From Maribacter aquimaris (GTDB lineage Bacteria; Bacteroidota; Bacteroidia; Flavobacteriales; Flavobacteriaceae), in contig NZ_JABTCF010000001.1 of NCBI RefSeq assembly GCF_014596745.1, positions 806,001 to 870,000 of the forward strand: a stretch of 64,000 nucleotides of DNA, written 5' to 3'. The notes beneath the pieces are model-generated. The model did not search any database. It saw only the letters and a list, made by a program, of their open reading frames with translations, and was not told the DNA's origin. Position 1 is the first letter of the stretch. Each line of letters starts with the position of its first letter. The position numbers and the translations under genes are program-made. Below, one piece after another: positions 1-64,000 of this stretch.

Positions 1-3000
1 GTCGTTATGAAGATTTGCTTCAGCAATATTCAAAGCACAGAGCTTAGCCTCTTTACTTGATTTTGTAAATTTTTTATAAAGTTTTTTATCAGACATTTTT
101 TCATTTAGCCAACTCAAAACTATAATGTGTCCATCCTTATGTAATTCTTTATTCTGAATAATTTTTTCAAAATAGGGATACATTTCTTTATGAAATTTAA
201 CATTGAAATATTGAGATGTTCTGAAAGAGTTTTTTAACAATTCAATATCATCAGTTTCAGTTAGCAGTTCAAAAATTTTAAAACTTCTTACTAAATCTAA
301 ATGGTTTAGATAACCTAATTCTTGTAAAACTGCAACTCTTACGGATGTTTGAGGGTCAAAAGCCGCCTTTTCCGCAATCTGAAAAATAGTTTCCTCAAAC
401 TGTTTTTGTTCATAGCATTGCATTATTCTATGAATAGCAGAACCTCTTACACTATTTAAGCTATCTGATGAAGCATCATTTATTGGTTTTTCAGGGTGGG
501 GATGATTCAATGCATTTGTGCTCAAAAAGGCTATAATTTCATCATCAACTAATTTGTTATCTATTAGGTAATCACATTGACGAATGGCATATAAAGTATT
601 TACTAGGTCTAAATTTAATTTGATAAATTTCTTATATATTATTTTAACTTTTTCTGGTTCACATTTCGCTTGAATTAATCCATCAACCCCTGATGATATA
701 TAATCATTAGAAACATTCTCATTTTCTAATAAACTTAAGATAAAGTCATTGAACTTATTTGGGTTACTTCTCACACTATCTCCAAATGCTCTTGAGTGTT
801 CAAGCTTTCCTCCTTTTGGACCACGCTCTCCACGATAATCATCGTTAAACTTTGACATACTATTTTGCCAATTCTCTAAATCCATTTCTTTGTACGCTTT
901 TTGGGGTAACGGTGCACCCACTCTATAAGTGCTACCGGAAGAAACGTTCAAGGCTTTATTACTGTCCACATCACCAAACTTTCTATAATATTCTTGATAG
1001 GCTTTTTTTAAAGTAGGAATTTGCCATATTTCAACTGTTGGAATTTGCTTAATAAACAAAAACTGTTTTTCACTAATACCGTAGAAGTTTACTTTTTCTC
1101 GGCCTTCATCATTTTCGTACTTATAATATTTAAAATCGTAAGGACTCTTTACAGAAAGAAGTATTTCCGTTACTTTTTCTTTTTGCTCTAAGGAAAAACG
1201 GGAAAAATATTGGCCAATTACCTGCCTGAAATACAATTGAAATTTATCATCATAACCGTTAAATCCATTTTTAGCGTTTACAATACCAATCAACTCATAT
1301 ACAATGTCAATATATCTGACTTTTTCATTTTTAAAAGTCAGAAGAATTAAGCAGATAATATCAATAGAGTTTGAATTTTTGTGCTCATCAAAAAATTGTA
1401 ATATGTAATTACTATTTTGAAATTCTGATTTTAGATGCTTTACAAGTAAGTCTTCAACTACAATATGGGCATCCTCTTTAGAACTGAAACCATCAATAAA
1501 CTTGGAACATTTATAAAGTGGACTTTTAATTTCCTCCAGATGCGATTCATCTTTGTTTTCATCTATTACTGTCTTATAGATGTCTAAAATAAAACTGAAA
1601 CCCACTTCAGGGCTTTTGGCAATTATAGCCTTTAATAATTCTTCTTGTTCATGAAGAAATTTGTTACTATGCCAGGAATCTCCAGAGCTAAAAACGTCAA
1701 TTAAAATAGGTTTTAACAAATCAATTACGTACAACTCATGATGTTCAAATATCTTTTTTAAAATTTCATAATACCAAAAGTTATCTCTGCCTTTGGACTC
1801 CTCGTTAAACGTTATATATTTTTCAAAAAATGGAAGTAACTTTTCATGCTCCCATTCATTAAGCCCCGAAAGAACCCTTTCATTAAAATTTGGTTTATCA
1901 TCAAAATCTTCTAATTCATCTAAATATTTCATTATTGAGAGAGGAACAATATTAATATTATTCCTAAAAAATCGCCAAGCCAGATTTCTTTGATACTCAA
2001 CTATATTCCCTGAATCAAACTTTTCTAAAAAATCAATTCGAAATACCGACTGTTTTTTATAAATTTTATGAACCTTATTAGCCAACGTTTCTTGATTAAA
2101 AAGAAACTTATTCAATGCTTTTTGATGTATTAAATATTCAACCCATCCTTGAGAAACAATAGAATGGACAAATACGTCTTCAAAGAGATAATTTTTCGAT
2201 ATGTATTTATGAAATATTTCCTTTTCTTGATTTGACGGATTTGTTACAATACCAAGATTACTTATTACTAAGGACTTTATATGAAAACGGTACTTGGAAG
2301 ATTTAAGAATAGAATTTATACTTAAAGCATACCTGCCGTGGTCATATTCACGTAAATATTCAAAAACCATCTTTATTATAGACCTAACCTCTAAGTTCTG
2401 TTCATTTTCATTGAGATAGTTGAATATATCATTCCCTTTCTCTACAAATTGTCTTGAAAAGGTGTAATCATAAAAAGTTTGATGAAAGAATTGAATCTCA
2501 GACTCTTCCTTGATAATTAATTGATTACTGAGCAGGTATTGAATCTCCGAATAATATTTATCAGAAAACTTATCATTAACAACTATCTGCTGTCTATCAT
2601 ACATCTCAATAGCGATACTATAAAGTAATTCACTTAATTTTAAGTCAACCATCGGTATTATGAGACTTTTCCATAAAGCATCATATAAATCCTTTAAGGA
2701 TGATAAAGTATTAAGATTAATTTTATTCTTATTAGGAAGCTTACAAAACACTTCCAATTGGTTCGGGGTTCTTAAAAGTTCTAAAACTTTTTTTTGCGAG
2801 CAATTTACCCCAAAGTTTTGAAGCGTATTTATAACTTCTTTTTCCTCTAATAGAGAAGTTTTTATATTATGATATTCATTTGATTTGTAAATACTTAGTT
2901 CTGCATCATATTTTAGGTCAAAGCTTCTTGATGAAATAATAATTCTAATATTCTTCTCCCCAAGCAATTCGCTAACTATTCTATTATAAGTCTGAATATA

Positions 3001-3996
3001 TTCTCTATTTGATGATAGTGTTTGAGACAAAGCATCTAGCTGGTCAATAATGATGACAAGTTCCCGTTTGTATGTGTTTAACGCCCCTATAATTTTTGAA
3101 AAAGTAATATTATCATCTACGAATATTTTGTTTTCGAGTTCCCTTGGGGAATTGGCATAATACTTATCTGCTTTTATACCTAATACTGTAAAATTTTGAC
3201 TTTTTAGTTCTTCATAGACATCCTTCAAGATTACGGACTTCCCCATCCCTTTATCACCTTCCAACACGAGAAGGTTCTTTTTACCATCTTTTAAATCAGT
3301 AACTACCCAATCAATTATTTTCTTCGTCTCTTCTCTATCAATGTGGCTAGATTGTTTTTTATCAAAGTAATTCTTCACTCTTGATAAAAAGAAGGATGCT
3401 TTGTCAAAAGAGCGCTCTATTTGATTAAAATCCATTGATGTAATTACGCTGGTATAAACCTCTTCTCCACAGAAGGCTTTGCACCATTCAGCACCAAAAA
3501 AGTCATATACAATTTTTGGATGTGTTTTTAAGATTCTATTTATTGAAGAATAATCCCATTTATCAATCTGTTTTCCCTTTTTTAAATACTCTTTTTTTAA
3601 TTCTTCATATCGCTTTTGTACATGTACATCGCCAAAACTAGCAGAAGTACAAATGAAGAATTTTTCAGTTTTACTGAACCATTCACCTTCTTCAAAATCA
3701 GATAAAATTTTGTTTAAGTCTGAAGTAGAAATTGATTCGTATTTTTTGCATTGAAACGCATAGTATTGCCCATTTTCCCTTAGTCCGTAAATATCTATAC
3801 CTGACTGTTTTTGTCCCTGTCTTCCGAATATTTCGCAATCAGATATGCTAAAACCTTCAACATATTCAGCCATTCTCAACGAAAGCTTTTCAAAGTCTTC
3901 CCAGAGCAGTCCATTAATAGGCAATAGCATTTGATTACCATCAATAGGTAAATCATGTTTTGAGGAAGGAAGACTATTTAAATATTCAAGATTCAT
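1..3996 (-). CDS. Mrr-type nuclease / STAND NTPase / HEAT-like repeat protein (Avs-like defence protein), C-terminus off the window
   Basis: The reading frame is open without a stop from the ATG at 3996 to the left edge, at least 1332 codons, so the C-terminus is missing. Residues about 30-110 look like an Mrr-type restriction endonuclease fold: a GID at D68 followed by QCKK (Q82, K84). A P-loop GDKGMGKS lies near residues 247-254 and a Walker B strand ending in IIIDQLDAL (D318, D321) follows, as in STAND/NACHT-like NTPases. The rest is long, helical and repeat-like, with a HEAT-like stretch near the left edge. The architecture of nuclease, NTPase and helical sensor matches the Avs (AVAST) family, in which type 4 carries an Mrr-like nuclease; the subtype is inference. 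It sits 25 bp downstream of an Xre regulator on the same strand and is probably co-transcribed with it. It could instead be another nuclease-STAND defence family. Confidence 0.8.
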   Translation of the reverse strand, partial: MNLEYLNSLPSSKHDLPIDGNQMLLPINGLLWEDFEKLSLRMAEYVEGFSISDCEIFGRQGQKQSGIDIYGLRENGQYYAFQCKKYESISTSDLNKILSDFEEGEWFSKTEKFFICTSASFGDVHVQKRYEELKKEYLKKGKQIDKWDYSSINRILKTHPKIVYDFFGAEWCKAFCGEEVYTSVITSMDFNQIERSFDKASFFLSRVKNYFDKKQSSHIDREETKKIIDWVVTDLKDGKKNLLVLEGDKGMGKSVILKDVYEELKSQNFTVLGIKADKYYANSPRELENKIFVDDNITFSKIIGALNTYKRELVIIIDQLDALSQTLSSNREYIQTYNRIVSELLGEKNIRIIISSRSFDLKYDAELSIYKSNEYHNIKTSLLEEKEVINTLQNFGVNCSQKKVLELLRTPNQLEVFCKLPNKNKINLNTLSSLKDLYDALWKSLIIPMVDLKLSELLYSIAIEMYDRQQIVVNDKFSDKYYSEIQYLLSNQLIIKEESEIQFFHQTFYDYTFSRQFVEKGNDIFNYLNENEQNLEVRSIIKMVFEYLREYDHGRYALSINSILKSSKYRFHIKSLVISNLGIVTNPSNQEKEIFHKYISKNYLFEDVFVHSIVSQGWVEYLIHQKALNKFLFNQETLANKVHKIYKKQSVFRIDFLEKFDSGNIVEYQRNLAWRFFRNNINIVPLSIMKYLDELEDFDDKPNFNERVLSGLNEWEHEKLLPFFEKYITFNEESKGRDNFWYYEILKKIFEHHELYVIDLLKPILIDVFSSGDSWHSNKFLHEQEELLKAIIAKSPEVGFSFILDIYKTVIDENKDESHLEEIKSPLYKCSKFIDGFSSKEDAHIVVEDLLVKHLKSEFQNSNYILQFFDEHKNSNSIDIICLILLTFKNEKVRYIDIVYELIGIVNAKNGFNGYDDKFQLYFRQVIGQYFSRFSLEQKEKVTEILLSVKSPYDFKYYKYENDEGREKVNFYGISEKQFLFIKQIPTVEIWQIPTLKKAYQEYYRKFGDVDSNKALNVSSGSTYRVGAPLPQKAYKEMDLENWQNSMSKFNDDYRGERGPKGGKLEHSRAFGDSVRSNPNKFNDFILSLLENENVSNDYISSGVDGLIQAKCEPEKVKIIYKKFIKLNLDLVNTLYAIRQCDYLIDNKLVDDEIIAFLSTNALNHPHPEKPINDASSDSLNSVRGSAIHRIMQCYEQKQFEETIFQIAEKAAFDPQTSVRVAVLQELGYLNHLDLVRSFKIFELLTETDDIELLKNSFRTSQYFNVKFHKEMYPYFEKIIQNKELHKDGHIIVLSWLNEKMSDKKLYKKFTKSSKEAKLCALNIAEANLHND

Positions 3997-4021
3997 ACTA
4001 ATACTCTCTATTTTAAAACTA

Positions 4022-4309
4022 CTAATACTGTTTTACTTTTTTCTTTATCTCTTTTAGGATGTCATCAACATTTTTTTCATTTTTTATTTCCTCATAAATC
4101 TTTTCCGCATACCATAAAGTCGAAAGAGTCATAAATTCAATTTCTAAGGCTTTTGATAATTTTTTCAATTGCTCTTTAGTAGGTCGTCTATCATCATTTT
4201 CAATCTTACTAATAAGTGCGGTATCAACATTTATCTTTGAAGCAAGTTCTCTCAATAACAAACCTCTTGACTCCCGTTTCGATTTTAATACCTCTGATAA
4301 CTTTTTCAT
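4022..4309 (-). CDS. Xre/Cro-family HTH regulator of the Mrr-STAND gene
   Basis: This is a 95-aa protein with a single N-terminal helix-turn-helix of the Xre/HTH_3 type over residues about 4-58, with RELASKINVDTALISKIE as turn and recognition helix. The C-terminal tail is charged and helical (KNVDDILKEIKKK). It lies immediately upstream of, and in the same orientation as, the large nuclease-STAND gene, with a 25-bp gap. It is therefore most likely the controller of that gene and of itself. Two direct repeats lie directly against its start codon and are the obvious operator candidates. No toxin partner of HigB type is visible, so an antitoxin role is less likely than a plain repressor role, though I cannot exclude it. 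Confidence 0.85.
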   Translation of the reverse strand: MKKLSEVLKSKRESRGLLLRELASKINVDTALISKIENDDRRPTKEQLKKLSKALEIEFMTLSTLWYAEKIYEEIKNEKNVDDILKEIKKKVKQY

Positions 4310-4347
4310 TTGTCAAAATTTTTCTTGTCAAAATTTGTCTAATTTAA
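4310..4347 (-). promoter_or_regulatory. Direct-repeat operator at the Xre start codon
   Basis: The 12-mer TTGTCAAAATTT (plus strand) occurs at 4310-4321 and again at 4325-4336, 15 bp apart, and a degenerate third copy, TTGTCTAATTT, starts at 4335. The first copy abuts the ATG of the Xre gene, so a bound protein would block transcription start or initiation of translation. Read on the minus strand the unit is AAATTTTGACAA. This arrangement fits autorepression by the Xre protein. Confidence 0.55.
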
Positions 4348-4459
4348 TGATAAAAAAATTATACTCATTCCCTTTTTATCAACAAGATGAATTCTTTATA
4401 AATAATGACTATTAACTCTTTTAAATGCCTAACTACCTCTAAATATATCTCTGCCATAA

Positions 4460-5101
4460 CTATTTAATTTTAATAATGGATACAAATATCGCGAGAGCGA
4501 TATAATTATGTTTTTCTTTCTTGCTGAAATACTTTGCTTCGTCATCAGACGACAAGAAACCAAGCTCAAATAGAACCGCTGGACAATAATCAATAGTTTC
4601 CAGCAACACCTGAAAATTCGAAAACTTCACACCACGACTCTCAAAACCCAATTCTTTTTTGAACTCTTCTTGTAATTGGTATGCAAACCAAGTTGAATCA
4701 TCCAGATAATTGGATTGACTATCTACCACATAAACTTCCACACCTCTAGCATTCGGATTATCCGAATGATTGCAATGGAAGGACACAAACAAATCAGCTT
4801 TAAGGTTTTTGGCTAGCTTCGTTCTATCTGATAAAGAAATAAGTGTATCGCTATACCTAGTTAAATAAATATCCAAAGGTTTTTCTAATTCATTATTTAA
4901 GTCTAAAATGGCATTCGCAACTTCCAATACGATGTCCTTTTCTTGGATTCCATTTACACCTATTGCACCAGCATCTTTTCCACCGTGTCCAACATCAATT
5001 ACAATTCGTTTTTGAGCACTCGTTTCTTGTCCAAAAATGATACACATTTTTAGAAGCAAAAAGACAAAACTGACGTTTTTGAGCACTTTTTTCATTTTCA
5101 A
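4460..5101 (-). CDS. N-acetylmuramoyl-L-alanine amidase (Amidase_3), exported
   Basis: This is a 213-aa zinc amidase that cleaves the lactyl-amide bond between MurNAc and L-Ala of peptidoglycan. A hydrophobic N-terminal segment (residues about 8-24) looks like a signal peptide. The Amidase_3 landmarks are present: VIDVGHGG with H39, the QEKD glutamate E54, SFHCNH with H109, and the catalytic glutamate E179 in LFELGF. The catalytic domain fills the whole protein and there is no binding repeat. It diverges from traE with a 182-bp gap, inside the conjugation region. It is therefore plausibly the wall-opening enzyme for assembly of the type IV machine rather than a housekeeping amidase. Confidence 0.88.
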   Translation of the reverse strand: MKMKKVLKNVSFVFLLLKMCIIFGQETSAQKRIVIDVGHGGKDAGAIGVNGIQEKDIVLEVANAILDLNNELEKPLDIYLTRYSDTLISLSDRTKLAKNLKADLFVSFHCNHSDNPNARGVEVYVVDSQSNYLDDSTWFAYQLQEEFKKELGFESRGVKFSNFQVLLETIDYCPAVLFELGFLSSDDEAKYFSKKEKHNYIALAIFVSIIKIK

Positions 5102-5283
5102 TTTTCAGGTTATCAACAACTTCCCTTCAAAATTCATAGTATTTGATGCTAAATAATGGCAATTAAATTCAATTGATTTCAAATAATATTTTATTCACAA
5201 ATTACTGATTTACAATATTTTATGTTCAAATATATGTAAATTTCTATTAACGAAAACAACATAAAAATCTAAACAATTTTATT

Positions 5284-5571
5284 ATGAAAAAATCACTCTA
5301 TTTAGCATCATTTCTTTCGCTCTTATCCACTTCGCTTTTTGCTCAAATTGGTGGTATTGAAGATTCAGTTAATGATGTTGGCGACACAATCAGAACTATT
5401 TTTCCAATTTTGTTAGGTGTCATTTTCCTAGTGGGCTTCCTGTTTAATGCGGGGCACTTTTTTGGGGAAAACGCAGACCTTAAAAAAGGTATTACTAGAG
5501 TACTTGTATTTGTTTTGATTGCTGGCGCAGTAGTCGGCATCTTCACATACTTAATCGGAATCGTAGTGTAA
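5284..5571 (+). CDS. traE: TraE-like conjugation protein (DUF4134 family)
   Basis: This is a 95-aa protein with a signal-peptide-like start ending in LFAQ, followed by two hydrophobic helices (about residues 40-57 and 70-94). The order and size match the DUF4134 / TraE proteins that open the transfer operons of CTnDOT-like elements, where they take the place of VirB2/VirB3-like small membrane subunits. It is the first gene of a tightly packed plus-strand operon running to 12.5 kb. The stop is separated from the traF start by only 2 bp. Confidence 0.88.
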   Translation: MKKSLYLASFLSLLSTSLFAQIGGIEDSVNDVGDTIRTIFPILLGVIFLVGFLFNAGHFFGENADLKKGITRVLVFVLIAGAVVGIFTYLIGIVV

Positions 5572-5573
5572 CG

Positions 5574-5858
5574 ATGAAGAAGTTTGAGGTCTATAAAAAC
5601 ATTAGGAAACGGGCAGTCATATTTGGGCTGCCTATTTCCCTGTTTGCGCTAATGATGGTTGCTATACTTGCTTCTTTATTAATTATCATTTTTTCATTCA
5701 GCTTCTTAATGATAATAGGTGTTATGGTTTTTAATGCAGCCTTATACATCGCTCTTACAAGGATTGCTAATAACCCTCAACTTTTTCAAACAGCTAAAGC
5801 CTTCCCTAAAATAATAAGTAACAAAAGAAATTCTGACTTCGATTATGAACAAGATTAA
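5574..5858 (+). CDS. traF: TraF-like conjugation protein (DUF4133, VirB3-like)
   Basis: This 94-aa inner membrane protein carries two adjacent hydrophobic helices (about residues 16-60), with a basic N-terminus (KNIRKRAV) before them and a polar C-terminal tail. Proteins of this size between TraE and the TraG ATPase belong to the DUF4133/TraF family and resemble VirB3. Its 3' end overlaps the traG start by 14 bp, which suggests translational coupling to the ATPase. VirB3 and VirB4 are usually partners, and in some systems fused. Confidence 0.85.
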   Translation: MKKFEVYKNIRKRAVIFGLPISLFALMMVAILASLLIIIFSFSFLMIIGVMVFNAALYIALTRIANNPQLFQTAKAFPKIISNKRNSDFDYEQD

Positions 5859-8241
5859 TCTTTCAGCATATAACCCTATTACAGATATTCAAGACAATAT
5901 CATATTTGCCAATAATGGCAATGTCGTCCTATGCTATGAAGGAACGCTACCAGAAATCTATTCACTATCTGAAAAAGACTTTGAGGACATACACGGTGCT
6001 TGGTTTCAGGCTTTAAAATCATTGCCCATTGGTACGGTGGTTCAAAAACAGGATGTTTACCTAAAGAAAACATACACTTCAGAAAAGCTTCCGAATACAA
6101 CATTTTTAGAAAAGGCGACCCACGACCACTTCAAAGGGCGTGATTATATGGAACATCGTTGCTTTTTGTTCTTTACGCTCACTAAGAACAAAGCGTTGAA
6201 TAATTCAAAATATATCAACCCTTTTCGTAAAGTTTCCAAAGGAATTGTTCAACAATTGGATGATAACGTTAAGAGCTTCATCGGTTCAGTAAGCGATTCT
6301 ATCTCCTTTATAAACAATAGCCGAAAGATGGCCTTCGTTTCGCTTAAAGCGAAAGAGATACAGCAACTCACAAATGGCTATTTCAATGGCTTTAATGATG
6401 GGTTTGACACCGACATCATATTAGATAAAAAAAGCGTCAATATTGGCGAAAACCATTTTGATGCCCTTGCCATCAATAGCGAACTGTGCTTTGGCGAAAG
6501 TGTACAGAGTAGCAAGACCAATGAGAAATTCACTTCTGACGATTTCGTATTTCATCAAGGGTTTATTGATGGCTTAGGGCTTACGCTTAATGAAAACCAC
6601 ATAGTCAACCAAATTTTATACTTAGACGACAAACAGAAGTGGCGCAAGCTACTTGACAAGAAAGTTGAAGAACTCAACAAAAGTTCCAATTTCGGCTCTC
6701 AGAACAAAGTGGTACTTGGAAAAATTCAACACATTCTCGACCAGATTAATGCCGATGATAATGCACGAATAATACGTGGTCATTTAAACATTGTGTATTG
6801 GGATAAGAACCCAGAAAATTTAAGCCGAATCGGTTCTAAAATCAAGACTGAATTTAAGGAATTGGATATTATACCGTACTATCCTAGAGGCGAAGAACGG
6901 AAGAATTATATTCTTAATAGTTATTGCTGCTTTTCATCTAACTTTTCAAATAACGATTTATACGTAACCGATTTAAAGCACGCCTTATGCCTGTTTATCA
7001 ATAATACCAATTACAACTCAGATGCTACCGGAATCATCTTCAATGATAGAGAACATAATGTACCCGTTTTAAAAGATGTCTGGGATGAAAAAAAGAAGCG
7101 TATCAAGGCACGTAACTTTGCCATTTTCGCGCCAACTGGCGAAGGCAAATCCTTCCTAGCCAATAATATACTGCGTCAATATTTTGAAAGTGGCGTTCGC
7201 TTGGTCATCATCGACTTGGGTGGTTCATACACCAAATTCGCGAAACTATACCCTGAAAAATATACCGTACTTAGATATGAAAGCGGAAAGAACTTAGGCA
7301 TCAATCCTTTTTACATCAGCGATGTAAAAGATTTGACACCGGAACGTTTGGAAGATTTGTCGGTGTTCCTATTTGAGCTCTTCGCTTCAGATTTAAAAGT
7401 GACCAAGGCACAATCTGTTTCTGTCAAGAAAATACTGAAACATTATTACGATAGTACTTCAGATAATCATTCTTTGGAAGGCTTCTATAATTTTATAGAA
7501 AGGCATCAAGAAAAACTTCTCGATGACCTGAAAATCCATCCCGACTACTTCAATGTGACGAGCTTCTTGCACGTAATGTCTGAATATGTCGGCGATGGTC
7601 TATACAGTTTTCTATTTGAAGTAAGCGAAGACCAGACCTACAAAATAGAGGACAAACGATTAATTGTTTTTGAACTGGATGAAGTCAAGGACAATAAGGA
7701 AATCTTATCCGTAATGTTGAAACTGATTAAGTCTGCCATCCAAAGAACTATATGGAAAAACAGAGCTGAAAAAGGTATCATCCTATTCGATGAATTTGCC
7801 AAACAACTGAAGTTTGATAACGTACTGGAAAGTGTGGAATTCTACTACCAAGCTATCCGTAAACAAAATGGTGCGATTGGGATTATTCTACAATCAATTA
7901 ATCAGCTACCAAATAATTCAACATCCGCAAGTATATTAGAAAACACACAAGTCATTTATAGCCTAAACAATGAAAAAGGCTATGACGAATTAGTCAAAAG
8001 GCTAAATCTTTCGAGCCACGATTTGAACCAATTAAAGTCCATTAAAAACAACCTTTCTGGACCACGAAAGTACACCGAAATGTTTATTAAAATAGGAAAG
8101 GAAAGTAACATTTTCCGTCTTGAAGTTCCAAAGAAAGTGTATGCAGCTTACTTGACAGATGGACAGGAAAATGAAGAAATAATGAAGCTCTATGAAGAGC
8201 ATAATGATATGGAAAAAGCAATAATTCAATTCACATCTTAA
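5845..8241 (+). CDS. traG: TraG conjugation ATPase (VirB4-like)
   Basis: This 798-aa protein is the motor of the type IV secretion apparatus. The N-terminal third corresponds to the DUF3875-type domain of Bacteroidota TraG. The Walker A motif is FAPTGEGKSF (about residues 430-440). A Walker B-like strand IILFDEFAK lies near residue 650 and is followed by a QSINQLP segment typical of VirB4 proteins. The length is usual for the family, and no frameshift is seen. The start at 5845 overlaps traF; an ATG-led frame with a conserved N-terminus supports it. It energises pilus/channel assembly at the inner membrane with the neighbouring TraI-TraN proteins. Confidence 0.95.
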   Translation: MNKINLSAYNPITDIQDNIIFANNGNVVLCYEGTLPEIYSLSEKDFEDIHGAWFQALKSLPIGTVVQKQDVYLKKTYTSEKLPNTTFLEKATHDHFKGRDYMEHRCFLFFTLTKNKALNNSKYINPFRKVSKGIVQQLDDNVKSFIGSVSDSISFINNSRKMAFVSLKAKEIQQLTNGYFNGFNDGFDTDIILDKKSVNIGENHFDALAINSELCFGESVQSSKTNEKFTSDDFVFHQGFIDGLGLTLNENHIVNQILYLDDKQKWRKLLDKKVEELNKSSNFGSQNKVVLGKIQHILDQINADDNARIIRGHLNIVYWDKNPENLSRIGSKIKTEFKELDIIPYYPRGEERKNYILNSYCCFSSNFSNNDLYVTDLKHALCLFINNTNYNSDATGIIFNDREHNVPVLKDVWDEKKKRIKARNFAIFAPTGEGKSFLANNILRQYFESGVRLVIIDLGGSYTKFAKLYPEKYTVLRYESGKNLGINPFYISDVKDLTPERLEDLSVFLFELFASDLKVTKAQSVSVKKILKHYYDSTSDNHSLEGFYNFIERHQEKLLDDLKIHPDYFNVTSFLHVMSEYVGDGLYSFLFEVSEDQTYKIEDKRLIVFELDEVKDNKEILSVMLKLIKSAIQRTIWKNRAEKGIILFDEFAKQLKFDNVLESVEFYYQAIRKQNGAIGIILQSINQLPNNSTSASILENTQVIYSLNNEKGYDELVKRLNLSSHDLNQLKSIKNNLSGPRKYTEMFIKIGKESNIFRLEVPKKVYAAYLTDGQENEEIMKLYEEHNDMEKAIIQFTS

Positions 8242-8252
8242 ATATAAAAACA

Positions 8253-8822
8253 ATGAAAACAAAAATCTTAGTACTTGCAATCGCATTACTGTTTAGCTTA
8301 AATATTAAAGCTCAGGGAATGCCAACTTATGACAATACCAATTTTGTCAGCTTGATAAAACAACTCGTAGAATCTGGTAAACAGACAGCTCAAATGATTA
8401 AGTCTGTAAAATTTTTAAAAGATGCCAAAGAGAGCATCGAGAAAGTATCAAGTGTGGTACAACAACTTAGAGCGGTTCAAGAAATTGCACAAAACAATCA
8501 GCGCCTTATTAATGTAATGCAGAATGATTTACAAGACATCCTGAACTCGCCTTATATAAAACCAGAGGAAGTTACTCGGGTTGCACAATCCTTTGATGCG
8601 ATAGTTCAAAATTCATTAGACACCGTTGACTTTATGGGCGAAATCCTATCTAGTGATAATCTAAAAATGAGCGATGCAGAACGTGCGGAAGTTTTAAAGG
8701 AAAAAGAATTGGAATCAAAAGAAATGGTTTCCAATATCCAGACAAAAACGAAACGATACAGAGATATTATTTCCTTCAGAAAAATGCAGGACAAGATTAA
8801 TAACCGAGAAACAGAATACTAA
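8253..8822 (+). CDS. traI: TraI-like conjugation protein (DUF4141, VirB5-like)
   Basis: This 189-aa exported protein has a signal peptide ending in NIKAQG near residue 21, then a long helical, Gln/Lys/Glu-rich body. That is the usual appearance of DUF4141/TraI of CTnDOT-like elements, which occupies the VirB5 position. It follows traG by 11 bp and precedes traJ by 2 bp. The small traH found in CTnDOT between traG and traI is absent here. Confidence 0.85.
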   Translation: MKTKILVLAIALLFSLNIKAQGMPTYDNTNFVSLIKQLVESGKQTAQMIKSVKFLKDAKESIEKVSSVVQQLRAVQEIAQNNQRLINVMQNDLQDILNSPYIKPEEVTRVAQSFDAIVQNSLDTVDFMGEILSSDNLKMSDAERAEVLKEKELESKEMVSNIQTKTKRYRDIISFRKMQDKINNRETEY

Positions 8823-8824
8823 AA

Positions 8825-9667
8825 ATGACCGCTACTATACTTTTAGGGATTGGATTGGAATACATCGACGCGGTGTTTCAAACCATACAGAACAGCAGTT
8901 TTTCGCAATACACCATTGCCGGAATGAAAACGCTTGCTGTTCTGTTCTTTTTAATTAATATCCTTAAAAAATATAATGAAGGTATTGCAGATAAAGATGG
9001 TTACACTTGGGGATTGAGTCCTGGGGAATTGATGAAGAATTTTGCAATTGTTGTTCTAGTCATATTCTCGACACAAGTACTTGGCTTCTTTGATAGTATC
9101 TTGGTTTCGATAGAAACACAATATCGTGGTACAGCACCTGCTTTATTACCGTTGCAGATGCAAGACATTCCTATTGAAGAGGATGTAAGTATCATCGAGG
9201 TAGCGCAAGCTGCTATGACGCTCTTATATGAAGCATTGGTAACACCGCTCTACGGATTCAAAATATTTGCTTTTATCATTAGCCTTTTTCTTTGGATTTT
9301 GGATTTGTTCATCTACCCACTATTCCTTGCGGAACGCTACTTCTTATTGGGTATAATGCAAGCCTTTTTTCCTTTGGTAATTAGTCTAGCAGTTTTTGAA
9401 AAATTCCGTTCGCTTGCTTATACATTTTTCAAATTGTACGCTGCGGTGTATATGTTGGTGCCAGCTTTCTTCTTGGTCAATGTATTTGTGAACGCCCTCT
9501 ATACTGAAATCAACACTAACTTCTGGACTAACCTTTTTGGTACAGATGTTGGCCAGGGCTTTTTTGCACCTGTGGTTCAGTTAGGGTCGGTATTTTTTAT
9601 TGTCTTCCTGAAATTCAAATTATACAAACGCGCCACATCATTCACGCTCAGATTGTTTACCAGTTAA
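8825..9667 (+). CDS. traJ: TraJ conjugation channel protein (VirB6-like)
   Basis: This 280-aa polytopic inner membrane protein has about six hydrophobic helices, including AVLFFLINILKKY, IVVLVIFSTQVLGFF, FIISLFLWILDLFIYPL and ILGF-like stretches toward the C-terminus. The length and position after TraI match the Bacteroidota TraJ family, which corresponds to VirB6/TrbL. It would form the inner membrane part of the DNA channel. It is packed 2 bp after traI and 5 bp before traK. Confidence 0.88.
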   Translation: MTATILLGIGLEYIDAVFQTIQNSSFSQYTIAGMKTLAVLFFLINILKKYNEGIADKDGYTWGLSPGELMKNFAIVVLVIFSTQVLGFFDSILVSIETQYRGTAPALLPLQMQDIPIEEDVSIIEVAQAAMTLLYEALVTPLYGFKIFAFIISLFLWILDLFIYPLFLAERYFLLGIMQAFFPLVISLAVFEKFRSLAYTFFKLYAAVYMLVPAFFLVNVFVNALYTEINTNFWTNLFGTDVGQGFFAPVVQLGSVFFIVFLKFKLYKRATSFTLRLFTS

Positions 9668-9672
9668 TTCTA

Positions 9673-10293
9673 ATGAAAATGAAAACACCTTATAAAAACA
9701 TCTATGCCGTCTTAAAACTGAACCGATTTATCGTACTGGCAGTTGTCATTTTTGCAATGCTATCTAACATCTTTTCACTTTGGATGGCATTCAGCACAAA
9801 TCAAAAAGCACTCAATAGTGCATTTGCCATTAATACCGATGGTAGTATTATTCCCCTGAAGCTCGTTACCCAAAAAGAAAATTTTAAGATTGAAGCTTTG
9901 GCACATTTAGACTTATTTCATAACTATTTCTATAACATTGATGCCAGTAATTATGAACGGAATCTTGAAAAGGCACTTTGGCTAGGGAATAGTTCTGTAG
10001 ATAATTTATATCGCCAGAAAAAGGCAGATGGTGTCTATAACAGATTGCTGCAATACTCGCTAGTTCAGAAAGTACTAAGTATAGTCTCACAAATCGAAGA
10101 ACAAAACGGAACGTATGTCTTTAGAACCGTTACAATTTTTGAAATCAACCGTGGTTCAATCATAGACACATACGAGCTTGTTTCTAGTGGAAACATAATA
10201 TCAGTTGATAGAAATTTTCCAAACAATCCTCACGGACTATTGATTACAAGCTATTTCGAGAACACCTTAAAAAAAGTAAACGATGAAAATTGA
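9673..10293 (+). CDS. traK: TraK conjugation protein (VirB8-like)
   Basis: This 206-aa protein has one N-terminal membrane helix (about residues 18-40, FIVLAVVIFAMLSNIFSLWM) and a periplasmic domain, the topology of VirB8. Its order between TraJ and TraM and its length match the TraK family of Bacteroidota conjugative transposons. VirB8-type subunits nucleate assembly of the channel in the periplasm. A short hairpin separates it from traM, in the place where CTnDOT-like elements carry traL, for which I see no frame here. Confidence 0.9.
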   Translation: MKMKTPYKNIYAVLKLNRFIVLAVVIFAMLSNIFSLWMAFSTNQKALNSAFAINTDGSIIPLKLVTQKENFKIEALAHLDLFHNYFYNIDASNYERNLEKALWLGNSSVDNLYRQKKADGVYNRLLQYSLVQKVLSIVSQIEEQNGTYVFRTVTIFEINRGSIIDTYELVSSGNIISVDRNFPNNPHGLLITSYFENTLKKVNDEN

Positions 10294-10302
10294 GTTGATA
10301 AT

Positions 10303-10319
10303 CCCGAAATAAATTCGGG
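10303..10319. repeat. Intra-operon palindrome between traK and traM
   Basis: CCCGAA ATAAA TTCGGG forms a 6-bp perfect stem with a 5-nt loop in the 55-bp gap between traK and traM. There is no T-run, so it is not a classic terminator. It may act as an mRNA processing or stability element, or be a REP-like sequence. Confidence 0.5.
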
Positions 10320-10348
10320 TTAGGTTCAACATTTAAAAAAACACGATT

Positions 10349-11278
10349 ATGAGAGTAGAAAAAAATAAAATAGTCTTTGCAGCAGTGCTAGTTGTGATTT
10401 TCATATTCCTAATTTCCTATTCTATGATGGTTATGGGCGATGATAAAAGTGAGAATGAAAATCTTGAACAAACCTTAGTGCCAGATTTAGAGGAAAACCA
10501 AAAAGAATACGATTCAAAATTAGATGCTATTAATGACTTGAAGGAAGTGCGTGAAAATAATGCACCAAGCATCTACGATGAAAAATTTTTGGATTCAACA
10601 GGTCTTTACAATCCTGATTTACCAGAACAGGAAAAAGAACGTATTGTAGATAGTATTTATGAGGCTGGCAAAATTCAATATTCTGAAAAGCGATATCAAA
10701 ACTTTGGGCAAAAGAAAGTTGCTCAAAAAGGCACAAAGCAAATTGACTCAGCCGATATCAAAAGAGAACAAAAAATAGAAGCTAAAGAATTGGGTTTGGA
10801 ACATCAACTGTTCTTTGCTGCTTCGCCAAAACCAAACGAAGTTTCGATTATTGGCAATACAGATGAAACCATTTATGTGGTTGTTGATGGCGACCAAATT
10901 GTGAAAGCAAATACCAGATTGCGAATGAGACTAACCAAAGGTGCAACAATCAATAATAAATTGATGCCAAAGAACACGCCAGTTTTTGGATTTATAAGCT
11001 TTCAGCCCAATCGTGCTTTAATTGAGATTGAAAATATAAAGCATCATCCCACCAAACTTAAAGCCTTCGATTTATCGGATGGTAGTGAGGGCATCTATGT
11101 ACAAAACAATTTTCGAGCAGAAGCTACCACCGAAGTTATAGATGATATTATTGGCGACATTAACATTCCAACAGTTCCACAAGTAGGGGGAATTACAAAA
11201 GTGTTTAGACGTAACAATCGAAACATAAAAGTAACCGTATTGAACAATTACAGATTAATTCTAAAACCTAAGTTATAA
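10349..11278 (+). CDS. traM: TraM conjugation protein (VirB10-like)
   Basis: This 309-aa protein has a single N-terminal membrane anchor (about residues 8-30), then a charged, flexible linker to about residue 150. The C-terminal beta domain (IYVVVDGDQIVKANTRLRM..., about residues 175-305) is the conserved TraM C-terminal region of Bacteroidota transposons and corresponds to VirB10. VirB10 proteins bridge inner and outer membranes and gate the channel. It partners with TraN downstream. It is somewhat shorter than CTnDOT TraM because the linker is shorter. Confidence 0.9.
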   Translation: MRVEKNKIVFAAVLVVIFIFLISYSMMVMGDDKSENENLEQTLVPDLEENQKEYDSKLDAINDLKEVRENNAPSIYDEKFLDSTGLYNPDLPEQEKERIVDSIYEAGKIQYSEKRYQNFGQKKVAQKGTKQIDSADIKREQKIEAKELGLEHQLFFAASPKPNEVSIIGNTDETIYVVVDGDQIVKANTRLRMRLTKGATINNKLMPKNTPVFGFISFQPNRALIEIENIKHHPTKLKAFDLSDGSEGIYVQNNFRAEATTEVIDDIIGDINIPTVPQVGGITKVFRRNNRNIKVTVLNNYRLILKPKL

Positions 11279-11291
11279 GCCCATAATGGGC
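11279..11291. repeat. Intra-operon palindrome between traM and traN
   Basis: GCCCAT A ATGGGC is a perfect 6-bp inverted repeat starting just after the traM stop codon and 17 bp before traN. Like the hairpin between traK and traM, it lacks a T-run. It marks the only two longer gaps in the operon. Confidence 0.45.
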
Positions 11292-11308
11292 ATTTAAAAA
11301 CGACTCTT

Positions 11309-12169
11309 ATGAAAAAGTATATCATTATTTCAGCTCTCATTATTTCCGCTTTCGCACCTCGACTAAGCTCGGCACAAGCTACAGCTAACGCACAAGCAAC
11401 ACACGCGCTCGACACTATTTACGCAAACGATACTAAAAATGTTGCGCTATTTTTCCCAGAACCTATACGTCAAGGCATAACTGGTTCAGATAATTTTGTG
11501 TTTACCTATAATCGTGAGAAAGAACAATACTTTGGATTACTTCAGGCAAAGCCTGGGAAAGAAAGTAATCTACTGGTAGTCAACAGAAATGGTTCAATTT
11601 TTTCGTATATTGTAAGATATAAAAAGCAGCTATCAAAGCTCAATTATTTCATTCCATTATCAAATAGTATTGGTAATGAAAAGCCAATCGTTAGCGATTC
11701 GATTCAGGCTGAAACTTCTGAAAAAAGTATAGATAATAGAACGTATTATTATCAAAAATTCTGTTCTTATCTTCTTAATAGAAATCAGCATATAGGTCGA
11801 ATCAAGAAGCGAAATGAAGGTGTTGTTTTGAGTGTTGAGAATATTGTTTTTGATAAAGAAGAACTCTACTTCGTTATTCAGATTGAGAATAATTCTACGT
11901 TGGATTACGATTTGAATTTCTTGAACCTTTCAATTGAAACACGACAAAAAGGAAAAAAGAAATCTTTACAGAGTTTGTATCAAGAACCGATTTATAAGCA
12001 CCATTTGCCTTCAAAAATTGCAGAGGGTAAGATGATACGATTCGTTTATGTGTTACCCAAATTCTCATTATCTAATGACCGTAGGGCAATTTTAGAATTA
12101 AACGAGAAAGATGGCGAACGAAATATTAAACTGAAAATATCACATAGGTATATCAATAACCCAAATTAG
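11309..12169 (+). CDS. traN: TraN conjugation protein (DUF4138, VirB9-like)
   Basis: This 286-aa exported protein has a signal peptide (about residues 1-22, ending LSSAQA). The N-terminal domain reads VALFFPEPIRQGITGSDNF, the recognisable start of the TraN/DUF4138 family, which takes the VirB9 outer-layer position. A second beta-rich domain occupies residues about 150-285. It would form the outer membrane core with TraM. No traO, traP or traQ follows; a small lipoprotein gene closes the operon instead. Confidence 0.9.
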   Translation: MKKYIIISALIISAFAPRLSSAQATANAQATHALDTIYANDTKNVALFFPEPIRQGITGSDNFVFTYNREKEQYFGLLQAKPGKESNLLVVNRNGSIFSYIVRYKKQLSKLNYFIPLSNSIGNEKPIVSDSIQAETSEKSIDNRTYYYQKFCSYLLNRNQHIGRIKKRNEGVVLSVENIVFDKEELYFVIQIENNSTLDYDLNFLNLSIETRQKGKKKSLQSLYQEPIYKHHLPSKIAEGKMIRFVYVLPKFSLSNDRRAILELNEKDGERNIKLKISHRYINNPN

Positions 12170-12176
12170 TAGTATT

Positions 12177-12539
12177 ATGAAAAATTTAGTCCTTTGCTCA
12201 CTCGTACTTTTATTCATTTCTTGTTCTGAAACCAAGAATTTATCTCACACAGAAACCGCACAAATTGTTGCCGAAAGTTTTTTCTCAAAAGATGAATCAG
12301 CTTTAAAGAAGCATACAACAGCAGCAGGATATAGTAGCTTGATTACAGGTTTAAATATGATACCAGAATCTGACAAAAAAGTTGAAGTAGAAATCTTAGA
12401 AGAAGCCATCGAAGGCGAAATTGCTTGGGTACGATACAAAACATCTTTTGATGGAAAGACGGGTATTTTTAAGCTCGTCAAAGAAAATGGTCAATGGAAA
12501 GTGACTAATAAAGGACCTAGGGAAAAAGGGTCTTTTTAA
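12177..12539 (+). CDS. Small DUF4878-like lipoprotein closing the tra operon
   Basis: This 120-aa protein has an SPII signal peptide (lipobox LLFISC, C16). The mature part resembles the DUF4878/NTF2-like lipoprotein fold: an alpha helix (AQIVAESFFSKDESAL) followed by curved strands and the ending GQWKVTNKG. It starts 7 bp after traN. Its position suggests an envelope-anchored accessory to the transfer machine, filling the role of VirB7-like lipoproteins, or an exclusion function. The role is inference; the lipoprotein call is clear. Confidence 0.75.
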   Translation: MKNLVLCSLVLLFISCSETKNLSHTETAQIVAESFFSKDESALKKHTTAAGYSSLITGLNMIPESDKKVEVEILEEAIEGEIAWVRYKTSFDGKTGIFKLVKENGQWKVTNKGPREKGSF

Positions 12540-12582
12540 GTTCTGAATAGATAAACCTAGGTTAGACTCATAAAACTATTTT

Positions 12583-14841
12583 TTATAGGCTATTATTATA
12601 AATTTGCTCAATTGAACTTTTGAATATCTGAAATTTTGGATTAGATTGATTATTTAGTTCAATTAAAAGTTCGTCATAGTGTTCTTTTGCTAATCTCAAT
12701 TTCCCTATTGCCAACGCGTATAAAAACTCTAATATAGCCTCGCCTTGATATTCGTCGAGTGATTTCAGAAAAGTCTTTAATAACATAAGCATATCCGCAG
12801 AAATTTTTTTGCTACAAGAATAATTTAATTCTTCATTTCTTGCTGCTCTCAAGAGAGATGCTTGAATTATCCCATCATTAAAACGATTAAAAACAAAAGG
12901 GTCTAATACATTTTTCACGAAACTGGTCTGAAACAATCCATCTTCTTTATTATTACGCATATTATTCAGAACGCAAGAAATGGTAAAATATACATCTGAT
13001 TGAGATACATTTTGGTAGTATTTATTATCGTTAAAAAAAGCTGAGTTTTTTCTTATTTCAAGTTCATTACCACCTACACTTGAATAAAATATTTTTTGAC
13101 TTCCACCTCGATTTTTAGAATCTGAAAATGGTCTCAAAATATCAACTCTATCATTGATAAATTTTGAAGGCACATCCAATTCTTCTTGAACTGACTGTAA
13201 ATAATCGAGTTCTTCTTCCCAAGGTGTATTCGAACTTGAATTATCGCAATTTATGGTCTCAATCTCCACCAAAGAACTATTATCTGGACCATAAAGACCA
13301 TACTTGATATTGGTTCTGAGCTCAGTAAATTTCTTTGGGTCGCTAACTCGATTTATTCCAATAAAATAGATTAACCTAATGTTCTCATAGTTCCGGAAAA
13401 ACCGACTTAAATAAAGTAGGTTCTTTCCATTTGAAATACAAGAACCTACAATTAATATAGAGCCTGAAGTTTTACTCTCTATAGTGTCTTCCTTTAAGTC
13501 GGATTGATTTATGATAGTGATTTTATTCTTTGCAAAATCTTTGATTTCATCTTTGATATACTGCGACAATAGCAGGGAACCTTTATCATTGAGGTGGACA
13601 ATATGGCTTATAGATGCTGGGACATATTGATTAATGTAAGCATCTAATTTGCTTTTGTGACTTTTGAAACACTCATTAGTAATGTCGCCAATGATATTTG
13701 CATAGTCTATGTAAAGGTTATATTTTTTTCTTGAAGTCGAATCTTCACTATATGATACTTTTAGAGACGTTCCAGACTCGTTGTTATGTTTGAAAGCTTC
13801 AACAAAGTTTTTTAATGATTTCGGAATATATTTAGACGCACTAATATTTCTGGGATAAATTACTGGTTCATCTAAATTGAAAGAGTCGCCTATAATGCTT
13901 ATAGGCGTAGAGTGGTTTTTACAGTAAATACACTCTTCATTTGCTTTTGATTGGTCGTAAAGAGGAATACCATAATCTAATTTTTCGTTTTTTTCTAAAT
14001 TACACAAAACCCTTTCTTGAACTATAGGCGAGTCCTTATCGATTGGCATATAATAAAGGGTGCATATTTCGTCCGAGCTTATTTCTGGGTGGTTCTTTTG
14101 AATATAATTTATGAGTCCGCCAGATGTAGATGCCGAAATAAGAAATATGGATTTATCATAAAAGACGGATTGGCTATTGTACAAGCCGTCGTAGGACTTA
14201 AAAGATTCAATATTAATTTCTTTATCTTGTTTGAATCTCTTCAAATATTTGGTCATTGAATATGCAACGACATTAATAGACAGGGTATCACAATATATAT
14301 TATCGAAATCTAATTTACCAAATAGATGTAAAGTGTTTAGTGCTATAAAGTCAATTTGACTTTTAAAGACTAAAACATTGGCAGTTCTAAGAAATTTTGA
14401 TGAATGTTTTCCTGAAGGAAAAACAAAATGGTGGGAAATTCCATTACTTTCAACTAAGCCACCATTATCCTCAAAAATTTTAATTAAACCTTGATTCAAT
14501 ATCTCTTTCTTGTTTTTTGCCAAAAATCCTCTCTTTGGAAAACAGAAAGAATCTTTATCGTAAGGTATATAAGAAATACTGTCTGATAAAGAAGATTCTT
14601 CAACTTTTGGAATACTCTTAAAGATGACTTCTAAATTGGCTTCAACACTTTTTTGTACATCCGTATTCTCTTGACAATGCAAAAAAACTAATGTGCTTGT
14701 TTGATGAAAATATTTGAAGTATTCTGTAAGTTCATTTTTCAAGGTGTTAAAATCAAAAGCGATGTCCGGGTTGAACACTATCGTAGCATTTTTATGCTTT
14801 TTGTCTACGAGTTTGGCATTGTATATATAGTATTTACCCAT
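12583..14841 (-). CDS. 752-aa protein with phosphoribosyltransferase-like segments, partner of a GHKL ATPase
   Basis: I do not recognise this as a named family. Visible elements: FPSGKHSSKF near residues 142-150, like the SGKHS strand of orotate phosphoribosyltransferases; a hydrophobic strand followed by STSGG near residues 232-243, resembling a PRPP loop; a Cys pair CIYC at 304-307; and a second strand-loop, ILIVGSCISNGK, at 462-473, again PRPP-loop-like but with SNGK in place of SGT. The C-terminal 200 residues are mostly helical. It begins 3 bp after the stop of the upstream GHKL gene, so the two are translated together. Nucleotide or PRPP binding is inference. In a defence island the pair reads as sensor/effector, but no known system was recognised. 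Confidence 0.6.
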   Translation of the reverse strand: MGKYYIYNAKLVDKKHKNATIVFNPDIAFDFNTLKNELTEYFKYFHQTSTLVFLHCQENTDVQKSVEANLEVIFKSIPKVEESSLSDSISYIPYDKDSFCFPKRGFLAKNKKEILNQGLIKIFEDNGGLVESNGISHHFVFPSGKHSSKFLRTANVLVFKSQIDFIALNTLHLFGKLDFDNIYCDTLSINVVAYSMTKYLKRFKQDKEINIESFKSYDGLYNSQSVFYDKSIFLISASTSGGLINYIQKNHPEISSDEICTLYYMPIDKDSPIVQERVLCNLEKNEKLDYGIPLYDQSKANEECIYCKNHSTPISIIGDSFNLDEPVIYPRNISASKYIPKSLKNFVEAFKHNNESGTSLKVSYSEDSTSRKKYNLYIDYANIIGDITNECFKSHKSKLDAYINQYVPASISHIVHLNDKGSLLLSQYIKDEIKDFAKNKITIINQSDLKEDTIESKTSGSILIVGSCISNGKNLLYLSRFFRNYENIRLIYFIGINRVSDPKKFTELRTNIKYGLYGPDNSSLVEIETINCDNSSSNTPWEEELDYLQSVQEELDVPSKFINDRVDILRPFSDSKNRGGSQKIFYSSVGGNELEIRKNSAFFNDNKYYQNVSQSDVYFTISCVLNNMRNNKEDGLFQTSFVKNVLDPFVFNRFNDGIIQASLLRAARNEELNYSCSKKISADMLMLLKTFLKSLDEYQGEAILEFLYALAIGKLRLAKEHYDELLIELNNQSNPKFQIFKSSIEQIYNNSL

Positions 14842-14844
14842 AAT

Positions 14845-16008
14845 CTAATTTTTGAACGGGTATAAAATACTTATGTATGAACCCTGAGCCTTAATTTGAT
14901 TTTCAAAACCATCCTGGTTCCAGTTTTCTATCACTAAATCCTTTAGATTATCTTTTTTGACTGGTTCATAATTATCCTTAATCAAATCACGATATACACT
15001 ATACTTGTCTGTAGATATTTTTAGAAATCCTTTCTTATCTAAAATTCTCAGAATTCTATCTAAACCAATACCTTTTTTTGATTTCAAATTTGATGTAGAT
15101 GAAGTTTGGTTTTTAATAAGACACTTTTTTATAATGCTTAAATCGTCGATTTCATTTTTTTGGTGAAACTTATCAATAAAACCAACTCCAGAATCAAAAA
15201 CCAAAATTTCCAAATAGTACACCTGCTTTAAATGGTTAAGATATTCCCTCTCTATGCTCTTATGATTAAAAAATGTAGCTATTGGTGTACCTTTATATTC
15301 TTCAGTAATTTTTTCTTTTTTGTTTATATGAAAACGCAGATATGCACCTCTAACACTTGAAGGTATTTCAACAGAGTTTGAATCTGTTCTTCCCCATTCG
15401 AAAGTATTCTTTGTTAACTCATAGACAATAGCTCCTATATCTTCAAGGATATCTTCTACTTCATTTAAATTTTGTTTTTTGAAAGTCAGAATATTTTTTG
15501 TGAGTATCTTTTTTACTGTAGTAGCAATTTTCTTTTCGTCATCATTAAAGCCATTTGAATTTTCAAAAAGTCTAATTAAACCTTTGCTTTTAGATAGATG
15601 GTCTGTATTTACCCAGATGTGCTTATTACCTTTGAATTTTTCATATGAATTCATCTTTATGAAAAATTCATTTTGTTTCTCTCTTAAAAGACTTTTAATG
15701 TTTTCCCCATCTTTATCTACAAATTTAGCAGTATTCCAAAGCAAAGAAATTATTGGGTAGCTATACTCCTGCTCATAGAATTTATCCAATTCACTTGAAG
15801 CGAAATCAAGTTTTATAATTTTAATATTACATTTACTGTTTAAGGTAATAATCAGTTTTAAAATATCAGCCAATAACCCAAAACGGTATTGCGCTAAATC
15901 ACTTGGAATCAATAAAGCTATAGGTTTATCTTCAATGTCTCCTATTTTGCAATAAGTTTCTGCGAGATGCTTAGGGGTTGTATGTTTAATGATTTTTATT
16001 TCGGTCAT
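14845..16008 (-). CDS. Stand-alone GHKL (HATPase) protein paired with the PRTase-like protein
   Basis: This 387-aa protein has the Bergerat ATP-binding fold in its C-terminal half. The N-box is VYELTKNTFEWG (E197, N201), the G1 box FDSGVGF (D272, G274, G276) and the G2 box KKGIGLDRIL (G313-L316). There is no histidine kinase phosphoacceptor helix, receiver or membrane segment, so it is not a two-component kinase. The N-terminal 180 residues form an alpha/beta region I cannot name. It is 40 bp downstream of an AlbA_2 protein gene and 3 bp upstream of the 752-aa gene. It may be an ATP-driven switch or chaperone-like component of a defence pair. Confidence 0.75.
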   Translation of the reverse strand: MTEIKIIKHTTPKHLAETYCKIGDIEDKPIALLIPSDLAQYRFGLLADILKLIITLNSKCNIKIIKLDFASSELDKFYEQEYSYPIISLLWNTAKFVDKDGENIKSLLREKQNEFFIKMNSYEKFKGNKHIWVNTDHLSKSKGLIRLFENSNGFNDDEKKIATTVKKILTKNILTFKKQNLNEVEDILEDIGAIVYELTKNTFEWGRTDSNSVEIPSSVRGAYLRFHINKKEKITEEYKGTPIATFFNHKSIEREYLNHLKQVYYLEILVFDSGVGFIDKFHQKNEIDDLSIIKKCLIKNQTSSTSNLKSKKGIGLDRILRILDKKGFLKISTDKYSVYRDLIKDNYEPVKKDNLKDLVIENWNQDGFENQIKAQGSYISILYPFKN

Positions 16009-16048
16009 TTGACTTTTTAGTTGCTCACAAAAATCTAATTTTCAAATT

Positions 16049-17428
16049 TTAGTTTTTATCTATGTTAATTTCCCAATAGCCTCTAGTATCTCCTTTTCGT
16101 ACTAAAAAGCCTTTATTCTTAATAGCTGTAATATGTTTACCAACAGCAGATTCGTTAATACTTAAGGCTTCAGCTATCTCAATATATGTTATAGAAGGAT
16201 TTGCAGCAATAAGTTTAAGTACTTCTTTTTGCCTTTTCGTTAAAGCTTCAGCTGCATCAATTGCACCACCTTTTACACTACCTATTGCACCACCTATTAC
16301 ACCACCTTTTTGATTACCTTCTCTATCATCAACTTTAACAGAAGTTTCATTAGTATCTTCTTGAACTGCAAAAGTCATTCTAAGGAAATTATCAGAAAAA
16401 CTAAAACTTTCTTTTCTATAATGCCCTAAAATACGAGGGATGCCAGAACCTAGCTGTTCCACCAATTCCAAATCCTTAAAAATACGCATCAGTTCCTTAT
16501 TGCGTGGAACTGAAAAGCCTTCGAAAAATTCTTGTTTGCTCAACCCTTCCGGTAAACCACCTGCCGATGTGATTTCAATTCTATCGGTAAAGATTTCAAA
16601 CTTTGGGGTAATCTCATTGGTATAGTCATTATGCACAAAGGCATTAATGATAGCCTCGCGCAATGCAATAGGATTCCAAAGATTGGCCTGCTGTCGTTCT
16701 TTTGACGTAATTTTTGTGGTGGTTCTGTTCTCTACCGCTATTTTATCAATGACTTGCTTTGTAGCTTTTACCAAACATTCGTGACCGTATTCGTTACTTT
16801 CTATTAAATCTGTTCGGGTTGTGCCAGAATATTTGGCAACCTTAATCGAGGTGTTATTTTTATCTGCCAAAAGGTAGGCGGCATAATTAAATGCACCATC
16901 CTCAGTTAGTAATTCTAAATTCTTTGAAAATGCTTTGCCGAGTGTATATCCTGATTCTTCGTAGTAAATTTTTAACTGGCTAAAGCTCAAATCTTGACGA
17001 CCAGCTTTAATTTTACTAATGGAATTTCGGGTGCGTTTAGAAAAAAGCTCGTCAATCATTTTTTGTGGCATCGGTTCAGCTGCTGAACCTAAGCGAATGA
17101 AACATCCCTTTTCACTCATCCCATACTTTTTAAGATGATATGGTTTTTCTGGACCGCTGGCCACAATGATTTTTAGAATATTCTTGCCGTCTCTTTCTTC
17201 ACTCACGATATCAAATAGACCAAGTGCAGAAGGACCGATATTGTTCTTTAGCCTGTCCTTAATTTTTAATTGGTCGCTATCTGCATCTACCAAACCATAA
17301 GTGTTTCCCTCTTTGTCAATGCCGATATATAGAATACCACCTTCACGGTAGTTCAAGAAAGCAATGATCTCTTTTTCAAGTCCATCTGTAAGTTCTCGTT
17401 TGTATTCTATACGGTTTGTTTCGGTCAT
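16049..17428 (-). CDS. AlbA_2/Schlafen-type ATP-binding DNA-binding protein with C-terminal winged helix
   Basis: This 459-aa protein has three parts. Residues about 1-125 are the AlbA_2 (Schlafen core) domain: EYKRELTDG, then FLNYREGGILYIGID. Residues about 245-355 are the HATPase_c_4 / RecG-C-terminal-like domain, with LREAIINAFVHNDYT and GLPEGLS. A low-complexity glycine stretch (GGVIGGAIGSVKGGA) joins a winged helix at about 395-455 (SITYIEIAEALSINESAVGKHI). Such proteins are usually annotated as ATP-dependent helicase-like or transcriptional regulators. Its position between CBASS and the GHKL pair makes a regulatory or defence role plausible. The 144-bp gap on its 5' side suggests its own promoter. 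Confidence 0.85.
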   Translation of the reverse strand: MTETNRIEYKRELTDGLEKEIIAFLNYREGGILYIGIDKEGNTYGLVDADSDQLKIKDRLKNNIGPSALGLFDIVSEERDGKNILKIIVASGPEKPYHLKKYGMSEKGCFIRLGSAAEPMPQKMIDELFSKRTRNSISKIKAGRQDLSFSQLKIYYEESGYTLGKAFSKNLELLTEDGAFNYAAYLLADKNNTSIKVAKYSGTTRTDLIESNEYGHECLVKATKQVIDKIAVENRTTTKITSKERQQANLWNPIALREAIINAFVHNDYTNEITPKFEIFTDRIEITSAGGLPEGLSKQEFFEGFSVPRNKELMRIFKDLELVEQLGSGIPRILGHYRKESFSFSDNFLRMTFAVQEDTNETSVKVDDREGNQKGGVIGGAIGSVKGGAIDAAEALTKRQKEVLKLIAANPSITYIEIAEALSINESAVGKHITAIKNKGFLVRKGDTRGYWEINIDKN

Positions 17429-17572
17429 TAATTCAAATAAAATCGGACAGTAAAGGTAATAATATTAAGTTGTGAAAATTGATTTTGCTAGTTGAGATGA
17501 AATGCAAGGTATTTATGAATTAGAAAAAACAGACAATAACTTTCTTAATAATTAAGACCAAAAAGCTTCTTT

Positions 17573-18010
17573 TTAGTGCTTCACTTCATCTGCCAACCAC
17601 ACACCATACTTTTTCCACAACTCATAAATAACCAACCATTCCGAAATCCAAGGTATTACATCTATAAAATTCAAATCCAGATGTTGTGGAATATCTTTAG
17701 GAAAGTATAAGCATAGACTATTATCTGGATAGAGATGTGGCGTTTTATCGAATTGAATTTGGCTATCATTTACTACAAAAACCCTTTCTTTTTTTAAGGT
17801 ATCGTTGATATCATAGACTATTAATATTTCATATTCCTTTTTGCATCCCTTTGGTTTGATTTTGCCTTTACCTAATAGCTTTCCTTCTCTAACGATTGTA
17901 TTTAGCCAGGGAAAATGTTTTTCAATATGATATTGCTGTATGTATGCAGCTGTAAACTTTCTGTTAATACTAATATTTAGTTTTGATTTTAAATCAATAT
18001 TAACCACCAT
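17573..18010 (-). CDS. E2-like ubiquitin-conjugating-fold protein of short type II CBASS
   Basis: This 145-aa protein starts at the ATG at 18010, which overlaps the last 11 bases of the CD-NTase gene. A longer frame to 18112 would overlap that gene by 113 bp and is unlikely. The key segment PHLYPDNSLCLYFP (P91-P104) is the UBC signature with H92 and the catalytic cysteine C100. E2-like proteins without an E1 or a deubiquitinase define short type II CBASS, where the E2 acts on the C-terminus of the CD-NTase. That fits the Gly-Gly end of the CD-NTase upstream. No E1/Cap2 adenylation domain or JAB peptidase is in the island. Confidence 0.85.
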   Translation of the reverse strand: MVVNIDLKSKLNISINRKFTAAYIQQYHIEKHFPWLNTIVREGKLLGKGKIKPKGCKKEYEILIVYDINDTLKKERVFVVNDSQIQFDKTPHLYPDNSLCLYFPKDIPQHLDLNFIDVIPWISEWLVIYELWKKYGVWLADEVKH

Positions 18011-19199
18011 AATTTCTATGTGGCTTACTTTGATATCCATTGTCTGTTGTAATATTTCCCTTTGGGTCAACGTAATTTTTACCCGCCATAATAGAAAGAC
18101 CAGCTTTTTCAAGTGTATCTCCCTTACCTTTTGATAAATTTTCCAACTGGGCTTTTAAAATGATTTTTGTCCTTGCGCTACCAAAAAGTTCTTCAGCTAT
18201 TCCAAAATCTCCTTTTTTAAGACGCTCCCATTTTTCTTTATAACTTTTAGCAAAAGCGATAAATTGATTATAATACTCCTTATCCTTATCCCATTTGTCT
18301 GTGAAATCTTCTTCAGGATTTACAGGATTTAGCACTTTGATTCTTTTATATATACCACGATTTTCAAAAAGTTGTTGATACTCTGAATAATTACCTATTA
18401 TACGGTTTAAAACATTATCTATGGTTTCATATATTGATGCCTCTCCTTGATAAAGTTGTCCAAAAATTGTAGTCAAAACAATACTAGAAGTCCTATGTTT
18501 TGGGTTTTTATCAAAAAATATGTCACGATATCGTTTGGTTAGCTGTACTGCTCTTTTTAGAGGTTCTTTTGAATAAAAATTCTCGTCTGGTAAATCCGTC
18601 TGTTCTGCTTCCGATAAAATGACAAAATTTTCAAATGCCTTTCTGAGTAAAATTGGTTGACGAACATCTTTAGCTACATCTAAGAACCAACCGCTATAAC
18701 CTTTTGGAAATGTAGATGTCCAAGACGCCAACTCACGGTCTGGAACCATCAATTTATCCTCATCCTTAATGACAATGCAACCAGGAAGAATATCCAAATG
18801 GAAATCGCCAGAATAATTTATTCTTGCACATCTATTTTTTGGTATAAGTTTAGGTCGATAAACATCATTTCCTCTAAAGACACGGATTAAATGATTATAG
18901 ATTTCTGATGACGTATAATTATGGTACAAATCTCTAATATGGACGACAATATCCAAATCAAATTCATCTTTACCAAAAGGTTTGGTTGTTGTGCCAATGG
19001 CCTTTGAGCCTTGCGGATATACAACAAAATCTACCTTTGAAAAAAATACGGTATCTGCTTTTAGAACATCGTAAATGGCATTATAAGCAGATTTCATTCT
19101 ATTAGAACGCGAATCGTCCAACTCAAGTGATTCTGCCATTCTGGCGAGTAGGTCTTCCCTTTGAAAACCTTGATTGTATAAGTATTCTTGAAAATTCAT
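18000..19199 (-). CDS. CD-NTase (cGAS/DncV-like nucleotidyltransferase) of CBASS
   Basis: This 399-aa nucleotidyltransferase would make a cyclic oligonucleotide alarm signal after phage infection. The active site is complete: the GS motif QGSKAIGT (G64, S65), the metal-binding pair FDLDIVV (D81, D83) and a third acidic residue in FHLDILPG (D136). The C-terminus is NYGG, a ubiquitin-like Gly-Gly end suited to conjugation by the E2 encoded next. Its ATG follows directly on the stop codon of the 2TM-NUDIX gene, with no gap. The clade and product nucleotide cannot be told by eye. Confidence 0.92.
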   Translation of the reverse strand: MNFQEYLYNQGFQREDLLARMAESLELDDSRSNRMKSAYNAIYDVLKADTVFFSKVDFVVYPQGSKAIGTTTKPFGKDEFDLDIVVHIRDLYHNYTSSEIYNHLIRVFRGNDVYRPKLIPKNRCARINYSGDFHLDILPGCIVIKDEDKLMVPDRELASWTSTFPKGYSGWFLDVAKDVRQPILLRKAFENFVILSEAEQTDLPDENFYSKEPLKRAVQLTKRYRDIFFDKNPKHRTSSIVLTTIFGQLYQGEASIYETIDNVLNRIIGNYSEYQQLFENRGIYKRIKVLNPVNPEEDFTDKWDKDKEYYNQFIAFAKSYKEKWERLKKGDFGIAEELFGSARTKIILKAQLENLSKGKGDTLEKAGLSIMAGKNYVDPKGNITTDNGYQSKPHRNYGG

Positions 19200-20027
19200 C
19201 TATATTGTAAATTTGGTGTGTTGTCCTATTTTTAATTTATGGTCGTTAAAACATTCCTTTTCAATTTCGTCCTTTGTTACAAATGCAAACTGACTTGTGA
19301 AAGTATCTTTTGCAAGTAGTTCTTTTAATTCTTGAAATTGATTAGTACTTAGTTCTATTTGAAATATGTCGTAAATTAATGTATGAAATTGTTCGTTTTT
19401 AAACCTATTTTGCTTGCTGAGAATATTCTCGTGCGAGCACAAATATTCCGCACGTATGGTTTTAAAATTTTTTCGACTTACGATTTTAGTTTCCAAAAGT
19501 TCTTCGTAAAATTCCCTCCAAACACCAGTTTCCCTGTCTTTACGAGATTTGAACCAACGGATTATTTCTGGGGTATATTTAGCTTTCGCAAAAAATCGTA
19601 AATCATCAGGGTTTTTTTCGTCTGATTTAGGGTGTGCTTCCCACTCCTTATAAATATCTTTGTTTCCAATAATTTTATAAACTCCACCAACAGGCTGATA
19701 CTGGTCGACTTTTGAACCTTTTACAAGAAAATATTTTTCAGTACCCGAAAGCTTAATTCTCATCAAATAGCTTAGGGATACATAAGTTTCCTTATTGGGA
19801 ATAAATAATGAGCATCTCAATGAAATCCAAAAATATTTCCCTTGACATTTAATCGTTTCATAAATACCCATCACACAGGTTGATAAAACTGCAAATGCAA
19901 CGGCAACAAGAATTTCTTTATGAAAATCCGTTACAGGATTTAGATAAAAATATCTGTAAATAAGGTAGCCTACTGCGCAGAAAAAAACTATCACATACCC
20001 AAAAAATCGCCTCAATTCTTTACTCAT
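19200..20027 (-). CDS. 2TM-SMODS-associated NUDIX CBASS effector
   Basis: This 275-aa protein has two N-terminal membrane helices (about residues 8-27 and 38-57). A soluble domain begins near residue 70 and carries a degenerate NUDIX core: VKGSKVDQYQPVGGVYKI, then REFYEELLE (about 184-192) as the remnant of the NUDIX box. This is the SMODS-associated 2TM-NUDIX architecture known among CBASS effectors, where ligand sensing by the NUDIX part triggers membrane damage through the helices. It sits directly before the CD-NTase. It overlaps the LRAT-like gene by 8 bp, so all are one translation-coupled unit. Confidence 0.85.
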   Translation of the reverse strand: MSKELRRFFGYVIVFFCAVGYLIYRYFYLNPVTDFHKEILVAVAFAVLSTCVMGIYETIKCQGKYFWISLRCSLFIPNKETYVSLSYLMRIKLSGTEKYFLVKGSKVDQYQPVGGVYKIIGNKDIYKEWEAHPKSDEKNPDDLRFFAKAKYTPEIIRWFKSRKDRETGVWREFYEELLETKIVSRKNFKTIRAEYLCSHENILSKQNRFKNEQFHTLIYDIFQIELSTNQFQELKELLAKDTFTSQFAFVTKDEIEKECFNDHKLKIGQHTKFTI

Positions 20028-20436
20028 CTGTTGAAACTAATTTTAAGAAAATAGCGCTTGCCAAAATGACGAAACCAGTAGTTACTTGACTACTTTCAAT
20101 TTTCCCAAACTGTACCCAATTAGCAAAATGCTCGCAGTTAAAATTTATAAGACTGTATTTTTCTCCCAATTTTGAATAAGCTCTATTAATAGCTTGATTG
20201 CGCTGAAAATATGAACCACTAAATCTTCGAACTCCTGTAGGTTCGTAATCCTGTAATAGCTTCATTAATTCGTTATAGTGCAATTCTTTAACACCATCAG
20301 ACAGGTTGCCCACAAAAGTGTTATTACCTACATATACGATGTAGTGGTTTAAAATTCGTCCTAAACCCTTTCGCTTTTTTGCAAGAATTACATCTCCAGC
20401 AAAGAGGGTGGATAGGTTGGGTATTGTATTCATCAT
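20020..20436 (-). CDS. LRAT-like (NlpC/P60-superfamily) protein with C-terminal membrane helix
   Basis: The product is 138 aa if begun at the ATG at 20436, 4 bp after the stop of the small upstream gene. A further upstream ATG at 20475 would overlap that gene in another frame. Landmarks of the lecithin:retinol acyltransferase family are present: NHYIVYVG with the catalytic histidine, and FNCEHFANWVQFG with the catalytic cysteine. One hydrophobic helix (TTGFVILASAIFLKL) ends the protein. Relatives act as thiol phospholipases/acyltransferases on membrane lipids. It overlaps the CBASS effector gene by 8 bp, so it is part of the CBASS operon. A role as a second, lipid-directed effector is inference. 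Confidence 0.75.
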   Translation of the reverse strand: MMNTIPNLSTLFAGDVILAKKRKGLGRILNHYIVYVGNNTFVGNLSDGVKELHYNELMKLLQDYEPTGVRRFSGSYFQRNQAINRAYSKLGEKYSLINFNCEHFANWVQFGKIESSQVTTGFVILASAIFLKLVSTDE

Positions 20437-20440
20437 ATTT

Positions 20441-20614
20441 CTATTTTTCTTTTCTGACTCCTTTAAATTTTCCACCTGTCGTTTTCACTTCCATAAACTG
20501 ACCATTTTCAGCATTCCGCTTAACATACAAGTTTGTCTTTGGATTAAGCACTTGTGACCTTTGTTTTACAGCTCCTTTTCGAGCGTTATCCCCTGTTGGT
20601 TTATTTGTTGCCAT
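20441..20614 (-). CDS. 57-aa basic conserved small protein heading the CBASS operon
   Basis: The frame runs ATG at 20614 to stop at 20441 and encodes 57 residues beginning MATNKPTGDNARKGAVK and ending KGVRKEK. The pattern GDNxRxGAVKxRSQxxNPKT followed by VKR and a KGVRKE end is one I recall as a small conserved protein found in many bacteria without assigned function; I cannot name a domain. It is rich in Lys/Arg, with no membrane helix. It is the first gene after the divergent control region and stops 4 bp before the LRAT-like gene. It could be an antidote or regulator for the latter, which is inference. Confidence 0.65.
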   Translation of the reverse strand: MATNKPTGDNARKGAVKQRSQVLNPKTNLYVKRNAENGQFMEVKTTGGKFKGVRKEK

Positions 20615-20638
20615 ATTAGTATTTGTTAAAAATTTTAT

Positions 20639-20701
20639 TAGTTTTGCTTTTGCGTGTTACTACACCCTCAGTACGCAAAACCATTCCCAACGCTTTTGCG
20701 T
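20639..20701. promoter_or_regulatory. Repeat-bearing divergent control region between CBASS and the sigma-factor gene
   Basis: The 94-bp gap between the two start codons carries GCTTTTGCGT at 20646-20655 and again exactly at 20692-20701, with an inverted ACGCAAAAC at 20673-20681. TAGTTTTG at 20639-20646 matches the Bacteroidota -7 element TAnnTTTG on the plus strand, though no TTG is seen at the usual distance. The repeats are candidate operators that would let one protein control both transcription units. Confidence 0.5.
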
Positions 20702-20708
20702 ATAAGAA

Positions 20709-21389
20709 ATGAAAGCATTGATGTCTAATTGGAATAAACTTAAAGATGAACCCACATTAAGGTTAGCTGAACTGTTTCAGGACAATCTTAGCTCTGAGTC
20801 TCAAAAGGAAAATGCTTTTCACGCAATTTGTTACAGATTTAAGGATGATGTTTTAAAAAGAAGTGAAATATTTTGTAAAAGGTTTGGTCACGACATTACA
20901 GTTGCGGAACAGATTACAACAGCAACATTTACTTCATACGCAAAAAAAGGTGGCTTTTTGATTCAAAAAGCTAACCAACAGGATGTAGATGATGCTTTTA
21001 AAAGTTATTTATTCAAGATAACTAAGAATGAACTCACTAATTATTATCGAGAAGAGCAAAGAAAAAAAAATTACCCTTATGATGGAACTGAACGTATTAT
21101 CACAGAACTCCCAGTTTTAGAAGGGATGAAATTAAGTCTTGAGCAGTCAATTATTTTAAAGGCAATAGAATCTCTCACTCCTTCTCAGCGAACAGTTTAT
21201 TTAACATATAGTCAATATGAGAAATTAGGGTTCAACCTTCCGAAAAAGCTTCTACAAGAACTTCGCATTCAACTTGGTGGTATCTCGCAAACAACTATTC
21301 GAACTTATAAAAAAGAAGCTTTTGACAAGATTAAAAACTTTACAGAAGTAATGAAGTTAACTAAAGAATTATCCGATGGAAAAATCTAA
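20709..21389 (+). CDS. Sigma-70-family RNA polymerase sigma factor, divergent from CBASS
   Basis: This 226-aa protein has sigma region 2-like sequence at about residues 45-120 (AEQITTATFTSYAKKGGF, then KSYLFKITKNELTNYYREEQRKK). Its region 4-like C-terminus, at about 150-210, has SLTPSQRTVYLTY and SQTTIRTYKKEAFDKI. There is no anti-sigma signature next to it. It starts 94 bp from the CBASS operon in the opposite direction and overlaps the following gene by 14 bp. It could switch on CBASS or ICE genes; the target is unknown. The match to classic ECF factors is loose. Confidence 0.7.
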   Translation: MKALMSNWNKLKDEPTLRLAELFQDNLSSESQKENAFHAICYRFKDDVLKRSEIFCKRFGHDITVAEQITTATFTSYAKKGGFLIQKANQQDVDDAFKSYLFKITKNELTNYYREEQRKKNYPYDGTERIITELPVLEGMKLSLEQSIILKAIESLTPSQRTVYLTYSQYEKLGFNLPKKLLQELRIQLGGISQTTIRTYKKEAFDKIKNFTEVMKLTKELSDGKI

Positions 21390-22119
21390 AATTGACGAAA
21401 TATTGGTTTCTTTAGGCTTTGGTTTTCCCGAAAGTAAGAGTGAAAATATTGCATTTGAAGAAACTTTCGAAAATTATCAATTTGAAGCTGATGCTAATAA
21501 AATAGACTCAGAAAAGATTTTAAAAAGCTTAAAACCTAAAAGAAAAGGAACTAATATAGACTATCATCGAAGAACTGTATTAGCTGCCGAAATTGTATAC
21601 AAACTTCATAAGGAAAACACATTAGGGCATTTGAAACTTCAGAAATTGATATATCTATGTCAACATTCCGCTCAGATGGATTTATATACTAACTTTCTAA
21701 AACAAGCTATGGGTCCATACGATAATAGACTTATGCGGTCACTAGATAAACAGTTTAAAGTTAATCAATGGTTTCAATTTTCAGGTGGGGAATATCTAAA
21801 ATATCAACCACTCTCAAAAGTAGGTGGTCATAGAGAGTGGTATGAAAAATACTTTTCAAATCAACTTTCTGAAATTGACTTTATTATAGAGAAATTTAGA
21901 ATAACAAAAACCAAAAGGGTCGAATTAATTGCTACTGTGTTTGCTTGTTGGAAAGAAATCATTGAAGAAAAACAGCTTTTTAATAATGAAATTTTGATAA
22001 AAAAATTCTATAATTGGCATCCTGATAAATCGAAATTTTCTAAACAAGAAATTATCGAAATTATTGAGTGGATGAAAAATGAAGGTTTCTATCCGAATAT
22101 TGACCTAGCCTCCTCATAA
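21376..22119 (+). CDS. SocA/Panacea-like (DUF4065) domain protein
   Basis: This 247-aa protein has residues about 65-180 in the Panacea/SocA-like pattern: AAEIVYKLHKE, LKLQKLIYLCQH, then AMGPYDNRLMRSL. Such domains act as antitoxins, chaperones or proteolytic adaptors (SocA, GepA) and also occur beside defence genes. The first 60 residues look disordered or linker-like. It overlaps the sigma-factor gene by 14 bp, so the pair is translationally coupled, which suggests it controls or protects the sigma factor. Its 3' end overlaps the convergent coupling-protein gene by 31 bp. Confidence 0.7.
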   Translation: MEKSKIDEILVSLGFGFPESKSENIAFEETFENYQFEADANKIDSEKILKSLKPKRKGTNIDYHRRTVLAAEIVYKLHKENTLGHLKLQKLIYLCQHSAQMDLYTNFLKQAMGPYDNRLMRSLDKQFKVNQWFQFSGGEYLKYQPLSKVGGHREWYEKYFSNQLSEIDFIIEKFRITKTKRVELIATVFACWKEIIEEKQLFNNEILIKKFYNWHPDKSKFSKQEIIEIIEWMKNEGFYPNIDLASS

Positions 22120-23669
22120 ACCATCTCAAAATTTTCTGCCAAATCAACCTGAGAAAACTGCTTCGAATCCTTTGGTAACGCTCTTTGAATTTCAGCCAAT
22201 TTAAATTGAACTTTCTTATCCTTCCCATCAGCATACGTGATAAACTCGCCTTGTTTTAATCTAAAAAATACATCTGCCCTAATTTTTGGAATTTCCTTTT
22301 CTCCAGTAGTAATTCGTGTATCAAAATCAAGGTTATGCCCACGACTTATACTTTTTGTTGGGTCTTTAATAATTTCAAAAAAGCGTTCGTAATATTTAGC
22401 GGTGTCTGGGTCGTTGACTTTTCCGAAAAACTGATAGGAAAGATTACTTAAAATTGCCTTGCTTGCCTTATCGCCATACATCATATCATTCTGAATTTTA
22501 TCCTGCATCACATAAATAGTAGAGATGTTATAACTTCGTAATGTTGCAGGAATACGGTGCATATTTAATAGTCGAATGGTAGGTGCTTCTTCCATTAATA
22601 GAAATGAAGGTTCGCTATTTCTCACACTCATTTGTTTGGTAATGGTATGAATAATAGTTGCGATTACAGGCGAATATGAAGTTTCAAATTTTGGGTTGTT
22701 TACAATCGAAATCACACAAGGATTTTTAGAATCATTTATATTGAGTGGCACTTCATCTGCGGATAGTGTCATAAAAATACGCTGTGTACTAATTCTTTTC
22801 AACGCATTTGCCAATGTACTTTTAACACCTGCGGTCTGCCTTTCAGAATCCTTACCGCTTATAAAGGCATCTGCCATTGCCCTAGAGGTTGTATTTGTTT
22901 CCAAAAACTGGATAAGACTGTCTGTATCCAGATATTGATAAACAGCTATTAAATGTGGCAAAGTGCAGAATTGAGAATAATCGGTTTTCAATTTCCAAAT
23001 CAAGCCGCCAATCAAACCTTCCGCAGCATCATTAAAGAATTTTGTTGTGCCGGTTGTCCCGCTTTCCCTTTGTTCCAATAGGTTTTCAATCAATACCCGT
23101 GATACCTCGTTTACGCTTTCCTCGTTCTCTAAATACCGTGGTGCAATAGGATTTACTCGATGTATAATTCTATCAAAGGAAATGACCTTAAACGGAATAT
23201 CGCCATCCTTAAAAAGTGGATATGCCATTTCGGTCAATTCAAAATCTTTGTAATCGTGGATAATTCCACAAAAATTTTCTTTCCGGAAGTGTTTCAGGAA
23301 ACCATAAACCACGCTTTCCGTCTTTCCACTACCAGCAGAACCTATAATGGATGCACCACGTTTAATATTATCTAATTTGAAGTTTCCTTTATTAGTAGCA
23401 AAATTGACTTGGTACTTGGTATTTCCGTTTTGTACATTTTCAGTTTTATGTAAAAAAACATACAGTCCTGTATTAATTAATAGTAGAGGACAAACCAAAT
23501 AGAGTAATAGCGATACTAATTCATTCCCTTCAGAAATATAGAATACGAGAAATGAAAGCATTGCGACATTTAGAACAAACGCATATTTACTTACTCTAAA
23601 CATCGCATAGAAAACGGTACTGGTCAGACCAATAATCGAAAGTATCGTTATAAGATTATTTATTTGCAT
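22089..23669 (-). CDS. Type IV coupling protein (VirD4/MobC-like)
   Basis: This 526-aa inner membrane ATPase delivers the relaxase-DNA complex to the channel. The N-terminal segment holds membrane helices (about residues 5-75). The Walker A motif is IGSAGSGKTES (about 105-115) and a Walker B-like strand is SFLLMEEAPTIRL (about 350). The region also shows NDAAEGLIGGLIW and QDKIQNDMMYG, typical of the TraG/VirD4 family. It starts 5 bp after the relaxase gene on the same strand, in the usual mobilisation order BfmA-relaxase-coupling protein. Confidence 0.92.
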   Translation of the reverse strand: MQINNLITILSIIGLTSTVFYAMFRVSKYAFVLNVAMLSFLVFYISEGNELVSLLLYLVCPLLLINTGLYVFLHKTENVQNGNTKYQVNFATNKGNFKLDNIKRGASIIGSAGSGKTESVVYGFLKHFRKENFCGIIHDYKDFELTEMAYPLFKDGDIPFKVISFDRIIHRVNPIAPRYLENEESVNEVSRVLIENLLEQRESGTTGTTKFFNDAAEGLIGGLIWKLKTDYSQFCTLPHLIAVYQYLDTDSLIQFLETNTTSRAMADAFISGKDSERQTAGVKSTLANALKRISTQRIFMTLSADEVPLNINDSKNPCVISIVNNPKFETSYSPVIATIIHTITKQMSVRNSEPSFLLMEEAPTIRLLNMHRIPATLRSYNISTIYVMQDKIQNDMMYGDKASKAILSNLSYQFFGKVNDPDTAKYYERFFEIIKDPTKSISRGHNLDFDTRITTGEKEIPKIRADVFFRLKQGEFITYADGKDKKVQFKLAEIQRALPKDSKQFSQVDLAENFEMVYEEARSIFG

Positions 23670-23674
23670 AACTG

Positions 23675-24706
23675 TTAGATTCCAATTGAACTTGATTTTA
23701 TGGCCACTTCTGCGCCACGTCTTAACCGTTTAAAAACTCGAAGTGCGATTTGTGCCTGACTTACAGGAATACTTGGAATGACTGGTAATCCTGTTTTTGT
23801 AATCATTTTGAAAGCCAATGCTTTTTCATTAGCTGGTAATTTCATCAAAGCAGCAAAATAGATGTTAGGATTTTTTACAAAATCCTTCCGAGCTTTATAG
23901 GTTTCAGCAAAGTTGCGTTTGTAGCCAAATGTCTTGTCAAAAATCTTTTCTGCTTTCTCAAAAAATTTGTCTCGGTCAAAACCACGTTTTACATTTTTTC
24001 CGTGCATTTCAACTTCCGAAGCTTTGTGTTTACTACCAGGCGAAAGGCTTACCGAATTTGAAGCATCTTTTCTGCTCACGATGATATGAATGTGACTTTG
24101 ATTTCCGTCTTTTGCCATTCCCTGGACTATCCGTTTTCCACTTTGTTGATGTGGTGCTTGTCGTTCCAGTTTGACGATTTCTCTTTTCATTTGTTTGATA
24201 TTCCCTTCAGCTCGTCCTTCTTGGATATTTCGGATATCCGTTTTTAGCTGCAATATTTTTGTAGCGAAAGGTTGGTTTTCCTTTATCTGAAAATCTGTTC
24301 CCTTAAAGGTTCGTTGATGTTCAATTTTAGCATAATATTTAATGTCATCAATTGTTATGGGTCGTCCGTTTATTTCCCGATTGAATGATGCAACGTAATC
24401 TTTCATTATTTCTTTGGTGTAGGTTTTTAAATCTTCACTACTGTTCTGTAATCGTCTTAATTCATACTTCGATGGACTGACTGTAATCGAATAAAATTTG
24501 GGTTCTTTCTTTTTTAATTTTGCGGTGTTTCCATCGATTTCTTTTACGACTTCTTCAGTGGAAATTTCATCGCCATATTGATTGAAAAAATGTTCCATAT
24601 CTTGTTGTTCTAAACCTTCATTTTCTTTCTCTAAATAGCCTACAAAATCTGCTGAACTTTGGCTATAATTACCACCTAATTTTTGAGCTGTGATTGTGAT
24701 ATACAT
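23675..24706 (-). CDS. Relaxase (MobB-like, DUF5712 family)
   Basis: This 343-aa protein would nick the ICE at oriT and pilot the strand. The N-terminus carries SSADFVGYLEKE and an acidic segment. The metal-binding histidine motif of relaxases is in QSHIHIIVSRKD (about residue 210), followed by SLSPGSKHK. This matches the DUF5712/MobB mobilisation proteins of Bacteroidota. It sits between the BfmA-like accessory gene and the coupling protein, with 11- and 5-bp gaps. It is complete, with no frameshift. Confidence 0.88.
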   Translation of the reverse strand: MYITITAQKLGGNYSQSSADFVGYLEKENEGLEQQDMEHFFNQYGDEISTEEVVKEIDGNTAKLKKKEPKFYSITVSPSKYELRRLQNSSEDLKTYTKEIMKDYVASFNREINGRPITIDDIKYYAKIEHQRTFKGTDFQIKENQPFATKILQLKTDIRNIQEGRAEGNIKQMKREIVKLERQAPHQQSGKRIVQGMAKDGNQSHIHIIVSRKDASNSVSLSPGSKHKASEVEMHGKNVKRGFDRDKFFEKAEKIFDKTFGYKRNFAETYKARKDFVKNPNIYFAALMKLPANEKALAFKMITKTGLPVIPSIPVSQAQIALRVFKRLRRGAEVAIKSSSIGI

Positions 24707-24717
24707 CCTTCAAATAT

Positions 24718-25098
24718 TTATAGTTGATTACTTAGATTTTGCTTTTCGCGAAAGCGTACTTCCTTTTTTTCTTCAGCATATTTCTTTTCTATAATCAGCG
24801 GTTTTTTAGTTGGCTCTTCAGTTTCAAAAAGAGACTGAATCATCGCCACCGTAGGTTTGGTTTGTGTCTTTTCAACGTCCCTCATTATGGCGATAACTGC
24901 ATTGATTCTTTTTAAAAGTTTGGCTTCGATAGTTCGTCCTGTTGGTCCTAATTTTTCTTTGGGGGAAATCTCATTGTAGAAGAAAAAATCGAGCATCGTT
25001 GCCATTGCCTCGGTGTGCGATTTGAAGTATGTGTGTGAGAAAGTTTGGAAACGTTTTGCTGTTTCCTTTTTGAATCTAATTCCAATAAATGAGTCCAT
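24718..25098 (-). CDS. BfmA/BtgA-family mobilisation accessory protein
   Basis: This 126-aa protein begins FIGIRFKKETAKRFQTFS. This and the following helix (SHTEAMATMLDFFFYNEI) fit the ribbon-helix-helix-like N-terminus of BfmA/BtgA proteins, which bind oriT next to the relaxase. The C-terminal half is charged and probably disordered. It is the first gene of the minus-strand mobilisation operon. Upstream lies the probable oriT with a repeated TTTGTCGCAAA, a likely binding site for this protein. Confidence 0.85.
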   Translation of the reverse strand: MDSFIGIRFKKETAKRFQTFSHTYFKSHTEAMATMLDFFFYNEISPKEKLGPTGRTIEAKLLKRINAVIAIMRDVEKTQTKPTVAMIQSLFETEEPTKKPLIIEKKYAEEKKEVRFREKQNLSNQL

Positions 25099-25450
25099 AT
25101 TTCGCCGATTTGTCGCAAAACCATCCCTAAAAATGGGCGTTTCCAGCCCGTTTGTCGCAAATCGTTGATTGTCAGGAAATTAAAATATATTCAAATCACT
25201 GATAATCAGCAGTTTGAAAACGAAAAGGAATCCGAAACATCGCGCAGCGTGTTACCCTCTTGCTATTCCTTTTCGTCACGCGCAAGCGTGACAAAAATCC
25301 ATACAATCCGGTTAAAAAACCGATTGCCATTTTAGGAAAATAATTTTCCGATATGTTATTTTAGATGTGTACGGTTATCGGCGAAAGTCGAAAAGTGGAT
25401 AACCTTACTTTAATTTGTGTGCTGTATTTCCAGCGAAATAAAGATACGCC
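25099..25450. other. Probable oriT region with direct and inverted repeats
   Basis: This gene-free stretch precedes the mobilisation operon. It holds TTTGTCGCAAA at 25109-25119 and 25151-25161, and GGGC/GCCC arms between them. CGAAAAGGAA at 25221-25230 is the exact inverse of TTCCTTTTCG at 25266-25275. The latter runs into a perfect hairpin, GTCACGC-GCAA-GCGTGAC, at 25275-25292. Position and repeat structure are those of an origin of transfer; the nick site itself cannot be read off. Confidence 0.6.
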
Positions 25451-25486
25451 TTTTTATTGATATGAGAATAATTAGCATATAAAAAA

Positions 25487-25507
25487 CACCCCTAAAATTT
25501 AGAGGTG
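25487..25507 (-). terminator. Rho-independent terminator after the 65-aa gene
   Basis: CACCCCTAAA and TTTAGAGGTG form a stem with one mismatch. On the minus strand it is followed by six T residues (25481-25486). It ends the small leading-region transcript before oriT. Confidence 0.7.
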
Positions 25508-25528
25508 CTTAAAACTAACTTTAGGAAA

Positions 25529-25726
25529 TTAGATGTTAAAAACGAAGTTGTAATTATATAGGTTTTTAAACATTTCTTCGTCTATTAAATTTTCATAATT
25601 TGCCCCAGTTTCTTCAACATACTTTTTTATGGAATCCCCAAAAAGATGTGTAACGTGCTCTCTTGAAACTTGTAAAAGTTCCTCTTGTTTCTCCATACTT
25701 AAATCTTGAAATTTTATATAAATCAT
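25529..25726 (-). CDS. 65-aa hypothetical acidic protein
   Basis: I do not recognise this protein. It has 65 residues beginning MIYIKFQDLSMEKQEELL, is acidic and helical, and has no membrane segment or cysteines. Its start codon lies 11 bp after the stop of the DUF6876-like gene, and a terminator lies 20 bp after its own stop, so it is the last gene of a real minus-strand unit. Small acidic proteins in ICE leading regions are often anti-defence or DNA-mimic candidates; that is only inference here. Confidence 0.55.
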   Translation of the reverse strand: MIYIKFQDLSMEKQEELLQVSREHVTHLFGDSIKKYVEETGANYENLIDEEMFKNLYNYNFVFNI

Positions 25727-25737
25727 AGCTTCAAAAT

Positions 25738-26118
25738 TTAGTATTCGCTTGGTAACATCAACGTATTATTTACAAAAAATAACCGCAGTTCATCAAGTGG
25801 AAAATCGGTAACCCGATAGCCGTATTTTTCTAAAATATTATCATTGCCATCGCTGTAAATTATTTCAGCTTCATAACCAGAATAATCTTGTTTTTCTTCG
25901 GGCAATCTTTTGAAGTCAATGGTAATAAATTCACTTCGGTTCATCAGACTTTTTGCAATTACGGACGTGTCCGTAATAAGCCAAAAACATTCAGCAACTT
26001 CTGATAAATATTTTAGTCCATCTGTAAAACGGGTTTTCAATAATGGTAAAGAGTAGAACATTTCAGTTCCATTAAAATATTGCAATTGCTCTTTAATTTC
26101 GTTAACTTGTGCCTTCAT
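25738..26118 (-). CDS. DUF6876-like conserved ICE protein
   Basis: This 126-aa protein begins NEIKEQLQYFNGTEMFY and continues with a TRFTDGLKYLSEVAECFWL segment, the pattern of the DUF6876 family that recurs in Bacteroidota conjugative elements. Its function is unknown. There is no signal peptide or membrane helix, so it is cytoplasmic. It is followed after 11 bp by the 65-aa gene and preceded by the terminator of ssb. It therefore has its own promoter in the 30-bp gap or receives read-through. Confidence 0.7.
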   Translation of the reverse strand: MKAQVNEIKEQLQYFNGTEMFYSLPLLKTRFTDGLKYLSEVAECFWLITDTSVIAKSLMNRSEFITIDFKRLPEEKQDYSGYEAEIIYSDGNDNILEKYGYRVTDFPLDELRLFFVNNTLMLPSEY

Positions 26119-26149
26119 TGTTATTACATTTTATTAGTTAATAATGAAA

Positions 26150-26185
26150 AAAGAGGGCGCATCTTTAGACGGTTACGCCCTCTTT
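26150..26185 (-). terminator. Terminator downstream of ssb
   Basis: AAAGAGGGCG (26150-26159) pairs perfectly with CGCCCTCTTT (26176-26185), followed on the minus strand by a T-run. It lies 12 bp past the ssb stop codon. Confidence 0.8.
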
Positions 26186-26196
26186 AATTTTAGATA

Positions 26197-26541
26197 TTAC
26201 TTATCGTTTTTGCTTCCAAGTAATAAGATTTCATCGGCTACAACTTCCGTAACATAGCGTTGTTCGTTATCGTCATTTGTATAACTTCGAGTTTTAAGTT
26301 TTCCCGAAATACCAACTTCTTTACCTTTAATAACATACTTCTCTACAATTTCAGCAGTCTTTCCCCAAGCTACTACGGTATGCCAATTAGTATCTGTTTG
26401 CTTGTTGCCTTCTTTGTCCTTGTAATACTCGTTTGTTGCTAATGAAAAACGGGCTACTCTCTTTCCGCTTTCAAGGTTTGTAATGGTTGGTTCTTGTCCA
26501 ACGTTTCCAATTAACTGTACGTGATTTTTTATAGTACTCAT
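26197..26541 (-). CDS. ssb: Single-stranded DNA-binding protein
   Basis: This 114-aa OB-fold protein begins with the SSB signature: VQLIGNVGQEPTI, then ARFSLATNEYYKD, NWHTVVAWGKTAE and a KGKEVGISGKL strand. It lacks the usual acidic C-terminal tail (DDDIPF-like) that recruits replication proteins and ends LLLGSKNDK, which is common in short element-encoded SSBs. Its place near oriT in the leading region suits protection of incoming single-stranded DNA. It has its own terminator, and a long structured upstream region. Confidence 0.93.
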   Translation of the reverse strand: MSTIKNHVQLIGNVGQEPTITNLESGKRVARFSLATNEYYKDKEGNKQTDTNWHTVVAWGKTAEIVEKYVIKGKEVGISGKLKTRSYTNDDNEQRYVTEVVADEILLLGSKNDK

Positions 26542-27480
26542 AATAAAAAGATTTGTGTCTGCTTTGTTACAGACTGGTTTATATTTCCCCTTTTTGATTT
26601 AAACTGAATTGAATTTTAAGGGGTGTTTGTTCTTTTCTTCTGTGCACCGCACAATGGATAGAGTGGGTTTTGTCCAGACTTTTAGGGAACAAATCAGGTG
26701 TGTTTGCGACGTAGTAAATTCCTTGGAATTTCAAGGAAGTAGAAACCTTATTTTTCACTAAAACTTGTATAGTCTTGACAAGTTCCATAAGGGCATTAGC
26801 AATTCTTTTAAACGCAGTTGCGTTTGAGCGTACCGGCAGTTAAGCGAGAAAAGCAGCTGTGTTTAATTTAGAATTGGTTATGTCGTGCCAGTTTTTCGCT
26901 GTACCGAAAAACGACAGAGGCTTTATCCATTATAAACCCCTTAAAATCTGCAAGGCAGCGGTTCGGTTTTTAGGCATTTTCGAGTAAGGGCTCAAGAAGA
27001 CTGCACCGAAAATTCCGTTAAGAAAATCGAGGCGATGCCTTTCCGATGAAAAAGCGGACTTAATTCACGGTTTTGGCTCAGGAATGAAGTGTTCCTTCCC
27101 AGCTTAGCGGGAAGGGTTAACGGAATGGAAAGCTAAAATTGGGGATTGTGTCCAAGATTATTGTAGTGAAGCTCTTTTCAAGGAATGTAGTGGTTTCTGC
27201 TATTTAGCAGAAAGCGTGGAATGTAGGGGAATGTGCTGAGTGGATTATGAAAGAGTATTATTCTTTTCCGAAGTGTTTAAGGCGGACTTAATTTGAAAGA
27301 CGTAGATTGGGAATAAAGCGATTCTGCCATTTTCTGGCAGGTTCAGCGCAATGGAAATCGTAGTCTTTTAAATTGTGTCCAAGACCTTATATAATAAAGC
27401 GCATTTCCCGAAATGAAGCTTTTTCTGCGAAATGTAGGGGAATGGGCTGAGTGATTTTATTTTGTTCCTATTAATTTATT
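26542..27480. other. Structured non-coding leading region upstream of ssb
   Basis: About 940 bp without a convincing gene. It carries several strong hairpins: GTTTTTCG/CGAAAAAC at 26891-26912 with an outer TGTC/GACA, CCTTCCC/GGGAAGG at 27094-27115, TTTCTGCTA/TAGCAGAAA at 27195-27214 and CTGCCA/TGGCAG at 27324-27340. It also holds a diverged tandem duplication. This looks like structured RNA or folded single-stranded DNA rather than decayed coding sequence. Confidence 0.55.
27054..27450. repeat. Diverged tandem duplication of about 0.2 kb
   Basis: Three landmarks recur in the same order: GCGGACTTAATT at 27054 and 27282, ATTGTGTCCAAGA at 27145 and 27372, and AATGTAGGGGAATG at 27221 and 27431. 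The offsets are 228, 227 and 210 bp. Each copy carries hairpins whose arms differ in sequence but not in position, as expected for conserved structure. Confidence 0.7.
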
Positions 27481-27489
27481 TATCAAAAA

Positions 27490-27510
27490 ATCCAGTTTAA
27501 GGTACTGGAT
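27490..27510 (-). terminator. Terminator downstream of the DUF932 gene
   Basis: ATCCAGT (27490-27496) pairs with ACTGGAT (27504-27510), followed on the minus strand by a T-run (27485-27490). It lies 15 bp past the stop codon. Confidence 0.7.
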
Positions 27511-27524
27511 AAACCTTTACTATT

Positions 27525-28361
27525 CTAAGCCATTTCATAGACTTCATCGAATAATTTTTTATCCAATCGTTCTTGTTGACCGAAACTTTTCTTCAGCGTA
27601 TTATGTAATACTGCATTGAAAGCGTTATAGCCTAACCAAAGGTTTGGTTCTTCATTGAGCAACAACGCTTCATAATTTAAAATTTCGATAACTTCACGAG
27701 ACTTTTTTGAGGGGTCGCTGTTTTTGTCGCTACATTCATATCTAAACAATTTTGTTTTTTCAAGGATGGCTTTCACGAACTCTTGTGTATTGATTATTTT
27801 AAATCCTTTCATCTTATCAAATTTCTTGGTAATGGTATAGAATTCATTATCCAGAAATTTATCGAACAAGTTACTTAACCTGGGCATTATTAGTTGTGTA
27901 TTGTTCTTACTGTGTTTAATGGAAAACTCAATTTCGGCTTGTGATACGTGCAGTCCGTTAGAACATATTTCTCGATAAAAACCAAAGTGGCCAGAGGTCT
28001 TTTCACTTCCGTCATAAGAATTTTTAAAGCGAAGCATCGGCAGTATCAAGTCCTTTTTGTTCTTGACCGTAAACTGACTTTTGTCGTCAATTATAAAGTC
28101 TGTAATGAACGACCTGTCATTTTTGTTGATGGTGCGTTTATGGAAGTTTAGTTGTGCATCGGCCAACATTTCTTCAGCTTTTTTGAAGAATAATTGATTT
28201 GGAATGTGTCCGTAGCTGTTCGATACGACGTTGACAATTTTGCCATTTGAAATTATGGCATTTTCAAGCCCTCGTCGGGATTCCATCTGTGTGAGACTTT
28301 TTAAGGATTTCATTTCCGATGGAACAAAGATTTCATCCTGCTGTATATTTTGTAAATACAT
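27525..28361 (-). CDS. DUF932 (phage/plasmid-like) protein
   Basis: This protein is 278 aa from the ATG at 28361; a start 42 bp further upstream is possible but adds an unconserved tail. The pattern MESRRGLENAIISNGKIVNVVSNSYGHIPN at the front, with FGFYREICSNGLHV in the middle, is that of DUF932 proteins, which are common on plasmids, phages and ICEs, often close to oriT. Their function is unproven; roles in DNA metabolism or recipient take-over have been proposed. It reads toward the structured region and has its own terminator. Confidence 0.8.
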   Translation of the reverse strand: MYLQNIQQDEIFVPSEMKSLKSLTQMESRRGLENAIISNGKIVNVVSNSYGHIPNQLFFKKAEEMLADAQLNFHKRTINKNDRSFITDFIIDDKSQFTVKNKKDLILPMLRFKNSYDGSEKTSGHFGFYREICSNGLHVSQAEIEFSIKHSKNNTQLIMPRLSNLFDKFLDNEFYTITKKFDKMKGFKIINTQEFVKAILEKTKLFRYECSDKNSDPSKKSREVIEILNYEALLLNEEPNLWLGYNAFNAVLHNTLKKSFGQQERLDKKLFDEVYEMA

Positions 28362-28524
28362 AACTTTTGAATTTAGATTAAACAATATTTGAGCAGTACC
28401 CAAACGGAAGCTAAAATCTCAGCTCAAAAGGAAACGGAATAAATAGTGAAGGCACGAACGGTTTATGCCGTAGTTTTTTGATGGGTGTATTTTACGAGTT
28501 TAAATTGCGGTTATATTGTATGAT

Positions 28525-28574
28525 AATAAACTCCCCATACGAAGGAATAATGTTGCTGCTTAGCAGAGTTTATT
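28525..28574. repeat. Inverted repeat at the border of ICE backbone and copper cargo
   Basis: AATAAACTC (28525-28533) is the exact inverse of GAGTTTATT (28566-28574), with an inner hairpin CTGC-TTA-GCAG at 28556-28566. It lies 15 bp past the cusB-like stop codon, so it may end that transcript, although no T-run follows on the minus strand. It may also mark the cargo insertion point. Confidence 0.45.
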
Positions 28575-28588
28575 TATAACTAATAATT

Positions 28589-30325
28589 TTACTGAACTGT
28601 TTCAATCACACTCCCACAAGTTAGCATTGCATCCCCATAATAAGGATTCTTAATATCCTTTTCGGTACTCAACCAGATACCACCTTTATTATTATTATTA
28701 TTATTGGCCATAGGGCATTTTTGAACATACAGTATTGCACCAAAATTGTCCATATTCATCGCAATCGGAATTATATTTTCATTAAGTATGACAAAGTTGG
28801 TACGCTGATTTTCCAGATTGTCATTTGTTGAAATAGCATCGAGCATTTCGATACTTTTTGTAATATGTGATTGCTCCATCTTTCCTAAATTATTAATATC
28901 TATGGATTTCAAAGACTCCGACGTCGCTTTTGCGAAAGTAGAAACTTGATTGGCATCACTCAACACAAAAGCATCTTTCATTTTAAGATAAGGATTGAGC
29001 ACCTTTTTAAAATCCTTTTGAAAGGATACTGATAAATCAATTTTCATTTGAGACGGTAGCATTGTAGGGGCATCTCTTTTTCCTTTATTCATCATTGATT
29101 TTTTTCCTTGCAGTTGTGCTGCGGCATCGACCGTAAATGTACCATTGGTCACAATTTCATCTCCATTTTCTAAGCCAGAAGTTATAGTGAAATTTTCGCC
29201 ATTTCGGCTACCAATAGTTACTTCTCGCATTTCAAAAATGGGTTCATTTGGGTTGGTTTTTATATAAATCAAAGAGCGTTCTCCCGTCCACATTACAGCA
29301 GTTGCCGGTACGGAAATTAGTTCGGAATTCGTTTCCGTCAATCCTTTAAGTTTTCCGTTTACAAACATCCCTGGCTTCAACAAGTCTTCCGTGTTTTTAA
29401 GTGTTGTTCTTACGGTAATCGTTCTAGTGGAATTATTTAACATAGGGTCAATGAATGAAACCGTAGCATCAAACTCTTTGTTAGGATATGCATTGGTCAC
29501 TACCTTTATTTTTTGTCCTATCTTTAGATTTGAAATCTGATTTTCGTAGGCATCAAATTCTGCCCAAACCGAATTTAGATTCGTCACTCGTAGTATCGGC
29601 TGACCTTGTTTTACATAATCGCCTTCTTTTGCCATCACTTCTGAAACGGTTCCGGAAACTGTTGCGTAAATCGGAAAGTTGTCCCTTACATTTCCTGATG
29701 CTTCGATAGCGTCAATTTGTTTTTCTGAAAGCTTCCAATTTTTCAATTTGTTACGTACAGCTTTATATAAAGCGGGTTGGGATTCCTTTAAAGACCCTGC
29801 TGTTATTAATTCCTGTTGCGCTGCAACTAAATTAGGGGCGTAAATAGTAGCTAATAATTGACCTCTATTCACTTTCTGCCCTTCGTAATTTACGTTTAAT
29901 CGTTCGATACGTCCATCAAAATAACTTGCTTGAACAGCGTTGTTTTCTTCGTTAGCTGCAATTTTTCCAGAGAGTGAAATTATTCCATCTTCGTCAGATG
30001 CTTTAGCATTTCCTAGAATAGTAGTTTGAATATTGGCTAGTGCCATAGCATTTTCTGTCATTTTGATTTCGTTCATCGCAAGACCTTCAGCGCCAGATTC
30101 TGCTGGAATTAAATCCATTCCACAAATAGGGCAGTCGCCTGGTTCTGGTTGCATTATTTGAGGATGCATAGAACACGTCCACATTTGGTTCTTAACTTCT
30201 TTGGTATGGTTATGACCGTCCGATAGTTCATGATTGGACGTACCCGATTTATTTCCAAATAACAAATAACCACTAAAAAGCCCTATGATTATTGCAATAC
30301 CGATATATAAGATGTTCTTATTCAT
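28589..30325 (-). CDS. cusB: CusB-like RND periplasmic adaptor with metal-binding N-terminus and DUF3347 C-terminus
   Basis: This is a 578-aa membrane-fusion protein of a copper/silver efflux pump. Order: an N-terminal anchor (residues about 5-23); a heavy-metal-binding segment CSMHPQIMQPEPGDCPICGMD (about 51-72), with the CPICGMD signature; barrel-sandwich and hairpin domains to about residue 425; and a DUF3347-like C-terminal domain ending YGDAMLTCGSV. It links CusA to the TolC-family porin encoded further right. A run of six Asn codons (AAT)6 at 28688-28705 lies in the DUF3347 part. It is the last gene of the left copper block. Confidence 0.9.
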   Translation of the reverse strand: MNKNILYIGIAIIIGLFSGYLLFGNKSGTSNHELSDGHNHTKEVKNQMWTCSMHPQIMQPEPGDCPICGMDLIPAESGAEGLAMNEIKMTENAMALANIQTTILGNAKASDEDGIISLSGKIAANEENNAVQASYFDGRIERLNVNYEGQKVNRGQLLATIYAPNLVAAQQELITAGSLKESQPALYKAVRNKLKNWKLSEKQIDAIEASGNVRDNFPIYATVSGTVSEVMAKEGDYVKQGQPILRVTNLNSVWAEFDAYENQISNLKIGQKIKVVTNAYPNKEFDATVSFIDPMLNNSTRTITVRTTLKNTEDLLKPGMFVNGKLKGLTETNSELISVPATAVMWTGERSLIYIKTNPNEPIFEMREVTIGSRNGENFTITSGLENGDEIVTNGTFTVDAAAQLQGKKSMMNKGKRDAPTMLPSQMKIDLSVSFQKDFKKVLNPYLKMKDAFVLSDANQVSTFAKATSESLKSIDINNLGKMEQSHITKSIEMLDAISTNDNLENQRTNFVILNENIIPIAMNMDNFGAILYVQKCPMANNNNNNKGGIWLSTEKDIKNPYYGDAMLTCGSVIETVQ

Positions 30326-30330
30326 AATTT

Positions 30331-30825
30331 CTATTTTGTATTTTGAAGTCGATTAATCATTGCCTTCATTTCTTCAATTTCTTTTTTCTGAGCTTTGATA
30401 ATATCGTCAGCTAATTGCTTCACTTCTGGGTCTTGAATGTCTGCACGCTCGCTTGTTAGTATGGCAATAGAATGGTGCGGAATCATTGCTTTCATCCATA
30501 ACACATCGCCCACAATCGGTGCTTGTGCTCTTACCAATCCTAGCGCAGTTCCAAATAGAACGATACTGCCTAGTACTATCGCAATATTTTTCTTTTTATT
30601 TTGATACATATTCCGCATTGCCACAAACATTATGATTGCCATTGCTGATATCCCTAAACAGCTCATATAAAACCTAGTTAAGCTAAAATACACATGGTCT
30701 ATTGCATAGGTGTTCAAATACATTGTGATGTACATTGCAAGGAAGGATGCTACTAGCATACCTACAAATTTTGTGTACTGATTTTTTTTCATTGAATCGT
30801 GATTCATTTTACTGTTGTTTTCCAT
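30331..30825 (-). CDS. DUF305 membrane protein of copper operon
   Basis: This 164-aa protein has three N-terminal membrane helices (about residues 16-105) followed by a periplasmic DUF305 helix pair: MKAMIPHHSIAILTSERA, then IIKAQKKEIEEMKAMI. The HH and Met residues are the likely metal ligands. DUF305 proteins are frequent in copper and silver resistance clusters and are thought to bind metal in the periplasm. It ends 5 bp before the adaptor gene, so the two are co-transcribed. Confidence 0.85.
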   Translation of the reverse strand: MENNSKMNHDSMKKNQYTKFVGMLVASFLAMYITMYLNTYAIDHVYFSLTRFYMSCLGISAMAIIMFVAMRNMYQNKKKNIAIVLGSIVLFGTALGLVRAQAPIVGDVLWMKAMIPHHSIAILTSERADIQDPEVKQLADDIIKAQKKEIEEMKAMINRLQNTK

Positions 30826-30905
30826 TTTATCTGATTTAAAAATTACACCTTTTTAGCTTCTTTAATTATAAAAAAGAAGACTAATTATTGTTTTGAATTA
30901 ACCTC

Positions 30906-31493
30906 TTATTTTACATCAAAAGGAAATCCGACAATCGCTTTCTCCCAGCTCAAACTAATTGCGCCAGAAGTATCGGTAACTTTGGTTATTTTATATTCTA
31001 AATGCTCTTGTATTTCTTCAGAAATTTTAGGGATTACTTTAAATCTTAATACATCATCTTTCTTGTCATATTCATCTTTACCGTGTTGGTTCCAATTGGT
31101 ATTGAAAATGATAGTCCATTCTTTTTGATTAGGAATAACAAAGAATCCATATTTTCCAGCTTTTAAGACTTTTCCATCAATGGTTAAATCTTTATTTGTT
31201 TCCATCCAAGTTGCCATATGTGCACCTGCTTGCCAAACAGCATCATAAGGAAGTAAGCCTCCAAAAACGATACGATTACGAACTCCAGGCGATGAATAAT
31301 CAAAATGGATATGTGCATCTCCTACCATTGCCATTGCGCTTGTGTGTGGACTCAATGGTTTTTTCTTAGCGGGTTCAGCGCTTATTGTTTTTTGTTCCGT
31401 CGCGTCTTGATGCTGCGGTACTTGTGCTTCCTTTGAAGTTTCTTTACAAGAGACTAAGAGGATAAGACATAAAAGGATGATACTGTTTTTCAT
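30906..31493 (-). CDS. DUF2911 lipoprotein
   Basis: This 195-aa protein has an SPII signal (LILLVSC, C16). The mature part matches DUF2911: HIHFDYSSPGVRNRIVFGGLLPYDAVWQAGAH and then GKYGFFVIPNQKEWTIIFN. The family is Bacteroidota-typical and of unknown biochemical role; it recurs in copper clusters. It lies 12 bp after the P-type ATPase gene. Confidence 0.85.
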   Translation of the reverse strand: MKNSIILLCLILLVSCKETSKEAQVPQHQDATEQKTISAEPAKKKPLSPHTSAMAMVGDAHIHFDYSSPGVRNRIVFGGLLPYDAVWQAGAHMATWMETNKDLTIDGKVLKAGKYGFFVIPNQKEWTIIFNTNWNQHGKDEYDKKDDVLRFKVIPKISEEIQEHLEYKITKVTDTSGAISLSWEKAIVGFPFDVK

Positions 31494-31505
31494 TGTATAA
31501 AAGTG

Positions 31506-34007
31506 TTATTCAATTGATTTTGTTTTGAGCCTTAAAGCATTTACGATGACTGATACCGAACTAAAACTCATCGCAAGTGCAGCAATCATAGGCGATAATA
31601 GTATTCCGAAAAATGGAAATAATACACCTGCCGCAACCGGCACTCCAAGTGTGTTATATATCAACGCAAAAAATAGATTTTGCTTGATATTTTTCATTAC
31701 AACGTGACTTAGGTTTTTCGCCTTTACGATGCCGTGCAAATCTCCTTTTACAAGGGTAATCATTGCGCTTTCAATAGCAACATCAGTTCCTGTTCCCATT
31801 GCGATACCTACATCACTTTTAGCTAATGCTGGCGCATCATTTATACCATCGCCAGCCATTGCGACCACTTTTCCTTGTTCTTGTAATTTTGTTACTTCTT
31901 TGAGTTTGTCTTCTGGTAACATTCCTGCTTTAAAATCAGCAAGGTTCAGTTCCTTGGCCACCGCTTGTGCAGTATCGTGATTATCGCCAGTAAGCATAAT
32001 GACAGCAATACCTTTATCTTGTAATTCTCTAATGGCTTTGGCACTTGTCTGTTTAATTTTATCTCCAATAACTCCATATCCCGATACTTCGCCATCTACA
32101 GCTAAATAAGAAACTGTTTTTCCTTGTTTTTGAAACGATTGTGCCTCGTCTTGCATTTCTGAAGAAATAGTGGCTTTTGCATACTCCATCATTTTAGCAT
32201 TACCTAAATCGAGTTTTTTGCCATCAACAGTTCCTTCTACGCCTTTACCAGTAACGGCACTAAAATTTTCGGTTTTTGAAATTTCAGTATTTTGTTGCTT
32301 ACCATATTTTACGGTAGCTTCGGCAAGTGGATGCTCACTAGAACTATTTATGGATGCAATAAATTTCAATATGTCGCTTTCGCGAAAGCGATTTCCAAAT
32401 ACTCCTATTTTCTCAACCGTTGGTTTTCCTTCGGTAATAGTTCCTGTCTTGTCCACTATCAAGGTGGTTACCTTGTCCATTTTTTCAAGGGCTTCGGCAT
32501 TTTTAATTAAGACGCCATTTTGAGCACCTTTACCGACACCTACCATCACGGACATAGGTGTGGCTAATCCAAGCGCACACGGACAGGCAATAATCAATAC
32601 TGCAATGGCATTTACAAGCGCATATACATAGGCTGGTTCTGGACCCCAAATTGCCCAAACTGCAAAAGTGATTAATGAAATAATAACTACTACGGGTACA
32701 AAATATCCTGAAACAGTATCTGCCAGTTTTTGAATAGGTGCACGACTGCGACTCGCATCGTTTACCATATGTATGATTTGAGAAAGTAAGGTGTCACTAC
32801 CTACTTTTTCGGCTTTCATCAAAAAAGATTGATTGCCGTTTATAGTACCGCTACTTACTTTGTCATCCTCGATTTTATCAACGGGAATAGGTTCTCCAGA
32901 AATCATTGATTCATCTACTGTCGTTTTTCCCTCTGTAATAATACCGTCCACAGGAATCTTATCGCCTGGCTTAACACGTAGAATATCTCCTTTTTCAATT
33001 TTATCAATAGAAACTTCTTCTTCATTTCCATCAACTACACGTAACGCTTTATTAGGTGCAAGCTTTAACAATTCCTTGACTGCGGAATTGGTTTTGCTGT
33101 GCGCTCTTGCCTCTAAAACCTGACCCATTAAAACAAGGGTAAGTATTACGGTTGCTGCTTCAAAATATACGTGAACTGCTCCTGATTCCGTTTTGAATTG
33201 TTCTGGAAAAAAGTCGGGAAACAACATTCCAAAAACACTAAACAACCACGCCACACCTGCCCCGATACCTATGAGTGTGAACATATTGAGATTCCACGTT
33301 TTAATACTGCGGTAAGCTCTTTCAAAGAACATCCAAGTAGCATAAAACACTACAGGAATTGACAAACCAAACTGAATCCAATTCCACCATTTTTGCTCCA
33401 TTAAATCATATAACGGATTATTAGGAATCATCTCGCTCATAGCGATTAGGAAAATTGGTAGCGTAAAAGCTACAGCTATCCAGAACTTCTTAATTAATTT
33501 TTGATAGGTCTTCTCTTCTGCTGAGCTATCTGCTTCCATTGGGACTAAGTCCATTCCGCAAATAGGGCAAGCTCCGGCTTCATCTTTGACAATTTCTGGG
33601 TGCATTGGGCAAGTCCATTGTTCAGACGTGGCAGCCGATAAATTTTGCTCCTCTACTAAATCCATTCCACAAACAGGACAATCGCCTGGCTTGTCATACG
33701 TTTTGTCGCCTTCGCAATGCATTGGGCAATAGAACGTGCCCGTTCCTTTGCCTTTCGGTTTTTCTACTTTTGCCTCTTCGGAATGATGATGCTCTCCAAT
33801 ATTGTGAATGCTGTATCTTCCGCCGTCATTTTTTAAAGCTTCTTGAAATGTTTCAATAGGAATGTGAGATTCCATTTCTATGGTAGCTTCTTCTTTTTCT
33901 AAATCTACCGATGCTTTGGTCACACCTTCCACTTTAGAAAGTGTTTGCTCAACGTGACTGCGACAACCATTGCAGGTCATTCCTTGTATGTGATAGGTGT
34001 GTTTCAT
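31506..34007 (-). CDS. copA: Copper-translocating P1B-type ATPase
   Basis: This 833-aa inner membrane pump exports Cu(I). Order: one HMA domain with GMTCNGC (about residues 8-14); two heavy-metal-binding segments with CPVCGMD (about 115) and CPICGMD (about 150); eight membrane helices; the ion motif CPCAL; the phosphorylation site DKTGT; and the hinge GDGINDAPAL. Length and order are normal for Bacteroidota CopA/SilP. A 44-aa membrane protein gene ends 1 bp before its start, and DUF2911 follows after 12 bp. Confidence 0.95.
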   Translation of the reverse strand: MKHTYHIQGMTCNGCRSHVEQTLSKVEGVTKASVDLEKEEATIEMESHIPIETFQEALKNDGGRYSIHNIGEHHHSEEAKVEKPKGKGTGTFYCPMHCEGDKTYDKPGDCPVCGMDLVEEQNLSAATSEQWTCPMHPEIVKDEAGACPICGMDLVPMEADSSAEEKTYQKLIKKFWIAVAFTLPIFLIAMSEMIPNNPLYDLMEQKWWNWIQFGLSIPVVFYATWMFFERAYRSIKTWNLNMFTLIGIGAGVAWLFSVFGMLFPDFFPEQFKTESGAVHVYFEAATVILTLVLMGQVLEARAHSKTNSAVKELLKLAPNKALRVVDGNEEEVSIDKIEKGDILRVKPGDKIPVDGIITEGKTTVDESMISGEPIPVDKIEDDKVSSGTINGNQSFLMKAEKVGSDTLLSQIIHMVNDASRSRAPIQKLADTVSGYFVPVVVIISLITFAVWAIWGPEPAYVYALVNAIAVLIIACPCALGLATPMSVMVGVGKGAQNGVLIKNAEALEKMDKVTTLIVDKTGTITEGKPTVEKIGVFGNRFRESDILKFIASINSSSEHPLAEATVKYGKQQNTEISKTENFSAVTGKGVEGTVDGKKLDLGNAKMMEYAKATISSEMQDEAQSFQKQGKTVSYLAVDGEVSGYGVIGDKIKQTSAKAIRELQDKGIAVIMLTGDNHDTAQAVAKELNLADFKAGMLPEDKLKEVTKLQEQGKVVAMAGDGINDAPALAKSDVGIAMGTGTDVAIESAMITLVKGDLHGIVKAKNLSHVVMKNIKQNLFFALIYNTLGVPVAAGVLFPFFGILLSPMIAALAMSFSSVSVIVNALRLKTKSIE

Positions 34008-34008
34008 A

Positions 34009-34143
34009 TTAGTTTTCTATAATCTGTAAATAAATGACTCCTATAATGATAAGGCTCAGTATTGCATAAAGAGCATAATTGAACCACCGCTTTAGGTTAC
34101 TTTTTGACTTACTAGTATTTCCTGTTTTACAACAATCTTTCAT
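34009..34143 (-). CDS. 44-aa single-helix membrane protein upstream of copA
   Basis: The frame starts at ATG 34143, stops at 34009 and encodes 44 residues. It begins MKDCCKTG and has one membrane helix (FNYALYAILSLIIIGVIYLQ). The adjacent cysteines could bind copper. It is one base from the copA start, which argues that it is translated and coupled to the pump. I cannot assign a family; a regulatory or metal-delivery subunit of the ATPase is inference. Confidence 0.65.
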   Translation of the reverse strand: MKDCCKTGNTSKSKSNLKRWFNYALYAILSLIIIGVIYLQIIEN

Positions 34144-34223
34144 ATCATAATCGCCTAAAAAAAGAAAGGGTTTCTAATAACCAATGAAAAAATGAATCCT
34201 TTCTCTAATTAGGACTTATTTGT

Positions 34224-34281
34224 TCCTGAAAAGGAAAAAGTTCATTAACTAACCATTAAGTTTCTCTTTTCCTATTCAGGA
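34224..34281. repeat. Long imperfect hairpin between copper transcripts
   Basis: TCCTGAAAAGGAAAA (34224-34238) pairs with TTTTCCTATTCAGGA (34267-34281) with a single mismatch; the loop is 28 nt. A second imperfect hairpin, AGAAAGG/CCTTTCT, lies at about 34163-34205. They fill the 143-bp gap after the haem-binding gene, on the 3' side of the minus-strand transcript. No clear T-run is present. Confidence 0.5.
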
Positions 34282-34286
34282 CTTTA

Positions 34287-34739
34287 TTATAAACTATCTT
34301 TTAGCCTTGTTATATAGGCTATTACGTTATTTTTATCATACTTTGAAAGCATAGCATCTCTATGCATAAGTGTGTAACTATCCATAGGCATCTCACCGTT
34401 TTCTATCTGCTTTATGATCGAGCGTAGTTTGCTGTTTTTTCTTCTATCTGAATAGTTTCCCCATTCATTAAAATTCAGCTCGGCTTTGCCTTCTTTTACG
34501 TGATCTTTCAGATACCAAGCTACTGGCTGAATCTTATTGTAACACGGATATTCGGTATTATTACTGTGACAATCATAGCAAGACACCTTCAACTGATTTT
34601 CGATTTTTGATGGCACATTATTGACCACCATAAAATCAGTTTTTGGTGTAGTGTAATTTGTGTTTTTCTCCGTTGGAAAAAATTGAATTACTATAAACGC
34701 TACAAGCGCTATCCAAGCTATAACTCTAAGTATTTTCAT
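34287..34739 (-). CDS. Haem-binding domain (CxxCH) protein
   Basis: This 150-aa protein has an N-terminal membrane helix (about residues 5-22) and a single cytochrome c-type motif, SCYDCHSN, near residue 54. It then has PVAWYLKDHVKEGKAELNFNEWG, the pattern of the Haem_bd family of Bacteroidota. It would sit in the periplasm, anchored to the inner membrane. It starts directly after the DUF3347 lipoprotein gene with no gap. It may serve redox chemistry of copper or help the multicopper oxidase; that is inference. Confidence 0.85.
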   Translation of the reverse strand: MKILRVIAWIALVAFIVIQFFPTEKNTNYTTPKTDFMVVNNVPSKIENQLKVSCYDCHSNNTEYPCYNKIQPVAWYLKDHVKEGKAELNFNEWGNYSDRRKNSKLRSIIKQIENGEMPMDSYTLMHRDAMLSKYDKNNVIAYITRLKDSL

Positions 34740-35348
34740 TTAGTTAATCTCACGCTGTACTTTACCACATTTCAACATTTGGCTTCCGTAATATGGATTA
34801 CGCACTTCCTTGTCCATACTCAACCAAGAGCTACCTCCATCATACATTGGGCAAAATTGCTCGTAGAGTGTAATTTCTGTTCCAGTTATTGCAACCATAT
34901 CGGTTACATCCTTGCTCAATATTTTAAAATGTTCTCGCTGATGCGCTATATCACTTTCTGAAATGTGCTCTGCGTGCTCTACTGCATCTTCGATAATATC
35001 TTTTAAGTCGGCTATTTGAGTATCTGTATATTTTGAAATGTCGAGATTACCAAAACTTTTTGCCAAAGTTGCTCCTAATTCTGTCCCTTTCGCATTATCA
35101 TCTGCAACCAAGGCATCTTTTAGACTGAAGTAATCATCTAACACATCTTGTGTATTACCACTTCCATTTTCGCTCATAGATATTGCCTTTTTCTCGCCGT
35201 CGTGATGACCGTCACTGTTATCGTGATTCATTTCTGAATGGTTTCCATCCGCATTGTTTTGTTCCTTCTTGCCATCTTTACAAGACACTATTGTTAAGGT
35301 TATAAATGCTATCGCAACTATTCCTAATGTTGTTTTTAAAATTTTCAT
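34740..35348 (-). CDS. DUF3347 lipoprotein, His/Asp-rich
   Basis: This 202-aa protein has an SPII signal (LTIVSC, C23). A His/Asp/Asn-rich linker ([17 protein letters not shown]) probably binds metal. A DUF3347 domain from about residue 70 ends [14 protein letters not shown]. The same domain closes the CusB-like protein at 28589, so the two are paralogous periplasmic copper binders. It follows the multicopper oxidase gene by 30 bp. Confidence 0.85.
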
Positions 35349-35378
35349 TTTTTTATTATTTAGTTAATATTAATTGTT

Positions 35379-37838
35379 TTAAAATCTTACTGACAGTCCT
35401 CCACCTGCACCAAAACGGTTATCGTAGCTCGCCATTAATGAGAAGTTTCTTGAAAGCATATACTCGGTTCCTGCGCTCCAGACTGTTTCTGAAGTGAAGT
35501 CTTTATTAATAGGTAGATTATCTACAAAACCTAAATCTATTTGATATTCGTAATAACCGAATACTGACAGTTTAGGGAATATCATAATACTGCGTCCTAC
35601 ACCAATTCTTGGTCTTAATTTATTATCAATACGCACATCTAAATTGAATAAGTAGGGTGTTAAGTAACGCACCCCAACAACTGCTGTAGTGCTAAATTCA
35701 TCTAAGCTATCACGTGTCTCGTTTTCTATATTCACACCACCAAAAACTCTTAAATAATCGTGTAAATAGCGTTCATAGGTAAACTCTCCTTCCAGATTAT
35801 TGTTCCAACCATATTCAAAAGAGGCATTAAATTGATTTCTAATATTAGAAGTCAATAAATTAAAACCTGTAGTATGTGATGCAACATCTGCAATGCCCCA
35901 AGTGTACCATTTATTAGTTTCTTCTATAATTTTAGAAGCTGGAAATTCATCCATTCTTGGGTCTCTTGGTGTATCATAAGATACTACTCTTGCCATACCA
36001 CCCATCATATGATATAAAATGTGGCAATGGAAAAACCAGTCTCCAGCCTCATCGCCATTATTCCCATAAAATTCTATGGTCATTTTTTGCATTGGTGGCA
36101 CATTTACCGTGTGCTTTAATGGCGAGTATTCACCATTCTCATTAAGTACTCTAAAGAAATGCCCGTGCAAGTGCATAGGATGGTGCATCATCGTCAGGTT
36201 ATTGAATGTAATGCGCGTTACCTCCTTATTATTTATTTTGATATTATCAGCCTCAGACAATGGTACACCATTCATACTCCAGATATAACGATTCATATTA
36301 CCAGTAAGATTCAATAAGATTTCTTTTACAGGAACATTCTTGTCGTAGGTTGTTTTTTCGGGCGATTTTAAATAATCGTAATTATATTCGGCAAACATAT
36401 CCATATCATTCATTACATCCTTCATATCCATCTCACCCATCTCCATTCCTTGCATTTCGGAATGGTCCATTTGAATCGTGTCCTTCTTCATATTGATCTC
36501 CATTCCCTGCATTTTAGAATGATCCATCTGCATTGTATCTTTCTTCAAATTCATTCCTTTCATTTTAGAATGATCTATTTGTATTGAATCCTTCTTCATA
36601 TCCATTCCCTTCATTTTGGAATGGTTCATCTTTTTCATTACATCATCTTCCTTTTCCGAAGTATTCATATTCATCCCCTGCATCTTATCCATCTGCATCC
36701 CATATTCGTCTTTCATCTCAAAACGTTCATCTTTACCTGGCTGAAACTTTAAAGCGTGTGCACCCATTTTCATATCCATCTTTGCCATTTTTTGCATCAT
36801 CCCAATTTTATCTGGTCTTTGAACATCCATAGCAGGTAATGTTTTACCATTTCCAAGAAAAGCAGATGCGGTTCCCGAACCATCTTGTGCGGTTATTTTA
36901 AATTCCATTTTGCCTTCTTGAGGTACTGTAACAACAAAATCATACGTTTCAGCTACACCTATAAATGTTTTATTCCTTTCTACAGGAACTACATCTAATC
37001 CATCTGAAGAAACCAGTACAGGTACCTCTCCACCAAACGTCATCCAAAAAGAGGTAGAAGCTCCTCCATTAATCATTCGCAGTCTTATTTTTTCACCAGG
37101 TTTAAATTCTGGGTACTCAATACTTTCTTCTCCATTAATTAAAAATGCAGGATAGTAGACATCTGCTATATCTGCTCCTTCCATACGCTGTCTCCAAAAA
37201 TCTAATTGTGCTCCAAAAGCGCCACGTGCGATTACTTGATTTAGTGGTGTAGCAGTTCCTTTTTTAATTCCATACCATTCGTTACCACGTTTTAAATTAC
37301 GCAATACATTCATTGGCTTTTCATTTGTCCAATCAGATAACACTAAAACCAATTCTTTATCATAATCCAACACTTTTTCTTTAGGCTGAATAACTATTGA
37401 CCCATAAACACCGCTTTGTTCTTGTAACATCGTATGCGAGTGATACCAATAGGTTCCAGATTGTTTGATAGGAAACTCATATTTTTGTGTATGTCCTGGT
37501 TCTATAGGTGGTGTATTTAAGTATGGAACACCATCATAGAAATTAGGTAGTAAAAGTCCGTGCCAATGCACAGAAGTCTCTACATCCATTTCGTTTTTTA
37601 CATAGATAACCGCATATTCTCCTTCTGTAAATTCAAGAGTAGGACCAGGAATTGTTCCATTTACGGTCATCCCCATAACGTCTTTTCCTGCTTTGTTAAC
37701 CATTGCTTGTCGCAAGGTTATGGTATGTTCTCTTACTGGAGGATTGTTTATGTTGCCTTGTTTCTCTTGTGCAAAAGCACCTGTAATAAAGGCAGTTAGA
37801 AACAGTAATATTATTTTATCTTTCATTTTATCTTTCAT
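35379..37838 (-). CDS. Multicopper oxidase (CopA/PcoA-like) fused to a CopB-like outer-membrane barrel
   Basis: This 819-aa protein has a signal peptide (ending GAFAQ). It carries the cupredoxin copper motifs VHWHGLLL, YWYHSHTM, MMHHPMHLHGHFF and WFFHCHILYHMMGGM, the complete laccase-type set. Between the second and third cupredoxin domains is a Met/His-rich stretch (about residues 370-470) with four DHSKMKGM-like repeats. After about residue 625 a beta-barrel-like segment begins (WYTWGIADVASHTTG, ending LSVRF with terminal Phe), matching CopB/PcoB. CopA and CopB are normally separate; here they are one chain. It oxidises Cu(I) and could hold the oxidase at the outer membrane. Confidence 0.88.
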   Translation of the reverse strand: MKDKMKDKIILLFLTAFITGAFAQEKQGNINNPPVREHTITLRQAMVNKAGKDVMGMTVNGTIPGPTLEFTEGEYAVIYVKNEMDVETSVHWHGLLLPNFYDGVPYLNTPPIEPGHTQKYEFPIKQSGTYWYHSHTMLQEQSGVYGSIVIQPKEKVLDYDKELVLVLSDWTNEKPMNVLRNLKRGNEWYGIKKGTATPLNQVIARGAFGAQLDFWRQRMEGADIADVYYPAFLINGEESIEYPEFKPGEKIRLRMINGGASTSFWMTFGGEVPVLVSSDGLDVVPVERNKTFIGVAETYDFVVTVPQEGKMEFKITAQDGSGTASAFLGNGKTLPAMDVQRPDKIGMMQKMAKMDMKMGAHALKFQPGKDERFEMKDEYGMQMDKMQGMNMNTSEKEDDVMKKMNHSKMKGMDMKKDSIQIDHSKMKGMNLKKDTMQMDHSKMQGMEINMKKDTIQMDHSEMQGMEMGEMDMKDVMNDMDMFAEYNYDYLKSPEKTTYDKNVPVKEILLNLTGNMNRYIWSMNGVPLSEADNIKINNKEVTRITFNNLTMMHHPMHLHGHFFRVLNENGEYSPLKHTVNVPPMQKMTIEFYGNNGDEAGDWFFHCHILYHMMGGMARVVSYDTPRDPRMDEFPASKIIEETNKWYTWGIADVASHTTGFNLLTSNIRNQFNASFEYGWNNNLEGEFTYERYLHDYLRVFGGVNIENETRDSLDEFSTTAVVGVRYLTPYLFNLDVRIDNKLRPRIGVGRSIMIFPKLSVFGYYEYQIDLGFVDNLPINKDFTSETVWSAGTEYMLSRNFSLMASYDNRFGAGGGLSVRF

Positions 37839-37898
37839 TATGTTGACACAAAATTACTCCTGATTTAAAGCTTATTGTATCACAATTATGGTTCTTAT

Positions 37899-38465
37899 CT
37901 ACCTAATTTGGTCTAAGGCGTTTCTTATACTTTTTTGACTATTCTTATAGTCTGTTAGACTTAAACCTGTTTCATTTTTAAATAGCCTACTTAAGTGATT
38001 GACATTGCTATAATCAAGTAGTTGTGAAATTTCTGTAAAGTTATTTTCTTGTAATTGTATCAACTCTTTCACTTTTTCAATTTTTAATTTGATAAAGTAT
38101 TTCTCTATGGTTATACTTTCATTGAATGAGAAAATTTTACTAATTTTTGAGTACTCTAAATTCATTGTGAATTCTAAATATTTAGAAAGCGTTTTTTCTA
38201 ATCGCAAAGGCAATTTTTGTAATAGTTTGATGAGTTCAATTTTAGTTTGTTCTACTAATTGCTGGTCTTGACCAAGTAGAATTTCAAAACCATTGCTTTC
38301 TAGAGTAGTTTTTATGTTCTTAAAATCATCATTGGATTTCTCTTCGTAAATAATAGAGCCTAATTCAATATGCTTTAAATGAATGCCTAATGTTTCAACA
38401 TCACTTTGGATAGCTTTAATACAGCGGTTACACACCATATTTTTTATGAATAATTTCTTTTCCAT
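37899..38465 (-). CDS. HMA-domain AraC-family regulator (probable copper sensor)
   Basis: This 188-aa protein begins with an HMA-like metal-binding domain, KNMVCNRCI (C12, C15), and ends with an AraC-type HTH (EISQLLDYSNVNHLSRLFKNETGLSLTDYKN). AraC proteins usually sense organic ligands; here the sensing part is the metallochaperone fold. It sits 4 bp before the TolC-family gene start region and 60 bp from the oxidase gene, at the meeting point of the two copper blocks. It is the only regulator in the cargo. Confidence 0.8.
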   Translation of the reverse strand: MEKKLFIKNMVCNRCIKAIQSDVETLGIHLKHIELGSIIYEEKSNDDFKNIKTTLESNGFEILLGQDQQLVEQTKIELIKLLQKLPLRLEKTLSKYLEFTMNLEYSKISKIFSFNESITIEKYFIKLKIEKVKELIQLQENNFTEISQLLDYSNVNHLSRLFKNETGLSLTDYKNSQKSIRNALDQIR

Positions 38466-38468
38466 CGG

Positions 38469-39686
38469 TTAGTTAATTAGGTAATTAATAAGTGCAGACT
38501 GTATGTAATACATCTGTATCGACTCTACTTGATTTAACTCAAATTTGAGTTGTAACTCCTGTATATCCAGCACATCATTAAAATCAATAGTGCCCGTTTC
38601 ATAATTCTTGATTAGAATTTGCTCGGCATCTTTAGCTTGCTTTAAATTTTGCTTTTGTGTATTGTAGGCAATTCGAGCTTGGTTACGTTGGGATGTTGCT
38701 TTCGCAAAAGCGGACTCCAGCACATTCAATCGCTGTTTTTTTTGCATCTCAATTTCTTTCTGACGCAATTCGTTTTGCTTTGTTATAGATTTATAGCGAT
38801 TGTTAAAAAGCGGAACAGTAACCGAAATCATAGGCATTAAAATGTCCTTACCGTTATCGCTGAAATTCATATCAGCCATTTCAGAAACTGGTAGGTAGTC
38901 TACCCCAAAACCTATCATTGGTAAACCTTCACGTTGGTTCAGTAATTCGGCTTGTGAGACGGATTCGTAGAGTTTATCGTATTTAAGCAGTTCGGGGTTG
39001 AACTTTAATGCGTCATAACTAGAGATGGTATCTTCATCAGGCAGTGGTAAAAAAGTAACAGTTTCGACCGATTTATCATACTCCCTATTCAAAAGTTTAT
39101 TTAAAGCCGTCTGGATGCCTAATACTTGTTGCTCTAGAACTTCCTTTTTTTGAACTAATTCATTCTGCCTTATCTGCAACCGCAACACATCTACTGCTGA
39201 TGCTTTACCAACCTCTACAGATGTTAACGCAAGTTTTTCATAGGTTTTCAACAATTGAATATTTTTGTCAAGTATTTTATGTTGTGTTCTAATTTCATAA
39301 AGCTTGTAATATATTTCTGCAACTGAAAGTGCCAATTTTCTTTTGGCAATGGTAATTTCCACATATTCAGTTTCGGCCATAGAAGTGGCATAGTTTTCTC
39401 TAGCTGTAATAGTGCCGAACCAAGGTAACATTTGTTTAAAACCAATTCGTGCGCGTTGCGCTCCTGTTCTCGTCTCCGGTTCGCTTACAAAATACCCTAC
39501 ACTAAATTCTGTATTTGGAATCCAGTCCACTTCATTTACTTTTTCTTCGGCGATGTTGTACCGTAAATTATAGGCTTGAATTTCTGGATTATTGCTATTT
39601 GCCTCTTCGATGTAGGTCTGTAATTGTTGTGCTTTCGAGATAGTGGAAACGAACAAAAGACATACTATTATTTTTAAATTTTTCAT
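38469..39686 (-). CDS. cusC: TolC-family outer membrane efflux protein (CusC-like)
   Basis: This 405-aa protein has a signal peptide (ending SKAQ), then the two coiled-coil OEP repeats of TolC-family channels; EIQAYNLRYNIAEEKVNE opens the first. It forms the outer membrane exit of the Cus pump. Its start overlaps the cusA stop by 4 bp, so the two are co-translated. The adaptor (28589-30325) is encoded about 8 kb further left, not next to them. Confidence 0.9.
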   Translation of the reverse strand: MKNLKIIVCLLFVSTISKAQQLQTYIEEANSNNPEIQAYNLRYNIAEEKVNEVDWIPNTEFSVGYFVSEPETRTGAQRARIGFKQMLPWFGTITARENYATSMAETEYVEITIAKRKLALSVAEIYYKLYEIRTQHKILDKNIQLLKTYEKLALTSVEVGKASAVDVLRLQIRQNELVQKKEVLEQQVLGIQTALNKLLNREYDKSVETVTFLPLPDEDTISSYDALKFNPELLKYDKLYESVSQAELLNQREGLPMIGFGVDYLPVSEMADMNFSDNGKDILMPMISVTVPLFNNRYKSITKQNELRQKEIEMQKKQRLNVLESAFAKATSQRNQARIAYNTQKQNLKQAKDAEQILIKNYETGTIDFNDVLDIQELQLKFELNQVESIQMYYIQSALINYLIN

Positions 39687-42600
39687 TTGTTTGCTCTTTT
39701 AAGTTGATACTCTTTCTTCCAGCTAAATAACACAGGTAATAAGAAATAAGAGGTAATGTCGATTATCATCCCACCAAAAATAGGGATCGCCATAGGTATC
39801 ATTATATCGCTTCCTTTTCCTGTAGAAGTTAAAATGGGTAACAGCGCTAAAATGGTCGTTACAGTTGTCATTAGGCAAGGACGGATTCTCTTACCGGCAG
39901 CTTCTAGGGTTGCCAATCGAATTCCCTTTTTGTCCGTTGGATTTTCTCTATCGAAGGACTGTGTGAGATAGGTTGCCATTACAACGCCATCATCTGTAGC
40001 AATACCGAAAAGTGCAATAAATCCTACCCAAACCGCCACACTTAAATTGATGGTTTTCATATTGAATAGGTCCCGCATATTTTCTCCAAATAGATTAAAA
40101 TTGAAGAACCAATCTTGACCGTACAACCAAATCATAATGAAGCCACCTGCAAACGCTATAGCAATTCCTGAAAAAACCATAAGCGATGTGCTCACAGATT
40201 TGAACTGGAAGTATAGAATCAAGAAAATGATTGCAAGTGCAAGCGGAACTACAACAGAAAGTGTTTTCTCTGCTCGTAATTGATTTTCGTAAGTCCCTGT
40301 AAACTTGTAACTGATTCCTTTAGGAACGATTAACTCGCCAGCCTCAATTTTCTTTTTAAACAAAGCCTGTGCATTTTCAACCACATCTACTTCGGCAAAA
40401 CCATCTAGCTTATCAAAAAGCACATAACCTATCAGAAAAGTGTCCTCACTTTTAATTACTTGTGGTCCCTGTTCATAGCGAATATCCACCAGCTCGCCTA
40501 AAGGAACAGGACTCCCTTTTTCTACGGGTACATAAATCTTTTTGAGGTCGTCTGGATTGCCACGTAACTCCCTTGGATAGCGAACACGAACTCCATAACG
40601 CTCACGACCTTCTACAGTTTGGGTAAGTGGCATACCGCCTACGGCTACTTGTAGCACTTCTTGAACATCCATAATTGAAATTCCGTATCGCGCCAATTGC
40701 TCTCTTTTTATATCAATAAGTAAATAAGGTTTACCTACAATACGGTCTGCAAAAACAGCTTGCTCTTTAACGCCCTCGGATTGTTTTAATAATTCTTCCA
40801 ATTGCAAGCCAAAAGCTTCAATAGTTTTTAAATCAGGACCTTTTACTTTAATTCCCATAGGTGCTCGCATTCCAGTTTGAAGCATTACCAATCTTGTCTC
40901 GATAGGTTGTAACTTCGGCGCAGAGGTAACCCCAGGGAATTTGGTGACCTTAACAATTTCATTCCAAATATCATTAGGACTGTTTATATCTGGTCGCCAG
41001 TTTCGGTAGTATTCTCCATCATCATCAGGAATTAATTCCTCACGAGTTGCATTTGTTTTTAGTTGAGATGCTTCGTAGTTTGCATTATCATCGATTTCAT
41101 TATTTGGATTGATAATGAACTTATTATTTTTCAGTACAAACAATCCGTCTTCATTGATTTGATAACGTTGTCTCTCTCCAACTTCATTCCGCATATATTC
41201 AGATTTATACTGAATCATATTTTCATACATTGAAAGCGGTGCTGGGTCGAGTGCAGATTCTGTTCGTCCAGATTTTCCAACTACAGTTTCTATTTCGGGA
41301 ATCGTGGCGACCGCCATATCGAGTTGTTGCAGTACGCGCTTATTTTCTTCTACACCTGAGTGCGGTAAAGAAGTAGGCATTAAAAGAAATGAGCCTTCGT
41401 TAAGCGATGGCATAAATTCTTTGCCTGTATTACGCATTATAACCGCTCCTAAAATGAACACCGTTGTTGGAATGATTAAAAATAGCAGTCGGTTTTCAAG
41501 TGCCCAGCGTAATATATTGTCATAATACCTTTGGAAAATTGAAAACACACCCAGTAATCCAAAACAGATAATCGATACAAAAATCAAGTTCATTAGGATA
41601 CTACGGTCAAAACCAAGCGGTCGCCAATATTCAGCAAGTAAGAAAACAATTGCAATGCAGGAAATAATGATATGAAGTAGATTGGCTCTTTTTGTGGTAA
41701 CAATATCCCGAACGCTCAGTAAGGCAACCACGCCATACCCTATCAAAACAAGCCCCAACCAATAGCCATAAATAATAGCAGCTATGCCAAGAATGATGAG
41801 CAAACCATTTAGAATATATTTAGAACGCTCTCTAATATTGGTTTTTCTGAACAGGTAAGCTGCAAATGGCGGTATCAAAAAAAGTGCAATAACTAAGGCA
41901 GCAGTAAGCGCCGCTGTTTTCGTAAATGCCAGTGGTCTGAAAAGTTTTCCCTCGGCACCTATCAATGTAAATACTGGTATGAAACTTATGATGGTTGTGA
42001 GAACAGCTGTTAAAATAGCTCCTGAAACTTCAGCTGTAGCATTATAGACAATTTCATTTGTAGTGTATTCGATTCCACTTTCTTTAAAACGTAATTTTTC
42101 ATCTTCCAAATGCCGAATCATATTTTCGGCAAGAATGACTCCAACATCTACCATAGTACCGATGGCAATGGCAATACCTGAAAGTGCAACGATATTTGCA
42201 TCTACATTGAATAGCTTCATCGCTATAAAAACCATCAAAACGGCGACAGGCAATAATCCAGAAATTAGAATGGATGCACGCAGGTTGAACACCATCACGA
42301 TGATAACCAGAATTGTAATTAGAATTTCAAGCGTAAGAGCTTCATTGAGCGTGTGAAGTGTTTCTTGAATCAGTTCCGTACGGTCATAAAATGGAACAAT
42401 GGTTACTTGTGAAGTGCGACCGTCTGCCAAAACTTTGCTTGGCAATCCCGATGAGAGTTCTGCTATCTGGTCTTTCACATTATTGATAACCTCCATTGGA
42501 TTTGCACCGTAGCGAGCCACAACAACACCACCCACAACTTCAGCACCTTCCTTATCTAAAATACCACGTCTAGTCTGTGGTCCTAAATTTACTTTTGCAA

Positions 42601-43435
42601 TATCCTTGATTCGTATAGAAGTAAAATTTTCTGAAGTGACTACGGCATTTTCAATGTCAGCCACAGATTTCACATAACCCAAACCACGAACTAAATATTC
42701 TGCTTGATTTATTTCCAAGGTCTGCGCCCCAATATCTTGGTTGCTTTCCTTTACCGCTTTTACGACATCACTCAAACTAATAGTGTATTGTCGCATTTTT
42801 TCAGGGTCAACATCTACTTGATATTCCTGAACATAACCACCTATAGAAGCTACTTCTGAAACACCACTTGCCGAAGACAAACCATATTTTACATAGTAAT
42901 CTTGAATGCTCCGTAGTTCCTGTAAATCCCATCCACCCGTTACATTTCCTTCTTCATCACGTCCTTCCAAAGTGTACCAATATATTTGACCTAAACCTGT
43001 GGCATCAGGTCCTAAAGATGGGTTTACGCCATCTGGTAATAGGTTTGCTGGCAGTGAATTTAGTTTCTCTAAAATCCGACTACGAGACCAGTAAAACTCA
43101 ATATCTTCTTCAAAAATGATATAGATACTGGAAAATCCGAACATAGAGGAACTACGAATCGTTTTTACTCCAGGAATACCCAATAAGGAAGTTGTTAAAG
43201 GATAGGTAATTTGGTCTTCAATATCTTGTGGGGAACGACCTTGCCACTTGGTAAAAACAATCTGTTGATTTTCCCCAATATCTGGAATGGCATCTACTGC
43301 AACAGGATTCGAAGGTAAAAAACTGGTGTCCCATCCAAAAGGTGCATTTACAACGCCCCAACCTATAAATAAGGTGAGCATTAAAACTGCGACGAGTTTG
43401 TTTTCTATAAGGTATTTGATAGCTTTATTAAGCAT
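39683..43435 (-). CDS. cusA: CusA-type heavy-metal RND transporter
   Basis: This 1250-aa inner membrane proton/metal antiporter has the N-terminus of a heavy-metal efflux RND (VLMLTLFIGWGVV, then AVDAIPDIGENQQIV). It also has the proton relay region SGIAIAIGTMVDVGVILAENMIRHLE and a C-terminal half with GIATDDGVVMATYL. It is longer than CusA of enteric bacteria owing to extra residues between the first six membrane helices and the second porter domain, a common trait in Bacteroidota. It has a 4-bp overlap with cusC and is intact. Confidence 0.95.
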   Translation of the reverse strand: MLNKAIKYLIENKLVAVLMLTLFIGWGVVNAPFGWDTSFLPSNPVAVDAIPDIGENQQIVFTKWQGRSPQDIEDQITYPLTTSLLGIPGVKTIRSSSMFGFSSIYIIFEEDIEFYWSRSRILEKLNSLPANLLPDGVNPSLGPDATGLGQIYWYTLEGRDEEGNVTGGWDLQELRSIQDYYVKYGLSSASGVSEVASIGGYVQEYQVDVDPEKMRQYTISLSDVVKAVKESNQDIGAQTLEINQAEYLVRGLGYVKSVADIENAVVTSENFTSIRIKDIAKVNLGPQTRRGILDKEGAEVVGGVVVARYGANPMEVINNVKDQIAELSSGLPSKVLADGRTSQVTIVPFYDRTELIQETLHTLNEALTLEILITILVIIVMVFNLRASILISGLLPVAVLMVFIAMKLFNVDANIVALSGIAIAIGTMVDVGVILAENMIRHLEDEKLRFKESGIEYTTNEIVYNATAEVSGAILTAVLTTIISFIPVFTLIGAEGKLFRPLAFTKTAALTAALVIALFLIPPFAAYLFRKTNIRERSKYILNGLLIILGIAAIIYGYWLGLVLIGYGVVALLSVRDIVTTKRANLLHIIISCIAIVFLLAEYWRPLGFDRSILMNLIFVSIICFGLLGVFSIFQRYYDNILRWALENRLLFLIIPTTVFILGAVIMRNTGKEFMPSLNEGSFLLMPTSLPHSGVEENKRVLQQLDMAVATIPEIETVVGKSGRTESALDPAPLSMYENMIQYKSEYMRNEVGERQRYQINEDGLFVLKNNKFIINPNNEIDDNANYEASQLKTNATREELIPDDDGEYYRNWRPDINSPNDIWNEIVKVTKFPGVTSAPKLQPIETRLVMLQTGMRAPMGIKVKGPDLKTIEAFGLQLEELLKQSEGVKEQAVFADRIVGKPYLLIDIKREQLARYGISIMDVQEVLQVAVGGMPLTQTVEGRERYGVRVRYPRELRGNPDDLKKIYVPVEKGSPVPLGELVDIRYEQGPQVIKSEDTFLIGYVLFDKLDGFAEVDVVENAQALFKKKIEAGELIVPKGISYKFTGTYENQLRAEKTLSVVVPLALAIIFLILYFQFKSVSTSLMVFSGIAIAFAGGFIMIWLYGQDWFFNFNLFGENMRDLFNMKTINLSVAVWVGFIALFGIATDDGVVMATYLTQSFDRENPTDKKGIRLATLEAAGKRIRPCLMTTVTTILALLPILTSTGKGSDIMIPMAIPIFGGMIIDITSYFLLPVLFSWKKEYQLKRANK

Positions 43436-43553
43436 ATATTTTGATAATTAAACAGTTATGAAAGGATTGAAATTCTGTTATACAGAAAAGCAAACACAAC
43501 AAGTTGAGCCCTAGACGGAAAAACCATAGGGCAAAAAGATTACTGTTTAAAAA

Positions 43554-43973
43554 TCAAATAAGGAAAGTCTGGTGCAATACCTGCACATCCCGTTTGACAA
43601 AGGGTGGTGCATAATCGAAGAAAGGAACTTCGTTAGATGCTGTTCCTTCAAAAAGACTGATATATGAATATGCGAATGAAGCAACAAAGACTTGCTGGTC
43701 AAAAGTAAGATTGGAAAAATTATTTTTTAAGTCATCTTGTCCATCAATAGTCAATTGGTCATCTGAACAACAAGATTTTTTTGATAATTCTGGATTCTCA
43801 CAAGTAGATGCTATTTCAGCATTTTCCATTCCACAAGTCTCTACATTATGAAAGAAAGAGAAATCAACCATATTACCTCCACAATAATGCATATCAATCG
43901 TGAACGACGTTGTAGTAAGCAATACTACCAAAGCCATTGCAATTGAAATTATTTTATGAAATAATTGTTTCAT
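43554..43973 (-). CDS. HYC_CC_PP-type small exported cysteine protein
   Basis: This 139-aa protein is counted from ATG 43973, which opens a good signal sequence (LFHKIISIAMALVVLLTTTSF); a longer start is possible. The motifs HYCGG, KSCCSDD and the Pro pair in DYAPPF match the HYC_CC_PP family, a Bacteroidota protein common near metal efflux pumps. Cysteines and histidine are likely metal ligands. It is the first gene of the right copper block, 118 bp upstream of cusA. Confidence 0.8.
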   Translation of the reverse strand: MKQLFHKIISIAMALVVLLTTTSFTIDMHYCGGNMVDFSFFHNVETCGMENAEIASTCENPELSKKSCCSDDQLTIDGQDDLKNNFSNLTFDQQVFVASFAYSYISLFEGTASNEVPFFDYAPPFVKRDVQVLHQTFLI

Positions 43974-44198
43974 TGTTGCAAATATACAAGAATTTAACAT
44001 TTTTTTATTGAGTTTAACAACAATTTAATTGACACTATCCATTTTGAAGAAAATTATATTTATGGGTTTCAATTGCAAACTCTGTTAAAATAAAGTTTAA
44101 ATAATATCATTCGGTAGTATTTTATGGCAGATAGAAACAATATTTATTTGGTAACGCATAAGTTCAATATGTTGTACCTAATGTTGTACCTGAGCCAT

Positions 44199-44225
44199 AA
44201 AAAAACCTCTCAGTTTCCTGAAAGG
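44199..44225 (-). terminator. Terminator past the tRNA-fMet fragment
   Basis: CCTCTCAG-TTTC-CTGAAAGG with one mismatch, followed on the minus strand by seven T residues. It lies 12 bp past the 3' end of the tRNA fragment, where a tRNA gene would carry its terminator. Confidence 0.65.
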
Positions 44226-44236
44226 CTTGATTTTAC

Positions 44237-44282
44237 TAGTAGCGGGAACTGGACTCGAACCAGTGACCTTCGGGTTATGAGC
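44237..44282 (-). pseudogene. 3' fragment of tRNA-fMet(CAT), probable attachment site
   Basis: On the minus strand the sequence GCTCATAACCCGAAGG carries the anticodon CAT and its 3' stem arm. It is followed by a variable loop, a T-arm with GGTTCGAGTCC and the acceptor end CCCGCTACTA. The 5' half (acceptor, D-arm) is missing. Tyrosine integrases use tRNA 3' halves as att sites, and an integrase gene ends 54 bp to the right. No intact copy is in the window. Confidence 0.75.
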
Positions 44283-44335
44283 TTGATACTAACAAAAATT
44301 ATTGATAGTTCCATATTTTTTTCTTTAAAGTGTAA

Positions 44336-45589
44336 TTAAGAATTTTCAGCCGTTTTTTCTTTTTCAATTTCATTAAATTGGACCCGTAATTTTCGCATAT
44401 CATCACTTACTTTTCGTTCTATAACTTTCGCATAAATTTGAGTAGTAGCTATCTTTGAATGCCCCAATAATTTTGAAACGGTTTCTATAGGCATCCCGTT
44501 ACTTAGAGTGACAGTTGTGGCAAAAGTATGCCTGGCAATATGAAAAGTGAGATTCTTTTCTATACCGCATACGTCTGCTATTTCCTTTAGATAAGAATTC
44601 AATTTCTGGTTTGATATTTTGGGAAATACTCTGCCTTGTAAAATCGCTTTTTGGTTATCCTTATACTTATCTATGATATCCAAAGCTTTTGGCAATAAAG
44701 GAATATGAATAGGCTTGGTTGTTTTTTCACGATTATAATAAATCCATAGTTCCCCATCAATACCAATTCGAATATTCTCGGCGCTAAGATTGATAGCATC
44801 GATATAACTCAAACTCGTATAGCAACTAAAGACAAACAAATCCCTTACCAATTGTAATCTTGGAATAGTGAAATTCTTTTTCTCTATTTCCTGAAGTTCC
44901 AATAGACTTAAAAAGCCGCGTTCAGTCTTAATTCGTTTCGCCTTAAAATTAATGAAAGGGTCGCGTTCCATCCATCCCAATTTACGCGATAGGTTAATCA
45001 GTTTTCTAAAGCGTTCTATATGCTTCATAACTGTATTGTTCCCCATGCGCCTTTGATGATCTTGGGGAATATAGCCTCTCAAAAACTTCTCAAACTTTAT
45101 GATAAAGTCATAATCCAGTTCCCTTAACTGTATATCTGGACTCTTATCAGCCTTTGAGAGAAACCTAGAAATATAGCGCTGTGTTGTAAAATAGTTCTTT
45201 TGAGTTCCCCATTTCAGTTTCCCTTGCATATCCTCATTATGATAGTTAATGATATCCAAGACCGAACGGTTGATTGCATCCAAACCAAGAAACCTTGCTT
45301 TAACCGACCGCGCAGTTATTTGCTTATGTTCTGACTTTAAGTCTTGATAGGCTTGAAATAACTGATTATAAGTTTCGTCTAGATAGGTATTAAGGATACG
45401 TGATTTTTGTCCGGTGCCCTTTGCCCTATTTCTGTCACTATCCCAGTTGGTTATTAAAACTTTGCGATTTAAACTGATGGCAGCCCTGTTTCCGTTTACG
45501 GTAATCCGCGCGTAAAGTGATGCCTCACTGTTCTTTGTTCTGGATAAGTTTACCCAAAACAGAATACTGAATGAAGAAGATGTTTTCAT
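44336..45589 (-). CDS. Tyrosine-type site-specific integrase
   Basis: This 417-aa protein has an N-terminal Arm-DNA-binding domain (ASLYARITVNGNRAAISLN), a SAM-like core-binding domain (about residues 110-205) and a catalytic domain. The catalytic set is visible: a first Arg-containing strand region (DLFVFSCYTSLSYIDAI), HIARHTFATT (H-x-x-R) and LGHSKIATTQIYAKV with the nucleophile Tyr. This is the standard Bacteroidota ICE integrase layout. It is intact and lies between the tRNA-fMet fragment and tRNA-Pro. A perfect inverted repeat upstream may hold its binding sites. Confidence 0.92.
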   Translation of the reverse strand: MKTSSSFSILFWVNLSRTKNSEASLYARITVNGNRAAISLNRKVLITNWDSDRNRAKGTGQKSRILNTYLDETYNQLFQAYQDLKSEHKQITARSVKARFLGLDAINRSVLDIINYHNEDMQGKLKWGTQKNYFTTQRYISRFLSKADKSPDIQLRELDYDFIIKFEKFLRGYIPQDHQRRMGNNTVMKHIERFRKLINLSRKLGWMERDPFINFKAKRIKTERGFLSLLELQEIEKKNFTIPRLQLVRDLFVFSCYTSLSYIDAINLSAENIRIGIDGELWIYYNREKTTKPIHIPLLPKALDIIDKYKDNQKAILQGRVFPKISNQKLNSYLKEIADVCGIEKNLTFHIARHTFATTVTLSNGMPIETVSKLLGHSKIATTQIYAKVIERKVSDDMRKLRVQFNEIEKEKTAENS

Positions 45590-45681
45590 AATTTCGTCTT
45601 TTTATTAACATTAAATGTTGTTATCAGACGAAAGTCAAATCACTTAAAGATACATTTATTTAGCCTACGTCCATGAATTTT

Positions 45682-45731
45682 AACAATTCGGTCAACACTT
45701 TTTTAAAAATTAATTTGTTAACCGAATTGTT
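45682..45731. repeat. Perfect inverted repeat upstream of the integrase
   Basis: AACAATTCGGT (45682-45692) is the exact inverse of ACCGAATTGTT (45721-45731), separated by 28 bp. It may be an integrase arm-type site, an excisionase or repressor site, or the element's end. Confidence 0.5.
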
Positions 45732-45780
45732 GACGTGTTCTTTGGATATAATTGTTTTTTTTTGATATTCCTAATAACAT

Positions 45781-45814
45781 AAAAGCCTGTTAATCATAAG
45801 ATTAACAGGCTTTT
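45781..45814. terminator. Perfect terminator hairpin after tRNA-Pro
   Basis: AAAAGCCTGTTAATC and GATTAACAGGCTTTT form a perfect 15-bp stem with an ATAA loop, usable in both directions. It lies 24 bp past the 3' end of tRNA-Pro on the minus strand. Confidence 0.85.
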
Positions 45815-45838
45815 AGTATGGATTGATATCCAGTTTCG

Positions 45839-45912
45839 TCGGGATGACAGGATTTGAACCTGCGACCACACGGCCCCCAGCCGTGTACGCTACCGGACTG
45901 CGCCACATCCCG
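45839..45912 (-). tRNA. tRNA-Pro(GGG)
   Basis: The 74-nt cloverleaf is complete on the minus strand: acceptor CGGGATG/CATCCCG, D-arm GCGCAGTCCGGTAGCGT, anticodon loop CTGGGGG with anticodon GGG, T-arm GGTTCAAATCC and discriminator A. CCA is not encoded. It marks the start of chromosome-like sequence. Confidence 0.95.
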
Positions 45913-46040
45913 AAATCGGATTGCAAAAATATAAAAGTTATTTAGATAATCCATTCTCTTTTTAAAGAATTCCTTGATTTTCTGTACAACATCTTTTTTA
46001 TCAAATCGTTGTTATTTTTTTAACCAAACGTTCCAAACAT

Positions 46041-47618
46041 ATGAAGTACACTTTAAAAGAACTGACTTACATTTTCTTTTTGATTTTTTGCATCGCGTGT
46101 TCCAAGGACGAGGAAAACCATCTGCAAGAAATCGATTCTCCGGATATTAGCACCGGAAGCATAAAAATTTGCGAGGCCAAAGGCAATGGCAAACTTTATG
46201 AAGTCGGGCCGGGAAAAGAATATGAAAACATTATCGATGTCCCTACCGAAAATTTAGGACCTGGCGATGCCGTTCGAATCTATGCAAAAGACAAACCCTA
46301 TTACGAACGGATCATCATAAGTACCCGCGGTACAGAAACCGAACCGATTTGCATATGTGGGGTTCCCGATGAAAATGGTAAACTACCTGTCTTAGACGGC
46401 ACAAATTCCAGGGTAAGACCCATTGACCTCCGCTCGTATTTCAATTCTACCATAGCCTACCTCGGTATGGTCATAATTAGTGCAACAGCCGACAACCACC
46501 CGGAGTATATCAATATCAGCAACCTACAGATACAAGGGGCACATCAATATAAAGAAGACGACTCACAAAAAACTTATGAAATGGGTTCTGAAAAGCTGAA
46601 GCCCTTTTCAAGGGCCGCCTCTGGTATTTATATGAGGGGTGCCCATATAGAAGTGAACAACTGTATCATCACTCATAACGGAAATGGCATTTTCGGGGCC
46701 TATAACAGTCCCAAAGACCCCTTAATAGATGTACGGTTGAACAACAACATCATTAAAGGCAATGGCACCTTCAATGTTTCCCAACAACACAATATTTATA
46801 TCGAGGCGGATGGCCTTGTTTCTATAGGAAATCAATTCGGACCCGTTCGAGAAGGTTCCCATGGCGCAAACTACAAAAGCCGGTCGGCAGGGGATGTTAT
46901 CATGTACAATCGTTTTGTCGGCCCAGCAGCAAGACAAATCAACCTTGCCGAAACAGAAAACGCCGTAGATTACTTTCCTCAATTGGATTCTTTTAAAACC
47001 ACCTATTTTGCCGGTAATATTATAGAAGGAAGCAATCCGGGAGCCGGTACTATTTTGCATTATGGAAACGATGTCGATTCCGCATCGCCCGATGGCAAAG
47101 GAAATAGAAAGGGGACCTTGTATTGTTACAACAATACTTTTGTTTTAAAAGGGAACAACAAAGTAAGCTACCGTAAGATGTTTTTTGACCTTACCTTTTG
47201 CGAAGGCACCTTGAAAGCCTTCAACAATATCCTCTACTATGAGAACGATAGTAGCGATCCCAATATACAGGTGAGTGTACTAAGAAACTCGGGGTCGGTC
47301 GGCCTATTTTCCAATAATTTGATCAGCGATGCCACCGTAGCGGCATATAGCACCAGATTTACCGGCGAAGACCAAAAACGTTGTAGCAGTGGTAGTTTGA
47401 CATATGAAACCGTAGCGCAAATGATCGTTCCGGATCAAGACTTCTCAGTCGATCCCGCCAACGCCTATAAACTGCAAACCGGTTCAAAAGCTATTGATGC
47501 AGGAATGGAAATTCCGGCCTACGTCAAAAAATTAGAATATCAATTTAAGTCGCCAAATGGTGTAGAGCCCAGGGAAATAAAGGGGGCATCTATAGATATA
47601 GGGGCCTATGAATTCTAA
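46041..47618 (+). CDS. Right-handed parallel beta-helix lipoprotein
   Basis: This 525-aa protein has an SPII signal (LIFCIAC, C20). Residues about 50-500 show the repeating Asn-ladder and short strands of a parallel beta-helix (INISNLQIQGAH, IEVNNCIITHNGNGIFG, VRLNNNIIKGNG, LKAFNNILYYEN). Such proteins are often polysaccharide lyases or hydrolases, but I see no motif that fixes a CAZy family. It ends with a DIGAYEF-like signature frequent in this fold. It is followed by a strong bidirectional terminator and stands at the head of the sugar region. Confidence 0.75.
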   Translation: MKYTLKELTYIFFLIFCIACSKDEENHLQEIDSPDISTGSIKICEAKGNGKLYEVGPGKEYENIIDVPTENLGPGDAVRIYAKDKPYYERIIISTRGTETEPICICGVPDENGKLPVLDGTNSRVRPIDLRSYFNSTIAYLGMVIISATADNHPEYINISNLQIQGAHQYKEDDSQKTYEMGSEKLKPFSRAASGIYMRGAHIEVNNCIITHNGNGIFGAYNSPKDPLIDVRLNNNIIKGNGTFNVSQQHNIYIEADGLVSIGNQFGPVREGSHGANYKSRSAGDVIMYNRFVGPAARQINLAETENAVDYFPQLDSFKTTYFAGNIIEGSNPGAGTILHYGNDVDSASPDGKGNRKGTLYCYNNTFVLKGNNKVSYRKMFFDLTFCEGTLKAFNNILYYENDSSDPNIQVSVLRNSGSVGLFSNNLISDATVAAYSTRFTGEDQKRCSSGSLTYETVAQMIVPDQDFSVDPANAYKLQTGSKAIDAGMEIPAYVKKLEYQFKSPNGVEPREIKGASIDIGAYEF

Positions 47619-47633
47619 ATCAGGAGCCGATAT

Positions 47634-47671
47634 AACAAAAACAGCAAGCCTTTTCGCTTGCTGTTTTTGTT
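47634..47671. terminator. Bidirectional terminator between convergent genes
   Basis: AACAAAAACAGCAAGC (47634-47649) pairs perfectly with GCTTGCTGTTTTTGTT (47656-47671), a 16-bp stem. It separates the beta-helix gene from the convergent esterase gene. Confidence 0.88.
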
Positions 47672-47675
47672 TACT

Positions 47676-48590
47676 CTACTCTAGGCTTCTTAGCCATTCA
47701 CAGAGGTTATCCGTCCAAGTTCTTAAATAGGGGTCCTTCAGTCCCAAAGAAAAGCCGTGTCCTCCATTTGGATATATATGCATCGTGGCCGGAACATTGT
47801 TCTTGACCAACGCCCTGTAAAACACCAAACTGTTCTCAACAGGTACCGACTTGTCATCCGTTGCATGCAATAAAAATGTAGGGGGTGTATTCGATGAAAC
47901 CTGTTTTTCGTTACTAAAACGATCAACCATCCCCGGTTTAGGGTCCTTGGTCAATAAATTCTCCTGGGAGCCCCCGTGGGTAGAAGATTGGCCAAAGGTG
48001 ATTACCGGGTAACACAACGCCATAAAATCGGGTCGTGCACTCCATGTATCAACGTCATCTATTGGCGTGTATACCTTCTCTTCAAAATGGGTTCCTAAAG
48101 TCGAAGCCAAATGCCCCCCAGCGGAAAAGCCCATAGCTCCAATTTTATTAGGGTCGATATGAAACGCCTCTGCCCTACTCCTTACTAAGCGCAAAGCCCT
48201 TTGCGCATCGATCAACGGCACATCCTCTTGGTGGGTCTGGGATACCGATGAAGGTAGGCGATACTTGACCACTATACCTGCAATGCCTTTACTATTCAAG
48301 AATTTGGCGATATCTGTTCCCTCCCAATCATAGGCCAAAATGCGATATCCCCCTCCAGGGAAAATCACCACTGCCTGACCGGTAGCATTCTTTTTTGAGG
48401 GTAAATACACCTCAATGGTTGGCTCTTGCACCGTACTTATAAGCAAAATATCCTCCATGACATGCTCTTCCTTCTCAAGGGATGCTACGTGGTTTGGTAT
48501 CTTGTCTTTGGGCCACAACGGCATTATGGTATCTTGTGAAAAAGCGTTTACACCCATGGCTAATACAATAAGTAGTGTTATTTTATCCAT
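47676..48590 (-). CDS. Alpha/beta-hydrolase carbohydrate esterase
   Basis: This 304-aa exported enzyme has a signal peptide (ending NAFSQ). The oxyanion strand VIFPGGGYRILA, nucleophile elbow GFSAGGHLAS, acid loop HATDDKSVP and catalytic histidine in GGHGFSLG form a complete triad of the acetyl-xylan-esterase-like / BD-FAE family. It probably removes acetyl groups from hemicellulose such as acetylated mannan. It is followed on the same strand (upstream) by vanX at a 15-bp distance, so the two may share a transcript. Confidence 0.85.
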   Translation of the reverse strand: MDKITLLIVLAMGVNAFSQDTIMPLWPKDKIPNHVASLEKEEHVMEDILLISTVQEPTIEVYLPSKKNATGQAVVIFPGGGYRILAYDWEGTDIAKFLNSKGIAGIVVKYRLPSSVSQTHQEDVPLIDAQRALRLVRSRAEAFHIDPNKIGAMGFSAGGHLASTLGTHFEEKVYTPIDDVDTWSARPDFMALCYPVITFGQSSTHGGSQENLLTKDPKPGMVDRFSNEKQVSSNTPPTFLLHATDDKSVPVENSLVFYRALVKNNVPATMHIYPNGGHGFSLGLKDPYLRTWTDNLCEWLRSLE

Positions 48591-48605
48591 TCGTATTTCT
48601 AGTTA

Positions 48606-49313
48606 TTAATTACATTTCCATTTAAAATCGGCTACCTTATCGTTAGATGCAGCGGATAGGTTGTAATGCCACCATTCTGTCCGTATGGACCAAAATCCAT
48701 GTCTTTCCATGGTTTCCTTAAGCAATAGTCGATTGTCCAACACCTCTTGGGGTAGATCCAAATTATCGTGATAGGCCCGCTTTCCAAAAAAATCAAAATC
48801 AGTACCCATATCCAATTCTTCCCCTTCCAAGGTCACCAAGGTAATGTCCACGGCACCACCCTTGTTATGTATAGATCCCTTTACAGGGTTTGCCACATAT
48901 TGCGGATTGGGAACAATCTCCCACATTTTATATTGTACGGAATTTGGTCGATAACAATCGTAGAATTTAATTTTCACACCATGCTCATTAAACTCCTTAT
49001 TGGCCTTTACGAGTGCTTTTGCCGTTTTTACACGGGTATAACATTCGGCACAATCATAAACCTTGGCCTTTAAGAAATTATTCTCCGTGGCATAGCGCAT
49101 ATCATAGGCAAAATCATCACTAAAATCGGCAAGTCTAACAAAAGTACTATCGGCCAAGCCTTCAAAGGACCTGAATTTCTTGGCTACGGGCTTTTCTTTT
49201 TTGACCGTATCCATGACTTCCAATGGCATCGGGGGTTCTATGATTTTTTTTGTTGGAGACTCTTTACAGCTGTAAATCAAAATCAAACTAAAGAGAAAAA
49301 ATAATCGGCCCAT
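48606..49313 (-). CDS. vanX: D-alanyl-D-alanine dipeptidase (VanX/DdpX, peptidase M15D)
   Basis: This 235-aa zinc dipeptidase has an N-terminal lipoprotein-like signal (LILIYSC, C16). Zinc ligands and the catalytic base are visible: SIHNKGGAVDIT (His, Asp) and RTEWWHY (Glu, His). It also has YDMRYATENNF and FYDCYRPNSVQYKMW, both M15D signatures. It would recycle peptidoglycan D-Ala-D-Ala in the periplasm; there is no VanHA ligase nearby, so vancomycin resistance is not implied. It shares a transcript direction with the esterase. Confidence 0.88.
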   Translation of the reverse strand: MGRLFFLFSLILIYSCKESPTKKIIEPPMPLEVMDTVKKEKPVAKKFRSFEGLADSTFVRLADFSDDFAYDMRYATENNFLKAKVYDCAECYTRVKTAKALVKANKEFNEHGVKIKFYDCYRPNSVQYKMWEIVPNPQYVANPVKGSIHNKGGAVDITLVTLEGEELDMGTDFDFFGKRAYHDNLDLPQEVLDNRLLLKETMERHGFWSIRTEWWHYNLSAASNDKVADFKWKCN

Positions 49314-49421
49314 ATAACTGTTTCGTGGTTTGATTCCTTTATATTTAGAAGGTTGAACTAAGAAGGATCAAGTTACATATAATTCTTTGTTTGATTAAAA
49401 TCCTAAGACATCAAATTTCAT

Positions 49422-50555
49422 ATGAAAAAAAATAATTTCAGAAGTTTGTTTTTACTCATTGCCCTTAGTTTCTTCTCTTGCAAGGAAGAAAAAGCGGTAG
49501 CGGAACAAAATAACGAACCTTCATTACAAAATTGGATGCTCGGATTCAAAAAAACCACTATAAATCCCATTATGGTGGCAGATTCGAGCTATACGTTTCA
49601 AGACCCGATTTCCAGGAAGGAAGTACAATGGCAAAAGGCCGATGTCTTCAACCCAGGGGCCATTGTCAGGAACGATACTGTTTTTTTATTGTTCAGGGCT
49701 GAAGACAATCCTGCTGCCATTTTGGGTGGAAGGACTTCACGAATCGGTCTTGCTTACAGTACGGACGGAATTCATTTCACCAAACATCCGGAACCGGTTC
49801 TCTATCCCGATGATGATGCATTCAGCAAATGGGACCAACCAGGGGGCATTGAGGACCCTCGTGTTGTGGAAACCCCGGAAGGCTCCTATATTATGCTGTA
49901 CACCAGCTGGAACAAGGATGTGGCCCGACTCTCAAGTGCAACATCAAAAGACCTCAGAAGTTGGACCAAACACGGTCCCGTTTTTGAAACGGCACATAAC
50001 GGAAAATTCCTGGACATTTGGAGTAAATCTGGTTCTATGGTGACCGAATTGGTCAATGGAAAACTTGTCGCGAAAAAAATCAACGGAAAATACCTCATGT
50101 ATTGGGGGGAACTCTTTGTTAATCTGGCCCTTTCCGATGATGGAATTGATTGGGAACCCATTTTGGACGCCAATGGGGAACCCCTTCATGTCTTTAAACC
50201 ATCCCCCAATGAATTCGACAGTCACTTGACCGAACCTGGACCCCCTGCGATTTATACGGAAAACGGTATTCTTTTGTTATACAACGGTAAAAACCTAAGT
50301 GGTGAGGGAGCTACGGATAAAGTCCCTGAAGGCACCTATTGTGGCGGACAAGTACTCTTCGACAAAAACGACCCGACGAAGGTTTTAGCGCGATTGGAAA
50401 CCCCCTTTATCTGTCCCGACCTGCCACATGAAATCACAGGTCAGTACAAAGCTGGAACTACTTTTATCGAAGGATTGGTATATTTCAAGAACCAATGGTT
50501 TTTATATTATGGAACAGCGGATTCCATGGTAGGGTTGGCCATCAAGAAAGATTAA
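49422..50555 (+). CDS. GH130 family exported glycosidase/phosphorylase (lipoprotein)
   Basis: This 377-aa protein has an SPII signal (SFFSC, C20). It is a five-bladed propeller of the GH130 type: DVFNPGAIVRNDTVFLLFRAED, GGIEDPRVVETPEG and SHLTEPGPPAIYTENGILLLYNG. Being exported, it is more likely a mannoside hydrolase than a phosphorylase, because phosphate-dependent members work in the cytoplasm. It differs from the cytoplasmic GH130 at 59377. Its stop is 1 bp before the sulfatase start, so the two form an operon for a sulfated, mannose-like glycan. Confidence 0.85.
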   Translation: MKKNNFRSLFLLIALSFFSCKEEKAVAEQNNEPSLQNWMLGFKKTTINPIMVADSSYTFQDPISRKEVQWQKADVFNPGAIVRNDTVFLLFRAEDNPAAILGGRTSRIGLAYSTDGIHFTKHPEPVLYPDDDAFSKWDQPGGIEDPRVVETPEGSYIMLYTSWNKDVARLSSATSKDLRSWTKHGPVFETAHNGKFLDIWSKSGSMVTELVNGKLVAKKINGKYLMYWGELFVNLALSDDGIDWEPILDANGEPLHVFKPSPNEFDSHLTEPGPPAIYTENGILLLYNGKNLSGEGATDKVPEGTYCGGQVLFDKNDPTKVLARLETPFICPDLPHEITGQYKAGTTFIEGLVYFKNQWFLYYGTADSMVGLAIKKD

Positions 50556-50556
50556 A

Positions 50557-52338
50557 ATGAGACATGTATTTAGTATTTGTTTGGTCATTTTGACGATTTC
50601 ATGTTCTAAAAAAATAAAAAAAGAGCTGTCTTCAGAAAGAAAACCAAATATCATTTTGATCATGTCCGACGATCAAGGATGGGGTGATTTAAGTTATTCC
50701 GGCAATACCAACCTTTCAACGCCTAATATTGATACACTTGGCAAAAATGGTGTTTCCTTTGAACATTTTTATGTGCAACCTGTATGCTCGCCAACTCGGG
50801 CGGAATTGTTAACAGGAAGGTACGCAGCAAGAATTGGGGTCTATTCCACCTCAGCTGGGGGTGAACGATTCAATTTAGGAGAAACCACTATTGCCGAAAT
50901 ATTCAAAAAAGCGGGATACAATACCGCGGCTTACGGCAAATGGCACAATGGTATGCAACCGCCCTATCACCCAAATGCACGGGGTTTTGATGATTATTAC
51001 GGCTTTGCCTCAGGACATTGGGGAAATTATTTCAGTCCAATGCTGGAACATAACGGGGCTATTGTCAAAGGAAATGGATTTTTAGTTGATGATCTAACCG
51101 ACCATGGTCTGGCCTTTATCGAGAAAAACAAAAACGAACCTTTCTTCCTCTATTTACCTTTTAACACGCCCCATAGCCCTATGCAAGTACCTGATGGGTT
51201 CTGGGGCCCTTTTGAAAACAAGGACTTACAAATGAAATACCAAGGCTCTGAAGAAGAATCCGTTAATTTTACCAAAGCTGCCTTGGCCATGGTTGAAAAT
51301 ATTGACTGGAATGTTGGACGCATTACCGACACACTGAAAAAACTTGGTTTGGAAGAGCATACCATTGTCATTTACCTATCCGATAACGGCCCCAATGGTT
51401 GGCGATGGAATGGTGGCATGCGTGGTAAAAAGGGATCAACGGACGAAGGGGGCGTACGCACACCTTTCTTTGTACAATGGAAAAACCATATCCCAAAAGG
51501 AAAAAGTGTAAACGATATAGCAGGTGCCATCGATATTTTACCTACCCTCGCGAGTTTGGCCTCTATTGATTACCAAACCGAATATCCAATAGATGGAATG
51601 GACTTAAAACCCCTACTTCTTGATGCATCCCCATCTTGGGGACCACGAACCATAATAAACCATTGGCAGGGCAAGACAAGTATAAGAACCCAAAAATATA
51701 GATTGGATGATAAAAACCGACTTTATGATATGACCAATGATATAGGCCAGAAAAATAACGTCGCAGCCACAATGCCCCGACTGCTCGACTCCTTAGTCGT
51801 TATAAAAAACAATTGGGAGACGCAACTTAACGGAAGTATCGTTCAAAAAGGGGAAAGACCCATTACTTTAGGGCATCCCAACTTTACTTACACCCAAATT
51901 CCTGCCCGCGATGGTATACCCCATGGTACCATAGCGCGAAGTAATCAATGGCCGAATTGCAGCTTTTTTACCCATTGGACCAGTGTTGATGATAAAATCA
52001 CATGGGATGTGGAAGTTTTGGCCGATGGTAAATTTGAAGTTGAACTGTATTATACATGCCCTAAAGAAAGTATCGGCACTACCTTGGAATTGAATTTTGG
52101 CGATAGTGCATTGTCCTCATTAATCAATAAAGCACATAACCCACCATTGATGGGTATGGAACATGATCGAGATCCACGAATGGAATCTTATGTGAAGGAT
52201 TTCATCCCTATAAAGCTCGGAACCATAGACCTTAAAAAAGGAAGGGGTGCCTTGACACTAAAAGCACTGGAAATCAAAGGCAAGCAAGCACCCGAAATAC
52301 GACTATTGCAGTTTAGGCGAATACACGATAATCAATAA
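50557..52338 (+). CDS. Type I sulfatase (S1 family) lipoprotein with C-terminal beta domain
   Basis: This 593-aa protein has a lipobox TISC (C16). The sulfatase signature VCSPTRAELLTGRYA gives the formylglycine cysteine C77 in C-S-P-T-R. Metal ligands are in IMSDDQGWGD and YLSDNGPNGW. After about residue 470 an extra beta-rich domain follows (FFTHWTSVDDKITWDVEVL), possibly a carbohydrate-binding module. It acts in the periplasm or outside on a sulfated glycan; it needs an anaerobic or formylglycine-generating maturase from elsewhere. The convergent sulfatase gene overlaps its 3' end by 7 bp. Confidence 0.9.
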   Translation: MRHVFSICLVILTISCSKKIKKELSSERKPNIILIMSDDQGWGDLSYSGNTNLSTPNIDTLGKNGVSFEHFYVQPVCSPTRAELLTGRYAARIGVYSTSAGGERFNLGETTIAEIFKKAGYNTAAYGKWHNGMQPPYHPNARGFDDYYGFASGHWGNYFSPMLEHNGAIVKGNGFLVDDLTDHGLAFIEKNKNEPFFLYLPFNTPHSPMQVPDGFWGPFENKDLQMKYQGSEEESVNFTKAALAMVENIDWNVGRITDTLKKLGLEEHTIVIYLSDNGPNGWRWNGGMRGKKGSTDEGGVRTPFFVQWKNHIPKGKSVNDIAGAIDILPTLASLASIDYQTEYPIDGMDLKPLLLDASPSWGPRTIINHWQGKTSIRTQKYRLDDKNRLYDMTNDIGQKNNVAATMPRLLDSLVVIKNNWETQLNGSIVQKGERPITLGHPNFTYTQIPARDGIPHGTIARSNQWPNCSFFTHWTSVDDKITWDVEVLADGKFEVELYYTCPKESIGTTLELNFGDSALSSLINKAHNPPLMGMEHDRDPRMESYVKDFIPIKLGTIDLKKGRGALTLKALEIKGKQAPEIRLLQFRRIHDNQ

Positions 52339-53972
52339 TTTATTAATACTTCGGAATCCAAATACCCAATACGTTCGGCTTTAGCTTCAAAATCGATTCC
52401 TTCAGGCAAGGGTTCATCATAAATGTGCCATACCGAATCATTGGGCTGTCTCCAAATAATGGTGGCATCGGCTTTCTTTGAAATGAGCGATATACCCGCT
52501 TCGACATTTTCCATCTCCAAGGGAGGCAATGGTAATTCTTTCCCGTTGGGCATCCATTTTTCAATTAATTCCATTTCAGGATATCGGCCTAAATCATTGG
52601 TGTTTTTTATCCAATTCTTTAAGACTTTCCGCATCTTGATGAGGGTGTCCCGCAATTCTGGCCTTAGGGCTAGATTCACCAATTCATAAGGGTCATTCCG
52701 CAGGTCATAAAGTTCTTCCGAAGGTTTTGAAGGATGCAACCAAAAGGATTGTCCGTCAGTCAATTCACCCGCTTTATACAACCTTCGCAATTCCTGCATC
52801 ATTGGCATCTGCTCCCTATAGGCTATAGGCATAGCATGACTTATTTGGGTATTAAAACTTCTGATGTATTTATAGCGTTTGGAACGTACAGCACGCAAAC
52901 GATCATACAGTTCATCAAATCGGTCAGAAGTATGGAAGGTGTATTTTGGTTTTTCGAGAACTTCAAATTTCCCGAATTGTGCCTTCCCTTGCATTACCTT
53001 TGGTGGTTCTATACCTGCCCAAGAAAGCATCGTTGGGGCAAAATCGACAAAACTGAACAATCGGTCATCCCTACTACCGGCATTGATGTTTTTCGGGAAT
53101 TTAATAATCAGGGGGACCTTTACACCACTATCATACAAGGATCGTTTTTGTCTTGGAAAAGGACCTCCATGATCGCCATAAAAGAAAATGATACTGTTTT
53201 CGTATAATCCATCCTCCTTTAATTGGGCAATCACCTTGGCTATTTGATCGTCCATTCGTTTTAGGTTACTGTAATTTACCGCAAGATCATGGCGAATTAT
53301 AGTATTGTCAGGAAAATAGGGAGGTACCGGTACTTCGCTGGGGTCAACAAACAATGAATCCTTTCCCCGTACCCATATCTGTGATTCATGGCAAACCCCA
53401 TAGTTGAAAACTGCAAAAAACGGTTGACCCTTCTTTCTTTTGCGCCAATGGTGTTTATTTTCAATACTACTTTCATCCCATGCGGCCTCTGTCTTGGCGA
53501 AATTATAATCCTCCTTGGGACCATTGATACAATAATACCCAGCTTTCCTAAGGTACTCCGTAAACATCCTAACCCCCTCGGGAACAATGGCCGTGTAGTT
53601 GGGAATGTTGATCAGTGGTTCATTTTTGTTGTCCCAAGCCTTGTAATTCCGCATATTGTGGGTGCCCAAAGTGGTAGGATACATCCCTGTGATCAATGCA
53701 CTACGTGCAGGGGCACAAACAGGAACGGGAGCAAACGCATTGTCAAAAACAACGCCGTCGGTCGCCAGACTTTCCAGACTTGGTAAGGAGATGGTACTAT
53801 CCCCATACATAGGGAAATAATCGGGTGATTGGTCTTCGGCCACCAACCAAATGATGTTGGGTGGTGGTGTACTATGCTTTTCAATGCTTTTTGTTTTATT
53901 TTGACAAGACCATACCAAACCTAAGGTAAGACTTAAGTATGCAAATTGCTGCAATTGGTTTAATGAAATCAT
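52332..53972 (-). CDS. Type I sulfatase (N-sulfatase-like) lipoprotein
   Basis: This 546-aa protein has a lipobox LVWSC (C23). The active site VPVCAPARSALITGMYP carries C86 in C-A-P-A-R; metal ligands are in LVAEDQSPD and FYGDHGGPFPRQK. It resembles heparan-N-sulfatase-like members of the S1 family. It reads toward, and overlaps by 7 bp, the other sulfatase gene, so the two are separately controlled. Its substrate is unknown. Confidence 0.9.
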   Translation of the reverse strand: MISLNQLQQFAYLSLTLGLVWSCQNKTKSIEKHSTPPPNIIWLVAEDQSPDYFPMYGDSTISLPSLESLATDGVVFDNAFAPVPVCAPARSALITGMYPTTLGTHNMRNYKAWDNKNEPLINIPNYTAIVPEGVRMFTEYLRKAGYYCINGPKEDYNFAKTEAAWDESSIENKHHWRKRKKGQPFFAVFNYGVCHESQIWVRGKDSLFVDPSEVPVPPYFPDNTIIRHDLAVNYSNLKRMDDQIAKVIAQLKEDGLYENSIIFFYGDHGGPFPRQKRSLYDSGVKVPLIIKFPKNINAGSRDDRLFSFVDFAPTMLSWAGIEPPKVMQGKAQFGKFEVLEKPKYTFHTSDRFDELYDRLRAVRSKRYKYIRSFNTQISHAMPIAYREQMPMMQELRRLYKAGELTDGQSFWLHPSKPSEELYDLRNDPYELVNLALRPELRDTLIKMRKVLKNWIKNTNDLGRYPEMELIEKWMPNGKELPLPPLEMENVEAGISLISKKADATIIWRQPNDSVWHIYDEPLPEGIDFEAKAERIGYLDSEVLINY

Positions 53973-54037
53973 TATTACGAATTTGTGTTTTCACGGTTCA
54001 AGGGGAAATTACGGCAATACCCCTATCAGGATTATAT

Positions 54038-54760
54038 CTAGGTTAACAAATTCCCTTCCTCATCCCATTCCGCAATAATGCCGCGTTTGCTTTGATCCAC
54101 ACATTTGGCGATCCATTCCGGATCATAGGACACCCCATGTTGTTCCAAAACATCTTCAGGTACACCATCCCAAACGTTGGGCATGTTACCCTTGTATCCC
54201 AAATCGGCTATCCCTACCTTAGAGGTGTAATACCCCGTGACCGTTAATCCTCGCATCATATGGAAAAACTGGATTTCCATCGGCTGCTCCTCCAAGGGTA
54301 CCTCAACATCGTGAAAGGCAATCGTATCCAATATTTGTTTTTGCTGTTCCAAAGTCGCCGTTTTAAACTCAACACCAAAAGTCGTATTACTTGTATGGTC
54401 CAACCACATTAGTCCACCCAACAAAGTATCCTGCATTTCAGGATAATCCTTGGCGATAAACTCAATAAAATCGGGCACTTCTGCTTCAATCGGACCGCCG
54501 TGGGGTTCTTTAGGGGGAAGGATTACCGTACTTAAAACAGCAATGGTCTCCATTTCATGCGTATTGAACAATTGCTCAGCATTCAATTTCTCGATCAATT
54601 TCAATTCCTCGGGCGTTCTACCAAAAAACTCCTCAGCACCCGTAGCTATGTTTTCCTCAACAGTTGGACCTTCATCGGTCTTGCATCCTTTAAAGATCAA
54701 CCCTGTGGCCCCAGCTCCGGCCCCTAGGATCATTGCCTGTATACTCTTTCTTCTATCCAT
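54038..54760 (-). CDS. Gluconate 2-dehydrogenase subunit 3-like protein
   Basis: This 240-aa protein begins MDRRKSIQAMILGAGAGATG, a twin-arginine-like signal followed by a possible lipobox Cys (FKGC). The body (about residues 60-235) matches the gluconate 2-dehydrogenase subunit 3 family: ETIAVLSTVILPP, AEVPDFIEFIA, GYYTSKVG. It is the small partner that is co-exported with the GMC flavoprotein encoded 3 bp upstream. The Tat signal suggests folded export with FAD. Confidence 0.88.
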   Translation of the reverse strand: MDRRKSIQAMILGAGAGATGLIFKGCKTDEGPTVEENIATGAEEFFGRTPEELKLIEKLNAEQLFNTHEMETIAVLSTVILPPKEPHGGPIEAEVPDFIEFIAKDYPEMQDTLLGGLMWLDHTSNTTFGVEFKTATLEQQKQILDTIAFHDVEVPLEEQPMEIQFFHMMRGLTVTGYYTSKVGIADLGYKGNMPNVWDGVPEDVLEQHGVSYDPEWIAKCVDQSKRGIIAEWDEEGNLLT

Positions 54761-54763
54761 AAT

Positions 54764-56485
54764 CTAAATATTCCGCTGTTTCAACTGCTTAATAATGTAA
54801 TCCGAGGCTCTCCATGATAGTGCCAGGATCGTCCAGGTACAATTCTTATCCGCTTGGGACACAAAGGGTCCCGCATCGACAATAAAAACATTGTCCACAT
54901 CATGTAATTGCTGGTATTTATTGGTCACCGATGTCTTTGGGTCATTGCCCATACGAGTGGTACCCACTTCGTGTATGATCCGTCCAGGGGCCAATAAACC
55001 ATAGTCTTTTTCTTTCCCTGGTTTTTCACCCAAAGGTTCGCCCCCCATATTATGAAAGATCTCTTCAAACGTATCCTGCATATGTTTGGCCTGTTTTTTC
55101 TCGAGATCGGACCATTGGTAATTGAATTTCAATACTGGAATTCCGTACTTATCCACCGTCGTCGGGTCTATCTCGCAATAATTGTCCTTTCTGGCAATAC
55201 CCTCTCCCCTTCCGGCAAGACCTACTACAGCCCCGTAATACTTTTTCACATCGTCCCGTAGGGAATCGCCATATCCCCCAACCTTTGAACCAAAGAACTT
55301 ATTGAATTCATTGGGGTCATAAGCAAAACCATAACTGGGCATAGACATGCCTCCCGATATTTCAATATGGTAACCCCTTGGGAAATCCAATTTGGAATTA
55401 TCGCCCCACCAAGGGGAGTATACATGCATACCTCCCACGCCATCTTCATTGTATGACGTTTTTCTATTCATTAAACCCGGAATAAAGGCAACCCTACTTG
55501 ACCCCGTTGAATCATGCAGGTATTTACCCACTAAGTTACTGCTATTCCCGAGGCCGTTGGGATGCTGTTTGCTCTTCGAATTCAACAAAATGCGCGCCGA
55601 GCTACAGGCCGAAGCCGCAAGTACAACGACTTTTCCCTTCAGTTTATATTCCTTTCGGTCATCCTTACTGATGTACGAAACCCCAGTTGCCTTACCCTCT
55701 TCATTGGTGGTGACCTCTCGCACTACGGAATTCACAAAAATCTTTATCTGACCTCCATTTTTCTGCGCAGGGAATATCAAACAACTCCCTGATGAGAAAT
55801 CGGCATAAACGGAGCAGGCACGTGAACACTGGCCGCAATAAAAGCAAACCCCCCGCTCATTGTTAATTTTCTTTGTCAACATGGAAAGTCGTCCCGGAAT
55901 CACGGGGACCCCCGATTTTCTCGCTCCGTTGATATAAAACAGTTCGTGTAATCTTGGTTTGGGAGGTGGAAGAAAAAATCCGTCGGGATCATTAGGGCGC
56001 CCTTCTTTAGTTCCGAAAACCCCGATCAACTTATCCACCTTATCGTAATAAGGCTTAACATCCTCATAGCTTATGGGCCAGTTGTCCCCATGCCCGTCAA
56101 CATCCTTATGTTTAAAGTCCCTCGGCCCGAACCGCAAGGAAATACGTCCCCAGTGATTCGTCCTACCCCCGAGCATATGGGATCTAAACCAGTCAAATTT
56201 TGTACCCTCGGCATGGGTATACGGTTCCCCCTCAATCTCCCATCCGCCATAGGCCATATCCCATTCCCCGAAAGCCCTTGTCTTGGACGCTCCCCTTCTG
56301 GGGGATTCGTAAGGCCACTTAAATTGGGTCATTTGTTCTAAATCCTTAGGGTCGAAAAAAGGGCCGGCCTCTACCACTGCAACCTTGAATCCGGCGTCCG
56401 CCAATTGCTTGGTTGCCATTCCTCCGCCAGCTCCTGAGCCTACAATTATCACATCATAGACTTCTGTTGATTCTTTTATTTGCAT
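54764..56485 (-). CDS. GMC-family flavin oxidoreductase
   Basis: This 573-aa FAD enzyme has an N-terminal dinucleotide fold, VIIVGSGAGGGMATKQLAD, and the GMC C-terminal HEVGTTRMG... and VDAGPFVSQADKN segments. A cysteine cluster, CFYCGQCSRAC, near residue 210 is unusual for plain GMC enzymes and may bind a metal centre. It lacks its own signal and pairs with the Tat-bearing subunit 3. Such pairs in Bacteroidota oxidise sugars or glycosides, for instance to 3-keto sugars. Its operon role in the mannan region is inference. Confidence 0.9.
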   Translation of the reverse strand: MQIKESTEVYDVIIVGSGAGGGMATKQLADAGFKVAVVEAGPFFDPKDLEQMTQFKWPYESPRRGASKTRAFGEWDMAYGGWEIEGEPYTHAEGTKFDWFRSHMLGGRTNHWGRISLRFGPRDFKHKDVDGHGDNWPISYEDVKPYYDKVDKLIGVFGTKEGRPNDPDGFFLPPPKPRLHELFYINGARKSGVPVIPGRLSMLTKKINNERGVCFYCGQCSRACSVYADFSSGSCLIFPAQKNGGQIKIFVNSVVREVTTNEEGKATGVSYISKDDRKEYKLKGKVVVLAASACSSARILLNSKSKQHPNGLGNSSNLVGKYLHDSTGSSRVAFIPGLMNRKTSYNEDGVGGMHVYSPWWGDNSKLDFPRGYHIEISGGMSMPSYGFAYDPNEFNKFFGSKVGGYGDSLRDDVKKYYGAVVGLAGRGEGIARKDNYCEIDPTTVDKYGIPVLKFNYQWSDLEKKQAKHMQDTFEEIFHNMGGEPLGEKPGKEKDYGLLAPGRIIHEVGTTRMGNDPKTSVTNKYQQLHDVDNVFIVDAGPFVSQADKNCTWTILALSWRASDYIIKQLKQRNI

Positions 56486-56818
56486 AGTTGATAATCGCTT
56501 ATAGCGACAAGTTAAAAATTATACATTTAAATCCGCACTTTTTTAGACCAACAGATTTCAACAAAATAAAATTTGAAACAAAAAGATAAACTTTTGATAA
56601 AATAATCTCAATCAAACAACCACTTCTATCGATATAATTCATAATCAAATACCCTCTTGATTATTAAATACACATTAATACATGGCTTTTTTGCAAGTAC
56701 AATATGTAGCCTTGAGGTATTTCGACCAGTTTATGACAAAATAGTATAGAATAAAACTAAAGGGTATTGATAATTTTATTTTCAGAGATAAACCGATTAT
56801 TTCCCTGAATACCGATTC
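56486..56818. other. Divergent intergenic region between GMC and mannanase operons
   Basis: This 333-bp AT-rich gap must carry the promoters of both divergent units and any site for the AraC regulator encoded at 61787. I see no clear inverted repeat, RNA gene or open frame. Confidence 0.5.
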
Positions 56819-57940
56819 ATGCATAAACACCTGTATAAATATTTGATTTTCGCCCTATTGGGTTCAACCGTACTTTCCTGTAAAACGGGACTCATGAAGC
56901 AATCAACCTCCCTAGTATTGGCTGATCAAAAGGCCGATCCATCAGCGAAACACCTATTGATGAGAATCAAGGAAATACCAAAGTCCGGATATGCTTTTGG
57001 CCACCAAGATGCCACTGCCTACGGTATGGGATGGAAAAACGATGGCAATGTCTACAAAAGTGATGTCAACGAGGTTGCGGGGGATTTTCCCGGGGTCTAT
57101 GGTTTTGAACTGGGACACCTTGAATTGGGCCACACCCAAAACCTGGATACGGTCAACTTCAACCTTATGGCCAAACTGATAAAAAAAGCACACAAAAAGG
57201 GAGGAATCATCACCTTGAGTTGGCATCCTGACAATCCGGTGACCAAAAATTCGGCCTGGGACCCCTCACCTGCGGTATCCCAAGTTTTAGATGGCGGGGC
57301 CTTACACCCCAAATATAGGGCTTGGCTTATCAAGGTTGCCGATTTTATGCAAAGTCTCAAGACCCAGTCGGGAAAATCAATCCCCATAGTTTTTAGACCG
57401 TACCACGAAATGAACGGTTCATGGTTTTGGTGGGGTCATGGAAACTGCACACCGGAGGAGTTCAAAACGCTATGGAAAGAAACCTTCGAATTCCTTACCG
57501 TAAAAAATAATGTCCACAACCTTCTCTACTGCTATTCGACGGATGCCATCAAAGATGAGGAAGAATACTTAAGATACTATCCAGGGGATGAATATGTGGA
57601 TATTTTGGGCATAGACCTATACCACAAGAACAGTACGGAAGAATACATTCGATTGCTAAATGACAATCTTACCCTACTGGGCAAGATCGCCAAGCGAAAA
57701 AACAAACCATATGCAATGACCGAAGGGGGATTGAATATGGTGACGGAAGAAAACTGGTGGACACAGGTCCTCGATAAAAATATTGCCGACAAGGGCATTT
57801 CTTGGGCACTTTTTTGGAGAAATGCCTGGCCCAATCATTACTACGTACCGTTCAAAGGTCAAAAAAGCAGTGCTGATTTCAAACAATTCGAATCGTTGCC
57901 GAATGTGCTTTTCCTTAAAGGATTGAAAAAAATAAGGTAG
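56819..57940 (+). CDS. GH26 endo-beta-1,4-mannanase, lipoprotein
   Basis: This 373-aa protein has an SPII signal (STVLSC, C21). The GH26 landmarks are complete: FRPYHEMNG with acid/base E197, and MTEGGLN with nucleophile E302; ITLSWHPDNP and WFWWGHGNCT line the cleft. It cuts beta-mannan into mannobiose and longer oligosaccharides. It is the first gene of a four-gene operon with symporter, GH130 and epimerase. The order matches the beta-mannan operon described in Bacteroides fragilis. Confidence 0.93.
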   Translation: MHKHLYKYLIFALLGSTVLSCKTGLMKQSTSLVLADQKADPSAKHLLMRIKEIPKSGYAFGHQDATAYGMGWKNDGNVYKSDVNEVAGDFPGVYGFELGHLELGHTQNLDTVNFNLMAKLIKKAHKKGGIITLSWHPDNPVTKNSAWDPSPAVSQVLDGGALHPKYRAWLIKVADFMQSLKTQSGKSIPIVFRPYHEMNGSWFWWGHGNCTPEEFKTLWKETFEFLTVKNNVHNLLYCYSTDAIKDEEEYLRYYPGDEYVDILGIDLYHKNSTEEYIRLLNDNLTLLGKIAKRKNKPYAMTEGGLNMVTEENWWTQVLDKNIADKGISWALFWRNAWPNHYYVPFKGQKSSADFKQFESLPNVLFLKGLKKIR

Positions 57941-57970
57941 TACCGTAAACCGATAGCAAGAATAGAAAAT

Positions 57971-59380
57971 ATGGAGAAACTAAAATTAAAGGAAAAAGTA
58001 GGTTATGGTTTTGGCGATTTTGCATCTTCGATGTTCTGGAAAATGTTCAGTGTATATCTTTTGTTTTTCTACACGGATGTCTTTGGCATATCCGCAGCCG
58101 TAGTAGGAACCATGTTCTTGGTTACCCGGATTTTTGACGGCCTTAACGACCCCATCATGGGTATTCTTGCCGATCGAACGAATACGAAATGGGGAAAATT
58201 CAGACCGTATTTACTGTGGATGGCGATTCCCTTTGCGCTTTTCGGGGTATTGACCTTTACGACCCCCGACCTAACGACCTCCTCCAAAATAGTCTACGCC
58301 TATGTAACCTATTGCCTCATGATGATTGTGTACACGGCCGTGAATGTACCCTACGCCTCCCTACTGGGGGTTATGACCTCCGACCTAAAAGACCGCACAT
58401 CCTTGGCTTCGTTCCGATTTATTTTCGCTTTTACCGGAAGTATCCTAGTATTGGCAACGGCAGAGCCCTTAGTAGAATTTTTGGGGAATGACCAAGGAGT
58501 ATTGAATCCGCAAAAAGGATGGCAACAAACAATGACCATTTATGGTATTATCGCTGCGATTCTCTTTTATGGCACATTTTACTTTACCCGAGAAAGGATC
58601 CAACCCCCTAAAGAGCAAAAAACAGCCTTAAAAGCTGATTTAAGGAATTTAGCAAAAAATGCACCTTGGTTTATCTTACTGGGTGCTGGTATATTCACTT
58701 TGATATTCAATTCGATTCGGGATGGCTCTACCATCTATTACTTTAAATATTATTTCGATACACAAGAGGCATTTCAACTGCCCTTGTTAAATGTACCCCT
58801 AACCTTTAGCACCCTTTATTTAGTACTTGGGCAAGCTGCGAACATCATTGGGGTCGTACTTGCAAAACCCATTTCAGACGCGATTGGCAAAAAAAGAACC
58901 TTTATGGCTGCCATGTTCATGGCAACGATCCTGAGTTGCATTTTCTTTCTTTTTGATGCAGACCAGCTCTTTTTCATATTCCTATTTCAATTTTTGATCA
59001 GTATTTGCGCGGGAATCGTTTTTCCCCTACTCTGGTCAATGTACGCCGATATAGCTGACTATTCGGAATGGGAAACTGGAAGAAGGGCAACCGGACTCAT
59101 ATTTTCATCATCCTCGATGTCCCAAAAAATGGGTTGGACATTGGGAGGAGCCCTTACCGGATGGATCTTGGCCTATTACGGATTTGAAGCCAATATAGAC
59201 CAAACCGAAGAGGCTAAGACCGGGATTCGCTTAATGATGAGTGTTTTACCTGCCCTTGGCGCTCTTTTATCAGCCATTTTTATGATTTTCTATAGGCTTG
59301 ATGACAAATACATGATAAAGATCAACAAGGAGTTGACCCTTAGAAGAAATAACGAATTAACCACAAATGACCCACTATGA
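57971..59380 (+). CDS. GPH-family sugar:cation symporter
   Basis: This 469-aa transporter has twelve membrane helices. Its GPH (glycoside-pentoside-hexuronide) signature is KEKVGYGFGDFASSMFW at the start, then FDGLNDPIMGILADRTNTKWGKFRPY. It imports the disaccharide product of the mannanase, probably mannobiose, across the inner membrane. It overlaps the next gene by 4 bp. Confidence 0.92.
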   Translation: MEKLKLKEKVGYGFGDFASSMFWKMFSVYLLFFYTDVFGISAAVVGTMFLVTRIFDGLNDPIMGILADRTNTKWGKFRPYLLWMAIPFALFGVLTFTTPDLTTSSKIVYAYVTYCLMMIVYTAVNVPYASLLGVMTSDLKDRTSLASFRFIFAFTGSILVLATAEPLVEFLGNDQGVLNPQKGWQQTMTIYGIIAAILFYGTFYFTRERIQPPKEQKTALKADLRNLAKNAPWFILLGAGIFTLIFNSIRDGSTIYYFKYYFDTQEAFQLPLLNVPLTFSTLYLVLGQAANIIGVVLAKPISDAIGKKRTFMAAMFMATILSCIFFLFDADQLFFIFLFQFLISICAGIVFPLLWSMYADIADYSEWETGRRATGLIFSSSSMSQKMGWTLGGALTGWILAYYGFEANIDQTEEAKTGIRLMMSVLPALGALLSAIFMIFYRLDDKYMIKINKELTLRRNNELTTNDPL

Positions 59381-60564
59381 CCAAATACAAAAACCATTCA
59401 AATAACAACCTGATCCAAAAGTTGTTCGACGACTATAAAAAACTGATTGGCAGGAAAAACATTCCATTGCCACAACCTTCAGGTTTATTTACGAAATACA
59501 AGCATCCCATCTTAACGGCTGCCCATGCCCCGATACATTGGCAATATGACCTCAACACAGACACTAACCCACATGCCTTGGAACGAATAGGCATAAATGC
59601 CACATTCAATGCCGGGGCCATAAAATGGAACAATAAATATGTTTTGGCCGTAAGGGTTGAGGGGAAAGACAGAAAATCGTTTTTCGCATTTGCCGAGAGC
59701 GAAAATGGCATTGATAATTTTGAGTTTTGGGAAGAACCCTTACTACTCCCCAAAACAGACAATCCCGACATAAACGTTTACGATATGCGTCTCACTTTGC
59801 ATGAAGACGGATATGTCTATGGCATTTTCTGCACCGAAAGAAAAGACCCCAATACACCTAAAAGTGACACATCATCAGCTATCGCCAACGCTGGTATTAT
59901 CAGGTCGAAGGATTTAAAAACCTGGGAGCGCTTGCCGGATTTGCTATCCGATTCCAATCAGCAGCGGAACGTAACCCTACATCCCGAATTCGTATGCGGT
60001 AAGTATGCTCTTTACACCAGACCACAAGATGGCTTTATCGAGACGGGTGCCGGTGGAGGAATAGGATTGGGATACATTGATGACATGAAGCATCCCCAAG
60101 TAGCGAATGAGGTCATTATCAATCCAAAGGAATATCATACGGTATACGAGCTCAAGAACGGACAAGGGCCATCGCCTATAAAGACCAAGGAGGGTTGGTT
60201 ACATTTGGCCCACGGGGTAAGAAATACGGCTTCCGGTCTACGATATGTACTCTATTTGTTCATGACTGCCCTTGACGATATCACCAAGGTTATTTATCAA
60301 CCAGCAGGATACTTTATGGCTCCTGATGACCATGAGATCATAGGGGATGTAGGGAATGTGCTCTTTTCAAATGGATGGATACCCGATGCCAACGGTGATG
60401 TCTATATTTATTACGCATCTTCCGACACCCGTATGCACGTTGCGAAATCGACATTGGATATCTTGGTGGATTATTGTAAGAATACCCCAAAGGACAACTT
60501 ATCCTCTTCAGGCTCCGTTGACAACATCAATAAATTGATCAAAAGGAACAAAGGACTTTATTAA
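59377..60564 (+). CDS. GH130 mannosylglucose phosphorylase (cytoplasmic)
   Basis: This 395-aa protein has no signal peptide. The five-bladed GH130 fold shows NATFNAGAIKWNNKYVLAVRVEG, NVYDMRLTLHEDGY, GPSPIKTKEGWLHLAHG and the ending YIYYASSDTRMHVA. In this setting (GH26, symporter, epimerase) it matches 4-O-beta-D-mannosyl-D-glucose phosphorylase, which turns mannosylglucose and phosphate into mannose 1-phosphate and glucose. It has a 4-bp overlap with the symporter gene. It differs clearly from the exported GH130 at 49422. Confidence 0.92.
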   Translation: MTKYKNHSNNNLIQKLFDDYKKLIGRKNIPLPQPSGLFTKYKHPILTAAHAPIHWQYDLNTDTNPHALERIGINATFNAGAIKWNNKYVLAVRVEGKDRKSFFAFAESENGIDNFEFWEEPLLLPKTDNPDINVYDMRLTLHEDGYVYGIFCTERKDPNTPKSDTSSAIANAGIIRSKDLKTWERLPDLLSDSNQQRNVTLHPEFVCGKYALYTRPQDGFIETGAGGGIGLGYIDDMKHPQVANEVIINPKEYHTVYELKNGQGPSPIKTKEGWLHLAHGVRNTASGLRYVLYLFMTALDDITKVIYQPAGYFMAPDDHEIIGDVGNVLFSNGWIPDANGDVYIYYASSDTRMHVAKSTLDILVDYCKNTPKDNLSSSGSVDNINKLIKRNKGLY

Positions 60565-60584
60565 AAAGGTAATATCACAATCAT

Positions 60585-61781
60585 ATGACATTGAATGACC
60601 CTATTGAAGTTTCGGCCCAACTGGAAATGGAACTCCTCCATATTCTTGATTTTTGGAAAAACAACACCAAGGACATGGAATTTGGTGGTTTTGTAGGTCG
60701 CATTGACCACAACAACCATATCATTAAGAAGGCTCCAAAAGGAATTATCCTGAATACCCGTATCCTTTGGACGTTCTCGAGGGCCAATAATTTTTATAAA
60801 GACAACAGATACGATGCGGAATGTGAATTGGCCTTCGATTATTTATATGACTATTTTAGGGATGCGGATTTAGGAGGCGTGTATTGGGAAGTTGATTACA
60901 AGGGTTGTGCTACGAACACAAAAAAACAAGTTTACGCCCAGGCCTTTTGTATTTATGCCTTGGCGGAATACTATAAATATTGCACCAATACCAAAGCGCT
61001 TACTTGGGCGATGGAACTATTCGATTTACTGGAAGCATATTCCTACGACCCCAATTTAAAAGGCTATATTGAAGCCTTTGATGAAAAATGGGGTTCCATT
61101 GAAGACCTTAGGCTCAGTGATAAGGAATTAAATGCACCAAAAACCACCAATACCCATTTACACATACTTGAGGCTTACACAACACTCTACGAGGTAACCA
61201 AGGACCCTAAAGTCAAAAATGCGCTCCTGGGGATTTATGACCTGTTCTTAAACCGGATTTTCAAGAAAAACAATCATCTCGATTTATTTTTCACCAACGA
61301 TTGGCAATCACTTTCCTCTGAGATATCTTTCGGTCATGATATTGAAACGGCGTGGCTATTGATCCACGGGGCAAAAACCATCGGCGACCCGGAACTTCAA
61401 AAGAAAACCGAGGACCTTCTACACTCGGTTACCAATACTTTTGTAGTAGAGGCATTAGATCAGGATTATGGCGTGATCAATGCAATAGACCCCATGACCG
61501 AAAAACTGGATAACGACAAACATTGGTGGCCCCAGGCCGAAGCCATGGTAGGATTGGTGTATGCATGGAAAATCACGAATGACGATTCCTTTTTCAATAT
61601 GGGTTTTAAAGTCTGGCAGTTCATCAAAAACCATATTATCGACCATAAAAATGGTGAATGGTTTTTTAGGGTGGATGTTGATGGGGCACCGTACCCTTGT
61701 GAAGACAAAGTAGGTCCTTGGAAATGCCCCTACCACAATTCCAGGGCTCTTATCGAAGTAATATCAATGATAAAGGGTTAA
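60585..61781 (+). CDS. Cellobiose/mannobiose 2-epimerase (AGE family)
   Basis: This 398-aa cytoplasmic (alpha/alpha)6 barrel enzyme has the AGE-family motifs GIILNTRILWTFSRA, KQVYAQAFCIYALAEYY, SFGHDIETAWLL and HWWPQAEAMVGLVYA, with the catalytic histidines in FGHDIE and in the HWWPQ region. It converts mannobiose to mannosylglucose for the phosphorylase encoded 20 bp upstream. It is the last gene of the operon. Its 3' end lies 5 bp from the convergent AraC gene. Confidence 0.93.
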   Translation: MTLNDPIEVSAQLEMELLHILDFWKNNTKDMEFGGFVGRIDHNNHIIKKAPKGIILNTRILWTFSRANNFYKDNRYDAECELAFDYLYDYFRDADLGGVYWEVDYKGCATNTKKQVYAQAFCIYALAEYYKYCTNTKALTWAMELFDLLEAYSYDPNLKGYIEAFDEKWGSIEDLRLSDKELNAPKTTNTHLHILEAYTTLYEVTKDPKVKNALLGIYDLFLNRIFKKNNHLDLFFTNDWQSLSSEISFGHDIETAWLLIHGAKTIGDPELQKKTEDLLHSVTNTFVVEALDQDYGVINAIDPMTEKLDNDKHWWPQAEAMVGLVYAWKITNDDSFFNMGFKVWQFIKNHIIDHKNGEWFFRVDVDGAPYPCEDKVGPWKCPYHNSRALIEVISMIKG

Positions 61782-61786
61782 GGCCT

Positions 61787-62695
61787 TTATAATACCCTCT
61801 TAATGCCTATAAAATCATCACGATATTCAGTAGGCGTCCTTTTTTTGTTTTTCTTAAAAACCCTATTGAAATTGGCAATACTATTGAAGCCACAAATGAA
61901 AGCGATTTCAGAAATAGCCAAATCCCTTTCAATCAAGAACTTTGAGGCATATCCAATACGTACCTCGTTCAAATAATCCACAAAGGTTTTCCCTGTTCTT
62001 TTCTTAATGAACCTATTGAAGGAAACATTACTCATGTTAACAAGATCCGCCGCCTCGGTCAAGGTTATTTTACGGGCGTAATTCTGCTGTACGAACTCGT
62101 ACAGTTTTTTGATTTTATTATTATGTTCAAAATGGGGTGGTTCAGGGGTCAAGGTCGATAGTAGACGCTGATTTCTCGAAATAGCCAAATCATATAGAAT
62201 CGAAAACAATTCCATGAAATTATCCATACCGCCCATTTTGGATACCCTCAACAACCTATTCTTCATAGCCAAGGATATCTCTTTGGAAAAAAGAATACCA
62301 TGGGAGGACCTTTGGAACATTTCCCGAATAGGCCTCATCACACTTCGGTTCATCATCGCTTCACCAAAAAGGTCACTGTGAAACTGTATGGTAACTTCCC
62401 TTACTTTCTTATTCGTGCAATTATGCTGTTCCCAAACATGGTATAAATTGGGACCTACCAAAACCAATTCTATATCATCGATTTCCTCCATACAATCCCC
62501 AATAAACCTACGCACCCCTTTTCCGTTTAAAACGAAGTTCAACTCCATCTCTGGATGATAATGCATAGGATAATCAAAAAACTCCTTGGTCCTGTCCTCT
62601 ACCACAAAACTGTCCTCTGAAGAAAGTGTGACAATCTCCCTGTGAATTTTTTTTAATATATCCATTGTCCATAGGTTGTTTTTGAAGCTATACAT
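61787..62695 (-). CDS. AraC-family regulator of the mannan operon
   Basis: This 302-aa protein has an N-terminal cupin-like sensing domain (FFDYPMHYHPEMELNFVLNG, about residues 35-130) and a C-terminal AraC HTH pair (EAADLVNMSNVSFNRFIKK and ISEIAFICGFNSIANFNRVF). It lies convergent to the mannan operon, five bases away, and is the likely sugar-responsive activator. An HTCS or SusR regulator, more common in such loci, is absent. Confidence 0.85.
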   Translation of the reverse strand: MYSFKNNLWTMDILKKIHREIVTLSSEDSFVVEDRTKEFFDYPMHYHPEMELNFVLNGKGVRRFIGDCMEEIDDIELVLVGPNLYHVWEQHNCTNKKVREVTIQFHSDLFGEAMMNRSVMRPIREMFQRSSHGILFSKEISLAMKNRLLRVSKMGGMDNFMELFSILYDLAISRNQRLLSTLTPEPPHFEHNNKIKKLYEFVQQNYARKITLTEAADLVNMSNVSFNRFIKKRTGKTFVDYLNEVRIGYASKFLIERDLAISEIAFICGFNSIANFNRVFKKNKKRTPTEYRDDFIGIKRVL

Positions 62696-63169
62696 TACCC
62701 AAATGACAAAATATTGGCAATAGAACCTAACTTATTTAGTTAGATTTGATTAGGTAATGGATATCACATATTATTAGGTCTTAGCAATTTAATAAAATAT
62801 TCCTGAATATATGAATGATTTATTATTTTGAGTTATCTATTGCTAAAATATGATATGCCTTATACCTCTAACAAGCGAATATAATAGGGCCAATATGGGA
62901 ATTATAGGTCATATTCCTACATAGAATAAGACAAAATTGAATTGACATAAGATTAAAATTAGTTTATTGAGTTAGTTTTTTTTATCCTGTACAGCACCTT
63001 TGCTCCCAACCGACAAAGGTGTTGTTTTTTTGTGAATCACCGATTACGACAATCCCTCCCCGATAATCAGCCATAATCATTACGGGTCAGCTATTGGACG
63101 TTGCACCCCAAGAGTTTCAACATGAAGAGCTAGGTTCGACCAACTAAACCATATGCAGTGCCCTAAAAC
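62696..63169. other. Gene-free stretch with a plus-strand terminator-like hairpin
   Basis: This 474-bp AT-rich stretch lies upstream of the AraC gene. It holds an AraC promoter region on the minus strand and, at 62992-63031, a terminator-like hairpin on the plus strand with no gene before it. No open frame of interest is seen. Confidence 0.5.
62992..63031 (+). terminator. Terminator-like hairpin without an upstream gene
   Basis: CAGCACCTTTG (62992-63002) pairs with CAAAGGTGTTG (63014-63024) through 11 bp with one G-T pair, then TTTTTTT. The hairpin points to the end of a plus-strand transcript that starts inside the gap, for example a small RNA, or a leftover terminator. Confidence 0.6.
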
Positions 63170-63376
63170 CTAAGCCGCACTCCCGCCAGCCTCTTTCTTA
63201 ATCCCTAATTTCAGCAATATCTTCTCTAACAAACACCATTTGGTAAAGGCCGATTGGAACATATTCGCCCCTATGAACATCGTAAACCATAACCAATTGA
63301 TATTTACGTAAACGGCCAAAATAACACTCGCCATAATAAACACGCCTACTAAGGCCCTAAAATAGGTATTCAACAT
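63170..63376 (-). CDS. DUF2892 small membrane protein
   Basis: This 68-aa protein has two hydrophobic helices (about residues 7-25 and 28-47), then CLLEKILLKLGIKK, the pattern of DUF2892/YgaP-type membrane proteins. The family often sits next to rhodanese or efflux genes. Here it follows the PII-like gene by 21 bp on the same strand, downstream of an RND pump. Function unknown. Confidence 0.75.
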   Translation of the reverse strand: MLNTYFRALVGVFIMASVILAVYVNINWLWFTMFIGANMFQSAFTKWCLLEKILLKLGIKKEAGGSAA

Positions 63377-63397
63377 AAGATTTCTTTTTAATTGATT

Positions 63398-63703
63398 TTA
63401 AATACTTCTTTCTACAGGAACAACAATCGCCTTTATGGGATTATTGGTTTCCAAACTCCCATTGAACTCTTTGATCAGTTCAAAAAGTGCATCGATCTTA
63501 TCCTCATTGGTAAAAGAGAAAAACAAACTGGATTCCACCCCTCCCTTAACGTTAGGGAACCAACTCGATTTCATCAATAAGGAAATAGGATTTTTATAAC
63601 CATCAATATCAGAACCACTGAAATTCTCAATATCAGCCTTTTTAAAAAGGTCCATGACCTGCTTTTCATACTGCTCAACAACAGTTACCATTAATAGCTT
63701 CAT
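63398..63703 (-). CDS. PII-like protein next to an RND pump
   Basis: This 101-aa protein has the compact beta-alpha-beta ferredoxin-like fold of PII-type proteins: KLLMVTVVEQYEKQVMDLF, then SLFFSFTNEDKIDALFELI and NPIKAIVVPVE. It lacks a clear T-loop tyrosine. Genes of this type (DUF3240-like) are found beside heavy-metal RND pumps and are thought to sense or regulate them. It lies 151 bp after the RND gene. Confidence 0.7.
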   Translation of the reverse strand: MKLLMVTVVEQYEKQVMDLFKKADIENFSGSDIDGYKNPISLLMKSSWFPNVKGGVESSLFFSFTNEDKIDALFELIKEFNGSLETNNPIKAIVVPVERSI

Positions 63704-63854
63704 ACCTTTATATTTTAAATTAATTGTACTTCCTCCATCCTTCTCAAAGATGGGGTAAGAACGTATACCACAACTACGTTCCGGTATGGAGAATAGTAAA
63801 ATCGCTCCTTATGGACTTCCCTTCACTATTTATCAATACCCGCTTCATCCAATA

Positions 63855-64000
63855 TTATTTATAATTTTTACGTTCAATCATATAGTACACCAGGGGTACA
63901 ACCAAAAGCGTCAACACAGTAGACACGATCGTTCCTCCCATAAGTGATATGGCCAATCCTTGAAAAATAGGGTCAAATAATATTACAAAGGCCCCGATAA
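63855..64000 (-). CDS. RND-family efflux transporter, C-terminal end only
   Basis: The frame runs from the right edge to a stop at 63855-63857 and encodes 48 residues, including LAISLMGGTIVSTVLTLLVV and the end YYMIERKNYK. This is the last membrane helix of an RND transporter of the AcrB/CusA class. The rest lies outside the window. With the PII-like and DUF2892 genes it forms a chromosomal efflux locus separate from the ICE copper cargo. Confidence 0.8.
   Translation of the reverse strand, partial: IGAFVILFDPIFQGLAISLMGGTIVSTVLTLLVVPLVYYMIERKNYK

Follow-up and report, generated by a model that had tools for sequence, protein, structure and literature searches.

PRTase-like proteins have been described in more than one kind of defence system. 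The DprA-PRTase system of P2-like phages consists of two genes, one of which encodes a PRTase, and is anti-phage (PMC9122126); type III retrons include PRTase-like effectors that act in defence (PMC12548924); and a PRTase label is found among the validated systems of DefensePredictor in E. coli (PMC13092281). A GHKL ATPase takes part in phage defence in the Shedu protein VcSduA, where residue E27 is essential (PMC12137116). The PDCs are phage-defence candidates reportedly nominated by 'guilt-by-embedding', because they lie within known immune systems (Payne et al. 2024, preprint, as cited by others).

Here we analyzed a pair of adjacent genes, A and B, in a window of Maribacter aquimaris DNA (the whole stretch analyzed, 64,000 nucleotides). 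As in the DprA-PRTase system (short name Rst_DprA-PPRT), there are two genes and one encodes a PRTase-like protein; the partner is DprA there, whereas here it is a GHKL ATPase. Protein B and the type III retron effectors are both PRTase-like, whereas reverse transcriptase is absent among the window genes scanned: no reverse transcriptase model matched in ten ORFs at 12583-23669 (Pfam; nine also with PADLOC) or in seven genes at 5845-12536 (Pfam). The likeness of B to the DefensePredictor system considered here is that of the PRTase label. VcSduA differs from A in that its GHKL domain is fused to a nuclease, whereas A is a separate protein, and neither A nor B showed a nuclease domain. Filing the pair as a retron, a DprA-PRTase system or a toxin-antitoxin system was considered, and membership in none is claimed.

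Identity and conservation of the gene pair

A and B are separated by 3 bp (14842-14844), as the earlier note had placed them (Table 1). In a search against PADLOC-DB 2.0, A matched PDC-M65A with an E-value of 1.1e-149 over model positions 1-394 of 398, and B matched PDC-M65B with E = 0 over positions 1-762 of 763; no other PADLOC model matched either protein at E <= 1. The adjacency is also that of the PDC-M65 gene pair, a comparison made here by models and not by PADLOC's own system rule. With full-length matches and no difference in sequence, the pair is, by its sequence, the already catalogued anti-phage candidate PDC-M65, and the description of a two-gene system as possibly undescribed, put forward in the earlier note, is therefore not supported. 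In the literature searched, which lacked the source preprint, PDC-M65 was named nowhere and no test of it came to light; a test may have been reported elsewhere.

Table 1 Coordinates of the genes and sequence features in the window
Feature	Position	Strand	Description
Gene B	12583..14841	-	752 aa; ORF; PADLOC PDC-M65B; domains in order: N-terminal, PRTase-like modules 1 and 2, helical C-terminal
B helical C-terminal domain (540-752)	12586..13224	-	mostly helical in the model; R653-x-N-D-G-x2-Q660-x4-R665 and E705-F706 invariant
B PRTase-like module 2 (~341-532)	13246..13821	-	strand/helix order as in module 1 (reading of the model)
B PRPP-loop-like strand 2 (462-474)	13420..13458	-	G472 40/40; 466 = G/A/S/C, 467 = S/A; D/E 0/40
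B PRTase-like module 1, orotate-type (~111-320)	13882..14511	-	whole-model Foldseek match to OPRTase, prob 1.00 (matched domain not given); limits from model secondary structure
B PRPP-loop-like strand 1 (231-244)	14110..14151	-	S236, S238 40/40; D/E at 236 or 237 in 0/40
B OPRTase-like hood motif P142-S-G-K-H ... R152	14386..14418	-	P, S, R 40/40; G 34/40, K 34/40, H 36/40
Gene A	14845..16008	-	387 aa; ORF; alpha/beta N-terminus (~1-150), then GHKL ATPase domain; PADLOC PDC-M65A
A G2 box, G313-x-G315-L316	15061..15072	-	G313, G315, L316 each 42/42
A G1 box, D272-S-G-x-G276	15181..15195	-	D272, G274, G276 each 42/42; S 36/42, T 6/42
A N box, E197-x3-N201	15406..15420	-	E, N each 42/42
Upstream neighbour, 459 aa	16049..17428	-	SLFN_AlbA_2 + HATPase_c_4 + winged helix (Pfam)

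Among 85 loci from Bacteroidota and Pseudomonadota, a number that includes five second fetches of one place, A lay directly before B in 76; the other nine were truncated genes or contig-end cases. The two proteins co-diverged (Mantel r 0.96 over 39 pairs, with 0 of 9999 permutations as high), and dN/dS was 0.08-0.13 in five comparisons of A or B. A and B are thus conserved together, which the earlier note had made a test of its proposal, and purifying selection acts on the two genes, which pass down the generations as a single unit. Because both genes match PADLOC models over their full length and the pair is conserved in Bacteroidota and Pseudomonadota, the observation goes beyond chance.

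After removal of PyrE, relatives of B numbered 5 of 395 in the phylum search and 7 of 398, the centre genome included, in a further search. The matches removed were weak and lay in frames of ~195 aa. Two of the seven phylum matches were dropped as PyrE, one (G263) by its sequence and the other (G116) by score and frame length, and in the further search nine of 16 matches to the B model were dropped as PyrE by frame length, score and position. The search with A left 4 of 397 once two of six matches (E ~1e-3) were set aside. Relatives occurred in 11 plasmid records, a relative of B was absent from phage records, and viral contigs yielded one. The window copy and that at locus L019 share one cargo site in conjugative elements that are related to each other, and the copy at locus L011 lies in a partial remnant of this site.

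The defence neighbourhood

In the window the pair adjoins a CBASS operon composed of a SMODS cyclase, an E2 protein and a 2TM-NUDIX effector (Pfam and PADLOC), and other defence genes adjoin many of the loci, in agreement with the defence island beside CBASS that had been proposed for this locus. In the PADLOC scan for reverse transcriptases, the NUDIX gene gave only a match to a DRT-associated NUDIX model. By blastp, the 459-aa protein upstream has a counterpart at 92% beside the second copy (L011), survives in L019 as a remnant of 68 residues, and was absent from the rest of the 85 loci; this SLFN_AlbA_2 protein is a local companion of the pair and not part of its core. A promoter and terminator scan returned the same number of sites as in shuffled sequence.

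Type I restriction-modification (RM) genes were present in 13 of 56 loci, and in 10 of these they were contiguous with the pair on one strand, in at least five gene orders. HsdR itself was found in 10 of the 56, whereas chance would place it in ~1% of stretches of this length (15 kb on average), since there are ~1.8 HSDR_N proteins per genome (~210 matches in 118 genomes). Within the stretches examined, some of them short, 43 of the 56 loci had no type I RM gene, and the window pair itself lies outside any hsd operon. The embedding in type I RM operons counted here agrees with the reported origin of the PDCs by embedding in immune systems.

Direct neighbours, or neighbours one gene off, matched PADLOC models of AriA-like, Avs3a-like, HamB-like, ThsA-like, type IIG/PbeA-like, LmuB and type III RM proteins (L030, L038, L048, L051, L053, L072 and L079). 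A type III RM system also lay near the pair at L019 and a Qat system at L133. Many neighbours are of no known role in defence: in two hand-chosen sets, 3 of 10 and 5 of 10 were free of PADLOC matches (L047 in both), and among 103 near neighbours Pfam also found transposases, integrases and metabolic genes. Three plasmid copies sit among transporter or metabolic genes. The gene thyX stands directly before the pair in all three intact rhizobial plasmid copies, an arrangement that may be chance and that would fit a nucleotide-pool guard of the kind considered below.

Protein A carries the intact nucleotide boxes of a GHKL ATPase

The GHKL catalytic residues of A are, as read from the alignment, intact and invariant in all 42 A proteins (Table 1). 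Pfam and NCBIfam gave nothing for A at E <= 1, so that neither a kinase nor a receiver domain came up, and weak HATPase matches arose in two of the 42 proteins, one to HATPase_c (0.02) and one to HATPase_c_5 (0.024). The model of A had a pLDDT of 88, with values below 50 at residues 302-314, which include part of the G2 box. Its Foldseek matches were to the ATPases GyrB, ParE and Hsp90; they were weak, the best being GyrB (E 3.9e-3, prob 0.87), and none reached 1e-3. The N-terminal domain was suspected to be STAS-like from its strand-helix order, and profile comparison with DUF4325 proteins yielded no match for it (E 0.71 and 0.43). Against one STAS-HATPase-like protein the GHKL part alone aligned (E 0.0011), the N-terminal part being co-linear at E 0.41.

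Protein B is read as combining two PRTase-like modules with a helical C-terminal domain

Foldseek matched the AlphaFold2 model of B (pLDDT 87, pTM 0.77) to OPRTase and APRT structures at prob 1.00, with E-values from 8.3e-6, and to UMP synthase at 1.6e-6. The matches were partial: the 40 at E <= 0.001 had TM-scores by target length of 0.25-0.61 and rmsd values of 4.9-27 A. On this model, the orotate-type PRTase fold in B is real. Among viral proteins the fold search returned PRTases and UMP synthases of giant viruses, numerous rows of low probability, and one phage protein of the PRTase-CE kind, the fold of which is similar to that of B (prob 0.98, E 6.1e-3). We read the model as two tandem PRTase-like modules in one chain.

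At the profile level, no Pfam PRTase model matched B, and outside PADLOC's PDC-M65 its single family match was a weak one to pyrE_Therm (E 0.0063; 16.1 bits, where the family cut-off is 150). Residues ~117-182 aligned with a PyrE profile at E 1.8e-4 with a probability of 49 percent. Module 2 matched the PyrE profile over the PRPP loop only (E 0.017, alone not significant), and the two modules gave no profile match to each other (E 0.35). The PyrE profiles were built from usable frames at 20 of 30 loci (15 of 19 above the family cut-off and 5 of 11 below); module 1 matched only the profile of 15 PyrE, the profile of five giving E 0.19. Module 1 also carries a CxxC at 304/307, each cysteine being present in 35 of 40 homologues. 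The features that the earlier note had picked out from the letters are thus present in the two proteins: a soluble GHKL protein with three nucleotide boxes and no kinase or receiver part seen, and a 752-aa protein with an OPRTase-like SGKHS strand and two PRPP-loop-like strands. The lack of a PRTase fold, which the note had named as refuting, was not borne out.

PyrE and module 1 have the fold and the SGKH hood motif in common. B is unlike PyrE in its two modules in one chain (as we read the model), in the loss of the acidic pair, and in its extra N-terminal and helical C-terminal domains. Within the latter, R653, N655, D656, G657, Q660 and R665 were each conserved in 40 of 40 homologues, and no relatives were found by sequence among solved structures. 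A nuclease or HEPN reading of this C-terminus was considered and rejected, as no Pfam family recurred among the 40 homologues.

The PRPP-loop acidic pair is missing from both modules

Type I PRTases are defined by a PRPP-binding loop with an acidic pair. An acidic residue at this position was found in 0 of 40 B homologues in either module, the position in loop 1 having been placed by motif and secondary structure and not by profile alignment, whereas a PyrE from Bacteroidota, analysed alongside, carries E-D at this place. The pocket residues P142, S143, R152, D185, S236 and S238 are invariant, D185 being assigned to the pyrophosphate loop from a place just beyond the end of the PyrE-aligned stretch. 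Because no homologue keeps the acidic pair, the proposal that the PRTase-like partner consumes or modifies a nucleotide has become doubtful; binding, or other chemistry, would fit the sequence of B better. The loss does not prove the absence of transfer chemistry. We consider it slightly more probable than the opposite that B is a ligand-binding protein and no PRTase.

Discussion

The pair is probably a defence module. The module itself is well supported, and we infer its mechanism. The account that we prefer, to which we would give an even chance, is that of a mobile anti-phage candidate of two genes, in which the partner binds nucleotides, is probably no PRTase, and is under the control of a GHKL switch. 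That A gates B is somewhat favoured: ATP-dependent opening and closing of A would set the state of B. The ligand in the pockets of B would be a phosphoribosyl compound, with a pyrimidine nucleotide the most likely, and would serve as signal or brake and not as a PRTase substrate. If that ligand changed, or if a neighbouring defence failed, the helical C-terminal domain (R-x-N-D-G-x2-Q-x4-R) would be free to act and so stop growth of the infected cell. The effector role of this domain is a guess, and a tentative one, because the domain has no known relative.

One rival, which we regard as doubtful, is a guard or addiction unit that senses failure of the resident restriction system and kills or arrests the cell, without sensing phage directly. 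This would resemble PrrC, which lies within a type IC operon and is kept sequestered by the enzyme (PMC3874165), and would recall DarTG2, located between hsdS and hsdR (PMC12255303). The position in an hsd operon is common to these and to some relatives of the pair, those contiguous with type I RM genes, whereas the window copy lies outside one. PrrC and DarTG2 are not known to be proteins of the same kind as A or B. The repeated position inside restriction operons makes the pair a candidate back-up to restriction. Guarding type I RM alone would not account for the majority of loci, which show no type I RM gene in the stretches examined, nor for the window copy, which stands with CBASS. It is possible that the pair guards many different systems.

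A further rival, which is the view of the earlier note and which we consider unlikely, holds that B has PRTase-like enzyme activity and, once A allows it, removes or alters a nucleotide in the manner of nucleotide-depletion immunity. The PRTase fold and the invariant pocket residues, as an enzyme would need, speak for it, as do the PRTase proteins called probable retron effectors of unknown mode and DprA-PRTase, which protects against T7 and lambda (PMC9122126); the acidic pair retained by a Bacteroidota PyrE and missing from both modules speaks against it. That the pair is no defence system, and instead has a regulatory or housekeeping role in conjugative elements and plasmids and sits in such islands through common mobility, is very improbable: the cargo site common to the window and L019 (and its remnant at L011), the plasmid records and the copies among transporter or metabolic genes would fit, whereas the repeated placement in type I RM operons of varied gene order and the presence of several unrelated defence systems among the neighbours would not.

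B might, at rather long odds, be a nucleotide-pool guard, in which two OPRTase-derived pockets without transfer chemistry read a pyrimidine nucleotide disturbed by the phage and the free-standing GHKL ATPase converts that reading into the on or off state of a new helical effector. To the catalogued PDC-M65 the present analysis adds the domain anatomy, the observation that the PRPP acidic pair has been lost, and the distribution across Bacteroidota and Pseudomonadota. If the guard reading is true, it would represent immunity that monitors nucleotide metabolism via repurposed biosynthetic enzymes. From the anatomy of the pair, PRTase folds in immunity may be nucleotide sensors and not enzymes. 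Since PRTase-like proteins recur in retrons and in the DprA-PRTase system, one solved case could explain several.

A conserved two-gene unit

The GHKL ATPase gene A and its partner B, which carries PRTase-like modules, had been proposed in the earlier note as a possible undescribed two-gene defence system. Their conserved pairing was borne out in 76 of 85 loci matching A or B (five being second fetches of one place), where both frames share a strand with -176 to +11 bp between them, the overlaps being upper limits because the first start codon was taken. A few of the 76 contain split or cut frames (e.g. L043, L045, L067, L074, L134 and L169). Among the exceptions, the contig end cuts L033 and L080 before A; A is present and B runs off the contig in L063, L069 and L071; in L026 A is missing and B truncated; L137 and L166 contain pieces of B; and L165 combines A with a shortened B. 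Across 39 loci, pairwise A distances correlated with pairwise B distances (r 0.96), and none of 9999 permutations was as high. Five A and B comparisons among the window, L011 (a second copy in the same genome) and L019 gave dN/dS of 0.08-0.13, indicating purifying selection.

The claim of novelty did not hold, as the pair is already listed in PADLOC-DB 2.0.0, whose models PDC-M65A (1.1e-149) and PDC-M65B (E = 0) match A and B nearly end to end. Two papers describe PDCs as phage-defence candidates identified through 'guilt-by-embedding' and mostly not validated (PMC12988326; PMC10855318), and the list traces to preprint 10.1101/2024.01.29.577857, as cited by other papers. PDC-M66, the list neighbour of PDC-M65, resembles the validated system DS-6 according to PMC12548924. 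A literature search covering few subscription papers and bioRxiv preprints found no paper naming PDC-M65, and none on the pair, by title or abstract start, among the matches listed for PRTase with GHKL/HATPase defence, PDC and embedding.

Of the 395 Bacteroidota genomes sampled, 7 had a B-type match (5 without two PyrE-like ones), as did 16 of the 398 from Pseudomonadota. Removal of nine PyrE-like matches left seven of the latter, one being the search centre, and A adjoins B in all of them. The window's B was matched by 11 of 72,556 plasmid records, B relatives were found in none of 50,697 phage records, and one locus came from viral contigs.

Folds and altered PRPP loops

The structure model of B (pLDDT 87, pTM 0.77) gave 40 Foldseek matches in the PDB at E <= 0.001 (prob 0.98-1.00), nearly all to entries annotated as orotate, adenine or hypoxanthine PRTases or UMP synthase. 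Their TM-scores, normalised to the target, span 0.25-0.61, and for most of them the rmsd is large. Since the order of strands and helices repeats in the model, B is read as two tandem PRTase-like modules, predicted at about residues 111-320 and 341-532. Module 1 aligned with a PyrE profile over about residues 117-182 (E 1.8e-4, probability 49%), and module 2 over the PRPP loop only (E 0.017).

The PRPP-loop acidic pair serves PRPP binding and is E-D in the compared PyrE. At this place loop 1 has S-A/S/T and loop 2 has G/A/S/C-S/A, with no acid in either loop in 40/40 B homologues. The fold suggested for B by the earlier note stood, but the proposed consumption or modification of a nucleotide by PRTase chemistry is doubtful. 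P142, S143, R152, D185, S236 and S238, taken as hood, pyrophosphate-loop and PRPP-loop positions, are invariant in module 1, and S422 and G472 are kept in module 2. Because residues at pocket positions are invariant despite the loss of the acidic pair, the alignment speaks for a retained, putative binding pocket and against decay. The strongest block, R653-x-N-D-G-x2-Q-x4-R665 (40/40), lies in the helical domain at the C-terminus of B; for this domain no relative was found among solved structures by sequence search or in shared Pfam families of the homologues.

In A, the GHKL residues E197, N201, D272, G274, G276, G313, G315 and L316 are each kept in 42/42 proteins. Its model (pLDDT 88, pTM 0.90) weakly matched the ATPase domains of GyrB, ParE and Hsp90 in Foldseek, and a profile search found no solved relative at E <= 1. 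The first 150 residues are predicted to form an alpha/beta domain.

Genomic setting

Type I RM genes were present in 13 of 56 genome and viral-contig loci, a lower limit because search seeds were taken from these same loci. In 10 loci they are contiguous with the pair (one strand, gaps under 150 bp), in the orders M-S-x-R-A-B, M-x-x-S-A-B-R, M-x-S-A-B-R, R-M-x-A-B, R-x-x-S-A-B-M and A-B-M; as these differ, RM embedding probably arose several times, while L029, L031 and L034, with one common order, may represent a single event. HsdR occurred in 10/56 loci; at ~1.8 HSDR_N proteins per genome (about 210 matches, 118 genomes of the phylum), chance would place it in about 1% of stretches averaging 15.4 kb. 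PrrC (PMC3874165) and DarTG2 (PMC12255303) resemble the pair only in position inside a restriction operon.

Neighbours of at least 150 aa and no more than 1.3 kb from the pair number 103 in 51 loci, after omission of five that were near-duplicate or short; Pfam identified among them HSDR_N (6), Methylase_S (6), N6_Mtase (4), AbiEii-type AAA (3), phage integrases (3), transposases (2) and single metabolic genes. Seven of ten neighbours picked for size and nearness matched PADLOC at 1e-10 (AriA, Avs3a, HamB, ThsA, type IIG/PbeA, LmuB and type III RM). A second chosen ten gave three clear matches (two type III RM genes and one PDDEXK-like effector), two weak or generic ones and five without any. 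In a P. aeruginosa plasmid the pair immediately precedes a Qat system.

In the window, a CBASS operon (SMODS cyclase, E2 and 2TM-NUDIX effector by domain and PADLOC models) lies upstream of A, beyond the 459-aa gene. Both flanks of the window recur in L019, with type III RM in place of CBASS. On another contig, L011 carries A, B and the 459-aa gene at 97.9, 97.1 and 92.2% identity, and has in common with the window a 120-aa gene in one flank and, in the other, a fragment of the coupling protein; CBASS is replaced there by a PDDEXK-NACHT protein whose sequence matches suggest a STAND-type defence protein, PADLOC having no closer model for it.

Features of the window and of compared loci
Feature	Sequence	Coordinates	Strand	Remarks
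A	window	14845-16008	minus	387 aa
B	window	12583-14841	minus	752 aa; 3 bp downstream of A
SLFN_AlbA_2 / HATPase_c_4 / winged-helix gene	window	16049-17428		459 aa; 40 bp upstream of A
Same gene	L011	10404-11783		
Same gene, remnant	L019	9080-9340		68 residues
Region of a conjugative element	window	5845-45912		TraG-type ATPase, TraM, coupling-protein genes, integrase, tRNA-Pro nearby
TraG-type ATPase and TraM (conjugation genes)	window	5845-11278		one side of pair
T4SS coupling protein	window	22089-23669		other side of pair
Tyrosine integrase	window	44336-45589		
tRNA-Pro	window	45838-45912		close to integrase
CBASS cyclase and E2	window	17573-19199		two overlapping frames (natural split or sequence error); match one fused PADLOC model, positions 1-405 and 412-542
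Sigma-70-like gene and adjoining protein	window	20709-22119		beside CBASS; protein like C-terminal parts of type I MTase, HsdS and DarG models
PDDEXK-NACHT protein	L011	3830-10306		2158 aa; N-terminal PDDEXK-like effector 1.6e-10, NACHT 2.1e-7
B in two frames	L134 (Spirosoma plasmid)	6594-8920		N-terminal part apart from rest; natural split or sequence error
thyX	L130	4468-5406	same as A	immediately before A
thyX	L138	4538-5476	same as A	immediately before A
thyX	L139	4549-5487	same as A	immediately before A
Gene directly after B	L072	9192-11147	same as B	651 aa
Gene directly after B	L079	9787-11796	same as B	669 aa

Branch-specific companions

The 459-aa gene accompanies the window's branch of the pair and is a possible local regulator of it. 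The FAD-dependent thymidylate synthase gene thyX precedes A in all three rhizobial plasmids with an intact pair; it is absent from L165, where B is shortened, and blastp found it at none of the 82 loci other than these three. These ThyX proteins are 89-90% identical to that of L139, and the B proteins 69-74%. The genes following B in L072 (no Pfam match) and L079 (no PADLOC match) are a possible third component of that branch.

Proposed mechanism

We regard A-B as a genuine mobile gene pair that is well conserved and, although already catalogued, a good defence candidate. The ATP cycle of A would gate B, whose pockets may bind a phosphoribosyl ligand; as module 1 is of the orotate type, this would probably be a pyrimidine nucleotide. 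An altered ligand, or an altered guarded system, would then release the C-terminal domain of B, which would halt the cell.
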